A DNA stretch of 64,000 nucleotides, taken from positions 38,905 to 102,904 of the forward strand of contig WRMK01000001.1 of the NCBI GenBank assembly GCA_009777155.1, written 5' to 3'. Shown in pieces: positions 1-64,000 of this stretch. A model generated the notes under the pieces. It was not told the DNA's origin and searched no databases. It was given only the letters and a program-made list of their open reading frames with translations. The DNA is from Oscillospiraceae bacterium. Lineage in GTDB: Bacteria > Bacillota > Clostridia > Oscillospirales > Ruminococcaceae. The translations under genes were made by a program, and so were the position numbers. Within the stretch, counting starts at the first letter, position 1; each line of letters begins with the position of its first letter.

Positions 1-973
1 TTCAAACGGCGTGGAAATTGCCGAACTGATGTGCAACTTGACCGCCGAGAACTTAAAACTCGACCCGCAAGACGTGATTGTCGCGTCAACCGGCGTAATC
101 GGGCAGAAACTTTCGGCGGAAATTTTCGAGCAGAACATACCCTTGTTGTCTTGTTGTTTGAGCGAAGTTGGCAGTACCGATGCTTGCAAGGCGATTATGA
201 CTACCGACACGCGGCTGAAAGAATTCGCGTTCGAGTTTGAAATTGGCGGCAAAACTTGCAGTATCGGCGGCATTTCCAAGGGTAGCGGCATGATAAATCC
301 TGCAATGGCGACACTGCTTTGTTTCATCACAACCGATGTCAACATATCCGCCGAAATGCTCCAAAAAGCCTTAAATGAAGCCAACATCGACTCCTACAGC
401 AGGGTTAATATAGACGGAGATACATCCACCAACGACATGGCGTGCATACTCGCATCGGGCATGGCGGGCAACGCCGAAATCACTGATGCCAATGAGGATT
501 ACGCGGTTTTCCTTGACGGGCTTTGCGCGGTTATGGTTAACTTAGCGCGCGAGACTGCGCGTGACGGCGAAGGCGCGACAAAGCTAATCGAGTGCCTTGT
601 CAAAAACGCGCCAAGTCTGCAAGCCGCCGAGTTAATTTCGCGCTCGGTCATTTCGTCAAGCCTTGTTAAAGCGGCAGTTTTCGCCGCCGATGCAAACTGG
701 GGCAGAATCTTATGTGCGGCGGGGTATTCGGGCGCAGATTTCGACCCGCTGAAAGTTTCGGTGAAAATGCTATCCGCAAATGGCGAGGTGCTTGTATGTC
801 AAAACGGTGTCGGTGTTGATTACTGTGAGGAGGCGGCGCATGAGGTTTTGTCGGCTGACGAGGTTGTAATTGTCATTGATTTGCAGGGCGATAATCCCGA
901 TAACCAAGCCATCGCTTGGGGTTGCGATTTGACTTATGATTATGTGAAAATTAACGCGGAGTACAGGACTTAA
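1..973 (+). CDS. argJ: ArgJ, glutamate N-acetyltransferase (5' end outside window)
   Basis: Ornithine acetyltransferase of the cyclic arginine pathway, which moves the acetyl group from N-acetylornithine to glutamate. The frame is already open at base 2, so the start codon lies outside the window; about 320 C-terminal residues of a roughly 400-residue family are present. The autocleavage site is visible as NPAMATLLCF; the Thr after Ala (residue 101 counted from base 11) would become the nucleophile of the beta chain. The end VKINAEYRT is typical of the family. argB follows after 12 bases, so the genes are one operon. Whether it also makes N-acetylglutamate from acetyl-CoA cannot be told from sequence alone. 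Confidence 0.95.
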   Translation, partial: SNGVEIAELMCNLTAENLKLDPQDVIVASTGVIGQKLSAEIFEQNIPLLSCCLSEVGSTDACKAIMTTDTRLKEFAFEFEIGGKTCSIGGISKGSGMINPAMATLLCFITTDVNISAEMLQKALNEANIDSYSRVNIDGDTSTNDMACILASGMAGNAEITDANEDYAVFLDGLCAVMVNLARETARDGEGATKLIECLVKNAPSLQAAELISRSVISSSLVKAAVFAADANWGRILCAAGYSGADFDPLKVSVKMLSANGEVLVCQNGVGVDYCEEAAHEVLSADEVVIVIDLQGDNPDNQAIAWGCDLTYDYVKINAEYRT

Positions 974-985
974 AGGAGAGCTACA

Positions 986-1858
986 GTGAAAATAAAAAAC
1001 AACACAAGGGCGAAAATTCTTAACGAAGCCTTGCCCTATATTCAGAAATATTACGGAAAGTTTATAGTCGTCAAGTACGGCGGGAACGCCATGGTTAACG
1101 AGAAGTTGAAACAGGCGGTCATGTCGGACATTGTGCTACTGTCGCTGTGTGGGATTAAAATCGTGCTGGTTCACGGCGGCGGCCCGGAAATTGATGCAGT
1201 ACTCAAAAAAATGGGCAAAAAGCCTAAGTTCATAAACGGCTTGCGTTGCACCGACAAAGAGACCGCCGAGATTGTGCAGATGGTACTAAGCGGGAAGGTC
1301 AATAAAGACTTGGTGGATTTGCTGTGCATGAACGGCGGCAAGGCGATTGGGCTCTGCGGGCTTGACGGCGGCTTGCTCAAGGCGCGGCAGTTGAGCGCGG
1401 AATTAGGCTACGTCGGCGAGATTACCAAGGTGCACCCCGAGATTATTTCCGATATAACCGACAAGGGATATATCCCCGTGATTTCTACGATTGCGGGCAG
1501 TGAAACTAATGCAAAAGACGAAATTTTCAACGTCAACGCCGACATTGCGGCGGCGGAAATTGCAAACGCAATCGGCGCGGAAAACCTAATCTTGATGACC
1601 GATATTGCGGGGTTGCTCAGAGACCCCAAAGATGAATCCACGCTGATTTCAAACATAAAACTAAGCGAAATCCCGCTGCTAAAAGAACAAGGTGTAATCT
1701 CGGGCGGCATGATTCCGAAAATCGACTGCTGTGTCAAGGCAGTCCGCGAAAAGGTTCAAAAAGCCAATATAATCGACGGCAGAATCGCACATTCCATACT
1801 GTTGGAATTGCTGACCGACGAGGGTATGGGTACAATGATTGTTAAGGAGGCGTTATGA
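986..1858 (+). CDS. argB: ArgB, acetylglutamate kinase
   Basis: Phosphorylates N-acetylglutamate with ATP, the second step of arginine synthesis, in the cytoplasm. The 290-residue protein has normal family length. It shows the amino-acid-kinase glycine loops KYGGNAM (about residues 30-36) and VHGGGPEID (about 62-70), and the late SGGMIPK motif that carries the conserved lysine. A GGAGAG ribosome site precedes the start (GTG at 986). The stop overlaps the argD start by four bases (ATGA), so the two are translationally coupled. Confidence 0.97.
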   Translation: MKIKNNTRAKILNEALPYIQKYYGKFIVVKYGGNAMVNEKLKQAVMSDIVLLSLCGIKIVLVHGGGPEIDAVLKKMGKKPKFINGLRCTDKETAEIVQMVLSGKVNKDLVDLLCMNGGKAIGLCGLDGGLLKARQLSAELGYVGEITKVHPEIISDITDKGYIPVISTIAGSETNAKDEIFNVNADIAAAEIANAIGAENLILMTDIAGLLRDPKDESTLISNIKLSEIPLLKEQGVISGGMIPKIDCCVKAVREKVQKANIIDGRIAHSILLELLTDEGMGTMIVKEAL

Positions 1859-3018
1859 ATACAATTCAGAAATATGACACTTATGTCATGAAATCTTACG
1901 GGCGGGTGCCGCTTGCTGTGGAGACGGCGGCGGGTACAAGCGCGGTCGGCGAGGGCGGCAAAACTTATATCGACTTCGGGTCGGGCATAGGTACAAACTC
2001 GCTCGGGTACTGCGATGCAGACTGGGTTAACGCGGTCTGTAAGCAGGTGCAAACTTTGCAGCACAACTCGAATTATTACTACAACAAACCCGGCGCGGAA
2101 TTTGCAGAAAAACTTGCAAAACTCACCGGTTACACCAACATGTTTTTCGGCAATAGCGGCGCGGAAGCCAACGAGTGCGCCATTAAACTTGCACGGAAAT
2201 ACAGCTTCGACAAATACGGCAAAAACCGCCATAATATTATCGCGCTGAAAGGTTCATTTCACGGCAGGACTTTAGCGACACTTTCGGCGACAGGGCAAGC
2301 CGATATGCACAACTACTTTTTCCCGTTCGTGCAAGGATTCATTCACGCCGAGCCTAATGACACGGCTGACTTAGCCGCGAAACTTGACGATTCTGTTTGC
2401 GCTATTATGCTCGAATACATTCAAGGCGAGGGCGGCGTAGTCGAGCTTGAAAAGGCGTATGTAGACGAGGTTTACAGGCTTGCCGCCGAGAAAGATGTGC
2501 TTGTAATTGCCGACGAAGTGCAAACAGGTGCAGGGCGTACGGGTAAGTTTTTGGCGGGTGAGCATTTTAATAAAAAAGCCGACATTACTACTATGGCAAA
2601 AGGCCTTTTCGGTGGGCTTCCGGCGGGGGTTTGCCTTGCGAATGAGAAATGCGCCGACGTATTCACCGCGGGCACTCACGGCTCTACTTTCGGCGGGAAT
2701 CCGGTGGTTCTAAGCGGCGGCTTGGTGGTACTTGACAAAGTTTCCGACCCCGCTTTCTTAGCCGAAGTCGTGAAAAAAGGCGAGTATATCCGCGAGAAAT
2801 TGTCGGGGCTTGACGAGGTCGTTGCGATTAGCGGAAAAGGCTTGATGCTTGGAATCACGCTGAAAAATAAAAAGGCAGTGGACGTCATGAAAGCCGCACT
2901 CGAAAAGGGTTTGCTGGCATTGACCGCGAAAGAAAAACTGCGGCTTTTGCCGCCGCTTGTGATTGATTATAAGAGCCTTGATTTGGGGTTGGGGGTTATT
3001 GGGGAGATATTATTATGA
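1855..3018 (+). CDS. argD: ArgD, acetylornithine aminotransferase
   Basis: PLP-dependent class III aminotransferase that converts N-acetylglutamate semialdehyde to N-acetylornithine with glutamate as amino donor. The 387-residue length is normal. Visible motifs are the phosphate-binding NSGAEANE near residue 100, the cofactor Asp in ADEVQTGAGRTG (D220) and the Schiff-base Lys in TTMAKGLFGG (K249). It overlaps argB by four bases upstream and the next small gene by four bases downstream, so the whole set is one tightly packed operon. Confidence 0.97.
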   Translation: MNTIQKYDTYVMKSYGRVPLAVETAAGTSAVGEGGKTYIDFGSGIGTNSLGYCDADWVNAVCKQVQTLQHNSNYYYNKPGAEFAEKLAKLTGYTNMFFGNSGAEANECAIKLARKYSFDKYGKNRHNIIALKGSFHGRTLATLSATGQADMHNYFFPFVQGFIHAEPNDTADLAAKLDDSVCAIMLEYIQGEGGVVELEKAYVDEVYRLAAEKDVLVIADEVQTGAGRTGKFLAGEHFNKKADITTMAKGLFGGLPAGVCLANEKCADVFTAGTHGSTFGGNPVVLSGGLVVLDKVSDPAFLAEVVKKGEYIREKLSGLDEVVAISGKGLMLGITLKNKKAVDVMKAALEKGLLALTAKEKLRLLPPLVIDYKSLDLGLGVIGEILL

Positions 3019-3296
3019 TGTATCCGTATATTACTTTAGCAGATGAAACTTTAGTTACACATTCTCACCTCAAAGAGGAGAACGAGTTGAAGTCTGTGAA
3101 CGTCCACTTTGAACGCCCGAAGCCTCACGGCTTTGATTCCGCGAGAATAAGTCTGCCGTCATATGCGTGGATAATGAGAGACGGCTTTACGGACGAGGAA
3201 ATTAGAGACTTTGAAGCCTTTGCAAGCAATAATGCCCACCTACTCTTTAAGTATGCGGAAAAAGGGGGGCTTGGTATTGCGAAACTCGCCGTTTAG
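3015..3296 (+). CDS. Small conserved hypothetical protein at end of arg operon
   Basis: A 93-residue acidic soluble protein without signal peptide or membrane segment. It overlaps argD by four bases, so it is co-transcribed and probably coupled. I remember similar small Firmicute proteins (pattern VHFERP...GFDSAR...GFTDEE) but no assigned function, and I do not assign one. The last codons (GIAKLAV) lie inside the left outer arm of the inverted-repeat cassette that follows, so the C-terminus may have been supplied by that element. Confidence 0.75.
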   Translation: MMYPYITLADETLVTHSHLKEENELKSVNVHFERPKPHGFDSARISLPSYAWIMRDGFTDEEIRDFEAFASNNAHLLFKYAEKGGLGIAKLAV

Positions 3297-3729
3297 CGGA
3301 CGCGCAATCAACCCCCTGCCGTAACAAAACTTTGCTTTAGCAAAGTTTTAATAGCCGCCAACTTTGTTTATAATTAAATAAAGCAGAAAGGGCGGCTATT
3401 GGACTTAGTGGGGGGTAGAGGGGGGTAGTAGGGGTACGGCGGGCGCAAATAACCGCCAGCCCGCCACACAAACCGTTCAGACTCCACTTCCTCGATTGCG
3501 ACCTTACAAGTTCACGACTTGACAGGTTTTATCTATTTGAAAAGTCTGCACTCGCATAGGGTTTGTGCTACGTGATAACGGTTCGGCTCGAGAAGGTTAG
3601 ACTTTATCAAGCGTAGAACGCGGGCGTGCGGTTATTTGCGCCCGCCGTACCCCTACTACCCCCCCTCTACCCCGACTGCTCCCCACACTCGCAAAAATTT
3701 TGCTGTATGTAGTGGGTTTCGCAATCACC
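3273..3729. other. Inverted-repeat cassette, copy A (IRC-A)
   Basis: Long structured non-coding cassette. Outer arms are GGTATTGCGAAACTC (3273) and its near-complement GGGTTTCGCAATCACC (3714). Inner arms of about 46 bp lie at 3410-3456 and 3628-3673 and pair almost perfectly; each contains the block GGGGTAGTAGGGGTACGGCG. They enclose a 171-bp core (3457-3627). A second hairpin with CCCAC/GTGGG closing pairs lies at about 3681-3715. An 88-bp repeat (3313-3400) is inserted between the outer and inner left arms. A second cassette at 10771 has the same arms but its core in reverse orientation. No ORF is evident. This accounts for the gap 3297-3761. Confidence 0.8.
3313..3400 (+). repeat. 88-bp double-hairpin repeat, copy 1
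   Basis: One of four copies in the window (also 11552, 51303, 63874). It contains the perfect hairpin AAAACTTTGC-TTTA-GCAAAGTTTT and, after it, AATAGCCGCC ... GGCGGCTATT, a 10-bp inverted repeat about 40 bases apart. The first hairpin followed by TTTT could act as a terminator of the arg operon. Here it interrupts the left side of cassette IRC-A. Confidence 0.9.
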
Positions 3730-3761
3730 TATATTGTTAATAAGATGGGAGAATATTTAGC

Positions 3762-5024
3762 ATGAAGTTAAAACTGAAATTAACACTATTAACACTCGCA
3801 ACCCTCATAAATTTCACCGCCTGCGATGCCGATTTTAACACCGAAGCCGAACTTCACGCAATGTTAAAATTCGCAATGGAAATCGGTTTTGAGTCTGTCG
3901 GTTTGGAAAGCCAAGACCACGCAAGCACCGTCTACAACTACCTCGCAGAGGACGGTGTGAAATTCACTGCAACCAGCTATCTCTACAGAACCGATTACAG
4001 TATTCGCGACCGTATAGGCATAAAATTCGACTATCCGCTAAAGTGGTTTGGGGCAAAGCAGGGTGAAGTTGAGAGAATTGTCGGGGACTTGTTCGAGTAC
4101 GATTTTCATTGGTTCGGCATGATATTTTTCGTGAATCATCAGGCAGACTTAGAGCCTTTGTCGGAGTTGATTCACTCGTTGCTGACCGAATTCGAGCCTA
4201 TAAGCGTCAATGCCGACGGCAAGGATTATTACTATCACATTCCGCATATTTTTGTCTACGCCCTTGAAGCAAATCCAAACCTTGACGAGTTACAGGATTC
4301 ATACCACATTGACGACATGGGAAACTTGAAAGACCCGTATTTCGGCTATGGCGGGACCCTATACAGCAGTAGGCCCGAACACGGCACCTTCCTCAACGAT
4401 ACAAAAGGTTTTTTGTTCCCGATTATCGGCGAAGAATCCCTCACAGTAGACGAGATTTTCGATATTATGCAGGGGAATTTACTGACCGCGGTTGAGCAGG
4501 GACTGCTTCAAGATTTCGGGGTTGAAGAAGAAATGTTTGCCGACCACCCTAAGTCCTACTTGGCGAACTTTGTAATTAACGGCGAAGTTATTCTGTTGCG
4601 CCGATTCAGCTACGTTGAGGACCTTGACGATTATTGCATGGATTTCACCACCTACCGTTATGTGGGGCAAGATACAGTTTACAGTTACACCTTGAATGAG
4701 GGCAGTTTCCGCGAGGTAATTGAGGCGTTGGGCGGTGAATTGACTATAGAAGAATCCGCTGTTGAGTGGGTAATTGGCGAGAATACTTGGCGGGCTGAAC
4801 TCACTCTTGTGGACGTTCCCGCGCCTGCCCCCTTCCATGAAACGGACACTTATGAGCATATTGCAGGGTTTGCCGTCTACAAGAACGGCGAAGAATCGCC
4901 ACTGCCGCTGTCAAGGGCGAGCGCGTTCGGCGCGTTTTGCTTCACTATTCCCGACTTGGAACTCATATTCGGGAGTGAAGTTATAATCGAGAGAGCGAAC
5001 GGGCGAGTTGTAATAAACAATTAA
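3762..5024 (+). CDS. Putative lipoprotein of unknown function
   Basis: A 420-residue protein with a basic N-terminus (MKLKLKLTLL), a short hydrophobic stretch and a probable lipobox ending FTAC at Cys20, so it is likely an exported, lipid-anchored surface protein. The rest is acidic and rich in aromatic residues with no repeat or family I recognise. It lies about 30 bases after IRC-A and 26 bases before argF, but nothing ties it to arginine metabolism. The start is preceded by GGGAG. Confidence 0.75.
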   Translation: MKLKLKLTLLTLATLINFTACDADFNTEAELHAMLKFAMEIGFESVGLESQDHASTVYNYLAEDGVKFTATSYLYRTDYSIRDRIGIKFDYPLKWFGAKQGEVERIVGDLFEYDFHWFGMIFFVNHQADLEPLSELIHSLLTEFEPISVNADGKDYYYHIPHIFVYALEANPNLDELQDSYHIDDMGNLKDPYFGYGGTLYSSRPEHGTFLNDTKGFLFPIIGEESLTVDEIFDIMQGNLLTAVEQGLLQDFGVEEEMFADHPKSYLANFVINGEVILLRRFSYVEDLDDYCMDFTTYRYVGQDTVYSYTLNEGSFREVIEALGGELTIEESAVEWVIGENTWRAELTLVDVPAPAPFHETDTYEHIAGFAVYKNGEESPLPLSRASAFGAFCFTIPDLELIFGSEVIIERANGRVVINN

Positions 5025-5050
5025 ATTAATATAGCGAAAGGAATTTGCAC

Positions 5051-5968
5051 ATGAAACACTTACTAAAACTGCTCGACTTAGACGGCAAGGACATCATAGA
5101 TATTTTGAACCTTGCCGACCAGTTGAAGTACGAGCAGAAGCACGGGATTGCACACCGTCACTTGGAGGGGAAAACCCTCGGAATGATTTTCGAGAAGTCG
5201 TCCACGCGGACTCGCGTATCGTTTGAAGTCGGTATGTATCAACTCGGCGGGCATGCCCTGTTCTTGTCGGCACAGGAACTGCAAATGGGCAGGGGCGAGC
5301 CGATTGAAGACACGGCGCGGGTGCTGTCGCGCTACCTTGACGGCATCATGATACGTACCTACAAGCAATCGGTGGTTGAGGGCTTGGCGAAGTACGGCAG
5401 TATCCCGATTATCAACGGCTTGACCGACGACTGGCACCCCTGCCAAGTTTTGGCGGATTTAATGACAATCCGTGAGCATAAAAACAAGCTTGAAGACCTG
5501 AAACTCTGCTTTATCGGCGATGGGCATAATATGGCGAACTCGCTGATTGTCGGCGGTTTGAAGGTCGGCATGAGCGTGACTATCTGCGTCCCCAAAGGCT
5601 ACGAGCCGTTCCCGGCCGCGCTCGATTTTGCAAAGGAATACGCGGCTACCGGCAAGTTTGAGTTGGTGCACGGGCCGCTCGAGGCGGCGAAAAACGCAGA
5701 TGTACTCGTGACCGATGTCTGGTCGTCAATGGGGCAGGAGTCCGAGGCCGCTAAACGCCAACAAGACTTTGCGGGGTTCTGCGTTGACGATGAGATGATT
5801 GCGGTTGCAAAGCCGGACGTCATGGTTCAGCACTGCCTTCCCGCACACAAGGGCGAGGAGATTACCGCGAAAGTTTTCGAGGAACACGCCGCGGAAATTT
5901 TCGACGAGGCCGAGAACAGGCTACACGCGCAAAAGGCCGTGATGGTGAAATTGATGGGGAGTAATTGA
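5051..5968 (+). CDS. argF: ArgF, ornithine carbamoyltransferase
   Basis: Makes citrulline from ornithine and carbamoyl phosphate. Conserved sites are the carbamoyl-phosphate loop SSTRTR (about 50-55), HPCQVLADLMT in the middle and HCLPAHKGEE near the C-terminus. I take ATG 5051 rather than the TTG at 5045 of the ORF track because GAAAGGA sits at proper distance; this gives 305 residues, normal for the family. It stands apart from argJBD, separated by IRC-A and the lipoprotein. Confidence 0.96.
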   Translation: MKHLLKLLDLDGKDIIDILNLADQLKYEQKHGIAHRHLEGKTLGMIFEKSSTRTRVSFEVGMYQLGGHALFLSAQELQMGRGEPIEDTARVLSRYLDGIMIRTYKQSVVEGLAKYGSIPIINGLTDDWHPCQVLADLMTIREHKNKLEDLKLCFIGDGHNMANSLIVGGLKVGMSVTICVPKGYEPFPAALDFAKEYAATGKFELVHGPLEAAKNADVLVTDVWSSMGQESEAAKRQQDFAGFCVDDEMIAVAKPDVMVQHCLPAHKGEEITAKVFEEHAAEIFDEAENRLHAQKAVMVKLMGSN

Positions 5969-5993
5969 CAAATAATTTAACTTGTGTTATACT
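5965..5993 (+). promoter_or_regulatory. Sigma-A type promoter for hpf
   Basis: TTGACA at 5965-5970 and TATACT at 5988-5993 with a 17-base spacer. It overlaps the argF stop codon. Transcription would start near 6000 and include the conserved leader at 6042. Confidence 0.8.
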
Positions 5994-6041
5994 AAAATTA
6001 ACAGAAACCCGAGGGGTTAAAATATGTAAAAAATTATGAAA

Positions 6042-6081
6042 GGTCTGCCCCTATGCCGTGTTTGCGGCGGGCGGCATGGTA
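6042..6081 (+). promoter_or_regulatory. Conserved structured leader, copy 1 (upstream of hpf)
   Basis: One of three leaders with the frame AAAGG-N2-TGCCCCTATGCC ... GGGCGGCATGGTA placed 6-8 bases before a start codon. The 3' strand GGCATGG pairs with CC(T)ATGCC with one bulged base; GCCC/GGGC could add a pseudoknot. This copy is minimal: only a short GCCG/CGGC stem lies inside. An alternative reading is a nine-codon upstream ORF starting at ATG 6052 and ending at the hpf start. Confidence 0.6.
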
Positions 6082-6087
6082 ATGAAA

Positions 6088-6609
6088 ATGAATGTAAAAG
6101 TAACCGCGAAGAAAATGCAGGTCGATGGATTAATCGAATATGCCGAGGCGAGACTTAGAAAGCTCGAACGGTTTTTCGGCGAGGATTTCGACGCGAAAAT
6201 AACCGCGTCGTCACAGCGCGGCATGGTAACGCTGGAGCTGACGGTCAAGCACGACAATTTAATTTTCCGCGCCGAGCAATCCGCGCAGAACAAAAACGAC
6301 GCGCTCGACGCCTGCGTTGACCGCATTATCAGGCAAATCCGCAAAAACAAAACCCGCATTGAAAAACGCCTGCAATCGACCGCCTTCAACAACGGATTCG
6401 GCGACGACGTCGAGGAGCAAGCCGACTATGAGGTCATTAGGAGAAAACAATTTATTCTGCGGCCAATGAGCGTTGAGGAGGCGATTTTGCAGATGAATAT
6501 GCTCGGTCACAGCTTTTTCATGTTCAAGAACGGCGAGACCGGCGAGACGAACGTAGTCTACAAGCGCGACGACGGGAATTACGCGGTTATGGAACCGGGG
6601 TATGATTGA
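6088..6609 (+). CDS. hpf: Hpf/RaiA, long-form ribosome hibernation factor
   Basis: Ribosome hibernation promoting factor that binds idle 70S ribosomes; the long form in Firmicutes drives 100S dimer formation. The N-terminal domain (about 1-95) has the family pattern of beta strands with EYAEARLRKLERFF, and the C-terminal dimerisation domain carries VIRRKQFILRPMSVEEAI and MLGHSFFMFKN. Length is 173 residues from ATG 6088, chosen because the matching leader elsewhere ends six to eight bases before ATG; ATG 6082 is an alternative. Confidence 0.93.
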   Translation: MNVKVTAKKMQVDGLIEYAEARLRKLERFFGEDFDAKITASSQRGMVTLELTVKHDNLIFRAEQSAQNKNDALDACVDRIIRQIRKNKTRIEKRLQSTAFNNGFGDDVEEQADYEVIRRKQFILRPMSVEEAILQMNMLGHSFFMFKNGETGETNVVYKRDDGNYAVMEPGYD

Positions 6610-6630
6610 TAGGCGATAAAAAGTATGTCA

Positions 6631-6660
6631 GGGCATCTCTGAATCAATTTAGAGATGCCC
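6631..6660. promoter_or_regulatory. Perfect stem-loop between hpf and the CPBP gene
   Basis: GGGCATCTCT and AGAGATGCCC form a perfect 10-bp stem with a 10-base loop. There is no T-run, so it is more likely an mRNA-stability or attenuating structure than a terminator. Its position argues that the downstream gene starts after it. Confidence 0.6.
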
Positions 6661-6686
6661 GTAATGTAGTTTTAGGGAGAAAAAAA

Positions 6687-7298
6687 TTGTTTGTAGATGA
6701 ATTAATTAGAGCCGTGTTTCAGATTCTTGCACTGTCGGCGATACCTTTCATTTGGTGGCTGATTGCCGCAAGAAAAGAGCCGTTTTTCGCGTGGGTCGGC
6801 TTGAAAAAACCGAGGGTTGAGGATAAAAAACGGTTCATTATTTTTGTTTTTGTGGCGTTAATAGTAGCTTTTTTGATGTCGTTTGTTTTAGACCCGATTT
6901 TGCCCGACGATATTCAATTAGCCAACGAGCGATTCCGCGGGCAAGGCATAAGCGCGTTAATTCCGGCGATTATATTTGCGTTTTTCGCAACCGCACTCGG
7001 CGAAGAAATATTATTTCGCGGGTTTATCGGCAATCGTTTGTGCGGAAAAATCGGCTTTTGGGGCGGTAATACAATCCAAGCGGTGCTGTTCGGGCTGCTC
7101 CACGGCGCAACCATGTTCCCGACGCTCGGCATCGCTGTACCGTTACTCGTCATCGCGTTTACGGCAACGCTCGGTTGGCTGATGGGTTATATCAACGAAA
7201 AAGCCGGCGGCTCGATAATCCCGAGTTGGGGATTGCACGGGGCTTCTAATTTGTATGCGGCGATGATTTTGGCGGGTTTGTATAGTAAATTAACTTAA
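6687..7298 (+). CDS. CPBP-family intramembrane metalloprotease
   Basis: CAAX-protease/bacteriocin-processing family membrane enzyme. Motif 1 is LGEEILFRGF and motif 2 is FGLLHG, which provide the Glu and His metal ligands; a further conserved region lies near SWGLHGASNL. Several hydrophobic helices span the protein. I choose TTG 6687 (preceded by GGGAG and after the 6631 hairpin) over the TTG at 6606. The last five codons (YSKLT) come from an inserted palindromic element; without it the gene would end in TAG directly after ILAGL. Substrate unknown. Confidence 0.85.
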   Translation: MFVDELIRAVFQILALSAIPFIWWLIAARKEPFFAWVGLKKPRVEDKKRFIIFVFVALIVAFLMSFVLDPILPDDIQLANERFRGQGISALIPAIIFAFFATALGEEILFRGFIGNRLCGKIGFWGGNTIQAVLFGLLHGATMFPTLGIAVPLLVIAFTATLGWLMGYINEKAGGSIIPSWGLHGASNLYAAMILAGLYSKLT

Positions 7299-7384
7299 AA
7301 AACACTAAAACCTCTCGCCACAAAACCCATACAGCAAAGGTTTTGCGGCGATTTGTTTTGTGTTTTTAATAAGTTAATTTGCTA
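7283..7384. mobile_element. Palindromic MITE-like element, copy 1
   Basis: A 102-bp near-palindrome with ends TAGTAAATTAACTT and AAGTTAATTTGCTA, flanked by TA on both sides (7281-7282 and 7385-7386). TA duplication is what IS630/Tc1-mariner type transposases leave. It sits at the stop codon of the CPBP gene. Related copies lie at 48096 and 50060. No transposase gene is in the window. Confidence 0.85.
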
Positions 7385-7468
7385 TAGTATAAACCCACAT
7401 TAGAGCATGTTGACACTATCCAAATTTTGTACAACATCAACAAATTATCGAAAAACGATAAATCCTTA

Positions 7469-7497
7469 TTGACATTCGATATATTTTATGTTATACT
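7469..7497 (+). promoter_or_regulatory. Promoter with repeat operator for the DUF2975 gene
   Basis: TTGACA 7469-7474 and TATACT 7492-7497, 17-base spacer. TCGATATAT occurs twice, once in the spacer (about 7477) and once just after the -10 box (about 7497), and ATCG...CGAT lies upstream at 7448-7460. These repeats are good operator candidates for the HTH protein encoded downstream. Confidence 0.75.
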
Positions 7498-7533
7498 CGA
7501 TATATCAAATAATTTATCGGGAGGTTTTATCAC

Positions 7534-8022
7534 ATGAACAAGAACAAGACTTTGGAGCAGAAAATCAAGGAAGAAAGCAGATTCATATGGGTTGCGATGA
7601 GAATTATGAGTGTCATGGCGGCGATGTTGGCGTTTTTGCTGGTGTTTGCTGTAATCGGCTTTGTAACAACGGACTATTGGGGCGATTTATGGTGGATTGG
7701 TCTGTTGGGGTTGAGCGGTGCCGGTCTGGCGGTCGTGTTTGACAGCGTTGCGCGGGTTTTCCGTGACGTGCGGCGCGGCGAATCGCCATTCACTTTAGTC
7801 AACGCGAATCGGCTGAAACGCATCTCGGTCGTGCTGTTAATCACAACCTTGAGCCTGTATCTCTACCAATTAATTCTAAGCGTTGCGGGGGTCTACAATG
7901 ACGGTTTAGTGATGATGTTCACGGGGATTGCCTACGCGCTGTTCAGCGGTGTCGTCGGTGGGATTGCGTTGATTTTCCAATACGGAGTGCAACTGCAAGA
8001 ACAAGCCGACGAGACTTTATGA
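7534..8022 (+). CDS. DUF2975 membrane protein
   Basis: A 162-residue integral membrane protein with four predicted hydrophobic helices. The pattern of SGAGLAVVFDSVARVFRDVR followed by SPFTLVNANRLK is characteristic of DUF2975 (YoaS-like) proteins. In Bacillus and relatives these are paired with a YozG-type HTH regulator, as here with the gene at 8135. The function of the family is not known. ATG 7534 follows GGGAGG; the ORF-track frame starting at 7488 is a shadow. Confidence 0.85.
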   Translation: MNKNKTLEQKIKEESRFIWVAMRIMSVMAAMLAFLLVFAVIGFVTTDYWGDLWWIGLLGLSGAGLAVVFDSVARVFRDVRRGESPFTLVNANRLKRISVVLLITTLSLYLYQLILSVAGVYNDGLVMMFTGIAYALFSGVVGGIALIFQYGVQLQEQADETL

Positions 8023-8049
8023 GGTGAAGTTTGAAAATAATTAAAGAAA

Positions 8050-8126
8050 GGCGTGCCCCTATGCCCGGTAATTCGCGGAATTACGCAATTTTCATTGAAA
8101 TTTGTGCCGGTGTGGGCGGCATGGTA
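8050..8126 (+). promoter_or_regulatory. Conserved structured leader, copy 2
   Basis: Same frame as the leader at 6042: AAAGG, TGCCCCTATGCC, then GGGCGGCATGGTA before the ATG. The interior holds two hairpins, TAATTC-GCG-GAATTA and CAATTTTCATTGAAATTTG, closed by CCGG/CCGG. It separates the DUF2975 and HTH genes of what would otherwise be one operon. A 28-codon ORF (ATG 8061) also runs through it into the HTH start. Confidence 0.65.
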
Positions 8127-8134
8127 TTAAAAAT

Positions 8135-8353
8135 ATGGCTATAATTTTACGGCTCGACCGTGTCATGGCGGACAGGAAAATGCCGCTTAACGAGCTCGCC
8201 GAAAGGGTCGGCATTACAAACGCCAACCTTTCCAATATAAAAACAGGGAAAATTAGCGCGATTCGCTTTTCTACATTAGAAAAAATCTGTGAGGTTTTGG
8301 AGTGTCAACCGGGTGATATTTTGGAGTATCAAGGAGACTTCTTCGGGAACTAA
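8135..8353 (+). CDS. YozG-like HTH (XRE) regulator
   Basis: A 72-residue Cro/C1-type DNA-binding protein. The helix-turn-helix is in LAERVGITNANLSNIKTGK, followed by the family-typical AIRFSTLEKICEVLECQPGD and DILEYQ. This is the subfamily that accompanies DUF2975 genes and presumably controls them, perhaps at the TCGATATAT repeats. The start is ATG 8135; the ORF-track start at 8102 falls within the leader. Confidence 0.9.
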   Translation: MAIILRLDRVMADRKMPLNELAERVGITNANLSNIKTGKISAIRFSTLEKICEVLECQPGDILEYQGDFFGN

Positions 8354-8367
8354 CCACGAGTGGATTT

Positions 8368-8460
8368 GCGTGCAGATTTTTCGTCATACAAGGCAAAAAT
8401 TTCCGTAATGCTTTGTGCATTGCGGAAATTTTTAACGCAGTATGGCGGAAAAGCTGTGCG
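8368..8460. repeat. Dispersed hairpin repeat P, copy 1
   Basis: Long imperfect palindrome: outer arms GCGTGCAGATTTTTCGTCATAC and its approximate complement at 8440-8460, inner arms AAAAATTTCCG / CGGAAATTTTT. The central block TCGTAATGCTTTGTGCATTGCGGAA-like sequence recurs at 57438-57494. It lies between two convergent genes and may help termination. Confidence 0.75.
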
Positions 8461-8504
8461 TAAAGCCGCCGTGCGTTAGTTTCCGAAGATGTCTATTGAA
8501 AATA

Positions 8505-9065
8505 TTACGACCGCGTAGCCTTTTTCAACACAGGGAGTATCGCAATTGCAATCGCCCCGCCGATTGCCGCCGTGATTATCTGCGGGTATGAGAACATGGT
8601 TGTAATCATCGTGGCTTGTTGCGGGGTTAAGTCTAATAAAAAAGGTATCGCAACCAGCACGACGCCGACATAAAGCACGGCGAATTTCCCGAGCGCGCCC
8701 GCAATCAGCGCGGTTATGTGCGCGGTTATAACTTTTTTTGCCGCCTTGTTCCCGATAACGTGCCACAACGCGACAAGTGTCAAGTTGCCGAGGCATACGA
8801 AAGGTATGATAAACGGAAACTGCGGCCCTACCGGGATTGGCAACATAAACGCCATTACGGGCGAAAGCACCGCGACCGCCGCCCCGCATGCCAAGCCGCC
8901 GGTCATCACCGAAACGATTAGAATTAGGTTAACCACCGAGCCGGTCACGAGGGTGTTGAACGGTGGCGGAGCCGCCGCGGTGAGCGAGCCTGTGCCCCAT
9001 TGGAGCGCGACTAATAGTGCGATTAGGACGCCTGTTCGTGCGATGAGTAGGATTTTGTTGTTCAT
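8505..9065 (-). CDS. ECF transporter S component (substrate-binding membrane subunit)
   Basis: A 186-residue membrane protein with five to six hydrophobic helices and the arrangement of an energy-coupling-factor S subunit: N-terminal short helix with ARTGVLIALLVALQW, a gap rich in Pro/Phe (MLPIPVGPQFPF) and a C-terminal helix. S components bind a vitamin, metal or other small ligand and share an EcfAAT module encoded elsewhere. The substrate cannot be named; no riboswitch is visible upstream. It lies 17 bases after the LRR gene and is probably co-transcribed with it. Confidence 0.8.
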   Translation of the reverse strand: MNNKILLIARTGVLIALLVALQWGTGSLTAAAPPPFNTLVTGSVVNLILIVSVMTGGLACGAAVAVLSPVMAFMLPIPVGPQFPFIIPFVCLGNLTLVALWHVIGNKAAKKVITAHITALIAGALGKFAVLYVGVVLVAIPFLLDLTPQQATMITTMFSYPQIITAAIGGAIAIAILPVLKKATRS

Positions 9066-9082
9066 GGTGGGTTCTTCTTTCT

Positions 9083-9841
9083 TTAGTGTATTAGGCAGTT
9101 GGGCAAAGCTACTCGCAGTTCGTCGGCTTGCCCATCACTGATTGGGTTATCGCTTAAATTTAAGTAGACTAAATTTGCCAACTCGCTCAAAGGTGATATA
9201 TCGCTGATTTGATTATCGGACAAGGATAAAACTTGCAAATTTTCTAACCCGCTCAAAGGCGATATATCATTTATTTGATTATCTCGCAAGTATAAATGAT
9301 TCAAATTCGTCAGCCCGCTCAAAGGTGAGACGTTACTAATTTGATTAAAACCCAAGTCCAAAAAGTCTAAGTTTGTTAAGCCGCTCAAAGCTGAAATATC
9401 GCTTACTTGACTTTCAAACAAGTTCAAAAACTTCAAATTAGGCAACCCGCTCAAAGGCGATATATCGCTGATTTGATTGCCGCCTAACCACAGGCTGTTC
9501 AAATTTGTCAACCCGCTCAAGGTTGAAATATCGTTGATTTGGTTGCCGCACAAATTCAAACTCGTCAAACTTTTCAGCTCTTTGAGCGATGATATGTCGC
9601 TGATTTGCGTGTCCACCAACCATAATCTTGCCACGTTCTGCGGAATTTCGCCGCTTGTAATCATTTCAACGAGCCGCTCGTTGGTTATGTCCTGCCCGCT
9701 TAGAACGACTTCGATTGTTTCGTCGGGTGCGGGCGGCTGTGTGATTTCCGACGTTTCGGAGGTCTCGCTTTCGGTGACACCCGCGCCGCCGCATGCGGTA
9801 AGCAGAACCACGCAAAGAATCAAATATATGATAGATTTCAT
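9083..9841 (-). CDS. Leucine-rich-repeat lipoprotein
   Basis: A 252-residue exported lipoprotein. The signal peptide MKSIIYLILCVVLLTAC has a lipobox LTAC; a Thr/Ser/Pro-rich linker follows, then seven to eight 22-residue leucine-rich repeats of the internalin-like SDS22 type (consensus LTNLxxLxLxxNQISDISPLSG). Such repeats form a curved binding surface, so a surface-binding role is likely. ATG 9841 follows GAGGTG; the longer ORF-track start is not used. The DNA shows matching 66-bp tandem repeats, prone to copy-number change. Confidence 0.9.
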   Translation of the reverse strand: MKSIIYLILCVVLLTACGGAGVTESETSETSEITQPPAPDETIEVVLSGQDITNERLVEMITSGEIPQNVARLWLVDTQISDISSLKELKSLTSLNLCGNQINDISTLSGLTNLNSLWLGGNQISDISPLSGLPNLKFLNLFESQVSDISALSGLTNLDFLDLGFNQISNVSPLSGLTNLNHLYLRDNQINDISPLSGLENLQVLSLSDNQISDISPLSELANLVYLNLSDNPISDGQADELRVALPNCLIH

Positions 9842-9862
9842 GTTCGTAGCACCTCGGTTATT

Positions 9863-9891
9863 ATTATACAGCATTTCGGCGGGTTTGTCAA
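9863..9891 (-). promoter_or_regulatory. Promoter for the LRR/ECF genes
   Basis: On the minus strand TTGACA (plus 9886-9891) and TATAAT (plus 9863-9868) with a 17-base spacer, about 20 bases before the GAGGTG ribosome site of the LRR gene. Confidence 0.8.
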
Positions 9892-9909
9892 GGTTTTTCT
9901 CACACAGGC

Positions 9910-9938
9910 TTGCAAAAAACGCAAACTCATGCTATAAT
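9910..9938 (+). promoter_or_regulatory. Promoter for the HTH gene at 10150
   Basis: TTGCAA 9910-9915 and TATAAT 9933-9938, 17-base spacer. It diverges from the LRR promoter and would give a leader of about 200 bases that includes the structured element at 10061. Confidence 0.7.
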
Positions 9939-10060
9939 TACTGCAAACGCAACCCCAAGTTGCGTAAATGCAAGCAGGGTTTGGTAGAGTGCAACCGCGG
10001 GAAATGATATATTAGAATTACACCGCTACCTCAAAAGGGACAGCGTGAAAAAATTCAAGG

Positions 10061-10141
10061 AAGGATTGCCCCGTTGCCTTGTAATTCGCGGAATTACGCA
10101 AATTTTCGTCGAAAATTTCTGCAAGCAGGGGCGGCAAGGTA
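10061..10141 (+). promoter_or_regulatory. Conserved structured leader, copy 3
   Basis: AAGGATTGCCCCGTTGCC ... GGGGCGGCAAGGTA eight bases before ATG 10150. Compared with copies 1 and 2 the stem changes from ATGCC/GGCAT to TTGCC/GGCAA and the inner closing pair from CCGG/CCGG to CTTG/CAAG, so pairing is kept although sequence differs. The interior hairpin TAATTC-GCG-GAATTA is the same as in copy 2. Confidence 0.65.
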
Positions 10142-10149
10142 TCAAAATT

Positions 10150-10707
10150 ATGAACTTTTCAGAAAATCTAAAAAACATGCGCCGTGACAAAAACCTATCG
10201 CAGGAGCAGTTGGCGGAACTGCTCGGCGTGTCGCGGCAGGCGGTCTCAAAGTGGGAGCAGGACAGCGGTTCGCCCAATTACCCGGAGACAGAAAAGCTGA
10301 TTCAGCTTGCCCAAAAGCTCGATGTCTCGCTCGATGCGCTGTTGCTGAACCGCCGCCCCGAAGCCAAAACTTCCGCGCCCGCGCCCTTGCCGGACGGGAA
10401 AATTTTTATTAAGACCAACCTGCTCGATTCGGCGTATACCTCCTACAATAAGTTTGCGATTCAGAAAAACTTTTTCCCGGGTAAGAATCAGGCGAAATTT
10501 TTCCTGAACGGCGTAGAGTGCCACGGGGTCGGCTTTTGGGGCAAGAGCGAGACCCTCACTGTGCTCGGTGTCTACGTAACCCGCAAGGAAGCCGAGCGGG
10601 AACTCGCCGAAATACACAAGGCTATTCAGTGCGGCGAGACGGCTTACGAAATCAAGTACAGCGCGAAGGTTAAGGAAGAATGGCACGGGTATGTCTTAGA
10701 TGATTAA
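10150..10707 (+). CDS. HTH (XRE) regulator with C-terminal unknown domain
   Basis: A 185-residue protein. Residues 1-65 are a clear Cro/C1 HTH (LSQEQLAELLGVSRQAVSKWE) of the type followed by a DALL motif. Residues 75-185 form a separate domain (from GKIFIKTNLLDSAYTSY to EWHGYVLDD) that I do not recognise and that could be a ligand-sensing part. The start is ATG 10150, after the structured leader; the upstream extension in the ORF track lies inside that leader. Confidence 0.85.
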   Translation: MNFSENLKNMRRDKNLSQEQLAELLGVSRQAVSKWEQDSGSPNYPETEKLIQLAQKLDVSLDALLLNRRPEAKTSAPAPLPDGKIFIKTNLLDSAYTSYNKFAIQKNFFPGKNQAKFFLNGVECHGVGFWGKSETLTVLGVYVTRKEAERELAEIHKAIQCGETAYEIKYSAKVKEEWHGYVLDD

Positions 10708-10725
10708 ATTTTTTGGTAAATACTA

Positions 10726-10754
10726 TTGACATTGCTTGAATATAATGGTATAAT
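10726..10754 (+). promoter_or_regulatory. Strong promoter upstream of IRC-B
   Basis: TTGACA 10726-10731 and TATAAT 10749-10754 with a 17-base spacer. A transcript from here would carry the entire inverted-repeat cassette as a leader of about 440 bases before the YbjQ-like gene. Confidence 0.8.
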
Positions 10755-10770
10755 GAAGGTATTACTACCA

Positions 10771-11177
10771 GACGATTGCGAAACTCACGGGCGAACCGTG
10801 GTGAATCGCCCCTACATACTGCGCCTACATATTGTAGGTAGAGGGTTTCATGGACTTGAGCGGGGGCAGAGGGGGGTAGTAGGGGTACGGCGGCACAAGG
10901 AATCGCACGCCCGCGTTCTACGCTTGATAAAGCTTAACCTTCTCGAGCCGAACCGTTATCACGTAGCACAAACCCTATGCGAGAGCAGACTTTTCAAATA
11001 GATGAAACCTGTCAAGTCGTCAACTTGTAAGGTCGCAATCGAGAAAGTGGAGTCTGAACAGCCTGTGTGGCGGGCTGGCGATTCCTTGTGCCGCCGTACC
11101 CCTACTACCCCCCTCTGCCACGACTGCCGCCTCATATTTGCAAAAAATTTGCGGTATGTATGAGTTTCGCAATCGTC
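10771..11177. other. Inverted-repeat cassette, copy B (IRC-B)
   Basis: Outer arms GACGATTGCGAAACTCA (10771-10787) and TGAGTTTCGCAATCGTC (11161-11177) are perfect 17-bp complements. Inner arms 10865-10906 and 11078-11119 are perfect 42-bp complements. The 171-bp core (10907-11077) matches the reverse complement of the IRC-A core at roughly 94 percent by eye. A smaller hairpin closed by CTCAT/ATGAG lies at about 11131-11165, and GGGCGA/TCGCCC at about 10790-10812. No ORF is convincing. This accounts for the gap 10708-11207. Confidence 0.85.
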
Positions 11178-11207
11178 TAATATTACTGCTTAAAGGAGAA
11201 ATTCAAC

Positions 11208-11519
11208 ATGATTTTAGTTAACACCGATTTTATCACCGGCAAAAATTTGCATACCATCTCACTCGTAAAGGGCAGCGTTGTGCAATCCAAGCACATGGGC
11301 AAGGACATTATGGCGGGCTTCAAGACTATGGTTGGCGGCGAAATCAAAGGCTACACCGAGATGATTGACGAGGCGCGGGAGATTGCAACCAAGCGAATGA
11401 TTGGCGAGGCGCAAACCTTAGGCGCGGACGGCATTATAAACGTCCGCTACGCTTCGTCGGCAATCCAGCAGGGCATGGCGGAGCTTTTGGCAGTCGGTAC
11501 GGCGGTAAAGTTTATCTAA
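11208..11519 (+). CDS. ybjQ: YbjQ-family (UPF0145) protein
   Basis: A 103-residue soluble protein with the family patterns KGSVVQSKHMGKD, GGEIKGYTEMIDEAR and GADGIINVRYASS. The family forms pentamer-like rings with a heavy-metal-binding-like fold; the biological role is unknown. ATG 11208 follows AAAGGAG. It is transcribed from the promoter at 10726 through IRC-B and ends at the terminator at 11537. Confidence 0.92.
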   Translation: MILVNTDFITGKNLHTISLVKGSVVQSKHMGKDIMAGFKTMVGGEIKGYTEMIDEAREIATKRMIGEAQTLGADGIINVRYASSAIQQGMAELLAVGTAVKFI

Positions 11520-11536
11520 ACTTAGACAAAAATAAA

Positions 11537-11664
11537 AACAACAGCTTACCGAATAGCCGCCCATTCAGTTTCATTTAATTATGAAAAAGATGGGCGGCTA
11601 TTAAAACTTTGCTAAAGCAAAGTTTTCTCACGTCAGTGAGGAGAAGGGTAAGCTGTTGTTTTTT
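11537..11664. terminator. Bidirectional terminator carrying a repeat in its loop
   Basis: AACAACAGCTTACC (11537-11550) and GGTAAGCTGTTGTT (11647-11660) form a perfect 14-bp stem followed by six T on the plus strand; on the minus strand the other side reads TTTTTATTTTT. It therefore serves both ybjQ and the convergent phage-like cluster. The loop is filled by an 88-bp-type repeat (11552-11641), an apparent insertion into a pre-existing terminator. Confidence 0.85.
11552..11641 (-). repeat. 88-bp double-hairpin repeat, copy 2
   Basis: Minus-strand copy of the repeat at 3313, with the same AAAACTTTGC/GCAAAGTTTT hairpin and AATAGCCGCC/GGCGGCTATT ends. Its spacer (TTTTTCATAATTAAATGAAACTG) is nearly identical to that of the copy at 51303, so these two are the closest pair. 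Confidence 0.9.
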
Positions 11665-11689
11665 GGAGGTATATCGCTATGAAATTGGC

Positions 11690-12628
11690 TTAATCGTATT
11701 CAACCGCAATCATCTGCAAGTTCGTGCCCGCCTTGCCGACCAACCAGAATGTTCGGTCGTCGAGGCTGATGAAATTCTCTTGCGGTACATGCTCTAAGTT
11801 TGTCTGCATGGTGTAAATCATGTCTTGATAATAGAGTCCGTGCGGTTGTTGCAGGTAATACGGCATGATTATATTGCGATTGTCGATATAGCTCAGGCCG
11901 TTGTTTGCGACACCCGCCATTTGAGAATTGAGCGGGGACAATGTCCCGTAGTTGAGGGAAACACTTCCGTAGCGACTGTCACGCTGTCCGTCTTTCCTGT
12001 AAACGACACCGCCGCCCGAAAATATATTTGCTTGATTGGTTAATGGGACGCTCGTCATTCCGCAATACTCGGCATCAGGGGCTTGCTCCGACGTTTTGAT
12101 TAGGTCGGTGAATAATAAATTGGCAATGACTTCTTGCGAGTTCGCCCCTTGAAAATGTTTCGTCTGAATGAAAGTATTTGTGCCTTTGCGGGCGATTGTA
12201 AGATGAATCTGATGGTTCTGCGGATAGGCGTGTTGCAAGGTTGCAATTGCCAGGGTCTGCGGCATCGATTGATAAATCGGCGCGGTCTCGTCATTGCGGT
12301 AACTCTGCAATTGTATCGCGTTTGAACCCGAGGCGGGATTGTAAACTACATACAAGTTATACCCGCCCCCCGGCGACAACAAGCGAATTTGAGTTGCAAT
12401 GGACGTGTCAAGCATGTTGGTTGAATTGTAGAGAACATTTTGGTATACCCACGGATTGGTCGCCGTTTGATAAGAGTTGCCGTTTACCGGGCCTCTGCTG
12501 TAGGTTATCGAGAAGCCCAAGGTTTGAAAGTATGATGCAACTTGTGTCATGAAATTCCAGATATAAGCGTTACTGCCGCTGGTATCCGGTTGCATCGAGT
12601 TAATAATTTTTGTGTTTTCTAAAGACAT
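11690..12628 (-). CDS. Distal tail / receptor-binding candidate (cluster 1)
   Basis: Last gene of the cluster, 312 residues. No family recognised. The sequence is rich in Asn, Gln, Ser, Tyr and Gly with no signal peptide or membrane segment, which suits a beta-rich tail-tip or receptor-binding protein; its place after the tail hub supports this. Its start overlaps the preceding gene by one base. No enzymatic (lysin) motif seen. Confidence 0.7.
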   Translation of the reverse strand: MSLENTKIINSMQPDTSGSNAYIWNFMTQVASYFQTLGFSITYSRGPVNGNSYQTATNPWVYQNVLYNSTNMLDTSIATQIRLLSPGGGYNLYVVYNPASGSNAIQLQSYRNDETAPIYQSMPQTLAIATLQHAYPQNHQIHLTIARKGTNTFIQTKHFQGANSQEVIANLLFTDLIKTSEQAPDAEYCGMTSVPLTNQANIFSGGGVVYRKDGQRDSRYGSVSLNYGTLSPLNSQMAGVANNGLSYIDNRNIIMPYYLQQPHGLYYQDMIYTMQTNLEHVPQENFISLDDRTFWLVGKAGTNLQMIAVEYD

Positions 12629-12879
12629 TAGTGTAAACCTCCTGCATGATTTAATATAGTGACAATATCTTGCGGCAGTTTTATTTCAATCAGCTCGCCG
12701 TCAACGGTCAGTATGCGTGTTTCGATTTCGTGTGTGAATAATTCCATGGAATCAAATATCTCGATTAGCGGGTGATAATCGCCGCCGCTGTTCATCGCCG
12801 AAACTATGATTCCGTTAATCATTAGGCCGATAATTAAGCCGTCGCACTGGCCCCTCATGTAATCGCTCGTCATTCCCAT
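12628..12879 (-). CDS. Small tail-module protein (cluster 1)
   Basis: An 83-residue protein between the hub-like gene and the last gene, overlapping both. It has a hydrophobic segment GLIIGLMINGIIVSAM near the N-terminus, so it might be membrane-associated, and an acidic C-terminal half. A holin-like role is conceivable but no lysin partner is present. No family recognised. Confidence 0.6.
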   Translation of the reverse strand: MGMTSDYMRGQCDGLIIGLMINGIIVSAMNSGGDYHPLIEIFDSMELFTHEIETRILTVDGELIEIKLPQDIVTILNHAGGLH

Positions 12880-14036
12880 ATCACCTTCCTGCTCTTTCCC
12901 TCCCCGTCAACCGAAGTAATCCTGCCCGAAGTGTCGCGGGGAGTTGTAAAGTTAAATGTTCTTGCACCGATTTTCACATCGAAGCCGGTCGGCCTGATGT
13001 ATAACTCGTCGAAGCCCCTGTAATCCCCCTCCGACCCGGGCAACCCGCCCGCAGTGTCAATATCGTCAAGAGGGTTCTTGGACTTTGCCGTGAGTGTAGC
13101 GCGGAGCCCGCCGTCGTAATGCAACGTGTACTCACTTATGACGGTCGAGAAAAACCCGAATTGGAAATCGTCTTGTATCCATATCCCGTCGCCCGCCTCC
13201 AGGTACGGCAGACCCTGCATTTTCATGGTAAGCCCGAAATAGGAGTAGTTGTCCCACTCGTCCAAGACCCGCCGCGCAATCGCCTCGCTCCCGAACGGGT
13301 TGAATTGGCGGCAGGTCTCTTTTGCAGTGCCGTCGCCCGCCCCCATTATTTCACCGTTCACAACGTATTCGATTCTCCGTATTCTGTTAATATCGGGCTT
13401 GAGAGATAGGTTGAATATTTGGTAACTTTCGATGGTGAAAAAGGCGCGTTCAAACTTTTTGAGTTGCAAAATACCGTAGCGGTCGAACCTTGCGACGCCG
13501 CCGTTTAAGCCCGCGATATAGCCGATTAATTCGCGGACGGTTGCGTTGCCGTGGATGTTTTCGATTGTGTCGGGTTTTGGGTAGAAGCCTACGTGGAGGT
13601 CATACTCCGAAGCAATGTTTGAAAGCAAAGTCGCCGCGGTGCAAGGAAACGAAATATTCCGCGGCTTGTAACGGACATCAAGGCGCGACATGTAATCATG
13701 GCAAGTGATAGTCTGGCGGTTGCGTTGCCTGCTTCGCCTTGATATAAAAAATTCCCCGAGCATGCACGGCTCGGAAAGTACGCCGTTTTCCTCAAACATA
13801 ATGTACGGGCGCACTCGCGAGGTCAGCGATATACTGTGATTGCCCCAAAGCTCAAAACTGAACCGCCTTGAGCACGCCGTCCCGAAATTCATATCCTCGG
13901 GGTGAACCACATCGTTTAATTCAAACGATATAATTTCTGCGTTGGTGTATGCGCGCGGGCCGACTTCGATTTCGCACCGTACTATGCGGCCGCGCTTTCG
14001 TGCCATATCCATAAATTCTTGTGAAACATCAAACAT
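12870..14036 (-). CDS. Tail hub / baseplate-like protein (cluster 1)
   Basis: A 388-residue protein in the position of the tail-associated hub (gp27/XkdQ-like). It is beta-rich and contains ARKRGRIVRCEIEVG at the start, CHDYMSRLDVRYKP in the middle and EAGDGIWIQDDF, all reminiscent of hub-type proteins that build the end of the tail tube. No peptidase or lysozyme domain is fused. The assignment rests on position and overall character. Confidence 0.65.
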   Translation of the reverse strand: MFDVSQEFMDMARKRGRIVRCEIEVGPRAYTNAEIISFELNDVVHPEDMNFGTACSRRFSFELWGNHSISLTSRVRPYIMFEENGVLSEPCMLGEFFISRRSRQRNRQTITCHDYMSRLDVRYKPRNISFPCTAATLLSNIASEYDLHVGFYPKPDTIENIHGNATVRELIGYIAGLNGGVARFDRYGILQLKKFERAFFTIESYQIFNLSLKPDINRIRRIEYVVNGEIMGAGDGTAKETCRQFNPFGSEAIARRVLDEWDNYSYFGLTMKMQGLPYLEAGDGIWIQDDFQFGFFSTVISEYTLHYDGGLRATLTAKSKNPLDDIDTAGGLPGSEGDYRGFDELYIRPTGFDVKIGARTFNFTTPRDTSGRITSVDGEGKSRKVIWE

Positions 14037-14053
14037 TTTTAGTCCTTTCTTAT

Positions 14054-14401
14054 CTAAAGCTCCTCTAAAACTAACTTAAAAGCTTTATAATAGGTGATAC
14101 CGTCCAAAACATAATTAGTTTCGGCGACTTGTTCTTTCAAGAAAAAATTTGCAGTTGTAAGCTCGGTCATCGGGCTGTCAAAAGTTACCGAAATATATGG
14201 ATTGTTTGCAAAAGAAAAGATATAATATAACTGCTCGGAATCGAGCCCGCCGAGGTGCAAAGTCAGCAGATGTTTTCTGTTAATAAAGTCAATTAACATA
14301 TCTCCGCGCGAGTTATAATCTGTGCGGGTATTGCGTGCCGCGCGTTTTACCGTGCAGGATAAAATGCCGGGTATCGGTTGGTGGTTGAAGTATACATTCA
14401 T
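14054..14401 (-). CDS. Distal tail-like protein (cluster 1)
   Basis: 115 residues from ATG 14401, which follows GGAGG (AAGGAGGGTAGCTCAG); the ORF-track start at 14440 would overlap the previous gene more than needed. Lies directly after the tape measure, where the distal tail protein (Dit) is normally encoded, and has a beta-rich pattern with SCTVKRAAR and LTLHLGGLDSEQL. Family not certain. Confidence 0.65.
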   Translation of the reverse strand: MNVYFNHQPIPGILSCTVKRAARNTRTDYNSRGDMLIDFINRKHLLTLHLGGLDSEQLYYIFSFANNPYISVTFDSPMTELTTANFFLKEQVAETNYVLDGITYYKAFKLVLEEL

Positions 14402-14415
14402 CTGAGCTACCCTCC

Positions 14416-15129
14416 TTATTTTAACGGTCTTGCTCCCCATTGTCGGTGAAGATTGTTCATAGTTTCGGCAATAATTTGCGTAAATTCATACTCGCCGATT
14501 CTAAGAGAAACTTCAACGGGGCGTTGTGCGAAGTCGTCGCCGCCTGCTGAATTTTCATCATTTTTCACGATAATGGGTTGAATTGCACCGATTGAATTAA
14601 TGCCTCCCGCGTTCTTTAAAGCGGCGTTTTCGGAAGCGGTCAGCACTGCCTCGCCCTTGTGCAAAAGTGCGGGGAAATCGTCGTACGGAATGTAATTTGT
14701 ACCGCTCGCAAACGACGGTATATCCCCGAACGAAAAGGGATTCGCGCCGTTTGAATTAGACACGGAAGCCGCCGCCGATTTTGCCGATGACGACGAGGCT
14801 TTTCCGAGAAGTTCGCCGAGATTTGCACCCCCCGCACTTGAAATTTTTGTCAGTTCCTGCGTTATTGGCGTGAGTACACTGAGCAAAGGTGCGGCGAAAT
14901 TTTTCAAGTTTACAAACGCCGCCCCAAGGCGGGTTAGAGCGTTTTCGGCTTGGGTTACACTGCCGGCGAAAATCTCACTTAGCATCTGCCCGAAAGTCTG
15001 CGCCGTGCTGCTTGCCAAGTTCTTGATATTTGCCGAGCCTTTTTCAAGCAACAAACCGGCGCGAAGCACGTCGTCTTCTACGTTTGAGCTGTCTACCCGA
15101 ACCTCATATACAATACTGCCATCTGCCAT
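14416..15129 (-). CDS. Short tape-measure-like protein (cluster 1)
   Basis: 237 residues from ATG 15129 after AGGAGG. The N-terminal half is helical (ENALTRLGAAFVNLKNF), and the C-terminus has the block FASGTNYIPYDDFPALLHKGE followed by VLTASENAAL, which is typical of tape-measure C-termini. Tape-measure length sets tail length, so at 237 residues the tail would be very short, roughly 35 nm by the usual 0.15 nm per residue. No membrane segment cluster or lytic domain. Confidence 0.75.
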   Translation of the reverse strand: MADGSIVYEVRVDSSNVEDDVLRAGLLLEKGSANIKNLASSTAQTFGQMLSEIFAGSVTQAENALTRLGAAFVNLKNFAAPLLSVLTPITQELTKISSAGGANLGELLGKASSSSAKSAAASVSNSNGANPFSFGDIPSFASGTNYIPYDDFPALLHKGEAVLTASENAALKNAGGINSIGAIQPIIVKNDENSAGGDDFAQRPVEVSLRIGEYEFTQIIAETMNNLHRQWGARPLK

Positions 15130-15195
15130 TTTTTCCTCCTTACTTGACACTCTCCGAAAATATTTTTTGTAATTTTCGGAGAGCGTCTTTCTAAC

Positions 15196-15792
15196 TTAAC
15201 TTGCTAACTTTTCAAACAATTTTTCCAATTGTTTTTGGTAATTTTCGGGCGTGGAAACATCGTTGTCAAGCGAGTAAGTCCGCTTTAAGGCGTAGATTTT
15301 TTCTGCATCTTCCGCACTTAGGTTTGCGGGAATTTCCATAGCGCGAATTTTCATCACGTTATAAATTGCAGTGCCTTCGGGGAGCGCGGAAATCAACGCG
15401 CAAAATTCGCTCCATTGCAGTTCATCTTTGTGCAAATTTATACCGTATGCTTGTAAAAATCCGCCGTAAATTAACCCGGCGTCTTTCTCAAGCGAGAGAA
15501 CCTGTAAAACCCGTTCACCGCTTGCTTTTTCGCAGTTGCCTTTCGGATTTAACGCCTCGAATATTTTGTCTAAAAGTGCGATTTTTTCAGGTTGTTTTAG
15601 TCGGTTTGCGCGGTAAAAAGAAAACCGTTTCAGCAACAAAAAAAGTGCGGTGTTTATGCGGGCGGCCTCGGAAATTGCGGGGTCTTTCAAAAGCAGTGAT
15701 GATTTTATTACGTTTTTGAAAGTTGGATTTGCGGTGTAGGTATTTTTGTTGAAGGGGATAGGTTCTTGGGTTTGTATTCCTAATCTAAACAT
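15196..15792 (-). CDS. Tail assembly chaperone-like protein 2 (cluster 1)
   Basis: A 198-residue helical protein between tape measure and tail tube, the usual place of the second tail-assembly chaperone (Gp15-like). Its start overlaps the stop of the preceding gene, but in the +1 frame and with its own GGGGAG ribosome site nine bases upstream, so separate initiation is likelier than frameshifting. Confidence 0.65.
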   Translation of the reverse strand: MFRLGIQTQEPIPFNKNTYTANPTFKNVIKSSLLLKDPAISEAARINTALFLLLKRFSFYRANRLKQPEKIALLDKIFEALNPKGNCEKASGERVLQVLSLEKDAGLIYGGFLQAYGINLHKDELQWSEFCALISALPEGTAIYNVMKIRAMEIPANLSAEDAEKIYALKRTYSLDNDVSTPENYQKQLEKLFEKLAS

Positions 15793-16111
15793 ACTTTTTC
15801 ACTCCCCGTTTATCCTCGTATTTCCTTTGTTTAACCGCCATCGGGAGGAGTTTGCGTGTGATAATATGTCTAATTATTTTCATAGTTTTTTCGGGATTAT
15901 TTTTACAATCAAGTAGTAATTTTTCTGTAATTTCTTCGCCGAAAATTTCCATAAACATATCAATCACATCAAGCCCCAGTTCATGAGTTTCACCCGCTTG
16001 AAAAAGCCTTGTGTGAAGCTTTTCAAGTGCGGTTTTTGCCTGCTGCCCGCTTATTTCGACACTGATTTTTTCGCCGCCTGTTTTAAGGCGAATTTTTCTA
16101 ATTTTAGACAT
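15785..16111 (-). CDS. Tail assembly chaperone-like protein 1 (cluster 1)
   Basis: 108 residues, helical and charged, directly after the tail tube gene with three bases between, as tail chaperone genes usually are. It would coat the tape measure during tail assembly. No family motif strong enough to name it otherwise. Confidence 0.6.
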   Translation of the reverse strand: MSKIRKIRLKTGGEKISVEISGQQAKTALEKLHTRLFQAGETHELGLDVIDMFMEIFGEEITEKLLLDCKNNPEKTMKIIRHIITRKLLPMAVKQRKYEDKRGVKKYV

Positions 16112-16114
16112 AGT

Positions 16115-16546
16115 TTACACACTTGCGACTTCGGGTTTTCCCGCGCCTTTTAATTCAAGTGTAACACCATTTGGCTCGTTTGCATCGCCGCCGATTTCCT
16201 GAATTTTTGTCATCGTAACATTCCAAGTTACAACTTTTTCGCCCTTTGAAATTCGCAGTTTTGTCTTCCTTGCATCGCCCACACCGTAAAGCACAACATT
16301 AGAAAAAATGTAGTTAATTACGGGGTCGTCATTGATGTAATCGCCCCTGAAAGTGACGGTGAAATTTAAGCCGGTAACTTCACTTGAAGAAAAGCCGCTG
16401 TCGCTCAAGTAACTCGCGGTGTAAACGTTCTCCCCGAGCGACTGCGTGACGCTTTTGAAGGCGTTTCCGAGGCTTTTCCAATTGCGTGTTTCTGCGTTTG
16501 GCGTGATGTCAAGTTCCGCAGTTATTTGGTTGTTTAATTCTAACAT
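16115..16546 (-). CDS. Major tail (tube) protein (cluster 1)
   Basis: 143 residues with the beta-sandwich character and the strands KTKLRISKGEKVVTWNVTMTK and GVTLELKGAGKP typical of siphovirus tube proteins. It starts MLELNNQITAELDITPN. It follows the tail-terminator-like gene, as expected, and is the most likely tube-forming protein of the particle. Confidence 0.75.
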   Translation of the reverse strand: MLELNNQITAELDITPNAETRNWKSLGNAFKSVTQSLGENVYTASYLSDSGFSSSEVTGLNFTVTFRGDYINDDPVINYIFSNVVLYGVGDARKTKLRISKGEKVVTWNVTMTKIQEIGGDANEPNGVTLELKGAGKPEVASV

Positions 16547-16579
16547 TTTTATAGTCCTTTCTGTGAAAATTATTTTGCA

Positions 16580-16963
16580 TTATTTTGATAAATAATCAAT
16601 ATTAAAGATTAGGCTGTAGAAATAATCCGCGCCTTTTCTTTGGACAAATTCGGGGCCTGTACCCATGCTTATTCCCGAAACTGCTGTGTGAATTTCGCGG
16701 TTTTTTGCATTTTTTCTTACGGTGTCGGCAAGGGAAAAAGCCGTTTCCATAGCGGTTTTGTGGGTTTTGTTTTTTACAACAAGTAACACCGCCATTCGCT
16801 GAAAAACACTGCCGTCTAAATAAACCGATTTCGCGTAACCGGGTGCAATTTCCGCGCTAATTCCTTCCTCGGAAATGCTGCCGATTGTTATATCGGCAAA
16901 GGGCCGTGAACCCTCATTTAGACACTCGATAACTGCCGTAAGAATTTGAATTTCTAATGTCAT
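16580..16963 (-). CDS. Tail terminator-like / minor capsid protein (cluster 1)
   Basis: 127 residues. Pattern of a tail-completion protein: N-terminal helix ILTAVIECLNEG, strands, and a C-terminal RKGADYFYSLIFNIDY. It sits between the joining protein and the tube gene, the normal place of the tail terminator. Confidence 0.65.
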   Translation of the reverse strand: MTLEIQILTAVIECLNEGSRPFADITIGSISEEGISAEIAPGYAKSVYLDGSVFQRMAVLLVVKNKTHKTAMETAFSLADTVRKNAKNREIHTAVSGISMGTGPEFVQRKGADYFYSLIFNIDYLSK

Positions 16964-16965
16964 TT

Positions 16966-17322
16966 TTACTGTTCCCCTTTCAAACTAAGCAGTGATGAAA
17001 CGAATTTTGCCTTTGCAACTTGCCGCCATTTTTCCGCATAAATCGCGGCCGTTTTATGCGCCCAAAGCTTGGATGCAAGCGGGTTTACGCTTGTATCTGC
17101 TTCTCCGATATAATAGGCGTAACGCGCATGTTTTGTGTTCCAAACTAACTTTCCGGTTTGCAAATCGCTTGCGTTAAAACTTGACATTAAAGTTTCGCCG
17201 GTGTCAACTTTACAAAACTTATTGCAATCTTCAAGTGCGGTACTTGACAATTCAAGTTGCGCTTGAATAGCGGCAGAGACAATGTTTTCTCCATGTTTCA
17301 TCATGCTCATAAAAACACTCAC
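16966..17322 (-). CDS. Head-tail joining / minor capsid protein (cluster 1)
   Basis: 118 residues with KHGENIVSAAIQAQ, KVDTGETLMSSF and WNTKHARYAYYIG, the latter two being typical of HK97-gp10/minor-capsid-2-like joining proteins. One base overlaps the upstream gene, three separate it from the next. Confidence 0.7.
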   Translation of the reverse strand: MSVFMSMMKHGENIVSAAIQAQLELSSTALEDCNKFCKVDTGETLMSSFNASDLQTGKLVWNTKHARYAYYIGEADTSVNPLASKLWAHKTAAIYAEKWRQVAKAKFVSSLLSLKGEQ

Positions 17323-17678
17323 TATATCACCTCGACTTTATAGTGATGAATTTTATCGCCCGCCATCACACTTTTCACCCCGTCGATTTTGTAAGTTTCG
17401 CCGCAAAAAGTTACTGTTTGGTTTGTATTAAATTGCAGTTTGTCAATGCCAAAATCGCCGTCTGCACTTGAATTTACACAGTCAAAATAAAACCGTGCGC
17501 CCTTTGAACGAACATCGCCGGATTTAGTTTGACGTGCCTTTTCATCCCGCTCAAAACGGACATTAAAAAGTGTAATTTCCTCGTAGTCACCGTCCGCGAA
17601 AATGCCTGATTTCATCGGGGTTTTCAGCGTTATGGTGTGCGGCAGCAATGCCCTTGGAATCGGTTGTGATAAGTTCAT
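17322..17678 (-). CDS. Head-closure / minor capsid protein (cluster 1)
   Basis: 118 residues resembling the Minor_capsid_1 / stopper family: IPRALLPHTITLKTP at the start, a central strand pair with RFERDEKARQTKSGD, and YKIDGVKSVMAGDKIHHYKV at the end. It would seal the portal after packaging. Confidence 0.75.
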   Translation of the reverse strand: MNLSQPIPRALLPHTITLKTPMKSGIFADGDYEEITLFNVRFERDEKARQTKSGDVRSKGARFYFDCVNSSADGDFGIDKLQFNTNQTVTFCGETYKIDGVKSVMAGDKIHHYKVEVI

Positions 17679-17739
17679 GTAAATTTTTCACCTTTTCCTT
17701 TCAAAATATAAGTTTCTTCGATTTTTGCGGTATTTTTTT

Positions 17740-18102
17740 CTAATTTTTGACCTCCGTGCCCGCATAAACCAAGCCCGATAATTTCAAAATAGCCGCCGCC
17801 GCAGGTGCTAAATCGTTTGTCACGCCGTTGTTTTTGCTCTCGTATGAAAAATCGCCGATTTTCACTTTGTGGTCGAGTTGAACCTCGTTAAAACCGTTGA
17901 TAATGTAGCTTTCGGCTTGTTCGCAAATCGCGGTTTTTACGTGAGATTGCGCCGTCGGGTGCAGGCTACAGAGCGCGTCGCATTTCCCACCGGTAAAGAG
18001 GTTAATAACCCGTTCGGCTTTTTCAAGAGCCCGCCCGACCTCATCAGGCGAATTACCGCAATTAAACCCCATTTCGGTATAAAAATTAATGTCTACTATC
18101 AT
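17740..18102 (-). CDS. Head-tail connector protein, gp6-like (cluster 1)
   Basis: 120 residues, mostly helical, with VDINFYTEMGFNCGNSPDE at the N-terminus, helix LEKAERVINLFTGG and later IKIGDFSYES-like segments. These fit adaptor proteins that dock under the portal. First gene after the hairpin that separates capsid from tail-joining genes. Confidence 0.7.
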   Translation of the reverse strand: MIVDINFYTEMGFNCGNSPDEVGRALEKAERVINLFTGGKCDALCSLHPTAQSHVKTAICEQAESYIINGFNEVQLDHKVKIGDFSYESKNNGVTNDLAPAAAAILKLSGLVYAGTEVKN

Positions 18103-18146
18103 GTTAATTCCTTTCCGGTTCGTCGGGCGGGATTTTCTAATTTTTT

Positions 18147-18202
18147 ACCCCTGCACCAAACAATAGACATTTTTGCTTGTCTACTGTTTGGTGCAGGGGT
18201 AA
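18147..18202 (-). promoter_or_regulatory. Long stem-loop after the capsid gene
   Basis: ACCCCTGCACCAAACAATAGACA and its complement form a 23-bp stem with an 8-base loop. The single non-pairing position is A/C on the plus strand but U/G on the minus strand, so the full stem forms only in the minus-strand RNA, the coding direction here. It lies between the capsid and connector genes and probably attenuates or stabilises the capsid mRNA. Confidence 0.75.
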
Positions 18203-18230
18203 CACCCGCCCCGAACCGCAAAATTGCTAT

Positions 18231-19121
18231 TTATTTTGTTGAAACTGCGACTACATTTTGCTTATTTTTTGGTAAAAATAAGTCGTGGTATTTTCTGTAA
18301 TCAACGTCCCACGCATCGGCGAATTGGTTGTTTTCCGGTGCGATAATTTTCACGTTATCGGTCTTGGAAACTGCAATCGGCGCGCTTTTCGGGCAGATAA
18401 TCCAGTTAATATCTTTTGCAGTTGCAGTCGGCACAAAACCGCCTTCGTCGCCGCTTCTGAAGGTGTACGCGGTCTTCATTCTCGCACTCGGAACGGGAAT
18501 TATGCAGGCGCCGTTGAGGTACTTGACTTCAAAGTCAAGTTCACCTTGTTTGAAATTGCCGACTTCGATAGTTTTCAGAATTTCGTCGGAGGAAAGCAAG
18601 GTGTCATAAACCGGCCTTGACATTATAACTATCAGCTCGCCCTCGCCGCCGATTATATCACTTACCTCGCCAAGTTGCGCCGATAATTCCGAAAGAATAT
18701 CGCCCGAATCGGGAGTGTAAGTGCTTTCAATTTCCGCCAAAGATGCTAATTTTGAGTACCTGTAAGCGTCAATTTCCGGTATCACTTTTGTGCGTTGAAA
18801 TTCCTCCGCGACATTGGCCGCAGATAGTGCGAATGCGGTTTCATCGACGTCAACTGCGTCTAATCTGAAACGTCTTCCGCGGTCCTGACTCATCTTGTAA
18901 GTTTCGTAACTAAAGGTAATCGCGCCGGTTGAATAACCAGTGTCGCGGTCATAATCGGCGAGGCCTTGTGTGGAAATGAGCGGCATTTTTATCTCCTTGC
19001 CGCCGTTATAAATCACCTGTCCCGCGTTTTCTTCCATCCAACCGGAAGTCGAGCTTTCTAAAATTTGTTTGTCAAGTTCCTTCTGAAAAACACTTGCGTA
19101 TTCTACTGTATTGATTGCCAT
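18231..19121 (-). CDS. Major capsid protein, HK97 fold (cluster 1)
   Basis: 296 residues. N-terminal arm AINTVEYASVFQKELDKQ, then KMPLISTQGLADYDRDTGY (E-loop region), the long spine helix around AALSAANVAEEFQR, and C-terminal NQFADAWDVDYRKYHD. This matches capsid proteins of small Firmicute siphophages that do not need a maturation protease. A scaffold-like gene precedes it. It would be the most abundant product of the cluster. Confidence 0.85.
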   Translation of the reverse strand: MAINTVEYASVFQKELDKQILESSTSGWMEENAGQVIYNGGKEIKMPLISTQGLADYDRDTGYSTGAITFSYETYKMSQDRGRRFRLDAVDVDETAFALSAANVAEEFQRTKVIPEIDAYRYSKLASLAEIESTYTPDSGDILSELSAQLGEVSDIIGGEGELIVIMSRPVYDTLLSSDEILKTIEVGNFKQGELDFEVKYLNGACIIPVPSARMKTAYTFRSGDEGGFVPTATAKDINWIICPKSAPIAVSKTDNVKIIAPENNQFADAWDVDYRKYHDLFLPKNKQNVVAVSTK

Positions 19122-19196
19122 AATTATTTTTCCTTTCTGTTAATTTCCCGTTATTTTCGGGAAATATTTTTTGTTTAGTGACACTTTTTTATTGCA

Positions 19197-19520
19197 TCAC
19201 CTGCGTTTTTTGAACGCCTCGCGGACGTCACTGTACTTGTCTTCGCAAGACTCCGTCTTGACCGAAAACTCCGGCAAAACCGACCTCGCCAGAAGCAATT
19301 CTTCGGTTTTTGCGCGGAGCGCAAGGTTGTCTGAAATTAATTCGGCGTTGTCTTTTGTGAGCATGTCAATCCGCGCTTGCTGCGCGGATATTTCCGCTTT
19401 TAATGCGTCTAATTCAAGACACTCCTCGCAAGATTTCGGCGATAATTCCGGCGTCTCAATTAAATCCGATTCGACATTTTCGTCTTCAAAAAATTGCATT
19501 TCTTCATTCAAATTTCTCAC
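19197..19520 (-). CDS. Scaffold-like coiled-coil protein (cluster 1)
   Basis: 107 residues with a central coiled coil (LDALKAEISAQQARIDMLTK...) and a basic C-terminus AFKKRR, the arrangement of phage scaffolding proteins. It lies between portal and capsid and overlaps the portal gene by 17 bases. Confidence 0.7.
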   Translation of the reverse strand: MRNLNEEMQFFEDENVESDLIETPELSPKSCEECLELDALKAEISAQQARIDMLTKDNAELISDNLALRAKTEELLLARSVLPEFSVKTESCEDKYSDVREAFKKRR

Positions 19521-20895
19521 CTCCTTTCAAGGCTTCATCAGCAACTGACACTGCGTTTAACTCGTCTGCCGAAAGCCCGTAAACCTCCATTAATGCTCGG
19601 TTTTTGTCGATGATTCCCGCCTTGAAAAGTTTCACCGCGTTGTCAATTCTCGCGCTGTTGTCCTGCATAACGCTGTCTGCAAAAACTACGTTAACTTTAC
19701 AATCATCGCGGCTTAAAGTGAACGGCAACGCGCCTGTCAACTTGCCGAGCAAAGCGATATTTTCGAGCAAATCTGTCAACCCTTCGCGAATTAACTGTTG
19801 ATGTGCAGTTTTTGTGCGATGAGTTTTTGTGCCTTGATTAATTACCTCGGTCGCCGTGCGAATACTGTTGCTTTTGAAGGACATTGCGCCCGGCGATAAA
19901 CCCGCTTGCATACAGAGTAAATCCAGTAATTCCTCAATCGCTTCAACGTGCTCTCGTACTCGCAGTTCGGTTGAGTTGTCAACTATTTTCAACTCCTCGC
20001 GGTCGTTAGCCGAAAACGCTTGATAAACTTCGTCGCCGGTGTCAAAAAATCTGTGCAGTTTTCCGTCGTCGCCGTACTCGCCTTTAATCGCGGAAACAGG
20101 CACTATAATGCGCTTTCTGCCGAGTATAAATTCACGTTCCATGCTGTCAAAAATTATGTCAAGACTCTTTAAAACATCAGCAGAATTTGCCAAAACTGAC
20201 ATACCGAGCGGCGAATCGCAGACATTGTTCACGGAAGACGGCCGAAAGTATACAAATAACGGCTTTTTCAAGTTGCTGATTCTTGTCTCTTTTTGCAGTT
20301 TCGGGAAAATGTCACTAAGCTCAATTTCCTTATCGCTATCGCCGTCGTAGAGCGTGTTTGTGATGATGTAGTCATTGCCGAATTTCTCATGTTTCTCGTG
20401 CAAATAGTAACGTCTGCCGTCAATTTCAAACCGTGAAATAATTATACCGCCGTAGACCCCGCGCTCGTCGTATTGAGTGGGTATAAACTTGTCGCCGCCA
20501 ATGTAATTTAGACGAATTTCGTTATTTTCGCTGTAAACTTTAATTACACCGCTTCCAAGCGCGAACATTTTTTCAAGAAACAGCGGAAAACACCGCCAGA
20601 ATCCGTTATCGCGCAGAGTGTCACTAACGAATTTTTCCGCTTCATTTGAAGCAAAACCGAAGTCTGCTTGTTCGCAAAAGCAAAGCGCGGAAAGCTCGGC
20701 GCAGAGCGACTTTGCCGCCCCTAAAGAATTAACCCGCCTCATGCCGCCCTCGATGCCGCCTTTGCGCGCATATCTCCATTCGCCGCCACCCGCGTAGATG
20801 TGTTTCCAGCGTTCGGCGTCGGTCGCGAACGGAATCGGCGGCCTCGGAGCCGGCGTTATACTTGTGTTTTTCCTGAAAATGTTTTTGATGTTCAT
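19504..20895 (-). CDS. Portal protein, SPP1-like (cluster 1)
   Basis: 463 residues from ATG 20895 (after AAAGGAAAACGCA); the ORF-track start at 21129 lies inside the terminase gene and is not used. Portal features are the early WKHIYAGGGEW, KLNYIGGDKFIPTQYD-like wing strands, and the long C-terminal helix around SPGAMSFKSNSIRTATEV and KTHRTKTAHQQLI. It forms the dodecameric ring through which DNA enters the head. Confidence 0.85.
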   Translation of the reverse strand: MNIKNIFRKNTSITPAPRPPIPFATDAERWKHIYAGGGEWRYARKGGIEGGMRRVNSLGAAKSLCAELSALCFCEQADFGFASNEAEKFVSDTLRDNGFWRCFPLFLEKMFALGSGVIKVYSENNEIRLNYIGGDKFIPTQYDERGVYGGIIISRFEIDGRRYYLHEKHEKFGNDYIITNTLYDGDSDKEIELSDIFPKLQKETRISNLKKPLFVYFRPSSVNNVCDSPLGMSVLANSADVLKSLDIIFDSMEREFILGRKRIIVPVSAIKGEYGDDGKLHRFFDTGDEVYQAFSANDREELKIVDNSTELRVREHVEAIEELLDLLCMQAGLSPGAMSFKSNSIRTATEVINQGTKTHRTKTAHQQLIREGLTDLLENIALLGKLTGALPFTLSRDDCKVNVVFADSVMQDNSARIDNAVKLFKAGIIDKNRALMEVYGLSADELNAVSVADEALKGGEKFE

Positions 20896-20917
20896 TGCGT
20901 TTTCCTTTCTTTTTTTA

Positions 20918-20972
20918 CTCCGCAAATCCTTGCGGATTTGCTTCGCGGGGCAGGGGAACCCTGCCCCCTTGA
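20918..20972. repeat. Twin hairpins between terminase and portal genes
   Basis: GCAAATCC-TTGC-GGATTTGC followed by GGGGCAGGG-GAA-CCCTGCCCC. Both stems are perfect and adjacent. GC-rich palindromic units like this are often dispersed in Clostridial genomes, but only one copy is in the window. No T-run follows. Confidence 0.6.
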
Positions 20973-20977
20973 CATTT

Positions 20978-22240
20978 TTAGAACTTGAATAATTCCCTCT
21001 CGTACCGCTCAATTGCGTACTCGAAAGCATCGAGAGAATCAATGTTGACACTTCCGTCGTCAAGGCGGGCGTCTTTGCCGTTTTTGTCGGTTTTTCCGCT
21101 GTCCCAGACTGCGTTTTCAATTGCTTCAATAAAATTTACGCAACTTGAATCCACAAAAAAACGCCCCGCAGAAATTAGTCTGCACAGCATTGCAATTCTC
21201 TGATTTATCGGGCGTTTAAGCGCGTTTTTCACGTCAATCGAGACGGCGCGGCGGAAACTTTTTACTAATAATTGCTCCGCGCTGTCGCAGTAAATTGCTT
21301 TCAGTGGTGAAAATTCTTCGCGCCATTCGGCAGTTTTTTGGGTGAAATCTGCGATTAAACTTTCGGCGGATTTGTTCTCTTTGTCGTAGTGTTCGCGGAG
21401 CAAGTAGACATTCCTGAAGCCTTTGTCAAAGCCGACAAGACTGAATACGCTCGCGCTTTTGTTGCCGCCGTAATCCACGCCCATGACCGCGAAAAGTAAG
21501 GGGTTTGCGTTAAGTTTTTCGCGCATTTTTTTGTCACTAAGCACCATTTTTGTTTTGTCAAATTCGCCGTAAATTCTGCCCTCTGCCGCCACCCAAAGCC
21601 CTAAAATAAACCTGTCGTAAAACATGCCCGTGAATTCTTTTTTTAGACTTTCGACGTATTTTTTATCGAGATGAATGTTATCATCAAGTGTGAATTTTAT
21701 GTCAAGTAAGTCTAAATCCGGGCTGTCGAGATAATCGCGTTTAAGCCAGTGATTCGGGTGGTCCGGGTTGGTTGTTGCGAAAAGTTTTGCGTCTTTTTCC
21801 GAGAGCCGCGACAACAACATTTTGAAAAATTCTTCCTCGAAAAGTGACAACTCGTCGCAGTAGGCACCATCGAGTGTAAGCCCGCGAATTTTGCCCTCAC
21901 TGCGGGCGTCACTTACACCTTCTAAGTAAATTCGCCGCCCGAAAAGTGAGGCTTCTTTTTTAGCGAGAGAGTAAGTAAATTTGCCGTCGAAAATGTCCGA
22001 TAGCGGCTCGAGAACATTGCGTTTTAGTGTCATGAGAGTTTTCGCCGTCATCATAAACTTACAATTTACATCCTTTGTAACAACCCAAAAACCCCATAAA
22101 AGCAGGGAAACATACGTCTTTCCCGAACGCACGCTCCCCTCTAAAATATTTATTCTTTTCAGTGTTCCGTTTTTGAGATGTTCTAAGCAGGCGGTCTGTT
22201 TTTTAGACAACGAATCTTTTTTGCAGGATTTTTCACTCAA
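20978..22240 (-). CDS. Terminase large subunit (cluster 1)
   Basis: Packaging ATPase/nuclease. Walker A ILEGSVRSGKTYVS, Walker B GAYCDELSLFEEEF, and the nuclease acidic motif VMGVDYGGNKS are all present and intact. About 420 residues if translation starts at TTG 22240 (after GAAGGTGAC); the ORF-track ATG at 22321 would overlap the previous gene by 89 bases. Followed by the twin hairpins and portal. Confidence 0.9.
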   Translation of the reverse strand: MSEKSCKKDSLSKKQTACLEHLKNGTLKRINILEGSVRSGKTYVSLLLWGFWVVTKDVNCKFMMTAKTLMTLKRNVLEPLSDIFDGKFTYSLAKKEASLFGRRIYLEGVSDARSEGKIRGLTLDGAYCDELSLFEEEFFKMLLSRLSEKDAKLFATTNPDHPNHWLKRDYLDSPDLDLLDIKFTLDDNIHLDKKYVESLKKEFTGMFYDRFILGLWVAAEGRIYGEFDKTKMVLSDKKMREKLNANPLLFAVMGVDYGGNKSASVFSLVGFDKGFRNVYLLREHYDKENKSAESLIADFTQKTAEWREEFSPLKAIYCDSAEQLLVKSFRRAVSIDVKNALKRPINQRIAMLCRLISAGRFFVDSSCVNFIEAIENAVWDSGKTDKNGKDARLDDGSVNIDSLDAFEYAIERYERELFKF

Positions 22241-22487
22241 TAAATTTGTCACCTTCTTTCTTAAATATTTCCAAGATTTCTTCGAGCAGATGGTTTTGCT
22301 CTTTTTCCTTGTTGTCTTCACTTGCGAATCCCTTGTCGAACATCAACTTGAAAATACGCGCTAATTTTTCGAGGTCTTTTTCGGCTAAGTTGTCTAACAG
22401 CTCGCTGTCCGAAAGTTTCCCCAAAAAATACTCGCCGAACGCGAGGATTTTGTCTCTGTTTTCCGAGAAGAATTTTTCCTTCTTCAT
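22233..22487 (-). CDS. Possible small terminase subunit (cluster 1)
   Basis: 84 residues from ATG 22487, preceded by GGGAGGAG. Entirely charged and helical, ending EIFKKEGDKFIE. It is the first gene of the cluster and overlaps the large-terminase start, the place where the small subunit is encoded, but I see no typical HTH, so this is position-based. Confidence 0.5.
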   Translation of the reverse strand: MKKEKFFSENRDKILAFGEYFLGKLSDSELLDNLAEKDLEKLARIFKLMFDKGFASEDNKEKEQNHLLEEILEIFKKEGDKFIE

Positions 22488-22558
22488 CTTTTCACTCCTC
22501 CCATGATACATCATAACACACATGTATAGTGCAATGCAATGACAATTTCAAAAAACAC

Positions 22559-22587
22559 TTGAAAATTAATAAAAACTATGTTATAAT
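22559..22587 (+). promoter_or_regulatory. Promoter for the two-component/ABC genes
   Basis: TTGAAA 22559-22564 and TATAAT 22582-22587, 17-base spacer, 38 bases before the response-regulator ATG with GGAAGG between. Confidence 0.8.
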
Positions 22588-22625
22588 ATTATTAATACAA
22601 GTAATTATGGAAGGAAAAACGCCCG

Positions 22626-23291
22626 ATGAAACACATTTTGATTGTCGAAGACGACCGCAGTATAGCCAAAAACTTGTCAATTTTGCTGTCCGGTGAGGGC
22701 TATTTTGTAACCTCGGCGCATACCCAAAAACAAGCGATTAATTCGCTTGAAAATAATCGTTTTGATTTAATTTTGCTCGATATTTCACTCCCGGATGGCA
22801 ACGGATTCGCTGTTTGTACCGCCGCAAAACGCGTTAGTGACGCACCTGTAATTTTTCTGACCGCGATGGACGACGAAATTAACGCAGTGACCGGACTTGA
22901 CATGGGCGCGGACGATTATATCACTAAACCTTTTCGCCCGATGGAGTTACTTTCGCGCATAAAAAGCGTGCTTCGGCGCAGTAATAAAGCGGAAGCTGTG
23001 GTGGAACTTGACAATTTGAAAATCGACACAATCCGCGGAACTGTACACAAAAATGGCTCTGAATTATTCCTTTCTGCATTAGAATATCGCCTGTTACTTG
23101 TATTTGTCAACAACCGCGGAATTGTTTTGTCGCGTGAGAAATTACTCGCGGAAATTTGGGACATCGCGGGTGAATTTGTCAACGATAACACGCTCACAGT
23201 CTACATAAAACGTATTCGCGACAAAATTGAAAACAACCCCGCTACACCCACAATTATTAAAACTATAAGGGGTTTGGGCTATAAAATGTGA
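22626..23291 (+). CDS. OmpR-family response regulator
   Basis: 221 residues. Receiver domain 1-115 with acidic pocket EDD (8-10), phospho-acceptor Asp52 (LLDISLPDG), and Lys in DDYITKPF; winged-helix DNA-binding domain 125-221 ending in TIIKTIRGLGYKM. It belongs with the kinase and ABC transporter downstream, a layout typical of peptide-antibiotic sensing modules in Firmicutes. Confidence 0.95.
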   Translation: MKHILIVEDDRSIAKNLSILLSGEGYFVTSAHTQKQAINSLENNRFDLILLDISLPDGNGFAVCTAAKRVSDAPVIFLTAMDDEINAVTGLDMGADDYITKPFRPMELLSRIKSVLRRSNKAEAVVELDNLKIDTIRGTVHKNGSELFLSALEYRLLLVFVNNRGIVLSREKLLAEIWDIAGEFVNDNTLTVYIKRIRDKIENNPATPTIIKTIRGLGYKM

Positions 23292-23340
23292 GATATTTAT
23301 ACCTTTAATAATACAGTTATTTAGAAAGGCCGGTGAAAAA

Positions 23341-24192
23341 ATGTTAATAGGAAAATCGAAGAAAATGATTGCGGAATTGAACGGGCAAATTGACAGAATA
23401 CTTCACGGTGACGACAGTATTGACATTCAAATGTTCAAGGAAGGCGAGATGTATATTTTGCAAAATCAGATTAATAAAATGACTGTGAGATTGCGCGAAA
23501 ATGCGTCTTTACTGAAGAAAGACAAGACTTATTTGGCGGATTCACTCGCGGATATTTCGCACCAACTGCGAACGCCCATGACCTCGTTGCAAATTCTACT
23601 TACATTTTTGTCTAAATCAACCTTAAATGAGACAGAACGCGCGAATTATTCGCGCGAAGCAGAGGCGTTATTGTCGCGCATGGACTGGCTTTTGTCGGCA
23701 CTGTTGAAGATATCGAAAATTGACACCGGAACTGCCGTTTTCGCACATGAAAAAGTCAAAGTCAGCGAGTTAATTAAGCGCAGTACTGAGCCTTTTGCTA
23801 TCCCGCTTGAGTTGCAAAATATCGAGTTAAAAATTAATTGCGATGAGTCACTTTCTTTTGTCGGCGACATAAATTGGACGGCGGAGGCGGTCGGAAATAT
23901 ACTCAAAAATTGCATTGAACATACGAGAAATTTGATTGAAATTAACTGTACGGAAAATGCAATTTACACCGAAATTATCATCAGCGATAACGGCGCGGGA
24001 ATTGATAAAACCGACCTTCCGCATATCTTCGAGCGGTTTTACCGCGGCGAGAATTACAGCGAAAATAATTACGGAATCGGCCTCGCACTTTGCCGAATGA
24101 TTTTGTCAAAACAAAACGCAACCGTCAAGGCAGAAAACTCCGAAAAAGGCGCGAAATTTATCATAAAATTTTACAAAGTGACAGATTTGTAA
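23341..24192 (+). CDS. Histidine kinase without membrane domain
   Basis: 283 residues. It begins with a HAMP/linker-like stretch (MIAELNGQIDRILHG), then the H-box ADISHQLRTP with His74, N-box NILKNCIEHT, and G-boxes DNGAGI and YGIGLAL. Relatives of this subtype start with two transmembrane helices before the IAELxxQIDRxL segment; here they are absent and only 49 bases separate the gene from the regulator. The bases directly after the regulator stop, read as VRYLYL then stop, may be the remnant of the lost N-terminus. Confidence 0.9.
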   Translation: MLIGKSKKMIAELNGQIDRILHGDDSIDIQMFKEGEMYILQNQINKMTVRLRENASLLKKDKTYLADSLADISHQLRTPMTSLQILLTFLSKSTLNETERANYSREAEALLSRMDWLLSALLKISKIDTGTAVFAHEKVKVSELIKRSTEPFAIPLELQNIELKINCDESLSFVGDINWTAEAVGNILKNCIEHTRNLIEINCTENAIYTEIIISDNGAGIDKTDLPHIFERFYRGENYSENNYGIGLALCRMILSKQNATVKAENSEKGAKFIIKFYKVTDL

Positions 24193-24260
24193 TGAAAAAG
24201 TCACCGAGATGTAACATTAATGGTATAAAATAGAGAAAACATCATCGGGAGGATTAGAAA

Positions 24261-24947
24261 ATGGAAATTTTAAGAGTAGAAAATTTGTGCAAAACTTATG
24301 GGCTTATGGGAAATGAGAATATTGTCCGCGCTTTGGACGATGTTTCGTTCTCGGTTCAGAAAGGCGAATTTATTGCAATCGTCGGGCCCTCGGGTTCGGG
24401 AAAATCCACGCTGCTGCACATTTTAGGCGGTGTTGACACGCCGACGTCGGGGAAAGTTTCCGTTGACGGAATTGATGTTTACGCGCAAAATAATGAGCAA
24501 CTTGCTATATTTCGGCGGCGGCAAGTCGGGTTAATTTATCAGTTTTATAACTTGATTCCCGTGCTCACCGTCGCCGAAAATATAACGTTGCCATTGCTTA
24601 TGGACGGCAGAAAAGTTAACACCGAACGCCTAAATGAACTGCTCGAAACTTTACATCTTGAGGACCGCGCCGCGCATTTGCCGAACCAGCTTTCGGGCGG
24701 GCAGCAACAGCGCGCTTCCATTGGCCGTGCGCTGATTAACGCGCCTGCGATTGTGCTCGCGGACGAACCTACAGGCAACCTTGACACGAAAAACAGCCGC
24801 GCAATTACCGACTTGTTGAAACTAAGCAATAAAAAATATAAACAAACATTAATTTTGATTACTCATGATGAAAATATCGCGCTTCAGGCCGACCGAATTA
24901 TCGGAATTGAGGACGGAAAAATCGCAAGAGATGAGGTGATTAGATGA
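24261..24947 (+). CDS. ABC transporter ATPase, BceA/MacB/LolD type
   Basis: 228 residues. Walker [10 protein letters not shown] (42-50), Q-loop YQFYNLIP, signature LSGGQQQR (144-151), Walker B IVLADEP, and NLDTKNS. It pairs with the FtsX-type permease whose start overlaps its stop by four bases, and with the preceding two-component genes. Probably powers removal or sensing of an antimicrobial peptide. Confidence 0.95.
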
Positions 24948-27532
24948 ATGTTTTTTCAAAAATCACACTAAAATCTCTATTGAAAAATCGCACTCGAACT
25001 ATCGTTACGATTGTCGGTGTAATCCTTTCTGCATCTATGTTAACCGCAGTTACCACCTTCATCTCGTCACTGCAAAATCAACTCATGCGAACCGCAATAA
25101 TGCAAGACGGCGACTGGCATATTCGCTATGATAATATTTACGATGGATTTTTAGAAAAACTTGAAAATGATGAGGAAGTTGAAAGATTTGCCGTTTCGAT
25201 GGAAACTGATTATGTATTTTCGCGCTCACTGATGACCGAAAGTGAAAATTCTGTCAGCTTTCGAGTGGTTGATGGCCACGATTCGCGGGATTTGAGGTGT
25301 CAAGTTTTCGCCTATGACGACGTGGCTTTGTCAACTTTGCCGATTAATTTAACAGCGGGCAGACTGCCCGAAAATGAGGACGAAATCGTCTTAACTTACG
25401 CTAATAATTTCTTTAAAGATTACAAAATCGGCGATACTTTAACAACAGAAAAACGCGTAATTACAACCGATTGGAGCACTTTTCAGGACGGGGATGAAGT
25501 AACTTTTGAGACCGTGACAAAAAGCTATGAAATTGTCGGTTTGAGCGGTTTTTTAAGCTACACAAATCAACTGCATTTTATTACAAAAATAGGTGACGAA
25601 GATGTGCATGAGAGTGCCCGCTATTCTGTTTACGTGAAGCTGAAAAACCCGCGCAGTGTCTATGTTTTTAACAGTGGAAACGCCGCGAATTATATTAACG
25701 AAACTGTCGATGAATTTAATAAAGTTAACGTAAGCTCGGCGTATAATAAGAATTATTTGCGTACTTTGGGCATTTCCGATAACAATAATATTAATCAAGT
25801 TTTGTATTCACTTGCGGCGATTCTGATTTCGCTAATTATGATAGGTTCAATCCTGCTAATTAACAATTCGTTTTACATTTCGGTGGCCGAACGGACTAAG
25901 CAGTTCGGGATTTTATCCTCGGTCGGTGCGACGCGAAAACAACTGCGAAAGTCGGTTTTATTTGAGGGTTTTTTTATTGGAATTATTGGAATTCCGCTCG
26001 GCGTTATTGCGGGAATTGCAGGGATAGGTGTGACGCTTAACGTCGTCACAAATCTGCTTGCAGACTCGCTTTGGGGCGCACCGTTAACTCTGCATATATC
26101 ATGGGAATCCGTCGCCGTTGCAGTTGTAATCGGTGCAATTACCATACTCATTTCGGCGTATATTCCGGCCGTAAAAGCGGCGCGTGTTTCCGCAATTGAA
26201 AGCATTAGACAATCGCGCGATATTAAACTTAAACCGGGTAAGCTCAAAACTTCCAAGTTGACACAAAAACTTTTCGGAATTGAGGGAATTTTGGCAAGTA
26301 AAAACTTCAAAAGGGACAAAAAACGCTACCGCGCAACTATAATTTCGCTGTTTGTGAGTGTGGTTTTGTTTGTTTCGGCGAATTCGTTTGCGGAAACTCT
26401 AAAAAGAGGCGTGAATATGGCAGTTGATGTTGTTGGTTACGATATTTCTTTCACATCTGACGACATGGAAACTGATGATTTTCTAATGTTGTTCGATGAA
26501 ATAAACAGCACCGAAAATGTCACTGACGGCGGCTATTATTTCACTTACACCTACCGTACGCAAATCACTTCCGAGATGATGAGCGATGCCGAAAAACAGC
26601 TCTACGGCTATGCTGACGCCGATAGGTTTATTATGGACCATATAGTTTTTCTAAACTTTATTGACGATGAAAATTACAGTAAATATTTAGACGAGTTAAA
26701 CCTGCATGACGGCAGCGATTCCATGAGTTTTCCGTGTTACACAATTTCGCATACATACAACACCACTGAAAGGCGTGTAATCAGGGAAAATATGGTTGGC
26801 GACTTGAAGAACTTGACACTTGAACTTACGCCGAATATGCTTCGTGGCGGCGAAAATGTTACTCTTTCACTTAATTTTGTCGAGGTGATGCCTGCGATAT
26901 TTATGCAAATGTTTTCGGGTAATTTTTTAGTGGTTTACGCGCCATTTTCCGCACTTGAAAAATTCAATTTAGACGAAATATCTCCCGAAAATCCGATGAT
27001 GACTTTCCTTTCCGACAAGCCGAATACTACATTTGAAGAAATAGAAAATCTCGCCGAAAATTACACCCATGTGTATCAACTTTACAACATTGCCGAGGCG
27101 CAAAGGCAGGAGCGCAATGTACTTTTGGTGATAAATATTTTTTCGTACGGTTTTATAATTTTGATGTCGCTGATAACTGTTGCTAATGTTTTTAATACGA
27201 TTTCGACTAACGTGAATCTGCGCCGCCGCGAATTTGCCGTGCTGAAATCAGTCGGTTTGTCCGACCGCAGTTTCAACAAAATGATGTGTTTGGAATGTGT
27301 CACTTACGGCGCAAAAGCCCTGTTTTACGGGCTTCCCGTGTCGCTTTTTGTCTCTTATTTAATTTACAAAAGTGTAAATTTCGGGGTGGAAATTAATTAT
27401 CTGCCGCCGCTTGGCGGGATTATTGTCAGCGCGGGAGTTGTGTTTTTGGTGGTGTTCGCGACTATGGTTTATTCGCTGGCTAAGGTTCGGGGCGAGAATA
27501 CGGTGGATACTTTGCGGAATGAGGTTATATAG
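24944..27532 (+). CDS. FtsX/BceB-type ABC permease
   Basis: 862 residues. N-terminal helix, a large extracytoplasmic segment (about 45-270), three helices of an FtsX domain (about 280-420, with TKQFGILSSVGATRKQLRKS), a second extracytoplasmic segment, and a C-terminal FtsX domain with RRREFAVLKSVGLS. Two FtsX domains in one chain fit lantibiotic/bacitracin-type exporters or sensors. Ligand unknown. Confidence 0.9.
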   Translation: MNVFSKITLKSLLKNRTRTIVTIVGVILSASMLTAVTTFISSLQNQLMRTAIMQDGDWHIRYDNIYDGFLEKLENDEEVERFAVSMETDYVFSRSLMTESENSVSFRVVDGHDSRDLRCQVFAYDDVALSTLPINLTAGRLPENEDEIVLTYANNFFKDYKIGDTLTTEKRVITTDWSTFQDGDEVTFETVTKSYEIVGLSGFLSYTNQLHFITKIGDEDVHESARYSVYVKLKNPRSVYVFNSGNAANYINETVDEFNKVNVSSAYNKNYLRTLGISDNNNINQVLYSLAAILISLIMIGSILLINNSFYISVAERTKQFGILSSVGATRKQLRKSVLFEGFFIGIIGIPLGVIAGIAGIGVTLNVVTNLLADSLWGAPLTLHISWESVAVAVVIGAITILISAYIPAVKAARVSAIESIRQSRDIKLKPGKLKTSKLTQKLFGIEGILASKNFKRDKKRYRATIISLFVSVVLFVSANSFAETLKRGVNMAVDVVGYDISFTSDDMETDDFLMLFDEINSTENVTDGGYYFTYTYRTQITSEMMSDAEKQLYGYADADRFIMDHIVFLNFIDDENYSKYLDELNLHDGSDSMSFPCYTISHTYNTTERRVIRENMVGDLKNLTLELTPNMLRGGENVTLSLNFVEVMPAIFMQMFSGNFLVVYAPFSALEKFNLDEISPENPMMTFLSDKPNTTFEEIENLAENYTHVYQLYNIAEAQRQERNVLLVINIFSYGFIILMSLITVANVFNTISTNVNLRRREFAVLKSVGLSDRSFNKMMCLECVTYGAKALFYGLPVSLFVSYLIYKSVNFGVEINYLPPLGGIIVSAGVVFLVVFATMVYSLAKVRGENTVDTLRNEVI

Positions 27533-27609
27533 CAATTTCTAATCGGGATTACTATGGGATGCGGGGCTGTGTTGTGTAGTATTGCGGAAGCCGCCGCAAA
27601 GCATGATTA

Positions 27610-27648
27610 AACCCGCCTATTCTTAACGAACAGGCGGGTTCTAATTTT
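27610..27648. terminator. Terminator between permease and tRNA fragment
   Basis: AACCCGCCT and AGGCGGGTT form a 9-bp stem with a 13-base loop followed by CTAATTTT. It follows the ABC operon on the plus strand and the tRNA 3' end on the minus strand, so it may serve both. Confidence 0.65.
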
Positions 27649-27649
27649 C

Positions 27650-27690
27650 CGGGGAAGGAGGGAATTGAACCCTCGAAACGCCACCATAAA
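27650..27690 (-). other. tRNA 3' fragment, left attachment site of prophage 2
   Basis: On the minus strand GAGGG-TTCAATT-CCCTC is a canonical T-arm (plus 27658-27674) followed by acceptor strand CTTCCCC and discriminator G. The 5' half of a tRNA (which should begin GGGGAAG) is absent; instead the integrase gene follows. This is the usual result of integration into a tRNA 3' end. The complete tRNA should lie at the other prophage end, which is not in the window. Confidence 0.75.
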
Positions 27691-27710
27691 CCCCCATTAA
27701 CAAAGCAATA

Positions 27711-28724
27711 TCAAACCGCATTAGCAAATTCATTAGCATTATTGAAAAAATCCGCCATTGCCTGTTGGCTTTTTCGCATGTCCTTTTTGGCTAAATGGGT
27801 GTAGATTTTTCGGACGGTTGAATAATCCGACCAGCCGCCGACAAGCATGACGTAGGCTTCGGGTACATTAAGATGATACGCCAAAGATGCAAAACTGTGC
27901 CTTAATCCGTGCAAACCGACCTCAGGTAAACCATTTTTCCGACAAATTCTGTTTATTTGTGCTCTCGCCGAATCGGGGCATCTTAATTGTATTTCGCTAA
28001 TATTCGAGCAGACTTCATGTAAACGCGGAATCATTACATTAATATCGCGGCGGGAGGCGTTGTTTTTGTTTTCCGGCTTGCTGACGAGGTTGTTATCAAC
28101 GTCCGGGACTACTGCACCGCGCACCTTGATAACGCCGTTCTTAATTTCGGGAATTGCCCATATCTCGCTACGGCGCAGGCTGTGAAGCGCGAGGAGTGCG
28201 GGGATTTCGCAGTCTTTGTCCTTGATTGCGCTTATGAAAATCGGGATTTGCTCGGGTTCTAAAAATGGCCGCTCTTTTTTGATTATTTGCGGTAATTTAA
28301 CTTTCGGCGGAATAATGCCCTGCTCCAATAAGACCGATTTCACAAAACCCCACGCATTTTTCAGCGTTTTCGGTGAACACAGCAGAGCCTCGGCGTTGCA
28401 AACGCTCTGCCAATCTTTTATTTTATCAATCGGCGTATTCATAACGGCTTGAAATCTATTGTTTAAGATGATTGTGTACCCCCGCACGGTTACAGGGGAA
28501 AGGGTGTTGCTCCGCGCCGCTATGTACTTTTCAACCGCCTGCCGCAACGTCAGCCCGCAGGTCTGCTTTACCCGCACATCTGCCTTATGCCCGGACTTTA
28601 TAAGCCGGGCTTTATTTATGCAATCTTTTTCCGTAAGCGCGCTAACCGACACGCTCTCACCGCCAAGCCGCAGTTGTATAAACCAACTACCGGACGGAAG
28701 CTTGCGAGGTTTTGGGAGTTTCAT
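27711..28724 (-). CDS. Tyrosine integrase
   Basis: 337 residues. N-terminal core-binding domain (about 60-160) and a catalytic domain with the first Arg in LLALHSLRRSEIW, the HxxR box HGLRHSFASLA and the nucleophile Tyr in VRKIYTHLAKK. It sits next to the tRNA fragment and would insert the prophage there. Confidence 0.93.
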   Translation of the reverse strand: MKLPKPRKLPSGSWFIQLRLGGESVSVSALTEKDCINKARLIKSGHKADVRVKQTCGLTLRQAVEKYIAARSNTLSPVTVRGYTIILNNRFQAVMNTPIDKIKDWQSVCNAEALLCSPKTLKNAWGFVKSVLLEQGIIPPKVKLPQIIKKERPFLEPEQIPIFISAIKDKDCEIPALLALHSLRRSEIWAIPEIKNGVIKVRGAVVPDVDNNLVSKPENKNNASRRDINVMIPRLHEVCSNISEIQLRCPDSARAQINRICRKNGLPEVGLHGLRHSFASLAYHLNVPEAYVMLVGGWSDYSTVRKIYTHLAKKDMRKSQQAMADFFNNANEFANAV

Positions 28725-28752
28725 GGGGGTACCTCTTTCGGAGTTTTATTTG

Positions 28753-29601
28753 TTAACTCTTTTCTTTAGTCTTCAAAATATCCATAATTATATCTATTTT
28801 GCGCTCAATTTCTATCAACTCGTCGGATTTTTCTTCGAGATTGTTTTGATTAATTTCCTCCATAAATCCGGACGAAATTATACCCGTTGGAACGGCTACA
28901 AGTCCGATACCCAAAAACGCAATCACGGTGCCGAGAAATCGCCCTAACCCGGTTATCGGGAAAATATCGCCGTATCCCACCGTTGTGAGAGTTGCGACCG
29001 CCCACCATAAACCCGAAAAAGCGTTACTGAAAACATCCGGTTGTGCTTCATGCTCGAAAGTGTACATCAATATCGAAGCCATCAGCATTAAAATCAGCAA
29101 AACAAACAAAGACGAAATCAACTGCACGGCTTTGCGCCTTAAAACACCGCTAATACTCGATAACGCCTTTGTGTAGCGGTTTATTTTCAACAATCTCACC
29201 AATCGCACAAGTCTCAACATACGCAGAACGCGCAAATCCACAGGGAAAATGAAAGGCAAGTAGAACGGCAGAATAGCGAACAAATCCACAAGCGCCATGA
29301 ATGAAAAAGCGTATTTAACGCGGGCAACGGCGGCTTTTTTATCGGGATATAAATATTCGGAAGTCCACAAACGCAAAACGTATTCTATAGTGAAAATTAT
29401 CAGCGAAACAAACTCAACCGTCCTCGAGGTCGCAACCACCCACGAGGGCAGACCGCTGAAAGTATCTAAAACTACGAGAAAAACATTGATAATTATAAGG
29501 ACGAGTATAAACCACTCAAACACAGACCCCACAACGTTCCGCTTTTGAGATGGCTGAATAATGTCAAAAACAGCCTTTTTTGCTTTACTGATACTGCTCA
29601 C
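28753..29601 (-). CDS. Voltage-gated potassium channel-like protein in the lysogeny module
   Basis: 282 residues, six membrane helices. S4 is a classic arginine ladder, RVLRMLRLVRLVRLLKINR (about 124-142), and the pore has the K+ selectivity filter TTVGYGD (206-212). The C-terminus is an acidic coiled coil. It lies between repressor and integrase on the same strand, where prophages carry genes expressed in the lysogen, so it may affect membrane potential of the host or block other phages. That role is inference; the channel family is clear. Confidence 0.93.
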   Translation of the reverse strand: MSSISKAKKAVFDIIQPSQKRNVVGSVFEWFILVLIIINVFLVVLDTFSGLPSWVVATSRTVEFVSLIIFTIEYVLRLWTSEYLYPDKKAAVARVKYAFSFMALVDLFAILPFYLPFIFPVDLRVLRMLRLVRLVRLLKINRYTKALSSISGVLRRKAVQLISSLFVLLILMLMASILMYTFEHEAQPDVFSNAFSGLWWAVATLTTVGYGDIFPITGLGRFLGTVIAFLGIGLVAVPTGIISSGFMEEINQNNLEEKSDELIEIERKIDIIMDILKTKEKS

Positions 29602-29619
29602 GTCCTTTTCTGCATGGCA

Positions 29620-30006
29620 TTATGTAGTCTCTTGATTTTGTTTTAATTTCAGCTTTATTATCGCGCCGAAACTTTTTCCGTTGTCGCCGCCGTAAACTTT
29701 AAGATTAAAGCCGCCGACAATACGGTCGCCGTTTTCGATGAGCCATTCTTTTTTATCACGCGGAATATTTCCGATTTGCTGACCGTTTACATAAACCCCC
29801 AAAGCAACCTCGCCCTCAAAGTCATATTGCTCAATAGAAACTTGACAATTATTAGCAAACTCATCATCTCTAAACTTTATTTTACGCAAAATAGTCTGCC
29901 GATGTTTTCTCCCGTTTTTGAATGTAACGCCTGCAACCTTTATTTCAACTTCTTCATATATAGGTGCGGGGGTTTTTTTGGCGAACAGATTACTAAAAAA
30001 TCCCAT
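29620..30006 (-). CDS. HIRAN-like domain protein
   Basis: 128 residues. The block VAGVTFKNGRKHRQTILRK, then YVNGQQIGNIPRDKKEW and FNLKVYGG, fits a HIRAN domain, a small fold that in helicases recognises DNA ends. Here it stands alone, after a short N-terminus rich in Phe and Pro. It is encoded 18 bases before the ion channel and 27 bases after the repressor, so the three form one unit. Function in the phage is unknown. Confidence 0.7.
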   Translation of the reverse strand: MGFFSNLFAKKTPAPIYEEVEIKVAGVTFKNGRKHRQTILRKIKFRDDEFANNCQVSIEQYDFEGEVALGVYVNGQQIGNIPRDKKEWLIENGDRIVGGFNLKVYGGDNGKSFGAIIKLKLKQNQETT

Positions 30007-30033
30007 TGTGTAATCCTCCGTAAAATGCTTTAT

Positions 30034-30411
30034 TTATGCCATTTCCCTTTTTCCCACACCGGAAACACCAAACCCTTTTTTATATGTATTACAAGCTGCG
30101 TACATAGTTTGTCTTACAAACTCCTTGCCCTGTTCACTCAGCGACCGATAATCTTCAAGGAGCTTCATCTCATCATCGGTCATCGGTTCCCCTTCGCCTT
30201 TGGGTTTTTCTTCCCAGCCCATAAGCCAAGCAACAGAAGTATCCAAAACATTTGCAAAAGCAGAAATTTTTGACTGCGGAATATCAACCGAACCGGATTC
30301 TATTTTTGCAATGCTCGAACGCGATGTATAACCCATCGCTTGGGATAATTCGTCTTGTGTCATGCCGAGTTCTTCTCGCCTGTCTTTAATTCTTTTATAT
30401 AAATCCGTCAC
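30034..30411 (-). CDS. Prophage repressor, XRE family
   Basis: 125 residues from GTG 30411, which follows AAAGGTGG; the ORF-track start at 30444 would lie before the probable transcript start. HTH in MTQDELSQAMGYTSRSSIAKIE; C-terminal part after PKGEGEPMTDDE is helical. It diverges from the Cro-like gene across the operator region and is the likely CI-type repressor. Confidence 0.88.
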   Translation of the reverse strand: MTDLYKRIKDRREELGMTQDELSQAMGYTSRSSIAKIESGSVDIPQSKISAFANVLDTSVAWLMGWEEKPKGEGEPMTDDEMKLLEDYRSLSEQGKEFVRQTMYAACNTYKKGFGVSGVGKREMA

Positions 30412-30432
30412 AATTACACCACCTTTTAACAA

Positions 30433-30473
30433 ATAATAACACAAGAATTTCCAAAAGTCAATAAAAATTGACT
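30433..30473 (-). promoter_or_regulatory. Repressor promoter and palindromic operator
   Basis: Minus strand TTGACT (plus 30456-30461) and TATTAT (plus 30433-30438), 17-base spacer. The -35 box is half of a perfect palindrome AGTCAAT-AAAA-ATTGACT (30456-30473), a good repressor operator for self-control. Confidence 0.75.
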
Positions 30474-30561
30474 AAAAATATAATGTTTATTTATATTCAC
30501 CAATCTAACGCATGTAAGTATATGCACATTCAACAAAAATTGTCTTTTTGCAAAATATGTA

Positions 30562-30590
30562 TTGACTTTTTCAAAAAGCGGCGATATAAC
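30562..30590 (+). promoter_or_regulatory. Early (Cro-side) promoter
   Basis: TTGACT 30562-30567 and TATAAC 30585-30590, 17-base spacer, upstream of the AAAGGGG ribosome site of the gene at 30635. It again contains the TTGACT half-site of the operator. Confidence 0.75.
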
Positions 30591-30634
30591 GCAAATGGTG
30601 AATGTAGTTCACGCCCAAAGAAAGGGGTGATTCC

Positions 30635-30871
30635 ATGACGAACAGCCAATTATTAATAAGCATTATTAAAGAAAGTGGTTTTAAATTGAAAGCGGTAGCG
30701 AAAAAAATGAATTTAAGCCCTTACGGCTTACAACGCAAGATAAACAATACGGTAGAATTTAAGGCGGGCGAAATTTCCCGTCTATGTAAAATACTCAATA
30801 TAGAGAGTTGTCAACAAAAGGAGCAGATTTTTTTGCCCATCAAGGTGATTTTAATTCACGCGAGGGTGTGA
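30635..30871 (+). CDS. Cro-like HTH protein
   Basis: 78 residues. HTH around LKAVAKKMNLSPYGLQRKIN and ISRLCKILNI, of the kind encoded first in the early operon of Firmicute phages. It probably competes with the repressor at the operator. Confidence 0.8.
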   Translation: MTNSQLLISIIKESGFKLKAVAKKMNLSPYGLQRKINNTVEFKAGEISRLCKILNIESCQQKEQIFLPIKVILIHARV

Positions 30872-30924
30872 AACCTGCCTAATCCTCAAATTCTCAATCA
30901 TGTCCGCCGAAAAAGGAGCTCACC

Positions 30925-31173
30925 ATGCCAAAAACCAAACCCCTAACCAAAGACCCCTTTGAATCCTTTTTAATTCTAATCCGCGGCACAATGGTCGTAA
31001 AGGGCGAAACCGCAGACACAATCAGCGCGAAAACCAATATAAATCGCCAAACATTTTACGCACCTTTGCGAAATCCGCACGATTTTAGAGTGAGCGAATT
31101 GCAGGGGGTTTCAAAGGCCCTCGGCATACCGTGGAGCGAATTGCGGGATAAATTACCGGAAAAAAGTTGTTAG
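30925..31173 (+). CDS. Second small HTH protein of the early operon
   Basis: 82 residues with GETADTISAKTNINRQTFYAP and VSELQGVSKALGI, a degenerate XRE-type HTH. AAAGGAG precedes the ATG. Role unknown; likely an early regulator. Confidence 0.7.
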   Translation: MPKTKPLTKDPFESFLILIRGTMVVKGETADTISAKTNINRQTFYAPLRNPHDFRVSELQGVSKALGIPWSELRDKLPEKSC

Positions 31174-31215
31174 TTTAATGCAGGAAAAAATCTAAACTTT
31201 AAGGAGAGAAAAACC

Positions 31216-31410
31216 ATGTCAATTACAGAAAAAATTAAGAACATTCAACTGCCGCCCTGCCCTTTTTGTGGCGGGAAAAGCGACATCGCGGTCGCTACAA
31301 AAGCTGTCATTTTTTGCTGGGATTGCGGTGCACAAGTTTCGCACAAAAGCATTGATGAAGCGGTCGCAAAATGGTGCCGCAGGGACGGCGAAAGGAAGGT
31401 GCCGGCATGA
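31216..31410 (+). CDS. Lar-like zinc-ribbon protein
   Basis: 64 residues with PCPFCGG near the N-terminus and CWDCGA in the middle, then a helix ending AVAKWCRR. This is the two-CxxC pattern of Lar/restriction-alleviation-like phage proteins. It overlaps the next gene by four bases. Confidence 0.75.
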   Translation: MSITEKIKNIQLPPCPFCGGKSDIAVATKAVIFCWDCGAQVSHKSIDEAVAKWCRRDGERKVPA

Positions 31411-31805
31411 ACGAAAACACAGGCACATGCAGGTTTTGCGGGCAGAATCGCATAGTTGACGAAAAGTATAAAAAACTGCCCGGAGAAAAGCGTGATGAAG
31501 CGGTGACAAACGCTTGCACCTGCCCCGAAGCAAGGCGCGCCGTCCGGGTAAAAGAGCAGATTGAAAAAGCGCGGAATTGTATAAATCAACTTTGCGGCGA
31601 GGAAGCGGCAAGCATCGGAATTTCGCCGATAAAAACCGAGGCAATCGAACAGATGTATGCGGTTGTTGATTCAATTGCGAATGGCAATTTACGCAGCGCA
31701 ACTTTACAAATTTGTTCGCGGTGTAAAGTTGTTATCGGCTTGACTTCAAAAGGCACAATTAAAGTAAAACGCACCGATAGCAAAACCCATCAACTTGAAG
31801 AATAA
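31407..31805 (+). CDS. Cysteine-rich early phage protein
   Basis: 132 residues from ATG 31407 (ATGA overlap with the previous stop). CRFCGQN and CTCPEA in the N-terminal part and ICSRCKVVIG near the C-terminus suggest metal binding. No family recognised. The long ORF-track start at 31371 is not used. Confidence 0.7.
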   Translation: MNENTGTCRFCGQNRIVDEKYKKLPGEKRDEAVTNACTCPEARRAVRVKEQIEKARNCINQLCGEEAASIGISPIKTEAIEQMYAVVDSIANGNLRSATLQICSRCKVVIGLTSKGTIKVKRTDSKTHQLEE

Positions 31806-31820
31806 AAAAGAAAGGACATA

Positions 31821-33173
31821 GTGAAAATTATGAACGAAATTATCTACTTAGAAACCTCACGTTTAACCCCGCATATAAACAATCCGCGCAAGGATTTAGG
31901 GGATTTGAGCGAGTTTACGGAGAGTGTTAAGGCGAACGGAATACTGCAAAATCTTACAGTTGTACCTACTGACATTGCGGAGTTTCGCAAAATGCGGACA
32001 AGCAAGCGAAAGTATAACGGCGACTACATAATTATCATCGGACACCGCCGCCATGCCGCCGCAAAACTTGCAGAACTTGACAAAATTCCCTGCATTATCG
32101 CCGACATGGACGAAAAAACCCAACTCGCGACTATGTTGCTTGAAAATATGCAACGCAGTGACCTGACAATTTATGAGCAGGCGCAGGGTGTACAGCTGCT
32201 ACTTGACATGGGCGAAAGTCAAGCCGCAATCGCAAAAAAGACAGGTTTTTCAAAGTCAACTATCAGCAAAAGAATGAAACTTTTGCAGTATAATCCTGAT
32301 GATTTTAAGGGGGCAACCGAGCGCGGCGCGACCCTCGAAGATTTCGAGCAACTTGACAAAATTAAGGACAAAACTATCCGCGAAAGTGTACTCGAACACG
32401 CAGGAACTAACAATTTTAATTTTAAGTTAAGAAATGCACTTGACAAAGAAAAAGAACTCGAAACTATGAGAAAACTTAAAGAAAAATTGTTAACTTTTGC
32501 AAAGGAAATTAAGTCAACAAACGGTTATAATAACTTTTCAAATATTTGGGTCTACACCGCAGAAAGTTATACTATTCCGGACGATGCAGAAACTGTTAAT
32601 TATTACTTTGTTGATGGTGGGAATCACGTTAAACTTTGCACGGATAAAACAGAGGAAGAAAAGGCCGCAAAAGCCGATAATACCGCGAAAAACAACGCCG
32701 ATGAAGAGCGACTTCAAAAACTTAAAAACTTATCAAATCAAGCCTACGAATTGCGGTGCGATTTTGTCAAAAACATATCCGACAAAACCGCAAAAAGCAA
32801 GGCAGGTGTTATCGTCAAATTCGCGGCAGAAAGTGTAATTTCTAGCTTGCTTTATTTCAATGATGTTGACTTGAAGTCGCTATTTGGCATTTTTGGAATT
32901 GAATTTGATGTTGATGTCGATAATGACACTGCTTTTGAAATAATCGAAAAAAGTTACAAGGTATCTTATGAGAAGTTGCTTTTGGTATCAATTTTTTTCT
33001 CGCTTGATAATAACTTGAATTACTTTTATGAACTTCTGCATAAACCCCCGGAGCATAAATTTAACGAAACACTTGACTTTGTTTATAGTTTTCTCACGGC
33101 TCTCGGCTATGAAATGTCGGACGAGGAAAAGGCTTTGCAGAGCGGTGTTCATGGGTTGTTTGAATCGGTATAA
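31821..33173 (+). CDS. ParB/Spo0J-like nuclease-domain protein
   Basis: 450 residues. N-terminal ParB domain with DLSEFTESVKANGILQN, IIIGHRRHAAAKLAEL and ENMQRSDLTIYEQAQG, then an HTH (QAAIAKKTGFSKSTISKRMK). The C-terminal 250 residues are charged and unrecognised. Phage proteins of this kind may act in DNA replication or partition; no ParA is nearby, so plasmid-type partition is unlikely. Start GTG 31821 after AAAGGA; ATG 31830 is possible. Confidence 0.88.
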   Translation: MKIMNEIIYLETSRLTPHINNPRKDLGDLSEFTESVKANGILQNLTVVPTDIAEFRKMRTSKRKYNGDYIIIIGHRRHAAAKLAELDKIPCIIADMDEKTQLATMLLENMQRSDLTIYEQAQGVQLLLDMGESQAAIAKKTGFSKSTISKRMKLLQYNPDDFKGATERGATLEDFEQLDKIKDKTIRESVLEHAGTNNFNFKLRNALDKEKELETMRKLKEKLLTFAKEIKSTNGYNNFSNIWVYTAESYTIPDDAETVNYYFVDGGNHVKLCTDKTEEEKAAKADNTAKNNADEERLQKLKNLSNQAYELRCDFVKNISDKTAKSKAGVIVKFAAESVISSLLYFNDVDLKSLFGIFGIEFDVDVDNDTAFEIIEKSYKVSYEKLLLVSIFFSLDNNLNYFYELLHKPPEHKFNETLDFVYSFLTALGYEMSDEEKALQSGVHGLFESV

Positions 33174-33293
33174 ACACAGAAGTGTTTATATACATGCGGA
33201 AAAAAGCATGTAAAAAAGACGGCGGTCTATGGCTTACGATAGGCTTTATCCCGGGGTTTTTGTGGGCTAAACTCGGGAGAAGGTTAAACCCAC

Positions 33294-33321
33294 CACCGAG
33301 CATTTTTTACAATGTTCGGTG
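33294..33321 (+). other. Stem-loop before the tRNA-like gene
   Basis: ACCGAGCATT and AATGTTCGGT pair over ten positions with one G-U. It directly precedes the tRNA-like sequence and could be a processing or termination structure. Another small hairpin, TACATGC/GCATGTA, lies at about 33191-33212. Between 33174 and 33495 I see only these and the tRNA-like gene. Confidence 0.5.
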
Positions 33322-33327
33322 AGAGAT

Positions 33328-33400
33328 GGCAGAGTGGAGTAATGGTGCTCGGACGTTTATACATTAGCGTTCCATGCGGGTTCAAGTCCCGCCTCTGCAA
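33328..33400 (+). tRNA. tRNA-like gene with enlarged anticodon loop
   Basis: 73 bases that fold as a tRNA: acceptor GGCAGAG / CTCTGCA (six of seven pairs), D-arm GAG-TAATGGTG-CTC with the GG, T-arm GCGGG-TTCAAGT-CCCGC with canonical TTC. The anticodon arm is abnormal: GGACG pairs with CGTTC but leaves a 12-base loop instead of seven, so no anticodon can be named. CCA is not encoded. It may be a degraded phage tRNA or a tRNA mimic. Confidence 0.55.
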
Positions 33401-33495
33401 GTCGCCTGACATGTGACAACGGCGCGGAAAACCCTCCAAAATTATAATATTCCGCGCCGCCGCTTCGGCGGGAAAACGCTTGAAAGGGAAAGCAA

Positions 33496-33648
33496 ATGAA
33501 AGCAATACTTGAATTAAAACTTCCCCGAAATTGCAGGGAGTGCATTTTAAAAGAAAATGGAGTTTGCAAGCCCATAAGTCATAGCAAGGAAGAACGTGCT
33601 GAGTTTTGTCCGTTGAAAATTAAGGGGGAAATAAAAAATGAATATTGA
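33496..33648 (+). CDS. Small cysteine-rich phage protein (below ORF-track length)
   Basis: 50 residues, ATG 33496 preceded by GAAAGGGAAAG. Four to five cysteines (NCREC, GVCKP, EFCPL) suggest a small metal-binding protein of the type common in early regions of Firmicute phages. It overlaps the next gene by 11 bases. Confidence 0.65.
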   Translation: MKAILELKLPRNCRECILKENGVCKPISHSKEERAEFCPLKIKGEIKNEY

Positions 33649-33925
33649 TAAAGCAAACGCTATTTTTATGCAAATTAATAGGGAAGATATCGCCGACAAT
33701 GACAAGATTACAGCAATTAAAATGACTGTAGAAATGCCCATGCATATGGGGATAAAAATAGTTAATTTGCTTGGTGTAATTCGGTTTTTACTTGATAAAA
33801 ATGCGCGGTTAGAACACGATAACGAGAAACTTCGTACAGGGTTGCAAGAACTAATCGCTATGTCTGCCGAGCGGATTAAAGGGGTAGATAAATTTTTAGA
33901 AAATTTAACGGCAGAAAAATGCTAA
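33638..33925 (+). CDS. Hypothetical phage protein
   Basis: 95 residues, largely helical, with LLDKNARLEHDNEKLRTGLQEL as a short coiled coil. GGGGGAA precedes the ATG. No family recognised. It overlaps the following gene by seven bases. Confidence 0.65.
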   Translation: MNIDKANAIFMQINREDIADNDKITAIKMTVEMPMHMGIKIVNLLGVIRFLLDKNARLEHDNEKLRTGLQELIAMSAERIKGVDKFLENLTAEKC

Positions 33926-34170
33926 TCGCCCTACACGATGCCGAGCGCGACCACATGCCCGGTAAGATTTTTCCGAACTTCGCGCTTATGAAAATTTCCG
34001 CATATCATAAGGCACAGGGCGACACGGTTACATGGCGGAACGCTTGTGAAAATGACGAATATGACCTTGTTTATTCCTCAAAAGTTTTCGATTTCACACC
34101 CGAAAATCCCTACTTGCCGCCGAACGCAATTACAGGCAGAACGCAACGCGGCAAAAGGCATTACACCTAA
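33919..34170 (+). pseudogene. Truncated N-terminus of a phage radical-SAM/B12-type protein
   Basis: 83 residues. FPNFALMKISAYHKAQGD and YDLVYSSKVFDFTPENPYLP match the N-terminal domain of larger phage radical-SAM proteins as I remember them, but the CxxxCxxC part is missing and the frame ends in unrelated residues. The shifted frame after it (34046-34273) ends YKRESWREYCRNRGLKFD and may be the tail of another small gene joined by a deletion. Confidence 0.5.
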
Positions 34171-34265
34171 CGCAAGTCAGCTTGAATATTGTCAAAAATA
34201 TGTTTTTAAGGGGCTTTATAAAAGGGAAAGTTGGCGAGAATATTGCAGAAATCGAGGGTTGAAAT

Positions 34266-35909
34266 TTGACTAACAAAGAAATCACAATAGACGGTTTTTG
34301 CGGGGGCGGCGGCTGGTCTACCGGCTTTGAAATTGCCATAGGCGAGCCGGTCACAATCGGGATAAATCACGATGCCGACGCAATCGCCATGCACAAGGCG
34401 AACCACCCCGAGACCCGGCATTACAACGAAAATATTTTCGAGGTTGACCCGCGCGAAGCCTGCGCCGGGCGGCCTGTAGGCTGGGCGCATTTCTCGCCCG
34501 ATTGCACACACTTTTCCGTTGCCAAAGGCGGCAAGCCTGTGAAAAAGACAATCCGCGGGCTTGCGTGGGTTGTTGTAAAGTGGGCAGGGACGGTCAAGCC
34601 GCGCATTATTTCAATGGAAAACGTCAAGGAATTTATGACGTGGTGTCCGCTTGTTGCGAAACGTGGTGAGTGCGGTAGAGTGATAAAAATTGACGGCACC
34701 GAAGCAGAACGCGGTGAATATGTGCCGCTAAATCAGCAGTACTTGAAACCCGACAAACGCAGGAAGGGCGAAACTTTCCGCAAGTTTATTAAAGCGATGA
34801 AATCGCTCGGTTACGAGGTCGAGTGGAAAGTTTTAACCGCCAGCGATTACGGCGCGCCGACCTCGCGAAAACGATTGTTTATAATTTTTCGCCGCGGCGG
34901 AAAGCCGATTGTGTTTCCAAAACCGACCCACGGCGACCCGAAAAGCGAAGCTGTGAAATCGGGGGAATTATTGCCGTGGCGCACCGCCGCCGAGTGTATT
35001 GACTGGAGCCACGCACCGAAGTCGATATTCGAGCGTGAGAAGCCGCTCGCCGAAGCCACGCTTGCCCGAATCGCACGAGGTATTAAAAAATTTATTGCGG
35101 AAAATCCCGAGCCGTTTATACTTAATTTCAAATTCGATAATTCGCCCGAGGATATTTGCAAACCCCTTAGTTCAATGACGACTGTGCGAAGTCATTATGT
35201 GGTAGAACCTCACATTATTCATCTAAATCACAGCAAAGATAACTTTCGCGGACAAAGGATTGACAAGCCTTTACCGACATTGACATCAAAACAAAGTATC
35301 GGGGTAGTTGCATCGTTCATGTGCAAGCATTACGGCGGCGGTTATACCGGCGCGGGGAGCGCGCTGAAAACCCCACTTGACACAATCACAGCCACAGACC
35401 ATAATGCGGTTGTCGGCGCGACTTTGATTCAGACCGGCTACGGCGAACGGCAAGGACAAGCTCCGCGAGTACCCGGAATTGACAAGCCGCTCGGGACGAT
35501 TGTCAGCGCGAATAAACACGCAGTTATCGCCGCATATATGGACAAAAGATACGGTGACAATGGCGGGGCGCGCGGGAGTGATTTGAATTCGCCGCTTGAC
35601 ACCGTAACCAAAAAAGACCACAATCAACTTGTCGAGATTTTCCTCGAAAAACACGGACTTGTTTCAGACATCGAAATCTACGGCGAAAAGTACAAAATAA
35701 CCGACATCTGCATGAGAATGTTGGAGCCGCGAGAACTTTACCGGGCGCAGGGTTTTCCCGATGATTACATAATCGAGTACGATTGCAACGGGAATAAATT
35801 CCCGAAAAGTAAGCAGGTCGCAAAGTGCGGAAATTCCGTGCCGCCTGCGTTTGCCACGGCTTTGGTGAGGGCGAATTGGGCGGAGAAATGTGGAGGTGAG
35901 CAGACATGA
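34266..35909 (+). CDS. DNA (cytosine-5) methyltransferase
   Basis: 547 residues. SAM-binding motif I DGFCGGGGWSTGF, catalytic motif IV FSPDCTHFS with Cys80 (DC instead of the usual PC), motif VI ISMENVKEF, motif VIII region SDYGAPTSRKRLFI, and C-terminal motifs IX-X (LYRAQGFPDDY, GNSVPPAFA). Start is TTG 34266 after GAGGGT. No partner restriction enzyme is next to it, so it probably protects phage DNA or regulates. Target unknown. Confidence 0.93.
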   Translation: MTNKEITIDGFCGGGGWSTGFEIAIGEPVTIGINHDADAIAMHKANHPETRHYNENIFEVDPREACAGRPVGWAHFSPDCTHFSVAKGGKPVKKTIRGLAWVVVKWAGTVKPRIISMENVKEFMTWCPLVAKRGECGRVIKIDGTEAERGEYVPLNQQYLKPDKRRKGETFRKFIKAMKSLGYEVEWKVLTASDYGAPTSRKRLFIIFRRGGKPIVFPKPTHGDPKSEAVKSGELLPWRTAAECIDWSHAPKSIFEREKPLAEATLARIARGIKKFIAENPEPFILNFKFDNSPEDICKPLSSMTTVRSHYVVEPHIIHLNHSKDNFRGQRIDKPLPTLTSKQSIGVVASFMCKHYGGGYTGAGSALKTPLDTITATDHNAVVGATLIQTGYGERQGQAPRVPGIDKPLGTIVSANKHAVIAAYMDKRYGDNGGARGSDLNSPLDTVTKKDHNQLVEIFLEKHGLVSDIEIYGEKYKITDICMRMLEPRELYRAQGFPDDYIIEYDCNGNKFPKSKQVAKCGNSVPPAFATALVRANWAEKCGGEQT

Positions 35910-36139
35910 AAATAAACAAACTCAACATAATAAAATGGCTCGCAATAATCGCAATAACCGTAATACTTTTCCTGTGTGCAAAAAAACACGCTTACGAATT
36001 TCGCGGTTATGAAGCCATCGGTGGCGAGTATATTATACTGCTGTTGCCTGTGATTTTTGTTTTAATTCGCAAGGTTGTGAAGGATTGGTTGAACCGGTGG
36101 CGAGCGGCTTGTGAGGAGGTAAAACGAGATGATACATAA
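35906..36139 (+). CDS. Small membrane protein
   Basis: 77 residues with two hydrophobic helices (WLAIIAITVILFLC and YIILLLPVIFVLI) and a basic C-terminus. It overlaps the methyltransferase stop (ATGA) and the next gene by 11 bases. No family. Confidence 0.7.
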   Translation: MKINKLNIIKWLAIIAITVILFLCAKKHAYEFRGYEAIGGEYIILLLPVIFVLIRKVVKDWLNRWRAACEEVKRDDT

Positions 36140-36902
36140 ACCAATCTACACCCCCAAAGGTTGCGCCAACGAATATTGCGAGCTGGCTTTGAACATTTAC
36201 AAAGGCTGTAACCACGGCTGTACCTACTGTTTTGCGCGCGGAATGGCGAAACGCTTCACACCGAAAGGCAGTGTCTGTAATTTCGATAATCCCGTCCCGA
36301 AAAAGGATATTGTCGAATCGGTCAAGCGGCAAATCGAGCGCGAGCAGATGACAGGCAAGTTAATTCATCTGTGTTTCAACTGCGACCCTTACCCTTCAGA
36401 AATTGACACCACGCCGACCCGCGAGATTATCAAAATTATAAAGCAAAGCGGAAATCACGTGCAGATACTTACTAAAGGCGGCCGCCGTGCGGAACGTGAT
36501 TTTGATTTACTTGACAAAAATGACTGGTTTGGTGTTACTTTTACGGGTTTATTTACAGCAGAAGATAATAAAAAATTCGAGCCTTATTCTGCGGGGTTTT
36601 ATTACCGTCTTGACACAATTGAAAAAGCACACTTAAAAGGTATAAAAACGTGGGTATCGCTTGAACCTGTGATGGTTCCGGCGAATGTTAAATTAGTTTT
36701 AGAGAGCAACAGAAATATCGACCTTTTCCGAATCGGCAAACTGAACTTAGACAGAAACAACTCAACCCCCGAATTAGAAGCAATCCACGACAGCATAAAC
36801 TGGCACGACTTCGGGCATGGGTGCGAGCGGCTTTGCTTGGCGCATGGGCGCAACTATTATATTAAAGAGGACTTGCGAAAGGAGATGCAACATGTTATAT
36901 AA
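36129..36902 (+). CDS. Radical-SAM protein, SPL-like
   Basis: 257 residues. The iron-sulfur motif is CNHGCTYC (Cys27, 31, 34). Other segments are CFNCDPYPSEID, VQILTKGGRRAERD and WVSLEPVMVP, as in spore-photoproduct-lyase-like radical-SAM proteins that are frequent in phages. Substrate unknown. The start overlaps the preceding gene by 11 bases. Confidence 0.9.
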   Translation: MIHKPIYTPKGCANEYCELALNIYKGCNHGCTYCFARGMAKRFTPKGSVCNFDNPVPKKDIVESVKRQIEREQMTGKLIHLCFNCDPYPSEIDTTPTREIIKIIKQSGNHVQILTKGGRRAERDFDLLDKNDWFGVTFTGLFTAEDNKKFEPYSAGFYYRLDTIEKAHLKGIKTWVSLEPVMVPANVKLVLESNRNIDLFRIGKLNLDRNNSTPELEAIHDSINWHDFGHGCERLCLAHGRNYYIKEDLRKEMQHVI

Positions 36903-37104
36903 AACCTGCCCCCCCTGCAAAAGCAACCTTGACCCCGGCGAGACTTGCGACTGCGATTTCGGGTTTATCCCGCCTCGAGAACCTGTTGCTTACACCCCGA
37001 GGGTGATTGCAAAGCCCAAACCGACACCCGAGGAAATCACAATTATCACCGCGAATATTATCAGAAATATCGAGGTCAAATCGGCGGCGAGGGCCATGAG
37101 TTAA
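36892..37104 (+). CDS. Small Cys-rich phage protein
   Basis: 70 residues from ATG 36892 after AAAGGAG. CPPCKSNLDPGETCDCDFG is a short metal-binding-like motif; the remainder is Pro-rich and helical. The ORF-track extension to 36817 lies inside the radical-SAM gene. Confidence 0.65.
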   Translation: MLYKTCPPCKSNLDPGETCDCDFGFIPPREPVAYTPRVIAKPKPTPEEITIITANIIRNIEVKSAARAMS

Positions 37105-37233
37105 CAGCCCCCTATATATATAATAGTATACCCGCAAAATTTTCAAGGGCGAAACGGCCTTTTTCGGGCTTGTAATGGAGCTTAACATTTCGGCGAAATG
37201 CAAATGTTCACAAAAACAACGGAGTATGAAAAA

Positions 37234-37629
37234 ATGAGAATAAATAATTTTGTTTTGAAAACTCAGTCTGTCCGTCCGTCATTCTGTGAAATGTTAGAAA
37301 TTGTCAAAGAGGGCATCGAATTTGAGTGCATAGATGAGCATGACAAAACATGGGCGGTGGAGCTTTGTAAAATAATCACCGAAGTCATGTTGTTGAACCC
37401 CGGCGGCGAAATCAGAATTGCCGGCGAGGACATGAGCGTTTCGCTTGTGCAGGAAATTTATTCACAGCTCGCATGTGAACACATAACATCGGTAATCTGC
37501 AATTATCGGAAAGTTACCAAAAAAATTAAGAACAAGCGAGCGTATCTGCGAACTATGCTTTACACGGCGTTTTTTGAGGAAGTTTCGGAAAACGAAAATG
37601 ATTTTGCAATGTTGGAAAGGGCTTGGTGA
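37234..37629 (+). CDS. Replication-module protein, possibly remnant of DUF6017-type initiator
   Basis: 131 residues from ATG 37234 after CGGAG. The C-terminal stretch (HITSVICNYRKVTKKIKNKRAYLRTMLYTAFF) resembles the end of Firmicute replication-initiator-like proteins, where a similar motif forms the last helices. The N-terminal HTH of those proteins is absent. It precedes the HUH Rep gene by three bases. Confidence 0.55.
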   Translation: MRINNFVLKTQSVRPSFCEMLEIVKEGIEFECIDEHDKTWAVELCKIITEVMLLNPGGEIRIAGEDMSVSLVQEIYSQLACEHITSVICNYRKVTKKIKNKRAYLRTMLYTAFFEEVSENENDFAMLERAW

Positions 37630-37632
37630 AAG

Positions 37633-38523
37633 ATGACTTTTGTGCGTGAAAAGCAAATTTATTGCGGCGAGGAGTACTTGGAAATCGACCTCTACAACTA
37701 CACTGGCACAGAGCGGGAAATCGCGCAAGGCGGTCTGCGCGGCAAAAAAGAAATCCTTTCCACACCTCGGCAAATCGACCTGAACGAGGAAGCCTCACGC
37801 CGCAAATTCACACAAGTCGTCAACACAAATTTCAAAAACGGCGATTTTCATGTGACTTTGTCTTACGCTGATGAAAACATTCCCGCAACAGTCGAGGGAG
37901 CAATGCGCGACTTAGAGAATTACATACGCAGGCTTAATTACAGATTGGCAAAAGACGGAAAAGCCCCGCTGAAATATATTTCAATCCCTGCCTGTGTCTT
38001 CAAAAGCGACGGCGTTACACCTGCGCGGGTGCATCATCACATCATCATGAGTTGCAACCTTGACACTGCCGTGATTATCGACACATGGCGCAAAAGGCGC
38101 AAAAAGGGGCAGAAACAAGGCGACAAAATCGGCAGGGTCAATGCCGATATAATCCAAACTCTTGACGATGAATACGGGCTTGCGGCATTGTGCACATATT
38201 TGTCAAAGCAGGCGGGCGGCAAAAAAAGATGGCGACCGTCTCACGGGCTTGAACAGCCGCTCCCGGATATTATCGACTCCGACGGCGAACAGCTGAGGCT
38301 GTCATTCTCGGCGAACCTCGAAAAGCCCGTCAGTGTCACCAACAACCGCCGCTTCAGCCGAAAGGAAGTAGAAAAAATCGCAAAAGCCCCGCTCGATGTC
38401 GCCTACTGGGAAAAGCGTTACCCCGGCTACACCGTGGTCAAGGGGGATTACGGCTTTAAGTCCGTCTACTCCGACCTGCGAGGCTGGGCGGTCTACCTGA
38501 AAATGCGCAGGGTTCGGGAGTAG
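37633..38523 (+). CDS. Rolling-circle (HUH) replication protein
   Basis: 296 residues. Motif 1 DFHVTLSYAD, HUH motif ARVHHHIIMS (His134-136) and a candidate catalytic Tyr189 in AALCTYLSKQAGG. These are the marks of small phage/plasmid Rep nucleases that nick one strand and start rolling-circle synthesis. In a tailed prophage it is the only clear replication gene, so it probably initiates phage DNA replication. Confidence 0.85.
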   Translation: MTFVREKQIYCGEEYLEIDLYNYTGTEREIAQGGLRGKKEILSTPRQIDLNEEASRRKFTQVVNTNFKNGDFHVTLSYADENIPATVEGAMRDLENYIRRLNYRLAKDGKAPLKYISIPACVFKSDGVTPARVHHHIIMSCNLDTAVIIDTWRKRRKKGQKQGDKIGRVNADIIQTLDDEYGLAALCTYLSKQAGGKKRWRPSHGLEQPLPDIIDSDGEQLRLSFSANLEKPVSVTNNRRFSRKEVEKIAKAPLDVAYWEKRYPGYTVVKGDYGFKSVYSDLRGWAVYLKMRRVRE

Positions 38524-38566
38524 GGGCGCAGATGTATCGGAAAAATTTGTAGGGGGTGGTGTAAAA

Positions 38567-39019
38567 ATGAAAAGCGTAACCGAGATACTAAAATTCTGCC
38601 GCGACATCGACAAAGAAATACTTTACAACAACATGCGCGTTGCCGAATGTCACGAGTTGCTTCAAAACGCAGGCGGGAGCGTTTCGTTTGTTGCTATGTC
38701 AAAAAACAAGCACAACAATTCAAACCCGACCGAGAAAATATATATCGCAACCCATGACAAAATCGAACGCTTGACACAGAAAAACGAGGAAATACGCGCT
38801 TTCAAAGATGCGGTTTACAACGAAATCGACAATCTCTCGCCGGTCGAGAAAATAATTATTTATGGGTTTTACATAAAAAAATTCAGTTGGATGCGTATTT
38901 CGGCGGAAGTTCATTTTTGTATTCGGCAGTGCAAAAACATACGCGACCGCGCTGTGGAAGTGCTTGAGGACAAGTTCAAATCAAATAAAACTATCGCCGA
39001 CTTCAAATTCAACGGGTAG
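38567..39019 (+). CDS. Sigma-like late-gene regulator
   Basis: 150 residues. The second half, LSPVEKIIIYGFYIKKFSWMRISAEVHFCIRQCKNIRDRA, has the arrangement of a sigma region-4/ArpU/RinA-type HTH. Such proteins sit just before the terminase genes and turn on late transcription. Confidence 0.8.
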   Translation: MKSVTEILKFCRDIDKEILYNNMRVAECHELLQNAGGSVSFVAMSKNKHNNSNPTEKIYIATHDKIERLTQKNEEIRAFKDAVYNEIDNLSPVEKIIIYGFYIKKFSWMRISAEVHFCIRQCKNIRDRAVEVLEDKFKSNKTIADFKFNG

Positions 39020-39145
39020 AAATTTCACGTCTTTGCCCATATATATACTATTTTCAAAAGATTGCCCGCCATTGCCCGATTTTTGTGTTATAATAGAAAC
39101 ATGAAAATCTGTCAAGTGGGATTTTCCCCGTGAAATTGTCATTTA

Positions 39146-39182
39146 AACGAACATTGGGCGAGGCTTGAGGTTCGTTTTTTAT
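39146..39182 (+). terminator. Probable terminator before late genes
   Basis: AAACGAAC and GTTCGTTT form an 8-bp stem with a 17-base loop ending in a T-run. A TATAAT preceded by TG lies just upstream at about 39090 (extended -10), so late transcription may begin here and be controlled by antitermination. Confidence 0.5.
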
Positions 39183-39248
39183 CGTTTCCGAGAAAAGTGG
39201 AATTGTAAAAATATAAAAACAAACAAACAAACGAATAGAGGTGATGAC

Positions 39249-39884
39249 GTGGATACCGTTCAGAAAAAACGCGGCGGTCAAAAAGGCAACAAAAACGCCA
39301 AAGGGCAAGGTGCGCCTAAGAAAAACAAGAACGCAACAGGCCACGGCGCACCGAAAAAGAACAGAAACGCCGCCGGGCATGGCGCGCCAAAGCAAAACAA
39401 AAACGCCGAGACCCACGGTGCGTACAGCTCTGTTGATTTCTCCGCGCTTTCGGAAAAGGACAAAGAATATATAAAACTTCTCGGAAATTTGAGCGTACGC
39501 GAAAAAATGAATGAGAAGTTAGAATTTCTTTATGTCAAGCGGCACGACCTCATGAATCGCATTGAAAAATTAAAAGCCGACGATGATTCGGGCTTGCTTT
39601 ACACCGATAAAGAAATCGTTTCAAATTCAGCCAAAGGCGAAACCACATCGACTATTAGGGGGAGTGCGTTTCAAAGGCTCGTGGTACTCGAAAATGTTTT
39701 GAATAACACCAACACTAAAATTATCAAGCTACTCACTATCCTAAAAACAGATGAGTTTGAAGAACGCAAACATCAGCTTGAAGCAGATAAATTCGACTTG
39801 GCAAAACAAAAAGCAATCGGCGAGTTTAACGTAGAACTCGATGTAGACAGTGAACAAAACCCGGCAAAAGCGACGAAGGCCTAA
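39249..39884 (+). CDS. Small-terminase-like protein with GNKNA repeats
   Basis: 211 residues from GTG 39249, after GAGGTGATGAC. The N-terminus is a set of about four 12-residue repeats (KKNKNATGHGAP type), a hallmark of PBSX-type small terminases, then a helical part with SALSEKDKEYIKLLGN and RGSAFQRLVVLENVLN. A second, lambda Nu1-like small-terminase gene follows, so one of the two may have a different packaging role. The DNA has matching direct repeats. Confidence 0.75.
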   Translation: MDTVQKKRGGQKGNKNAKGQGAPKKNKNATGHGAPKKNRNAAGHGAPKQNKNAETHGAYSSVDFSALSEKDKEYIKLLGNLSVREKMNEKLEFLYVKRHDLMNRIEKLKADDDSGLLYTDKEIVSNSAKGETTSTIRGSAFQRLVVLENVLNNTNTKIIKLLTILKTDEFEERKHQLEADKFDLAKQKAIGEFNVELDVDSEQNPAKATKA

Positions 39885-40026
39885 AGGTACTTTCGGCCGC
39901 TTTTCTCCTCTTGCGGGTTCGGCGACCCCGGGGGCTGTTCAGATACGAAAAAAATTTAACCGCTTCCGTGATTTACATTAATTTTTTTGTGGGTGCGGCG
40001 AATTGGCGCAAAAGGGGTGCGGCTGT

Positions 40027-40548
40027 TTGAAAACTTTGAAATTATATTATACAAAGGCGGTTGCAAGGGTCCTCGATTTGTCGGAAAGGCGGGTAAGGCA
40101 GTTAAAAAGTTCGGGGGTAATTCACGAGCATAAAGGTGCAAAAGGGCTTTATGATTTAATCCCGACTGTGCATAATTATATTAACTACCTGCGAAATCGC
40201 AACCCGGACAGCGGCGAGAACATTGACTACAACACCGAACGCGCTTTGTTGGTACAGGCGAAACGGCGCGACATCGAATATGACTTAGGCGTAAAAGAGA
40301 AAACGCTTCATACATCAGCTGAGATTGAAACGGTAATGACGGGTATGTTTATTAATTTCAAGAACCGCTTAATGGCAATCCCCTCGAAATTGTCGCCGAT
40401 ATTGTCAAAAAAGACGGACAAAGCGGCAATCCACAGGATATTAAAAGAGTCCATTGATGAAGCCTTGTATGAGCTTGCAAGTTTTGAAAATACTTTCAAA
40501 AACGAGGGGGAGAGTGAGGAAAATGAAAATGAAAGCGGAAACCTATAG
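40027..40548 (+). CDS. Terminase small subunit, Nu1-like
   Basis: 173 residues from TTG 40027 (after AAAGGGG). N-terminal winged HTH YTKAVARVLDLSERRVRQLK with a basic wing, a long helical middle and an acidic C-terminus, as in lambda Nu1. It would recognise the packaging site. Its end overlaps the GpA gene. Confidence 0.8.
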   Translation: MKTLKLYYTKAVARVLDLSERRVRQLKSSGVIHEHKGAKGLYDLIPTVHNYINYLRNRNPDSGENIDYNTERALLVQAKRRDIEYDLGVKEKTLHTSAEIETVMTGMFINFKNRLMAIPSKLSPILSKKTDKAAIHRILKESIDEALYELASFENTFKNEGESEENENESGNL

Positions 40549-42352
40549 TTTATTTAAGCGGGTATTCGACGTTTTGAAGCCGCCGCCCGATATGTCGCTT
40601 GCAGATTGGGCAGATGAATACCGCATTTTGTCAAAAAAGACATCGGCAGAGCCGGGGCGATGGAAGACGAGCAAAGCCCCGTATCAAAGAGAAATCATGA
40701 ACGCAATTTCGGATATAAGCGTTCAAAAAGTCGTTGTAATGTCGGCGGCGCAAATAGGGAAAACAGACGGCTTTATTCTAAACCCGATAGGGTATTTCAT
40801 GCACTACGACCCTTCCCCGATTTTGGTAATGCAACCGAACATTAAACCTTTGGGCGAGTCGTTCAGCAAAGACCGATTGACACCTATGTTGCGCGACACG
40901 CCTGTTTTGCGAGATAAAGTAGACGATAAATTACGCACCGGCACAAACACAATCCTACACAAAGAGTTCCCGGGCGGGCATATTACTATTGTCGGCGCAA
41001 ATTCACCATCGGGGCTTAGAAGCCGCCCTATTCGGATTTTGCTTGCAGATGAAATTGACGGCTACCCTGCTTCGGCAGGCAACGACGGCGACCCGCTCTT
41101 GCTTGCAGACAAACGCCTTACCACCTTTTGGAATAAAAAGATTGTTCTGATTTCCACGCCGACCATTAAAGGCACATCGCGAATCGAACTTGAATTTGAG
41201 AAAAGCACGCAGGAAGTATGGCATGTGCCGTGCCCTGCTTGCGGCGAGTATCAAGAATTATTATGGGCGAACGTGATTTTCAAAAAAGAAAATTTGAACG
41301 AAATAGAATATTTATGTGAAAAATGCGGTGTGTTAAGCGGCGAGGTTGACTGGAAAGAAAAGTATACAAGCGGCAAGTTTATACCGCGCTTCCCCGGCAG
41401 AAAAACTCGCGGCTTCTTCTTAAACAGCCTTGCTTCCCTCTTTGTTGAGTGGCGAGAAATTGTAGAAAAGTTTCTTGTTGCGAACGAGGAAAAGAAAAAA
41501 GGCAACATCGCGCTCCTCAAAGCATGGACTAATATAGAAATGGGGCAGACGTGGGAGGAGGAAGGCGAGGAAATCGAACCCGACAGCATTTATAAGCGGC
41601 GAGAAAAATATAATGCGGAAGTGCCTGCCGGTGTTATTTGCCTTACCGCCGGAGTTGACACACAGGACGACAGGCTTGAAGTTGAGGTTGTCGGCTGGGG
41701 TGAAGACTTTGAAAGTTGGGGGATTAAATACCAGGTTTTTTATGGCGACTTAAAAAAAGAAGACGTATGGAATAGACTTAGCAAGTTGTTAGACAAGACT
41801 TTCGCTCGTGAGGACGGCGCGAAACTCCGTATAGTCTGCGCCTGTATCGACAGCGGCGGGCATTTCACAAACGAGGTCTACAAATTTTGCAAGAAAAGAT
41901 TTTCCCTAAATACATTTGCGATTAAGGGCTTCGGCGGTTTCAGTATTCCTTACATTGGCAACGCTTCAACTTCAAACAGGGCTAAAACGCATTTAATTAA
42001 ACTCGGTGTTGACATAGGAAAACATCAGCTCTATCAAAGGCTGGCTGTTGAAAATGCAGGGGCGGGCTATTGCCATTTCCCCGAAAACTCCGACTGCGGG
42101 TATGATGAGGATTACTTCAAGGGTTTAACCTCAGAAAAAATGGTGCTGACATACAAAAAAGGCATTGCAAGCTATGTTTGGAAAAAGAAAACGAGCGGCT
42201 ACAGAAACGAACCGCTCGACTGCCGCAACTATGCACAAGCCGCCCTCGAAATTGCGGGCGGTATTTTAATACTCAAAAAATCCGACAAAAAAGAAACCGC
42301 ACCGCTTGCAAAAAAGAAAGGGCGGCGGACTATTTCAAAGGGGGTAGATTAG
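40523..42352 (+). CDS. Terminase large subunit, GpA family
   Basis: 609 residues from ATG 40523 after GTGAGGAAA; the ORF-track start at 40454 is in the preceding gene. Signature segments are LADWADEYRILS, the ATP loop SAAQIGKTDG, LLADEIDGYP (Walker B region), a CPACGEYQELLW zinc-like pair with CEKCG, and the nuclease part around AGVDTQDDRLEVEVVGW. It packages DNA into lambda-type heads. Confidence 0.93.
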   Translation: MKMKAETYSLFKRVFDVLKPPPDMSLADWADEYRILSKKTSAEPGRWKTSKAPYQREIMNAISDISVQKVVVMSAAQIGKTDGFILNPIGYFMHYDPSPILVMQPNIKPLGESFSKDRLTPMLRDTPVLRDKVDDKLRTGTNTILHKEFPGGHITIVGANSPSGLRSRPIRILLADEIDGYPASAGNDGDPLLLADKRLTTFWNKKIVLISTPTIKGTSRIELEFEKSTQEVWHVPCPACGEYQELLWANVIFKKENLNEIEYLCEKCGVLSGEVDWKEKYTSGKFIPRFPGRKTRGFFLNSLASLFVEWREIVEKFLVANEEKKKGNIALLKAWTNIEMGQTWEEEGEEIEPDSIYKRREKYNAEVPAGVICLTAGVDTQDDRLEVEVVGWGEDFESWGIKYQVFYGDLKKEDVWNRLSKLLDKTFAREDGAKLRIVCACIDSGGHFTNEVYKFCKKRFSLNTFAIKGFGGFSIPYIGNASTSNRAKTHLIKLGVDIGKHQLYQRLAVENAGAGYCHFPENSDCGYDEDYFKGLTSEKMVLTYKKGIASYVWKKKTSGYRNEPLDCRNYAQAALEIAGGILILKKSDKKETAPLAKKKGRRTISKGVD

Positions 42353-42577
42353 ATGGCGGGAATAGATTTACAGACCGCAGAAAAACACCTTGCCGCATGG
42401 CTTGAAGCCGAGCTTGAATTGACTACCCACCAAAGCTACAGAATCGGTACGCGGTGGCTGACAAAAGCGGACTTAAAAGAAGTCCGCAATCAGATTAAAT
42501 ATTGGCAAGGCGTAGTGAATCAGCTAAAAGGCAGAGGGCGCAACCGCGTTTACCGCGGCGTTTTGCGAGATAACTAA
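42353..42577 (+). CDS. DUF6148 / gpW-like head protein
   Basis: 74 residues between terminase and portal. TAEKHLAAWLEAELELTTHQSYRIG and AIDLKEV-like helical segments are typical of DUF6148 proteins, which occupy the place of the head-joining protein gpW. It starts one base after the GpA stop. Confidence 0.8.
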   Translation: MAGIDLQTAEKHLAAWLEAELELTTHQSYRIGTRWLTKADLKEVRNQIKYWQGVVNQLKGRGRNRVYRGVLRDN

Positions 42578-42603
42578 AGAATTGGCAAATAAGGAGACAA
42601 GGC

Positions 42604-44130
42604 ATGAATTTTATTGAAAAAACCATCGCCGCCATATCGCCGACGGCGGCTTTAAAACGTGCTGTTAGTCGTGTCAAAACAGAAATAATCAACAGTGGCT
42701 ACAGCAATTACGGCGCATCGCACAGTAAAAAATCCCTTATAGGCTGGTATTCGCACGGCGGAAGTGCAAAAGAGGACATTAACGACAACCTGCAAACACT
42801 AAGGGAGCGGTCGCGGGATTTGTTTATGGGCGTGCCAATTGCCACCGCCGCCATCAAAACAATGCGAACAAATGTTGTCGGGTCGGGGTTAATCCTCAAA
42901 AGCCAAGTTGACAATGAGTATTTGAAACTATCAGAGGAGCAGGCGCAATCGTTAGAAACCGAGATAGAACGCGAGTTCGCGCTGTGGGCTGAGAGCGAAA
43001 ACTGCGACCTTGAACGGCTTGACAATTTCTTTGAGCTTCAACAACTATGTTTTTTGAATTGGCTGATGTCGGGCGATGTAATTGTGCTTTTGCCAACCAC
43101 AAAGCGGATTAACTCGCCTTATGATTTGCGTATACAGCTGATTGAAGCCGACCGTTTGAGTACGCCGATTGACAAGTCAAATGAGCCGCGTATTCATAGC
43201 GGCGTTGAAACAAATGCGGCAGGTGAGGTGCTTGCGTATTACATACAAAACAATCACCCGCTTTCAAGCGACAATACAAGTCAAGACAAGTGGCAACGGG
43301 TCAAGGCGTTCGGAGAAAAAACAGGACGGCGAAACGTCCTGCACATTATGAATCGTGAGCGAATCGGACAGCGGCGCGGTGTGCCTTTTCTCGCGCCGGT
43401 CATTGAGGCTGTTAAGCAATTGGGGCGATACACCGAGGCGGAGCTTGTCGCGGCGGTTGTCAGCGGAATGTTTGCTGTGTTCATCGAGAAAAGCGAAGAG
43501 GGCGGCGATGCACCTGCATTAGGCGAGGTTATACCCGAGAATGAGCAAGTAGACTCTATGGATATAAATTCAATCGAAATCGGCAACGGCTCTATCATTG
43601 ATTTAGCACCCGGCGAAAAAGCCAAAGACGTAAGCCCCGGCAGACCTAATTCTAATTTTGACGGCTTTGTCACAGCTGTAACCCGGCACATCGGCTGCGC
43701 GCTTGAAATCCCGCACGAAATTCTTATAAAAGAATTTACAAAGTCCTATTCGGCAAGCAGGGCGGCATTGTTGGAGTTTTGGAAGACTATAAAGATGTAC
43801 CGCAACTGGCTTTCAAATGATTTTTGTAAGCCGGTTTTTGAACAGTGGCTTGCTGAAGCCGTAGCGAAAGGGCGGGTACCTGCGCCGGGCTTTTTCACCG
43901 ACCCTGCAATCCGCAAGGCTTACAGCGGCTCTGAGTGGAACGGCCCGGCACAGGGTAGCCTAAACCCCGTGAACGATGTCAAAGCGGCAGAAATGCGAGT
44001 GCAAAACGGCTTTTCTACCCGCGATAAAGAAGCGCAGGAGTTGGCAGGGAGCGACTTCTATAAAAATATACCGCAACGCAAGCGCGAAGAAAATCTTATG
44101 AAGGAGGTGAGAGACATTGGACGAGAATAA
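42604..44130 (+). CDS. Portal protein, lambda gpB family
   Basis: 508 residues. GASHSKKSLIGWY, RERSRDLFMGVPIATAAI, TNVVGSGL and HIGCALEIPHEILIKEF are characteristic of lambda-family portals. AAGGAG precedes the ATG. The C-terminus overlaps the protease gene by 14 bases. Confidence 0.93.
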   Translation: MNFIEKTIAAISPTAALKRAVSRVKTEIINSGYSNYGASHSKKSLIGWYSHGGSAKEDINDNLQTLRERSRDLFMGVPIATAAIKTMRTNVVGSGLILKSQVDNEYLKLSEEQAQSLETEIEREFALWAESENCDLERLDNFFELQQLCFLNWLMSGDVIVLLPTTKRINSPYDLRIQLIEADRLSTPIDKSNEPRIHSGVETNAAGEVLAYYIQNNHPLSSDNTSQDKWQRVKAFGEKTGRRNVLHIMNRERIGQRRGVPFLAPVIEAVKQLGRYTEAELVAAVVSGMFAVFIEKSEEGGDAPALGEVIPENEQVDSMDINSIEIGNGSIIDLAPGEKAKDVSPGRPNSNFDGFVTAVTRHIGCALEIPHEILIKEFTKSYSASRAALLEFWKTIKMYRNWLSNDFCKPVFEQWLAEAVAKGRVPAPGFFTDPAIRKAYSGSEWNGPAQGSLNPVNDVKAAEMRVQNGFSTRDKEAQELAGSDFYKNIPQRKREENLMKEVRDIGRE

Positions 44131-45325
44131 CATGTACATTCCGTGCGATATGGTTTGGAATATAAGTCAAGTAAACAGCCAACTTACAGAAATTTATATA
44201 TACGACAATATCGCCAACAAGCAAAGCACCGATTTTTGGACCGGCAAAAAAGGCACAGAAATCACGCCGACACAGTTTAACGAGGATATAAACAAAGTCG
44301 TCACGCCGGAAATATGCGTACGGATTAACAGCGGCGGCGGTTCGGTCTTTGCGGCGGAAGCAATCAGGACGGCAATCCGAGAAAAACGTGCGAAAGGAAA
44401 AACCGTTACATGTAAAATCGACGGCTTTTGCGGGAGTGCGGCCGTGGGTATTTCTGCCGCCTGTGAAAAGACATCTATAGCGGCAAGCGGCTATCTGATG
44501 ATACACGACCCGTCTGTTTTTGTATACGGCTATTGCTCCGAAGCCGATTTTTCCAAGAACGCGGTTATGCTAAACAAAATCAAGAAAGGCTTAATCGCGG
44601 CTTACGTTGACAAAACATGCAAAACAGATGAGGAGCTATCCGCTTTAATGACCGCCGAAACATGGTACACAGGCGAGGAAGCCGTAGAAAACGGCTTTTG
44701 TGACGAATTGCTGTTTGAAGAACCTGATGAAAGTGACAGCCAAAACGCGCTTTCAAATTCAAGCAAAGCTCCCGAAAACATGAGCATATTCAACGCTTCT
44801 ATGTCTATGTACCGCAACATTCCGAAATCGTTATTAAATAGCCGCCGTGTAAACCTAAACGGCGGCATTTTTAATGAAGCAAGTCCGCCGGGAAGCGGCA
44901 ATCAAAATCCAATAAGCCAAGAAAGTCAAGAAAACCAAGAAAATCAAAAAGGAGTTGAAAACAGCATGGAAATTAAAACCGTAGAGGAATTAAGAGCGGC
45001 ACACCCCGAACTGACGGCGCAAATTGCGGCAGAAGCCACCGCCGCCGAACGCAAGCGCATACAGGACATTGAGAATGTCGCGCTTGCAGGATTCGAGGAA
45101 GTAATCAACAAGGCAAAGTTTGAAAGCCCTGTAGCGGCTTCCGAAGTGGCTCTGCAAATTATTGCCGAGCAAAAGAAACAAGGCACGAGCTATCTCGCCA
45201 AAGTAAGCGAGGACGTAGCGGACAGCGGCATAGGCTCTGTTGAATCGGGCGCGTATGAGGGTTTAAGTGACGAGAGTGACCCTTTTAGTGCGGCGATAGA
45301 CAAAGTTTTGCCGGAAACTAAATAA
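44117..45325 (+). CDS. ClpP-like prohead protease fused to scaffold
   Basis: 402 residues from TTG 44117 (after AAGGAGGTGAG). The ClpP-type catalytic centre is visible: Ser107 in GFCGSAAVG and His130 in LMIHDPS, with a later Asp. Residues 284-402 are a helical scaffold domain (from MEIKTVEELRAAHPELT). The arrangement equals lambda C with nested Nu3. The linker between both is Ser/Asn/Gln-rich. Confidence 0.9.
   Translation: MDENNMYIPCDMVWNISQVNSQLTEIYIYDNIANKQSTDFWTGKKGTEITPTQFNEDINKVVTPEICVRINSGGGSVFAAEAIRTAIREKRAKGKTVTCKIDGFCGSAAVGISAACEKTSIAASGYLMIHDPSVFVYGYCSEADFSKNAVMLNKIKKGLIAAYVDKTCKTDEELSALMTAETWYTGEEAVENGFCDELLFEEPDESDSQNALSNSSKAPENMSIFNASMSMYRNIPKSLLNSRRVNLNGGIFNEASPPGSGNQNPISQESQENQENQKGVENSMEIKTVEELRAAHPELTAQIAAEATAAERKRIQDIENVALAGFEEVINKAKFESPVAASEVALQIIAEQKKQGTSYLAKVSEDVADSGIGSVESGAYEGLSDESDPFSAAIDKVLPETK
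44966..45325 (+). CDS. Nested scaffold protein (internal start)
   Basis: In-frame internal ATG at 44966 with AAAAAGGAGTTGAAAACAGC before it gives a separate 119-residue scaffold identical to the protease C-terminus, as lambda Nu3 lies within C. The start falls exactly at the domain border, which supports real use. Evidence is ribosome site plus position only. Confidence 0.7.
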   Translation: MEIKTVEELRAAHPELTAQIAAEATAAERKRIQDIENVALAGFEEVINKAKFESPVAASEVALQIIAEQKKQGTSYLAKVSEDVADSGIGSVESGAYEGLSDESDPFSAAIDKVLPETK

Positions 45326-45344
45326 GAAAGGAAGGAGAAACATC

Positions 45345-45707
45345 ATGAACTTTACTACAGCAGGTAATCCGATTACAACCGCGGCAGTTTACGAACCGGA
45401 AAACTTTTTCGCAGGGGACTTCCCCATTAAAACCGATTATGGCAAAATCAAGAAAGATGCGGTTATACGCGCCCACGCGCCCGTTGTAAAAACAGCAAAC
45501 GGCATTGAGGAAGCCACGGCAAGCAACCTCGGCAATCTTATCGGTATAGCGGCAAGTGAACCTAATGGCGACGAGGTCGTCTATTACCTCACAGGCGAGT
45601 TTTTCACCGGAGCAATTGTTTTGCCGAGCGGCGTAACCGCCGAAGCGTTAAAGGACGCATTAAGAAAATTGAGCATATTTTTGAAGGAGGTAAGGACTAA
45701 TGCCTAA
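45345..45707 (+). CDS. Head decoration protein, lambda gpD family
   Basis: 120 residues with TAGNPITTAAVYEPE, GTLLG-like strand segments and EVVYYLTGEFFTGAIVLP. Such proteins trimerise on the mature capsid surface to stabilise it. AAGGAGAAAC precedes the ATG. It overlaps the capsid gene by eight bases. Confidence 0.88.
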   Translation: MNFTTAGNPITTAAVYEPENFFAGDFPIKTDYGKIKKDAVIRAHAPVVKTANGIEEATASNLGNLIGIAASEPNGDEVVYYLTGEFFTGAIVLPSGVTAEALKDALRKLSIFLKEVRTNA

Positions 45708-46758
45708 TAATATCAGCATTTACGAACCCCGCACAATGGACAAGTTAATAAGACGTTTGCCGCCTGTGCATACGTTTTTCAAGTCCACGTTTTTCAAGCG
45801 GGAAAAAACCTTTACAACCGAGCAGGTTGACGTTGACTTCAAAAAAGGCAACCGTGCGCTTGCGCCGTTTGTACACCCTAAAATGGGCGGCGAAACCATA
45901 GCAAACTCAGGCTATCAAACAAAAAGCTACAAACCGCCGCTTATTGCACCGAATAAGATTACAACGGCGGGCGATTTGGTGGCACGTCTGCCCGGTGAAA
46001 ACCTCTACAGCGGCAAAACCCCGGCAGAACGAGCAGTCGAGAAGATGGCAGATGACCTTACTGAACTGCGCGAAATGATATACCGCCGCGAAGAATGGGC
46101 TTGTGTGCAGGCGATATACACAGGCAAAATCCCCATCATCGGTAAAGGTCTTGGATATGACATAGATTTCAACTTCACAAACAAGGAAGTTGTTAAAACC
46201 AAGTGGAGTACGAAAGGTTCAAACCCGCTTGAAGACCTTAAAAGATGGCGCGAACAGGTACAAAAGAACGGTTTTATAAACTGCGATGTCTGCATTATGG
46301 CAAGCGATGTTGTTGAAGCTTTCAAGACCAACGAAAAGGTTATGAAAGTTCTCGACACAAAGTCTTATGACCTTGCCGTGTTGAAACCTCGCCAATTGCC
46401 GAACGGCGCGACTTATATCGGCACAATACAGGAGTTGGGGCTTGACATTTACACCTACAACGAGTGGTATCTCGACAACTGGAGCGACCCTGCAAAACCC
46501 GAGCAGAAGTCGCTCGTACCCAAAGGCACGGTCGCGCTTCTCTCGACGAGTGCAGAATACTCCATGTATTACGGCGCGATTACAATGTTGAGCGGCAATG
46601 GCGGCCCGAACGAAAACTTTGTCACAGTTGAAGGTTCACTTGTACCTAAAGTGTGGGTTAAGCACAACCCCGACCGCCGTTTTCTCGCGCTTAACAGCCG
46701 ACCGCTTCCTGTTCCGCATGAAGTTGACAGCTGGTTTATCGCTGAGGAAGTGGTTTAA
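45700..46758 (+). CDS. Major capsid protein, lambda gpE family
   Basis: 352 residues. FFKREKTFTTEQVDVDFKKG, PKMGGETIANSGYQTKSYKP and YNEWYLDNW are family blocks. With the gpD-like and GpA-type genes it shows a lambda-like head, quite unlike the capsid of cluster 1. It ends one base into the next gene. Confidence 0.93.
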   Translation: MPNNISIYEPRTMDKLIRRLPPVHTFFKSTFFKREKTFTTEQVDVDFKKGNRALAPFVHPKMGGETIANSGYQTKSYKPPLIAPNKITTAGDLVARLPGENLYSGKTPAERAVEKMADDLTELREMIYRREEWACVQAIYTGKIPIIGKGLGYDIDFNFTNKEVVKTKWSTKGSNPLEDLKRWREQVQKNGFINCDVCIMASDVVEAFKTNEKVMKVLDTKSYDLAVLKPRQLPNGATYIGTIQELGLDIYTYNEWYLDNWSDPAKPEQKSLVPKGTVALLSTSAEYSMYYGAITMLSGNGGPNENFVTVEGSLVPKVWVKHNPDRRFLALNSRPLPVPHEVDSWFIAEEVV

Positions 46759-47093
46759 TGGATTTTCAAGAACTTGTAAAGCGCGATATTAAAGCGGTTT
46801 TTCATAACGCAAAAGAACACGCACGAGTTATGAAAGTCGAATATAACGGGGAGAGCTATGAAATTCCCGTTATAATCGACAGCGAGGAAGCGCGAGACCG
46901 AAGGCGGCTTGCCAAAGACAACGGTGAGGGCATGTTTATTGCGGCGTTAACAGTCTATATATCGTTTTACGATTTGGGGATTGTGCCGCGAAAGGCGAGT
47001 GTAATCGTTATCGACTCTACCGCCTACACTATCGCAAAAGCCGCATTTGACGAGGGCGAAATAATACTCGAATTAGAGGTGCTTGACGAGTAA
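46758..47093 (+). CDS. Head-tail attachment-like protein
   Basis: 111 residues, beta-rich in the second half (ASVIVIDSTAYTIAKAAFDEG). Position after the capsid gene fits a head-completion protein (lambda FII/gpF-like). Family assignment is by order. Confidence 0.7.
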   Translation: MDFQELVKRDIKAVFHNAKEHARVMKVEYNGESYEIPVIIDSEEARDRRRLAKDNGEGMFIAALTVYISFYDLGIVPRKASVIVIDSTAYTIAKAAFDEGEIILELEVLDE

Positions 47094-47110
47094 GTTTCCA
47101 AGGAGGTCTA

Positions 47111-47680
47111 ATGATTGAAATTACCGAAAGGCAAATCGACCGAGTAAGTCTTATACTTGACGGCTTAAAGAACATGCCGGAGACGGCATTGGCGAACGTC
47201 ATAAACCGCGCGCTTACAACAGCCCGCTCCGAGTCCGACAAAGGGATTCGGCAGACATATTCAATCAGGCAAGCAGACCTCAAAAATAACCGCAACATAA
47301 GCGTGAAAAATGCAGGTAGGTCAGATGTGGAAGGCTCGCTCAGCTATGCAGGGAACTTGATACCGCTGATTAAATTCAACCCCGGGCTTGAGGGGTTGAC
47401 AAGGCGGCAAAAGGTTCAAGCAAGGCAATTAACACGCAATCCGCCGACCACTTTCAAAGATGCTTTTGTCGCCCGCATGAGCAACGGACATGTTGGGATT
47501 TTTGAGCGCAAGGGAAAAGAACGCTTCCCCATAAAAGAAATCATGGGTTCGTCAATTGCACACATGGTTGAAAATGACGACGTGTGGCCTGCGGTTGAAG
47601 CCGCCGCACAAGATACAATCGACAAAAGGGTCGAGCAGGAAATAACCCGCATTTTGAATGGTTATGGAGGTAGACGATGA
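47111..47680 (+). CDS. Minor tail protein Z-like
   Basis: 189 residues. N-terminal helix IDRVSLILDGLKNMPE, ALTTARSESDKGIRQTYSI and a C-terminal helix around NDDVWPAVEAAAQDTIDKRV are typical of prophage minor tail protein Z / gp13 proteins that link head and tail. AAGGAGG precedes the start. Confidence 0.8.
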   Translation: MIEITERQIDRVSLILDGLKNMPETALANVINRALTTARSESDKGIRQTYSIRQADLKNNRNISVKNAGRSDVEGSLSYAGNLIPLIKFNPGLEGLTRRQKVQARQLTRNPPTTFKDAFVARMSNGHVGIFERKGKERFPIKEIMGSSIAHMVENDDVWPAVEAAAQDTIDKRVEQEITRILNGYGGRR

Positions 47681-48297
47681 CGGTAAATGTCTTACTTGAT
47701 GGGCTGAAAAGTTTCATAGAAGAAAACACAAAGGATATAATTTTGCCTGTGAGACTTGTGAAAAACAAGACCACGCCCGAATATGAAAAGCGTAAGGGCG
47801 AGGACGTTACTCACCGTCCCCCGAAAGTCTACAAAATGCGCCTGCCCACCAAAGAAGCGGAGACAAACGAAATCCCGTATATACTTTTGCAATTTCTAAC
47901 CGGAAAAGACCAACAAAAGCCCGGCGAGCCGCCCGACAGTGAGTGCCATATACGCATTATTGTCGCGACCTATTCCGAGGACGGCAGCGAGGGCGCAGGG
48001 GATTTGCTTAATGTGCTTGTGCGAATACGCACGGCTTTATTAAAAGCAGGGGTTGTGGGAAATCAATTTTTGCTTCGCAAGCCGCTTGAGTACTATAGCA
48101 ATTTTACTTTTAATTTACTACGCAATCCAAGCGCAAAACCGCATAGGTTATAGCTTTTACGCTTGTCTATCGAATAATTAATAAGTAAAATTGCTATTGT
48201 ATACCCCGAAGATACCCACCCGTATTTCTTAGGGGAGCTTATGCTCGTCTTTGAAATGCCGGAAATAAAGCGGGAAGTTCCGCTTGATAATTTTTAA
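47677..48297 (+). pseudogene. Tail terminator/completion gene interrupted by palindromic element
   Basis: The N-terminal 138 residues are normal (start ATG 47677, overlap of four bases with the previous gene), ending in KPLEYY. A palindromic element then adds foreign codons and a stop at 48153. Directly after it (48199-48297) the original C-terminus is readable in the same frame: YPEDTHPYFLGELML and later MPEIKREVPLDNF, followed by TAA. Removing about 105 bases restores one frame. The tail terminator is therefore truncated by about 30 residues. Confidence 0.85.
48096..48196. mobile_element. Palindromic MITE-like element, copy 2
   Basis: 101 bp with ends TAGCAATTTTACTT and AAGTAAAATTGCTA, centre AAGCGCAAAACC ... 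related to the other copies. TA flanks the left side (48094-48095); the right side reads TT, perhaps a mutated duplication. It lies inside the tail terminator gene. Confidence 0.8.
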
Positions 48298-48323
48298 CTA
48301 AAAATACAAGGAGGGAATATATA

Positions 48324-48662
48324 ATGCCCGAAAAAAACGCAAAAAAGCCCCCGTTAAACGAACCGGAAAAAAATCCCCCGGCAACAGACGTTAAGAAAAC
48401 ACCCCCGGAAACGACTTTCGTCTATGTAGGCCCGAGCCTGCCGAACAGTATGCTGAAAAGCAATACCGTCTTAAAAGGCACACTTGCCGAAATCAAGGAG
48501 TATTACAAAGAACCGCTTACAACCTATCCTACGGCGGCAAAATTGATAGTACCTGTTTCAAAGTGCGCTGAGTATCGCAGTAAAGCGGCAAGCGGCGACA
48601 ACATTGTTTCGACATGGTATGCGGACGTAATTACCGCAATAAGGAAAGGAACGGAGGAATAA
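48324..48662 (+). CDS. Hypothetical tail-module protein
   Basis: 112 residues. A Pro/Lys-rich N-terminus (about 1-30) precedes a compact part with FVYVGPSLPNSMLKSNTVLKG. Such proteins are often encoded just before the sheath gene in contractile-tailed Firmicute prophages; the role is unknown. AAGGAGGG precedes the ATG. Confidence 0.65.
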   Translation: MPEKNAKKPPLNEPEKNPPATDVKKTPPETTFVYVGPSLPNSMLKSNTVLKGTLAEIKEYYKEPLTTYPTAAKLIVPVSKCAEYRSKAASGDNIVSTWYADVITAIRKGTEE

Positions 48663-48665
48663 AAT

Positions 48666-50213
48666 ATGGCATTTTATCATGGCGTAAGCACGCGGCAGAC
48701 CGAGACTTCAATTTCGACGCCCGTAAGAACCAGTAGCGGCGTTACATTTGCTGTAGGTACTGCTCCTGTGCATGTTGTCGATGTGGGCAATTCACGCGGC
48801 AAAAACGTAAACGAGCCTATCTACGGCGGGAATTACAACGAAGCCGCAAACACGCTCGGGTACGGTGAAAACTGGAAAAATTACACCCTTTGCGAAGTTA
48901 TGTACAGCCAATACCGATTGTACACAACCTCGCCTGTGATTTTTGTCAATGTGCTTGACCCGGCAGTGCATAGAAAAACAACGGCGGCGGCTTCCTTTGC
49001 TGTAAACAACAGGCGAGTGAAACTGCCTTTTGAAGCTTTAAAGGACACTGTTGCAATTGAAAACTACAAGGCAGGCGAGGACTTTGACAGCTTCTATGAC
49101 GGCTTTAATCTCGTTGTTGAACTTTTAGACAGCGGCGCGATTCCCGCGAGTGTAACAGAAATTTCGGTCAGTTTTGACGAGGTTGACCCCTCACAAGTTA
49201 CAAAAGCTGATATTATCGGTGGGTTTAATATTGCGACAAAAATGACAAGCGGTATTGAGCTTATCGAAATGGTCTTCCCGAAATACGGCATTATCCCCGA
49301 CATAATTATCTGCCCCGCATGGTCGCATGACTCGGAAGTGGCGGCGATTATGGGTGCGAAGGCGGCTTCGATTAACGACATCTTTGAGGCGAAGGCCTTG
49401 ATTGACGTTGACACAAGCATAGTTACCCACTATACCGATGTGCCTGAGTTCAAGCGGAAAAATAATATTTTTTCAAAAACCCAAGTCCTCTGCTTCCCCA
49501 TGTGCAGGTTAGGCGACAGGCTATTCCACTTATCTACGCAAATGGCAGGGGTTATGGCGCGAACCGACTCGGCGACTTACGACTGCCCTGCCGAGAGCCC
49601 GTCAAATAAGTCTTTGCAGATTGACAGCACGGTTTTGCAGGACGGCAGAGAGATATTCCTCGACCTCACACAAGCCAATTTCCTCAACTCAAACGGCATA
49701 ACGACAGCCCTTAACTTTATCGGCGGTTTTGTGCTGTGGGGGAATTATACCGCTTGTTACCCTGCTAACACCGACGTTAAAGACTATTTCCTTAATGTTT
49801 CGCGCATGTTCGGCTGGGTCTCGAAAGTTGCGATATTGTCGTCGTGGAACCGGGTTGACAAGAACATAAGCCGCCGCTTCATTGACAACATCGTGAACAG
49901 CCTTAATATCTGGCTGAACGGCTTAACAGCGGACGAGTTGATTTTAGGCGGACGGATAGAGTTTCGGGAAGAAGACAACCCTGTAACAAGCCTTATGAGC
50001 GGCAGGGTCAAGTTCAAAATATTCCTCACACCGCCAAGCCCGGCACAGGAAATCATGTATAGTAAATTAACTTGAAAGAAACACAAAAGAAATCGGCGCA
50101 AAATCTATTGCCTATGCGGTTTTGTGCCGAGAGATTTTAGTGTTTCTCAAGTTAATTTACTATACGATTTAGAGTATGATGTTTCGTACATCATATCGGC
50201 GTTGACGGAATAG
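48666..50213 (+). pseudogene. Tail sheath gene, C-terminus split off by palindromic element
   Basis: Contractile tail sheath of the P2 FI/Mu type: TSSGVTFAVGTAPVH at the start, IIPDIIICPAWSHDSEVAA in the middle and ELILGGRIEFREEDNP near the end. It should run to residue 480, but a 103-bp palindrome after codon 464 (ATG at 50055) replaces the last 16 residues with YSKLT and stop (ORF 48666-50075). The lost end, YDLEYDVSYIISALTE, is readable in frame at 50163-50213. The C-terminal arm of sheath proteins locks neighbouring subunits, so function is doubtful. Confidence 0.9.
50060..50162. mobile_element. Palindromic MITE-like element, copy 3
   Basis: 103 bp, ends TAGTAAATTAACTTG and CAAGTTAATTTACTA perfectly complementary, with TA on both sides (50058-50059 and 50163-50164). 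Excision of 105 bp leaves one TA and restores the sheath frame exactly, which shows it is an insertion. Confidence 0.9.
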
Positions 50214-50229
50214 GAAGGAGTGTAAAAAA

Positions 50230-50751
50230 ATGCGAGTTAACGAATCAATTATTAATTTTGCCGTGTACAGCGACAAAATAAACTTTTTAGGCATGGCAGA
50301 CGTGGAATTGCCCGAGTTGTCGAACATGACCGCGCAGATTTCGGGCGCAGGCATCGGCGGCGAATACGAGAGCGTGATAATGGGGCATTTGCAGGCGATG
50401 ACCTTAAAACTAAACTTTCGGACATTGACGAAAGAGGCGGTTGTACTCTATGAACAGCGCAATCATCAAATTGATTTGCGAGTTGCACAACAGGACAAAG
50501 ACACCGTTGCAGGGCAACCGCAAGTCACGGGTGTGAAGCACATTATGGTTGTACAACCTAAAAAACTGCACCCCGGAAAAGTCAACCCCGCATCGTCTGC
50601 GGACGCGTCCGGTGAATACGCTGTGACCTATTGGGCGACGTTCATTGACGGTAAAAAAGTCCTTGAAATCGACATCTTAAATTTCATCTTCTTCATCAAC
50701 GACACCGATTATTTAAGAGATGTTCGGCGAGTGTTAGGCAAGGATTCATAA
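50230..50751 (+). CDS. Tail tube protein, P2 FII family
   Basis: 173 residues with NFAVYSDKINFLGMADVELPELSNM at the N-terminus, LNFRTLTKEAVVLYEQRNHQ and DILNFIFFINDTDYLRDVR at the end. It forms the inner tube inside the sheath. AAGGAG precedes it. Confidence 0.9.
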   Translation: MRVNESIINFAVYSDKINFLGMADVELPELSNMTAQISGAGIGGEYESVIMGHLQAMTLKLNFRTLTKEAVVLYEQRNHQIDLRVAQQDKDTVAGQPQVTGVKHIMVVQPKKLHPGKVNPASSADASGEYAVTYWATFIDGKKVLEIDILNFIFFINDTDYLRDVRRVLGKDS

Positions 50752-50772
50752 AAAAATTATTGGAGGTTCAAA

Positions 50773-51141
50773 ATGCAACAAGATACTAAAAAGACTGCTC
50801 CCGACGCGAGAGCTACCGCAAATACCGCCGCAGAAAACACCGACAATCCCGGTGTATACTCGCACAAGTTTGACAAGCCTTTCGAGTATGAGGGCGAGAG
50901 CTATTCTGTCATTAATTTTAAGTTCAACAAGCTAACCGGTGAGGACTTATTGAACATCGAAAAAGAAATGCAGGATAGCGGCGAGTTTCTGCTTTCGCTC
51001 GAGACTTCAAGGGGATTTTTACACAGAATGGCAAGCAAGGCTTCCGGTGTCGGAAGCGACACGCTGAGGGCGTTACCCCTTAACGAGTTCAACAAAATCG
51101 CCAATGCAGGGCGACGTTTTTTATTAACATCGGGCTTCTGA
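50773..51141 (+). CDS. Tail assembly chaperone E (zero-frame product)
   Basis: 122 residues between tail tube and tape measure. An acidic start is followed by YEGESYSVINFKFNKLTGEDLLNIE, as in P2 gpE-type chaperones. The gene contains a -1 slippery site T-TTT-TTA (51117-51123) near its end, see the extended product. Confidence 0.85.
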   Translation: MQQDTKKTAPDARATANTAAENTDNPGVYSHKFDKPFEYEGESYSVINFKFNKLTGEDLLNIEKEMQDSGEFLLSLETSRGFLHRMASKASGVGSDTLRALPLNEFNKIANAGRRFLLTSGF

Positions 51142-51299
51142 AAAACCCTTGCGAGTGGTTGCGAAAAGAAGCCTTCCGCTTGTCGCGGGCGAGTTATACG
51201 GCGGTCACGTTTTGGCTATCGCTTACTTTGACCGAGCTCGATGAGTGGATTAGGGATATTAATGCGGCGATGAGTGAGGATGGCAAAAGGGCGGATTAA
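50773..51299 (+). CDS. Tail assembly chaperone E+E' (programmed -1 frameshift product)
   Basis: If ribosomes slip back one base at TTTTTTA (codons TTT TTA, 51118-51123) the reading continues to TAA 51297-51299 and adds about 58 residues: INIGLLKNPCEWLRKEAF, later LTELDEWIRDINAAMSED. The extension has no start codon of its own and a typical chaperone C-terminus. Phage P2 makes gpE and E+E' in the same way. The heptamer fits the XXXYYYZ rule exactly. Confidence 0.85.
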
Positions 51300-51302
51300 A
51301 AT

Positions 51303-51390
51303 CCCCCGACGTAAGAAAACTTTGCTTTAGCAAAGTTTTAATAGCCGCCAATCTTTTTCATAATTAAATGAAACTGAATGGGCGGCTATT
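51303..51390 (+). repeat. 88-bp double-hairpin repeat, copy 3
   Basis: Copy within the tail operon, between E' and the tape measure. Same hairpins as the copy at 3313; its end GGGCGGCTATTCGCCCTTTTG can also form a GGGCG/CGCCC stem with T-run. It could reduce transcription into the tape measure. Confidence 0.9.
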
Positions 51391-51435
51391 CGCCCTTTTG
51401 TATTCTAAAGCAATTCCGAAAGGGCGTGGGGAAAA

Positions 51436-54400
51436 ATGGCAAACCGCAAGGAATACGATCTTTTATTAAGCATAAAAGCCGCTGTGGGTTCGGGGTTTAA
51501 TAGCACTTTCGGGGCGGCGACTACTTCGCTTCGTACCATGCAAAACGAATTGCAGGGTATTCAGAAAATTCAAAAGGACGTTTCGGCATATACCAAAAGC
51601 GAGGCCGCGTTGAAGTCCTTGATTGAGAAAAAGCAACAGCTTACTGTGGCGGTCGGTGATAATACTGCCGCTATTCAAAAGGTCAACGCGCAAATTGAAA
51701 AAGAAGAACAGAATTTGTCTAATCTCGGCGACAAGCTTAAAAAGGCGGGAGTTGACACCGAGAAATTAGCCGAGGAAAGCAAGCGGCTCGGCAATGAGTA
51801 TGAGAAACTGCAAAAGAAACAAGAAGAATTAGCCAACCTTGAAAAATGGCAGCGTGAGACTTCGGCGGCGTTAAAAGAAGCGCAGAAGGACTTTATCAAA
51901 ACCACAGCGGTGGTTGCCGGGCTTGGTGTGGCTTTCTATAAAGGCTTTATTGAACCAGCGGCGGAGTTTGAAAGCGAAATGTCGAACATCAAGGCAATTA
52001 CCGGAGCTACGCAGGACGAATTACAACAAATGGCGGACGGTATTCGGGATATTTCAAGGACTACCGGAACTGATTTGTCTGAAATTACACAGAACGCGAA
52101 AATGCTTGCCGAGGCAGGCGGTGACGTGAACTTGATGATGGAGCAATTACGTCACGGTACTAATTTAGCAAACGCCACACAAAGCGATATGGCGACAACC
52201 TACGACTTTGTCGTTTCGCAAATGCGGACTTTCAACATAGAAGCCGAGGACACGAGATTAGTCACCGATAGTTTTGCGTTAGTTACGTCAATGGCGAACT
52301 TGGAGCTTTCTCAACTTGGTTATGCCTTTGTCAACACAGGAGGTTCAGCGGCGCAGGCAGGCATGGAGATTAATGACGTAAATGCGATTATGGTTGCTTT
52401 TTCGGAGGCAGGGCTTAAAGGCGGTTCGGCAGGTACTTCTCTTAATGCCGTTTTGCGAAACCTTTCGACCCCGACCGAGAAGGCACAAGCGGCGCTGAAT
52501 GAACTCGAAATCGCGATTTACGAGGAGTGCGGTGCAAGCCGCGATATGCTTGAAATTATGGCGGACGTGCAAGACACACTTGCAGATATGTCTGACGAGC
52601 ATCGCAACATGTATCAGCAAATTATATTTGATACCGTGGCGCAAAAGGGCTGGAATATAATAGTTGATGAGGGCGTTGACAGCATAAAAGAAATCCGCGA
52701 CGAGTTAAATTCCTCGGTTTATGCCTATGACGGCGCAGGGCAAGCGGCAGGCATGGCGGCGACACAGATTGATAATTTCAAGGGCGACATCGCGCTTGCA
52801 AAAAGCGAGTTGAAATATTTGTCGGTTACAGTAGGCTCTATGTTTTTGCCTGATATGCGTAATATAGCGCAGACTATAGCTGACGTAATAAGAACCACGG
52901 GCGATTGGATTGAGGAAAACCCCGAACTCACAAGGCAGATTATTGAAATTGCTCGTAATATTGCAATTTTAACTGTCGGGGTTAAGGGCGCGAAAGTAGT
53001 CTTTTTGCTACTTAAAAAAGAGATGATTGCGTTCAGGGTGCTTGCAAAAGGTGCGGCACCGGAAGCGAAGACTTTCGCCGCCGTCTTGAAAACTTTAGGC
53101 CCGGCAGGGGCAGTCGGCGTTGCGGCATTGGCGGCTTTGGCGATTGCGATTGAGCTTAACAAAAAGAGGATGCGGGAGTTACAGCAAGAGTATGCTTATC
53201 CGCTTCTTTTTGATAATGGCGGCATGAAACTAAGCGAGTTCACCGATAATTTGATTGCGAATACTCGCTTTACCTACGAAAATGCGCGTGCGGTCAACGA
53301 GTCGCGAAAGATAATGGAAGAAAACCGCTTGGAAATTCAAAACGCGAGCCGCGATATTGACTTTTACGGCTACAATCTGCGAACCCACGGCATATTAACC
53401 CCATCGGAAGCCGAAGCCATGATTGAGCCGTTTAACAGTCTTGTTGAAGCATTGGAAAATGACTTTACTGTTAGGTATGACGTTGTTTTCACGGCTTTCA
53501 AAAATGCGGCGACAAGCGTTGCAGAGTCTCTCGGTGCGGATATTGCGGAGATTTCAAGCTTGCTTGACGGCTTCAAAAACAAGTACACAAATGAATTGAC
53601 CGCTTCACAGACGGTCGTTAATGCCCACTTAGAGCGGGTGTCAAGCGGCGAGGAAGTGACTAAGGCTGACTGGGATACTTTCAGCGAGGAAATGAAATTC
53701 ATTCGCGATATGGAGGCCGCCGCAAGCGAAGCCGCGAGAGAATATGCGCGCATAAAAGATAACTTTGCAAGTATTAATTTCGGCGATAATCCCGAGCAGG
53801 CGTTGGAAGAAATAAAGCGATTGCGCGAATATGTGACATCATATCAAGACGAGTTGACAACGGCGCAGATTAACTTAAATGAAGATATTAGCGTTTTGAC
53901 AGAGCAAGCGGGCATTATGCTTGCCTCGGGTCGTATGAACAAGAGCGAGTATGAGGACTATATAGCCGCATTTGAGGCGGCGCGGTATATAATTTATCAG
54001 TCTTATGTTGATGATTTTAACGCCTTGAACGCCGAAGTCGCTGCCCTTGCAAAAAAGGCAAAAAATCAAGCCGACTTGGCAGGTGCGGCACTCATTAGAA
54101 ATATGAGCGATGCGGAAATGGTTTGGGCGACAACACGAGCCGCACTAAATTCATGGGTGGAGGACCAAGACCTTGAAAAGAGCTTTGAGCGAGTTGTGTA
54201 CGGCAAGGTTTATGATGTAATTGAGGACTTGAACAAGGTACTTAGAAAGACGAATCTTCAACCGCTTGTAATTGATGCCGAGTTAAGCCCTCGTGCCGCC
54301 GAATTATTAAGCGGCGCGAAAGACCCTCGCGCTTCGCATTACACCGTAGTTAACCCCTTTGAAAACGGCTATTCAAATTTCCAAAGTTTCAAAGACTTAA

Positions 54401-54735
54401 TGGCGCAAAACGCCTACGCTGTCGGTACTGATTCGGCGGCGCGTGGGTTCGCGCTTGTGGGCGAGCGTGGCCCTGAGCTTGTTGACTTTGCAGGCGGTGA
54501 GCGTGTCTACACCGCAAACGACACAAGGCGGATTTTAACTGCACCGAGTGTCAACACGACAACAGGCGGCAATATATCAGTGCATATTGATTTCGCGCCG
54601 ATTATCCGAATTGACGGCGATAGTCCCGGCGACTTGGACGAGAAACTAAAGATTTTAAGCCGACAAGTGGCGGAGCAAATCAGTGAGACTCTTCGCGAAG
54701 AACGGCTAAACGAAAGGCGGACGGTTTATGCGTAA
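51436..54735 (+). CDS. Tape measure protein
   Basis: 1099 residues. Long N-terminal coiled coil (about 30-150), the TP901-type core around EFESEMSNIKAITGATQDE (about 180) and DLSEITQNAKMLAEAGG, a hydrophobic stretch near 530-575, and the C-terminal GFALVGERGPELVDFAGGERV typical of tape measures. Length suggests a tail near 165 nm, far longer than that of cluster 1. It overlaps gpX by eight bases. Confidence 0.93.
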   Translation: MANRKEYDLLLSIKAAVGSGFNSTFGAATTSLRTMQNELQGIQKIQKDVSAYTKSEAALKSLIEKKQQLTVAVGDNTAAIQKVNAQIEKEEQNLSNLGDKLKKAGVDTEKLAEESKRLGNEYEKLQKKQEELANLEKWQRETSAALKEAQKDFIKTTAVVAGLGVAFYKGFIEPAAEFESEMSNIKAITGATQDELQQMADGIRDISRTTGTDLSEITQNAKMLAEAGGDVNLMMEQLRHGTNLANATQSDMATTYDFVVSQMRTFNIEAEDTRLVTDSFALVTSMANLELSQLGYAFVNTGGSAAQAGMEINDVNAIMVAFSEAGLKGGSAGTSLNAVLRNLSTPTEKAQAALNELEIAIYEECGASRDMLEIMADVQDTLADMSDEHRNMYQQIIFDTVAQKGWNIIVDEGVDSIKEIRDELNSSVYAYDGAGQAAGMAATQIDNFKGDIALAKSELKYLSVTVGSMFLPDMRNIAQTIADVIRTTGDWIEENPELTRQIIEIARNIAILTVGVKGAKVVFLLLKKEMIAFRVLAKGAAPEAKTFAAVLKTLGPAGAVGVAALAALAIAIELNKKRMRELQQEYAYPLLFDNGGMKLSEFTDNLIANTRFTYENARAVNESRKIMEENRLEIQNASRDIDFYGYNLRTHGILTPSEAEAMIEPFNSLVEALENDFTVRYDVVFTAFKNAATSVAESLGADIAEISSLLDGFKNKYTNELTASQTVVNAHLERVSSGEEVTKADWDTFSEEMKFIRDMEAAASEAAREYARIKDNFASINFGDNPEQALEEIKRLREYVTSYQDELTTAQINLNEDISVLTEQAGIMLASGRMNKSEYEDYIAAFEAARYIIYQSYVDDFNALNAEVAALAKKAKNQADLAGAALIRNMSDAEMVWATTRAALNSWVEDQDLEKSFERVVYGKVYDVIEDLNKVLRKTNLQPLVIDAELSPRAAELLSGAKDPRASHYTVVNPFENGYSNFQSFKDLMAQNAYAVGTDSAARGFALVGERGPELVDFAGGERVYTANDTRRILTAPSVNTTTGGNISVHIDFAPIIRIDGDSPGDLDEKLKILSRQVAEQISETLREERLNERRTVYA

Positions 54736-54943
54736 ATTTTACACGACAATCAGCGGCGATATGTGGGACTTAATCGCTTTCAAAATGCTTGGCAGTGAGC
54801 TGCACAAAACCGCGCTGATTGAGGCGAATTTGAGGCACAAGGACGTCTATATTTTCCCTGCCGGTGTGGCTTTGCGACTGCCTGAGATAGCGGCAAGCGT
54901 GGGGGTGGGGTTGCCGCCGTGGAAAAGAAATACCCCCTTTTAA
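54728..54943 (+). CDS. Tail protein X (gpX-like)
   Basis: 71 residues. YTTISGDMWDLIAFKMLGSELHK is the LysM-like core, and VALRLPEI with LPPWKR at the end is typical of P2 gpX homologues at the tail tip. It overlaps the tape measure end. Confidence 0.9.
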   Translation: MRKFYTTISGDMWDLIAFKMLGSELHKTALIEANLRHKDVYIFPAGVALRLPEIAASVGVGLPPWKRNTPF

Positions 54944-54966
54944 GGGGGCGGGTGCTATAAATAATA

Positions 54967-55392
54967 TCATCTGCGTTGATATTGCTGATGATGTTCAATG
55001 CGTAACTCGGTTATAAGCGCGTTTTGTAAAATTTGCGAATAGTTAACATTGTTTTTATCGGCAAAAGTCGCTAACCATGCAGGGATTGTGAGGTTTTTTC
55101 TTATGGCTTTGTCGCCGTATTTTTCCGCATAACTATCCATGTCAAGGACGATAAGGCTGACAATTCCGTCGGGTTCATCGGGGGTTACAAGCTTTATATC
55201 GGTGGGGGGCGGCGCGTGATTTCCGTCCTCAAATTCATCGAGAAGCCAGCCCGAAGCCGCATCAGTTGCCATTTCAATAGCGTGCGCCATATTGTCGCCT
55301 TGTGTTACACACCCTTGCAAATCGGGGAACTCGACAAGAAAACCGTCTTGTTTTTCGAGCGGATAAAAGCAGGCAGGATAAATGAGTTTCAT
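54967..55392 (-). CDS. hicB: HicB-type antitoxin
   Basis: 141 residues from ATG 55392, after GGAGGAATTG. N-terminal HicB fold with VEFPDLQGCVTQGDN and EMATDAASGWLLDEFEDG, C-terminal ribbon-helix-helix (IPAWLATFADKNNVNYSQILQNAL). It neutralises the HicA toxin encoded upstream on the same strand. Found inside the tail module of prophage 2 between gpX and gpD, against the direction of the phage genes. Confidence 0.9.
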   Translation of the reverse strand: MKLIYPACFYPLEKQDGFLVEFPDLQGCVTQGDNMAHAIEMATDAASGWLLDEFEDGNHAPPPTDIKLVTPDEPDGIVSLIVLDMDSYAEKYGDKAIRKNLTIPAWLATFADKNNVNYSQILQNALITELRIEHHQQYQRR

Positions 55393-55422
55393 ATACAATT
55401 CCTCCGTTATTATATGCAGGGT

Positions 55423-55605
55423 TTAGTCGAGCCCTGCTTGCTTCATTATGGATTTAACTGTTCTCGGGTCAAGGTCGCCGGAATGAAAGGGTATTGTTAC
55501 TTTGCCCGGCTTTGTCGGGTGAATATAGTGCCTGTGCGAGCCTTTTGCGTTTTTGAACCGCCAATTGTCTTTGAAAATTTTGCTTTCGGCTTCTTTTGCT
55601 TTCAT
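55423..55605 (-). CDS. hicA: HicA-type mRNA interferase toxin
   Basis: 60 residues from ATG 55605, after GAGGTGATGG. Double-stranded-RNA-binding-like fold with KNAKGSHRHYIHPTKPGKVTI containing the catalytic His, then LDPRTVKSIMKQAGLD. Toxin gene first and antitoxin second is the usual hicAB order. Confidence 0.9.
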   Translation of the reverse strand: MKAKEAESKIFKDNWRFKNAKGSHRHYIHPTKPGKVTIPFHSGDLDPRTVKSIMKQAGLD

Positions 55606-55624
55606 TCCATCACCTCTTACATAT

Positions 55625-55653
55625 ATTATAACACGCATAATGCGTATTGTCAA
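55625..55653 (-). promoter_or_regulatory. hicAB promoter with palindromic operator
   Basis: Minus strand TTGACA (plus 55648-55653) and TATAAT (plus 55625-55630), 17-base spacer. The spacer contains the palindrome ACGCAT-T-ATGCGT, a good site for HicB self-repression. Confidence 0.8.
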
Positions 55654-55698
55654 GTCTTTTTTGAAAATAAATAAAAAATTTAATCGGGAGTTATACAG

Positions 55699-56280
55699 AT
55701 GAGTAAAATTGACACGGCGCGGCGGACTGATATTGATGTTACGCTTGATGGGGTTAATATCAGTGCCGACATGAACAAATACCGATTATCGCTGACTTAT
55801 ACCGACCATGAGCAGGACAGGTCTGATGATTTGCGGATTGAAATTGAGGACAGCGAGGGGGATTGGCTGACTTGGTTGAATGAGGAGATTGAGGCTGATA
55901 ATTCGGCGGTTGACGCCGATTCTGACGGTGATAACGGCGATTTTAAAGCCGGCGACATTGTTTATTTCACGGGTGGACATCATTTTGTGGCTTCGACTGC
56001 TACTGTTTCGGCGAATTTTACACCGCGAACGGCAGGCCCTGCAAGGCTTACGCATACTGCGCCCGGGGCGTTGCATCCTTATCATGTTATCGGGGGAGCT
56101 TTTACCGCTGTTGAGGGTTCGTCTAATGTCTACGGCTGGGTTGACGGCTCGCAATTGACAATGTCGCATCCGCACGGCGCGCACCTCGCAAAGCTAAGTG
56201 CTGTGCTTAGTTGGGATAAATCCCAACCCCTTTTTGCAATCGTAAGCCTACGGCTTATTTGTTTTTTCTTTAATCAATAA
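55699..56280 (+). pseudogene. Late control D N-terminus fused to SH3-like segment
   Basis: 193 residues. The first 65 (ARRTDIDVTLDGVNISADMN, SLTYTDHEQDRSDDLRIEIED) match the N-terminus of P2-type late control D tail proteins, about 350 residues long in full. The remainder (FKAGDIVYFTGGHHFVASTA, LHPYHVIGG, VYGWVDGSQL) looks like the SH3-like part of a different tail/LysM protein, and the end (FAIVSLRLICFFFNQ) is readthrough. This points to an internal deletion that removed most of gpD. Confidence 0.75.
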
Positions 56281-57365
56281 GGAATTGTTTTCACAAACCA
56301 ACTTTCAAATTTAAATTTACTGCGTTGGCATTCAAAAAAGTTATTGCCATATTCAATTTGTAGGTCTATTAAATGCGGTTTATCAGCTCTTAAAACTATT
56401 TGATTTTTCCTGATTGAATTAGCAGGTATATAAAAAACGTGTATTTCCTTTTTCTTATTGTCATTTAAAATCAACCACCAGTCACTGTCTAATAAGCCAA
56501 TATCAGGGTTTGCCCAATATGTAGATCCTGTCTTGTTTAGTGTGGAAAACGTCGTATTACTTCCTGTGGTGATTCCGTTTGCCAAACATAAACTTACTGC
56601 TTCTCTTTTTGAAATTGAACCCTCTGTGTCAGTATTTATTCTATCGGCATAATTCGTTACCGCCGAAGCCATATTATTGGTGTAATGGGGTGATAAGTTT
56701 TCAATTGCTTTACTCTTTCGCGACACACTAATTTCTATCTCGCCCATAATAGAAGAAACAACATTATCCGAAAACTCTTCTAAAAGTTTATCTTTAAGTA
56801 AGTCGCTGACTATACTTGCCCCGCTTTCGGAACAAAATATATTTACTTGCTTTTGAGTTTCTTGACGGTCTTCAATTTCGCATAATTTATCAGCGCAGTA
56901 TTGATTAAGCGCGTCAAATGAATATCCGTCTTTACTTAAAAGTGCTATAAGTTCAGCACCCTCATCAGAATCCATAATAAATGGTATATCCCTAATTTTT
57001 ACGATACCTTTATTTGATTCACAGTAAAATTGCATTGTTTCGCCGAGCAGAATACCGAAATCCAACTTTAACTGCCGCATATACGACATGAGTTGGTCTG
57101 CGTTCCGCTCCGACAATGTAACACTCGGCTTTTTCAGCTCCACCACTATAATATCTTTACCAGCAGCGTTGATAATCACATCGGGTTTAAGGCTTTTAGC
57201 CGCGCCAACAGGGATTGTTTTTCCGGTAACAATCTCGCCTTTATATGCAGACCAACCCAATTTTTCAAACAAAAGCTCCACCGCGTTTTGAAATTCCCGT
57301 TCTGTTGCATTGAGAGTTTTATTTATGCGAAAGCATATTTCGTTCCATATCTCCTTATAATCCAT
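56274..57365 (-). CDS. HsdR-N-like nuclease domain protein (moron)
   Basis: 363 residues. Residues 20-130 resemble the N-terminal part of type I restriction R subunits, with the PD-(D/E)xK core LKPDVIINAAG (Asp62) and VVELKKPS (Glu76, Lys78). The C-terminal half (CLANGITTGSNTTFST, YFNECQRSKF-like) is unassigned. It has its own promoter and lies opposite to the tail genes where the baseplate genes are expected. A defence role is plausible but unproven. No helicase or methylase partner is adjacent. Confidence 0.7.
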   Translation of the reverse strand: MDYKEIWNEICFRINKTLNATEREFQNAVELLFEKLGWSAYKGEIVTGKTIPVGAAKSLKPDVIINAAGKDIIVVELKKPSVTLSERNADQLMSYMRQLKLDFGILLGETMQFYCESNKGIVKIRDIPFIMDSDEGAELIALLSKDGYSFDALNQYCADKLCEIEDRQETQKQVNIFCSESGASIVSDLLKDKLLEEFSDNVVSSIMGEIEISVSRKSKAIENLSPHYTNNMASAVTNYADRINTDTEGSISKREAVSLCLANGITTGSNTTFSTLNKTGSTYWANPDIGLLDSDWWLILNDNKKKEIHVFYIPANSIRKNQIVLRADKPHLIDLQIEYGNNFFECQRSKFKFESWFVKTIPY

Positions 57366-57397
57366 GTAATTCTCCCATTATTATTTACTTTTCCCTT

Positions 57398-57426
57398 ATT
57401 ATATCATAAACCCTTTTCATTTACAA
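57398..57426 (-). promoter_or_regulatory. Promoter of the nuclease moron
   Basis: Minus strand TTGTAA (plus 57421-57426) and TATAAT (plus 57398-57403) with a 17-base spacer, about 30 bases before the ATG at 57365. Confidence 0.75.
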
Positions 57427-57437
57427 GAGTTTTCGAC

Positions 57438-57494
57438 AAAATTTTCGTAATGCTTTGTGCATTGCGGAATTTTTTAACGCAGTATGGCGGAAAA
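57438..57494. repeat. Dispersed hairpin repeat P, copy 2
   Basis: AATTTTCGTAATGCTTTGTG and TTAACGCAGTATGGCGGAAAA are near-identical to 8396-8453. Only the central part is clearly kept here. Between 57427 and 57618 I see nothing else coding. Confidence 0.75.
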
Positions 57495-57618
57495 TGCGCC
57501 GACAAGATGTGCGCGAACTATTGTTGGATATGCTCTTAAACTGTTATTCGTCTAACCTCATAATGCGGGAAATAAAACTTTGGGCGGCGTATTTGTTTAG
57601 AAAGGGCTTGGTGAAAAT

Positions 57619-58464
57619 ATGGCATGGTTAGGTTCGCTTGGCGATATTGTTTTTTCGGTGTCGTGAAATAAAGTTAATACTTTTGACGATTTGAAAACAG
57701 AAAGCTCCGGGCAGTATGCGGTTCACAATCGGCATTTGAAAGATGCACTGCATATTCTCGCAGGGCTTGACGATAACAGGGTTGCGATTATTTCGGCTTG
57801 GGCAGGGAGCGAAACTGTGACGCTTGAAAATATGCAGGAGCAGACGGAGTTGAAAAAACCTGTGCAAAACTTGCCGATTATCGAGGACGGAAAAGTCGGC
57901 AATAAAAGGATTTTGCGGCTTCAATTATCCAACAAAGAGCTTAATTCCGGGTATACTTTGAATCAGCTCGGCATTTTCGTGAGCGTTGATGGCGGTGAGC
58001 CGATTTTGTACTTTTTGGCGCAAAACGAAACGGGCGATGCAATTCCGTCAAAAGAAATTGTGCCGGGGTTCTTGGCGGAGTATATCACGACGTTGGTGTT
58101 TTCGGCGCGGTCGGATGTTGCTGTGGAGTGTTCCGAATCGGTTTTTGTGACACATGATGCGCTTGATACGAAAATTGAGGTACTGCTGCAAAATGCGGAA
58201 TCGGTTTTTGTGACTCATGATGCGTTTGATTCGGAAATTGCGAAAATTGAGCTGTTGTTGCAAAATGCACAAAAGCCCGATTGCGCGTTGATTACCGTGT
58301 CGCCCGAATCGCCCGAAAATCCGCGTGAAAAAGACCACTGGTTTGACACTTCGGACGGGCAATCGGGGCAGAACCCTGCGAATTTTAACAGTGTTATAAT
58401 TGCAAACGCTGTTGTAAGCGAGACAGAGCCTACGGGTGAGGAAAAAATCTGGGTGAAAACCTAA
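57619..58464 (+). pseudogene. gpU-like N-terminus fused to tail-fibre domain, with in-frame TGA
   Basis: ATG 57619 starts MAWLGSLGDIVFSVS, then TGA (57664-57666), then NKVNTFDDLKTESSGQYAVHN. This is the pattern of gpU-type tail proteins (usually VFxVSSDKVxTF); TCA to TGA explains the stop. After about residue 60 the sequence changes to a tail-collar/fibre N-terminal domain (TLNQLGIFVSVDGGEPILYF). The ORF track shows only the part from 57691. A 20-residue tandem duplication (SVFVTHDAxD) lies near 58130-58240. The join implies a deletion of the genes that normally lie between U and the fibre. Confidence 0.75.
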
Positions 58465-58505
58465 AAAATCTAAAAAAACTAAAAAATTTTAAGGAGTAAA
58501 AAATT

Positions 58506-59345
58506 ATGGCAGACAGAAATATTCAAATGAAACATCATAACGGCACGGAATGGGAAAAATTATTTCCGAAGACGAAAATTGAGCAGGTTGAAGCTTTGGC
58601 CGCGCTTTTGAGCGAATTGGAAGTGATTGCGAAAGGCGCGTCACGGGCGCGGGTTTTTGCGACTGTTGCGGCTTTGGATGCGTGGCTTGCTGTGACCGGG
58701 AATAAGGCGACTTTGCAGGTCGGGGATAATTTCTACATCGAGGACGTGGCAGTGCCTGATTATTGGTGGAACGGCACCGAGAAAAAGCCGCTTTCGACTG
58801 AGAAAGTTATAATTGCGTTGGCGAGTGCGACTGTTGACGGACTGATGTCGAAGGCTGATTTTGCGAAACTCAGCAATATTGCCGCAAACGCGAATAATTA
58901 CACCCACCCGACAAATCACCCTGCGAGTGTGATTACGCAAGATGCGAATAATCGTTTTGTCAGTGATGCCGAAAAAGAAACGTGGAACGCAAAATCCGCA
59001 GGCGCGCATAATCACAACGCTTCGGAAATTAACGCAGGTACGATGCCGGTTGCGCGTGGCGGTACTAACAGAACTTCACAAGCGGCGGGCAATATAAACT
59101 ATGCAACTTCGACAACTGCAACGGGAGTAATTGCACCGCCGACCGCGAATGTCGCGCAGGTTTTAGTACATATTGCGACAACTGTGGCAGGGTTGCCGGT
59201 CTGGCGAAACTTGACAGGGGCGACAAGTTTGCGAAACGATTTGGGGCTTGGCACAGGCACGGAAAGCATCGCAATTATCACCGCTTCGGCAACTGCACCC
59301 GCAAGCCCGAAAACAGGGGACGTTTGGTATGATTTTAGTAATTGA
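58506..59345 (+). CDS. Tail fibre protein
   Basis: 279 residues. N-terminal head-binding motif MKHHNGTEWEKLFPKTKIEQV, a middle part with TVDGLMSKADFAKLSNIAANA repeats typical of fibres, and NAGTMPVARGGTNRTS before a C-terminal NDLGLGTGTESI and GDVWYDFSN. TAAGGAG precedes the ATG. The N-terminal motif is shared with the next gene. Confidence 0.85.
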   Translation: MADRNIQMKHHNGTEWEKLFPKTKIEQVEALAALLSELEVIAKGASRARVFATVAALDAWLAVTGNKATLQVGDNFYIEDVAVPDYWWNGTEKKPLSTEKVIIALASATVDGLMSKADFAKLSNIAANANNYTHPTNHPASVITQDANNRFVSDAEKETWNAKSAGAHNHNASEINAGTMPVARGGTNRTSQAAGNINYATSTTATGVIAPPTANVAQVLVHIATTVAGLPVWRNLTGATSLRNDLGLGTGTESIAIITASATAPASPKTGDVWYDFSN

Positions 59346-59363
59346 TGAGGAGGTGGGTTTTTA

Positions 59364-60323
59364 ATGGCAAATATAAATTTTACGCATAAAATCCGCACGG
59401 CGACAGGCTGGGATACGCTTTATCCGAAAACTACACCGGAGCAGGTTATAGGGCTGAAAATCCCGAAGCCTGCTACTTTTATTGTGGGGTTCGGCGATGA
59501 TGTTGACTACAAAGTCACCGGCACAACAAACCACCACACAGTAATAAACAACGCAATTAACGCGCTTCCGGCAAGCGGCGGGAAAATTATTTTGCGGGAA
59601 GGGACTTATACCCTCGGTGCCACTGTGAACATGAATAAAAATAATGTGACTTTGGAGGGAATGGGGAAAAGTACAATTTTGCAGAGAAGTGGTCAAATCA
59701 TAGAAGGAACGGCGTTAAATTGTACAATCAAAGGTTTAACTTTTAATCGAATGTCGGGAGACGGCTATGTGTTCCGAATTCTTAACACATCACAAACCCT
59801 AATATGCGAAAATGTTTTTAATGGGGGAACTATGTTGGTTTCCGGAAACGATGTGGTTGTAAAAGGAAATTTTTTCAAAAATTCGCAATTACGGATAGAT
59901 GCGAGCAACAGCACTGTAATCGGAAACGTGGTCGATAGTAGCAATTCTGAAGGAATAAACGTAATAGGAAGAAATGTCGCCGTAACAGGCAATAAATGTT
60001 TTGGCTGTTTAACAGGCATAAGCTTAAACCCCCACTATGAACATGAGGGTTGTTCTGTGGTAGGAAATGTATGTGTAGATTGTAATGCGGGTATTGTTAT
60101 TATGACAAATAGAAATAACATTTCAGGCAACAACATAATCAGGGGCACAGGGCTTGCGAGCAATTATACAACTACCCAATATTCAATAGAACTTCAGTCG
60201 GGAGCGCAAGGAAATTTTGTAATCGGCAATAATATTTTAGGCAAGGCGGTGACAAATAATTCGGGCAACACCACAAATACCATAACTCAAAACAAGCACT
60301 TAAATACAGCCGCGGGGTGGTAA
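59364..60323 (+). CDS. Beta-helix tailspike-like protein
   Basis: 319 residues. N-terminal fibre-attachment motif HKIRTATGWDTLYPKTTPEQV, then a right-handed parallel beta-helix (NNVTLEGMGKSTILQRSG, CTIKGLTFNRMSGDGY, AVTGNKCFGCLTGI and more) of pectate-lyase type. Such proteins often bind or degrade surface polysaccharide. No catalytic residues can be assigned from sequence alone. Confidence 0.8.
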   Translation: MANINFTHKIRTATGWDTLYPKTTPEQVIGLKIPKPATFIVGFGDDVDYKVTGTTNHHTVINNAINALPASGGKIILREGTYTLGATVNMNKNNVTLEGMGKSTILQRSGQIIEGTALNCTIKGLTFNRMSGDGYVFRILNTSQTLICENVFNGGTMLVSGNDVVVKGNFFKNSQLRIDASNSTVIGNVVDSSNSEGINVIGRNVAVTGNKCFGCLTGISLNPHYEHEGCSVVGNVCVDCNAGIVIMTNRNNISGNNIIRGTGLASNYTTTQYSIELQSGAQGNFVIGNNILGKAVTNNSGNTTNTITQNKHLNTAAGW

Positions 60324-60417
60324 AAAACATGAAAAAAACTTAAAAAACAAGAACGCATAAATGCGGGTGGCGAAACTTGAAAAAAGCACATTAGTGCAGA
60401 AAGGGATTAGGGAAAAT

Positions 60418-60825
60418 ATGCAACTTTATCGTATGCAGGGTGATGTTTTGCAACTCCACCGTTACAAACTCACTTACACCGAAAACGAAATATCTTTTGC
60501 GAGCGGGAAAAAACCTGTGGAAAAGGCGGTGCAAAAACACGAGTATTTAATATCCGACGAACACCGCGACGAGTTTATTCAACTGCTCGAAAATCGCGGA
60601 ATCAGCGAGTATGAAATTGAGTCGCTTGAGCAATATCAACTTGACAATGAATGGCTCAACGGAAAAACTTTCGAGGACATAACACAAGTCGCAGTCGCCT
60701 TTGAAATGGGCGAAGCGGCTTTTTTACTGCACTTGCAAGAAAACGACACCGAGCTGCAAACCGCGCTTTATTTGACGGAACTTGATTTTAGATTAATACT
60801 TTTGGAATGGGGGTTTGCGGTATGA
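60418..60825 (+). CDS. Hypothetical phage protein after the tailspike
   Basis: 135 residues from ATG 60418, before which TTAGGG lies. Acidic, helical C-terminal half with TALYLTELDFRLILLEWG, typical of small phage proteins encoded after fibres. The longer frame starting at 60361 is not needed. Stop overlaps the next start (ATGA). Confidence 0.7.
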   Translation: MQLYRMQGDVLQLHRYKLTYTENEISFASGKKPVEKAVQKHEYLISDEHRDEFIQLLENRGISEYEIESLEQYQLDNEWLNGKTFEDITQVAVAFEMGEAAFLLHLQENDTELQTALYLTELDFRLILLEWGFAV

Positions 60826-61271
60826 ACGTCTACATAGCTTTGAAAACGATTATTGAGCGCGGCGGGTTCAATCCCGCCGAAATTGCCGAGAAACTTGAAG
60901 TTTTTCGGCTTGCGGAAAGGCTTACGGTTGAGCAGTACGCGGAATTGGCGGAAAAAGCAGGGGTTGATGTGGGAAATAAATCTTTGTCAAGTTTGTCTGT
61001 GAACATGAAATTAGCGGCAATCAGAAATCAATTGCTCGAGAGCAATACCGAGGCGATTTTGCACCTCGAGGGGATTATTTCTGATGAAAGTTACAAGGAA
61101 ACTTACGAGAAAAGGTGTGAACTGTGCGAGGAATTTAAGAGCCTTTTAAGTGAGAGCGACTGCGAAACGGCGGGGTCGGAGCAGTTGAGGTGTGTCGTGT
61201 CCGGGCAGTTTGTGAAGGCTTGTTATGAGGGGTTGACCGTCCCGGCGTTTGTTTCAAAGGGGGCGATATAA
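60822..61271 (+). CDS. Hypothetical phage protein
   Basis: 149 residues from ATG 60822, overlapping the previous stop. N-terminal part NVYIALKTIIERGGFNPAEI with a central EQYAELAEKAG helix, three Cys in the second half. No family recognised. It overlaps the next gene by one base. Confidence 0.65.
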   Translation: MNVYIALKTIIERGGFNPAEIAEKLEVFRLAERLTVEQYAELAEKAGVDVGNKSLSSLSVNMKLAAIRNQLLESNTEAILHLEGIISDESYKETYEKRCELCEEFKSLLSESDCETAGSEQLRCVVSGQFVKACYEGLTVPAFVSKGAI

Positions 61272-61588
61272 TGTGGGAAACACTAATAATCGCTGTGTTT
61301 AGCCTACTTCAAGCCGTGTTGGTGGCGATTGTCACCAGCGAGCGGAAACGTAGAAAAGCCGAGTCGAAAAAATCCGAAAGGCGAGCGGCTCGCAGGGCAG
61401 AGGAAAGCCTTTTGTCGATGAAGCTTATAAACGCAAACACCGAGCTGACTTTTGCGACTGCCGTTGCCGTTGAAAAGGGTCACACAAATGGCGAAATGAA
61501 AAAAGCTTGCGAAAATGTCGAGTCGGCGCAAAATGAATATTTTGGCTTTATAAATCGGATTGCGACTGAGAAAATTTCGGAGGAATGA
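61271..61588 (+). CDS. Small membrane-anchored phage protein
   Basis: 105 residues with an N-terminal helix LIIAVFSLLQAVLVAIVTS followed by a very basic stretch (ERKRRKAESKKSERRAAR) and a helical tail. The one-helix-plus-basic layout is seen in phage Rz- or holin-associated proteins, but no lysin is present to confirm. Confidence 0.65.
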   Translation: MWETLIIAVFSLLQAVLVAIVTSERKRRKAESKKSERRAARRAEESLLSMKLINANTELTFATAVAVEKGHTNGEMKKACENVESAQNEYFGFINRIATEKISEE

Positions 61589-61589
61589 C

Positions 61590-61886
61590 ATGAAATACAG
61601 TAAATTTATAGTCGCGCTGGTAATAATTCTGAACGCGCTGTTCGCCGCCGCAGTCTTGTATGCGTTCCTGAAAATCGGCGCGGAACCGACAACGCTGATA
61701 ATCTCATGGTTTGCGTTCACAACAGGCGAATTGTGGATTTTGGGCACCTTGTCAAAGCAGAAAATCAAGAATAAACAACCCGATAATTGCGATGAAAAAT
61801 TGATTGAAGTCGTTGAAAATTTGAACGCGATTATTGACGAGAGGAGAAAAGGCGATTTTTCATCTTCTTATTACAATTCCGAATAG
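61590..61886 (+). CDS. Small membrane protein, holin-like
   Basis: 98 residues from ATG 61590 (after GAGGAATGAC). Two hydrophobic helices (FIVALVIILNALFAAAVLYAF and LIISWFAFTTGELWILG), then an acidic coiled tail. Could be a holin; this is by character and position only. Its last 56 bases overlap the convergent recombinase gene. Confidence 0.6.
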   Translation: MKYSKFIVALVIILNALFAAAVLYAFLKIGAEPTTLIISWFAFTTGELWILGTLSKQKIKNKQPDNCDEKLIEVVENLNAIIDERRKGDFSSSYYNSE

Positions 61887-63417
61887 TCCGCCGACGAAGA
61901 TAAAACGGGGGTTCGGATTTGAAATAATGTAGCGGACAGCCACAATCCAAATGCGAACACCCTAAAACCTGTACATGAGCCGCTTCAGCCCGCTCAAGCT
62001 CCGACAAACTAACAGTCTTCGTCCCGTCCTTCCAGTTAAAAGTAACCACCAACTTATCATCATACAGAAAAACCGAATTTACAAAAATGTTTACAATCGC
62101 CCTGCGATAATTCGGGTCATCGACGTTTCCGCCCTTAAATCGGCTCAGCCAAAACACGATTTGCTCTTTCGTGAGCGGTGTTTTCTCGATTCTTTCTTTG
62201 GCAAGCGATATTTCAATATCGGCTTTGCTTGCTTCAAGTTCGTCAAGCCGCTTCTTCACGGAAGCGTTAATAATCCCCGCTTCAATTGATTTTAACACGT
62301 TGTCAATGCGCTTGTCAAGGGCTTCGAGCTGATTTTGCAAAAACGGAATAATAGTATTTGTACGTTTTTGCAATTCCACAACCGCATCTGCAAGATTGCT
62401 AATGACATCATCTTTCAGCACGTTTTGTTGTGTCAAAGCCACAATCTGCCGTCCGAGAAAATCCTTTTTTGTCGGCTTTTTATCGCAAGATTTCTTATAA
62501 ATCCGATTACTGCATTTGTAGTAATAATGCACCTTTCCGGTCTTGCTCGTGCCGCCCGTTCCGACCATCATCGCACCGCATTTCCCACAAAAAAGTTTAG
62601 TCGTTAAAATGTACTCGGCATCGGCTTTCATGTAGGCGGGCTTGTGCCGATTTTTCGCCATACGCTCTTGCACTTTTTCAAAAATTTCCACAGGAACAAT
62701 CGCAGGCATACCACCCGGAGTTACAACATCGCCGTACCGATATTCGCCGATGTAGCGGCGGTTTTTCAGAAGATTATGCAAGCTGCTTTTGTTGGTGTAC
62801 TTGTATTTTATGTTAGCAAAAACCGCACGGCTGTTCATCTCGGCACTGATTTCTTTTACAGTTTTTCCGTCGGCGTACATCGTGAACATTTCAAGCACAA
62901 TCGGCGCGGTGAGTGGATCAATTTCAAACATCTTGTCAGCATTTTTCCTGTATCCGAATGGTGTACTTCCGACCGCTTTGCATTTGAGCGCGTTTTCTTT
63001 CAGCCCACGCTTGACTTTGAGCGCAAGCTCCGCAGAATAATATTCCGCCATTCCCTCAAGGAGAGCCTCGAGAATAATCCCCTCCGGACCATCGGAAATG
63101 TTTTCTTTGATTGAAACAACGTTCACGCCGTTGCGTTTTAGGACACCACGATAAGTAGCCGAGTCTGCACGGTTGCGAGCGAACCTATCCAACTTCCATA
63201 CGAGAACAACATCAAACTGCTTCTTCGCCGAGTCCCGTATCATGCGCTGAAACTCCGGGCGGTCATCTGTCTTTGCGGACAAAGCACGGTCGATGTAACT
63301 CGTGACAACAGTCATGTTATGCCGCTCGGCGTATTCCTTACACTCTCGCAACTGCCCCTCGATGCTATTTTCGGTTTGGTTGTCGGAAGAATATCGAGCG
63401 TAAATCACAGCTTTCAT
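61831..63417 (-). CDS. Large serine recombinase
   Basis: 528 residues. Catalytic N-domain with Ser10 in YARYSSDNQ, DVVLVWKLDRFARN, and a recombinase domain GSTPFGYRKN. A zinc ribbon (LFCGKCGAMMVG, YYYKCSNR, SCDKKP) and a coiled coil near 340-400 follow, then a C-terminal part. This is the integrase type that inserts phages or mobile islands at non-tRNA sites. Different from the tyrosine integrase at 27711, so it belongs to a second element or module. Confidence 0.95.
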   Translation of the reverse strand: MKAVIYARYSSDNQTENSIEGQLRECKEYAERHNMTVVTSYIDRALSAKTDDRPEFQRMIRDSAKKQFDVVLVWKLDRFARNRADSATYRGVLKRNGVNVVSIKENISDGPEGIILEALLEGMAEYYSAELALKVKRGLKENALKCKAVGSTPFGYRKNADKMFEIDPLTAPIVLEMFTMYADGKTVKEISAEMNSRAVFANIKYKYTNKSSLHNLLKNRRYIGEYRYGDVVTPGGMPAIVPVEIFEKVQERMAKNRHKPAYMKADAEYILTTKLFCGKCGAMMVGTGGTSKTGKVHYYYKCSNRIYKKSCDKKPTKKDFLGRQIVALTQQNVLKDDVISNLADAVVELQKRTNTIIPFLQNQLEALDKRIDNVLKSIEAGIINASVKKRLDELEASKADIEISLAKERIEKTPLTKEQIVFWLSRFKGGNVDDPNYRRAIVNIFVNSVFLYDDKLVVTFNWKDGTKTVSLSELERAEAAHVQVLGCSHLDCGCPLHYFKSEPPFYLRRRTIRNCNKKMKNRLFSSRQ

Positions 63418-63773
63418 TTTGCACCTCCCGACTCGCTCAACATTTCAAGAAGCGTTTGTTTTAAGCGGTCATTCATCGGCGATTTCGGGTCAAAACACAT
63501 CTCGACAAACGACTTCATTTCCGAATTATCCTTAAACTTCGGCTGATACTTATAGAGTTTTCCCTGCGGCTTGTCCGTGCGCCCGGTTATATAATCGAGA
63601 GACACATCAAAATAGTCCGCATACCAAATCAAAGTTTCGGGCGGCGGATCTGCTTTGTCGGTTTCGTAGCGGTTTATGCTCGTTTGTGTCACGCCGATTA
63701 ACTCGCCGAGTTTGTGCTGAGATAAGCGAACACCCTCGCGCAATTCGCGCAGACGTTGTGAAATAATTCTCAT
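63414..63773 (-). CDS. XRE regulator paired with the serine recombinase
   Basis: 119 residues. HTH in LSQHKLGELIGVTQTSINRYE; C-terminal part DYITGRTDKPQGKLYKYQ and further acidic helices. It overlaps the recombinase start by four bases and is encoded upstream, so it probably regulates the unit. Confidence 0.9.
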   Translation of the reverse strand: MRIISQRLRELREGVRLSQHKLGELIGVTQTSINRYETDKADPPPETLIWYADYFDVSLDYITGRTDKPQGKLYKYQPKFKDNSEMKSFVEMCFDPKSPMNDRLKQTLLEMLSESGGAK

Positions 63774-63796
63774 AAGCCAATCCCCCTTTTTGTTCT

Positions 63797-63836
63797 ATTA
63801 TATACCATACGAGACTATATGTCAATACCTTATACG
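63797..63836 (-). promoter_or_regulatory. Promoter and repeat operator of the recombinase unit
   Basis: Minus strand TTGACA (plus 63820-63825) and TATAAT (plus 63797-63802), 17-base spacer. On the plus strand ATACCATACGA (63801) and ATACCTTATACGA (63825) repeat around the promoter, a probable site for the XRE protein. Confidence 0.8.
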
Positions 63837-63873
63837 AATTTTATTTTTGGTGGAAAAGCGGCGGGTTTTCAAT

Positions 63874-63961
63874 CCCCTGCCGTAAGAAAACTTTGCTTTA
63901 GCAAAGTTTTAATAGCCGCCAACCTTGCTTATAATTTAATAAAATAAAACGGGCGGCTATT
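63874..63961 (+). repeat. 88-bp double-hairpin repeat, copy 4
   Basis: Same plan as the other three copies: CCCCTGCCGTAAG, AAAACTTTGC/GCAAAGTTTT hairpin, AATAGCCGCC/GGCGGCTATT arms. It lies just right of the recombinase unit; nothing coding is seen in the remaining bases to 64000. Confidence 0.9.
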
Positions 63962-64000
63962 GAAGCCGCCGCTTTAGGTTAGTCAGTGTACATTTTCTTT

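What the first reader, a model, noticed from the sequence alone, without database searches (positions are those of the whole stretch)
28753..30411. Voltage-gated potassium channel and HIRAN protein in a prophage lysogeny operon
Between repressor and integrase lie a clear Kv channel (arginine-ladder S4, TTVGYGD filter) and a HIRAN-like protein on the same strand. Genes here are usually expressed in the lysogen and often protect the host from other phages. A channel that opens on membrane change plus a DNA-end-binding domain could be an unreported exclusion or abortive-infection pair. The sequence shows the genes and their order; the role is inference.
Basis: partly seen in the sequence, partly recalled or inferred. 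Interest (0 to 1): 0.65.

Follow-up and report, generated by a model that had tools for sequence, protein, structure and literature searches.

The report
Potassium channel carried by dormant phages
Many unrelated dormant bacterial viruses carry an intact, nerve-type voltage-gated potassium channel gene squeezed between the two genes that keep them dormant, probably to protect the host cell from rival viruses, although no one has tested this; the second gene first thought to be its partner is only an occasional companion.

Summary
On the minus strand lie repressor (30411-30034), a HIRAN-like protein (30006-29620), a complete six-helix voltage-gated K+ channel (29601-28753) and a tyrosine integrase (28724-27711), with gaps under 30 bp. 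The channel has a seven-charge S4, the F/E/D charge-transfer centre and TTVGYGD. Enterococcus phages with a related repressor-ImmA pair lack the channel, so it is a swappable cargo. The 'pair' half is weak: HIRAN-like proteins are a separate recurrent cargo of the same slot and adjoin a channel in only three elements (here, L127, G357), in both orders. 'DNA-end-binding' is not supported: 0 of 28 relatives keep the canonical NPYD loop, and 20 of 28 have a predicted N-terminal transmembrane segment. Best reading: a lysogen-expressed voltage-gated K+ channel that responds to depolarisation by an infecting phage and blocks or aborts it, with the HIRAN-like protein as optional neighbour. Phage exclusion is inferred, not shown. 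PADLOC has no model for either; paper searches found no report.

The parts
28753..29601 (-). Six-TM voltage-gated K+ channel (Kv type), 282 aa, GTG start; intact S4 ladder, TTVGYGD filter, charged C-terminal cytosolic tail
29620..30006 (-). HIRAN-like protein, 128 aa; short hydrophobic N-terminus MGFFSNLFAKK, then HIRAN-like beta domain lacking the canonical NPYD loop
30034..30411 (-). CI-type HTH_3 repressor, 125 aa from the GTG with Shine-Dalgarno (136 aa if the upstream TTG is used)
27711..28724 (-). Tyrosine integrase, 337 aa, last gene of the operon
30433..30461 (-). Candidate lysogenic promoter (TTGACT-17-TATTAT, TG before -10)
   Evidence: consensus match only
30468..30497 (+). Candidate divergent early promoter (TTGACT-18-TATATT) facing the Cro-like and replication genes
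   Evidence: consensus match only
30635..56280 (+). Lytic side of the same prophage: small HTH proteins, ParB-like protein, DNA methyltransferase-like protein, replication initiator, terminase, portal, head protease, tail sheath, tape measure, endolysin-like protein

Best explanation
The channel is a lysogenic-conversion cargo gene of temperate phages, swapped in and out of the slot between CI repressor (with or without ImmA) and integrase and transcribed with the repressor in the lysogen. It makes a tetrameric voltage-gated K+ channel that stays closed at the normal cytoplasm-negative potential. When an infecting phage depolarises the membrane (DNA entry, or a phage membrane protein) the intact S4 sensor opens the pore; K+ flow clamps the potential and lowers cytosolic K+, which blocks DNA entry or stalls the infection. 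The HIRAN-like protein is an independent cargo of the same slot, mostly membrane-anchored in its relatives, which here and in two other elements adjoins the channel and may tune its opening or sense another infection cue. Shown: gene integrity, operon layout, recurrence, presence/absence cargo behaviour, purifying selection. Inferred: lysogen expression, K+ conduction, gating by infection, exclusion phenotype, any HIRAN-channel contact.
For: Repressor-Kv-integrase on one strand in 36/72 distinct viral-contig homologues versus 1/80 genome-contig homologues (Fisher P about 1e-13; the collections differ in kind, so P is descriptive). About three slot lineages in a 153-row tree; slot label needs 9 changes against 29 for shuffled labels. 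Every slot channel (40/40) keeps the GYGD filter, F70, D106 and R130; 31/40 have all seven S4 charges and 9/40 six. dN/dS about 0.07 for the two informative close channel pairs and 0.07-0.28 for HIRAN-like pairs. phiFL1A has CI-ImmA (82% DNA identity to channel-bearing Enterococcus relatives) directly followed by integrase, without the channel. Slot neighbours include Abi_2 (2.4e-47) and HSDR_N (1e-12) proteins. Precedents: a membrane channel encoded with or near CI aborts infection in lambda RexAB, Sbash, CarolAnn and P. putida P1 (PMC12894663, PMC6426596); [quoted passage not shown]
Against: No experiment. PADLOC has no model for the channel. K+ efflux tends to repolarise rather than depolarise, so a Kv channel is an odd depolarising effector; a protective or stabilising role is equally compatible with the physics. 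Chromosomal relatives with the same fold exist without phage context. Guilt by association in a lysogeny slot also fits non-defence fitness genes. No expression data; both operon promoters are consensus matches only.
Confidence: 0.45

Rival explanations
1. Lysogen-stability or anti-lysis role: the channel opens on partial depolarisation and repolarises the membrane, preventing untimely holin triggering or spontaneous loss of membrane potential, so it protects the prophage and host rather than attacking rivals.
For: A voltage-gated K+ channel physically repolarises; location in the repressor operon; conserved full S4 charge ladder.
Against: Presence/absence in otherwise similar phages and a slot that also takes Abi_2 and HSDR_N proteins fit defence better than core lysogeny control.
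Confidence: 0.2
2. General host-fitness moron: the channel helps the lysogen cope with osmotic, K+ or acid stress, and was captured from host chromosomes.
For: Chromosomal relatives are common, and this genome has a 49% identical paralogue on another contig.
Against: Most phage-slot channels fall in lineages of their own, with a fuller S4 than most chromosomal ones sampled; two of the slot lineages are far from the host's own copy.
Confidence: 0.2
3. Channel and HIRAN-like protein form a dedicated two-component abortive-infection pair analogous to RexA-RexB: the HIRAN-like protein senses infection and opens the channel.
For: Adjacent and on the same strand in three elements: window, L127 (IMGVR 3300029305_006654) and G357:C145, the last with a channel like those of the other big lineage.
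Against: Most channel slots lack the HIRAN-like protein and most HIRAN slots lack the channel; gene order differs; canonical DNA-contact loop is missing in 28/28. The background rate of shared slots is unknown, so three cases may be chance slot-sharing.
Confidence: 0.1
4. Toxin-antitoxin-like arrangement: an over-active channel is the toxin and the HIRAN-like protein, like the putative HIRAN-containing HipN antitoxin, holds it closed.
For: HIRAN domains occur in putative antitoxins (HipN) next to HipI kinases (PMC8262856).
Against: The channel occurs alone in many slots without an obvious antitoxin.
Confidence: 0.05

Closest known systems
Lambda RexAB and RexAB-type systems (Sbash gp30/31, CarolAnn gp44/43, P. 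putida RexAB)
   Same: Membrane channel of a prophage, in lambda, CarolAnn and P. putida encoded with or near the repressor; two-gene layout in this window; membrane effector proposed (PMC12894663, PMC6426596)
   Different: RexB and Sbash gp31 are predicted four-TM proteins; here a six-TM voltage-gated K+-type channel. The putative sensor is HIRAN-like, membrane-anchored in most relatives, and usually absent.
Chlorovirus Kcv K+ channel
   Same: Virus-encoded K+ channel; depolarisation of the host prevents a second infection (PMC7019647)
   Different: Kcv is an 82-94 aa pore-only protein of algal viruses, thought to sit in the virion membrane; here a full voltage-sensor channel encoded in the lysogeny operon of bacterial prophages
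Kv channel family (KCNQ, Kv2)
   Same: Six-TM topology, S4 ladder, charge-transfer centre, TVGYGD filter
   Different: Phage location; no large cytosolic domains, only a short charged C-terminal tail
PHROG phrog_7872 ('unknown function'); 'ion transporter' in phages PLE2, JNU_P5, Dulem virus 33
   Same: Same channel family in the same repressor-integrase slot
   Different: Annotated only by name in those records; no function given; no HIRAN-like neighbour found there
HLTF/Rad5 HIRAN domain, lp_0118 (3k2y), HipN/HipL HIRAN
   Same: HIRAN-like sequence core and beta-rich fold
   Different: NPYD loop replaced, mostly by [YFW]-EG-x-P-A; transmembrane anchor in 20/28; near-neutral or acidic in most members

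Membership tests
Voltage-gated K+ channel (Ion_trans PF00520, Kv type) | Six-TM Ion_trans domain with pore loop | tested here: met
   Pfam 6.5e-34 over residues 26-249; KCNQ5 1e-26
Voltage-gated K+ channel (Ion_trans PF00520, Kv type) | S4 basic ladder and charge-transfer centre | tested here: met
   Seven basic residues, every third position; F70, E73, D106
Voltage-gated K+ channel (Ion_trans PF00520, Kv type) | K+ selectivity filter T-V-G-Y-G-D | tested here: met
   TTVGYGD; GYGD in 40/40 slot channels
Voltage-gated K+ channel (Ion_trans PF00520, Kv type) | Voltage-dependent K+ current | not testable with these tools
   Needs electrophysiology or K+-uptake complementation
HIRAN domain (PF08797) | Sequence profile match | tested here: inconclusive
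   Window protein: none; 6/28 relatives up to 6.6e-6; profile to HLTF E 0.017; L127 24.4 bits against a cut-off of 24.7
HIRAN domain (PF08797) | HIRAN fold | tested here: inconclusive
   AF2 pLDDT 87; Foldseek lists 3k2y and HLTF among top hits, prob 0.97 and 0.89, TM about 0.4-0.56, but no E below 0.05
HIRAN domain (PF08797) | NPYD loop used for 3' DNA-end binding | tested here: not met
   0 of 28 members; hence filed as HIRAN-like, not as a DNA-end binder. The role of the loop in HLTF is from general knowledge
RexAB-type exclusion | Encoded with or near the CI repressor on the same strand | tested here: met
RexAB-type exclusion | Four-TM RexB-like membrane protein | tested here: not met
   Six-TM Ion_trans protein; four TM for RexB and gp31 from PMC6426596
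RexAB-type exclusion | DNA-binding RexA-like partner needed for activity | tested here: not met
   HIRAN-like partner absent from most channel slots and its canonical DNA-contact loop missing; RexA homology itself was not searched for
RexAB-type exclusion | Phage exclusion by a membrane effect | not testable with these tools
   No phenotype data

The most novel reading that the evidence does not exclude
Voltage-gated K+ channels are a widespread, unnamed class of prophage exclusion effectors in which one protein is both sensor (of the depolarisation caused by an infecting phage) and effector (K+ flux), recruited several times into the repressor-integrase slot and sometimes coupled to a membrane-anchored HIRAN-like protein.
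Probability: 0.35. Interest if true: 0.85.

Novelty: new variant of a known kind. Interest (0 to 1): 0.6.

Why it matters
If the channel excludes phages, it would be a one-gene voltage-sensing phage defence: the depolarisation that infection itself causes would be the trigger. That would give a physiological role to a set of bacterial Kv channels whose natural function is largely unknown, and make it testable in defined lysogens. It also marks the repressor-integrase slot as a place to look for further membrane-acting cargo, including the membrane-anchored HIRAN-like family described here.

Tried and rejected
Direct Pfam or PHROG detection of HIRAN in the window protein failed; only the family alignment worked. 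tblastn of HIRAN-like proteins against annotated phages found nothing, so all HIRAN comparisons come from viral and genome contigs. The first viral scan with the HIRAN-like protein alone found only itself. PADLOC: no model for channel or HIRAN-like protein. The integrase scan meant to give a background rate of cargo in related slots found only the window's own virus, so the expected rate of channel-HIRAN sharing remains unknown and I make no enrichment claim. An apparent HIRAN hit next to the channel in L006/L007/L008 (4e-5) was rejected: by eye it is a two-TM protein with an Ada-like Zn motif, a motif also present in the L034 HIRAN-like protein. An amphipathic-helix test on the MGFFSNLFAKK N-terminus was not above shuffles, so membrane binding of the window's own HIRAN-like protein is not claimed. 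Exact direct repeats as att sites between the integrase flank and the right part of the window: none of 14 bp or more. Paper searches for prophage Kv channels returned nothing relevant; the library holds open-licence PubMed Central papers only.

Full report
OBSERVATION. The minus strand of the window carries, in transcriptional order, a CI-type repressor (30411-30034), a 128-aa HIRAN-like protein (30006-29620), a 282-aa channel (29601-28753) and a tyrosine integrase (28724-27711). Gaps are under 30 bp and no minus-strand terminator-like site lies in them. Lytic genes run on the plus strand from 30.6 kb to a tail sheath, tape measure and endolysin-like gene near 56 kb, so this is a contractile-tail prophage with the usual lysogeny/lysis split.

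THE CHANNEL. Pfam Ion_trans 6.5e-34; nearest solved structures are KCNQ and Kv2 channels. S4 has seven basic residues at every third position, the S2/S3 charge-transfer centre F70/E73/D106 is present, and the filter is TTVGYGD. It is therefore an intact Kv-type gene by sequence; conduction and gating are not shown.

RECURRENCE. Known temperate phages have the channel in the same place: PLE2 (repressor, metallopeptidase, channel, hypothetical, integrase), JNU_P5 and Dulem virus 33. Scans of viral and genome contigs with a channel alignment gave 80 loci each. With local profiles for repressor HTH and integrases, 36 of 72 distinct viral-contig channels have an HTH within 1.2 kb upstream and an integrase within 1.5 kb downstream, all on one strand, against 1 of 80 genome-contig channels; that one (L038) has the full repressor-channel-integrase layout itself and so looks like a prophage contig. 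The two collections differ by construction, so the Fisher value of about 1e-13 describes the contrast and is not a test of one hypothesis; the tight position and strand are what matter. In some slots the channel is the only cargo, in others an ImmA-like metallopeptidase (Peptidase_M78) lies between repressor and channel.

LINEAGES. In a 153-sequence tree the slot channels fall into about three groups: the window/L004 Clostridia-type group, a 38-row mostly viral group that includes Dulem virus 33, and the Lactobacillus/Enterococcus group with PLE2; the slot label needs 9 changes against a mean of 29 for shuffled labels, while starred branches alone force only 2. Support is SH-aLRT from a quick search and several long branches meet, so I claim repeated occupation of the slot, not an exact number of captures. 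In the window's own group slot channels and channels without detected phage context are interleaved.

PRESENCE/ABSENCE AND SELECTION. A prophage group that matches Enterococcus faecalis phage DNA (L183-L195) carries HTH-ImmA-channel-integrase; phiFL1A and relatives share the repressor-ImmA DNA at 82% identity but go straight to integrase. Close channel pairs give dN/dS about 0.07 (L142/L145, L150/L151); HIRAN-like pairs 0.07-0.28; pairs with only a handful of differences are uninformative. All 40 slot channels keep the GYGD filter and F70/D106/R130; mean S4 charge count is 6.8 of 7 against 5.2 of 7 in the sampled chromosomal relatives (relatedness not corrected).

THE HIRAN-LIKE PROTEIN. The window protein alone matches nothing significant in Pfam or PHROGs, but 40 viral loci encode relatives; 28 proteins were aligned. 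Six hit Pfam HIRAN, the family profile's best PDB hits are HLTF HIRAN (E 0.017), and the AlphaFold2 model resembles HLTF HIRAN and lp_0118 weakly. None of the 28 keeps the N-P-Y-D loop before the invariant alanine, most domains are near-neutral or acidic (the window's own is net +5), and 20 of 28 have an N-terminal transmembrane segment. I therefore call it HIRAN-like and do not assume DNA-end binding. These proteins are themselves frequent between repressor and integrase (for example L205, L207, L213, L214, L218, L222, L223, L230, L255, L333, L335, L338).

THE PAIR. Channel and HIRAN-like protein are adjacent in three distinct elements: this prophage, L127 (repressor, channel, HIRAN, serine integrase) and G357:C145 (HIRAN then channel, contig end, phage context not visible). 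The G357 channel is by eye and score like the second lineage, so the pairing probably arose more than once, but the order differs and no background rate could be obtained. In genomes of the same order the HIRAN-like family was found in 9 of 394 and the channel family in 53 of 394.

INTERPRETATION. A presence/absence membrane channel beside the repressor is the pattern of prophage exclusion genes. RexAB-type systems are the nearest precedent for a CI-linked membrane effector (PMC12894663, PMC6426596) and chlorovirus Kcv for a viral K+ channel linked to exclusion of a second virus (PMC7019647). I favour exclusion or abortive infection through a voltage-triggered K+ flux (0.45), with lysogen stability (0.2) and general host fitness (0.2) as serious rivals. 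It is not a RexAB member: six-TM, no obligate partner. The window's HIRAN-like protein is best seen as an optional neighbour.

LIMITS. No expression or phenotype data; profiles for repressor and integrase were built from a few seeds, so slots are under-counted; many loci are contig fragments; several viral contigs may be near-duplicates although identical channel proteins were removed; the library of papers is open-licence only.

Noticed in passing
61831-63773 (-): A second repressor plus serine recombinase module, overlapping by 4 bp and with no cargo between them, probably a neighbouring element; a useful empty-slot contrast in the same genome.
   Followed up: partly
11690-22523 (-): A second set of phage structural genes (SPP1-type portal, terminase-like) on the minus strand, separated from the channel prophage by a response regulator, histidine kinase and ABC transporter (22626-27532, +). 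The IMG/VR record appears to treat about 11.2-63.8 kb as one virus.
   Followed up: partly
56274-57365 (-): HSDR_N_2-type restriction-like protein on the minus strand after the endolysin-like gene; an HSDR_N protein also sits beside the channel in the slot of L249.
   Followed up: partly
L249:4572-9471: A relative of the same family has repressor, RNase_T exonuclease, zinc ribbon, channel, HSDR_N protein and integrase on one strand: a crowded, defence-like slot.
   Followed up: partly
L157:7837-8910: Abi_2 (Abi-like) protein directly between the channel and the integrase.
   Followed up: yes
L006:2902-3318, L121:2243-2464, L041:6155-6988: A recurrent two-TM protein (by eye) next to the channel, in L006 with an Ada-like Zn motif; possibly a more regular channel partner than the HIRAN-like protein.
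   Followed up: no
G000:C176:2000-2740 (-) (L002): Chromosomal channel paralogue, 49% identical, beside rsmB-like and mntP-like genes; its zinc-ribbon-like tail CPYCG also ends several phage channels.
   Followed up: partly
29601-29620 (-): The channel ORF is in the same frame as the HIRAN-like ORF, with one TAA and 18 nt between them; probably chance.
   Followed up: no
37633-38523 (+): Replication initiator related to rolling-circle proteins (PHROG 3584, 3419) in a tailed, contractile-tail prophage.
   Followed up: no
33327-33401 (+): ARAGORN tRNA-like hit with a four-base anticodon in the phage early region; likely a pseudo-hit.
   Followed up: no
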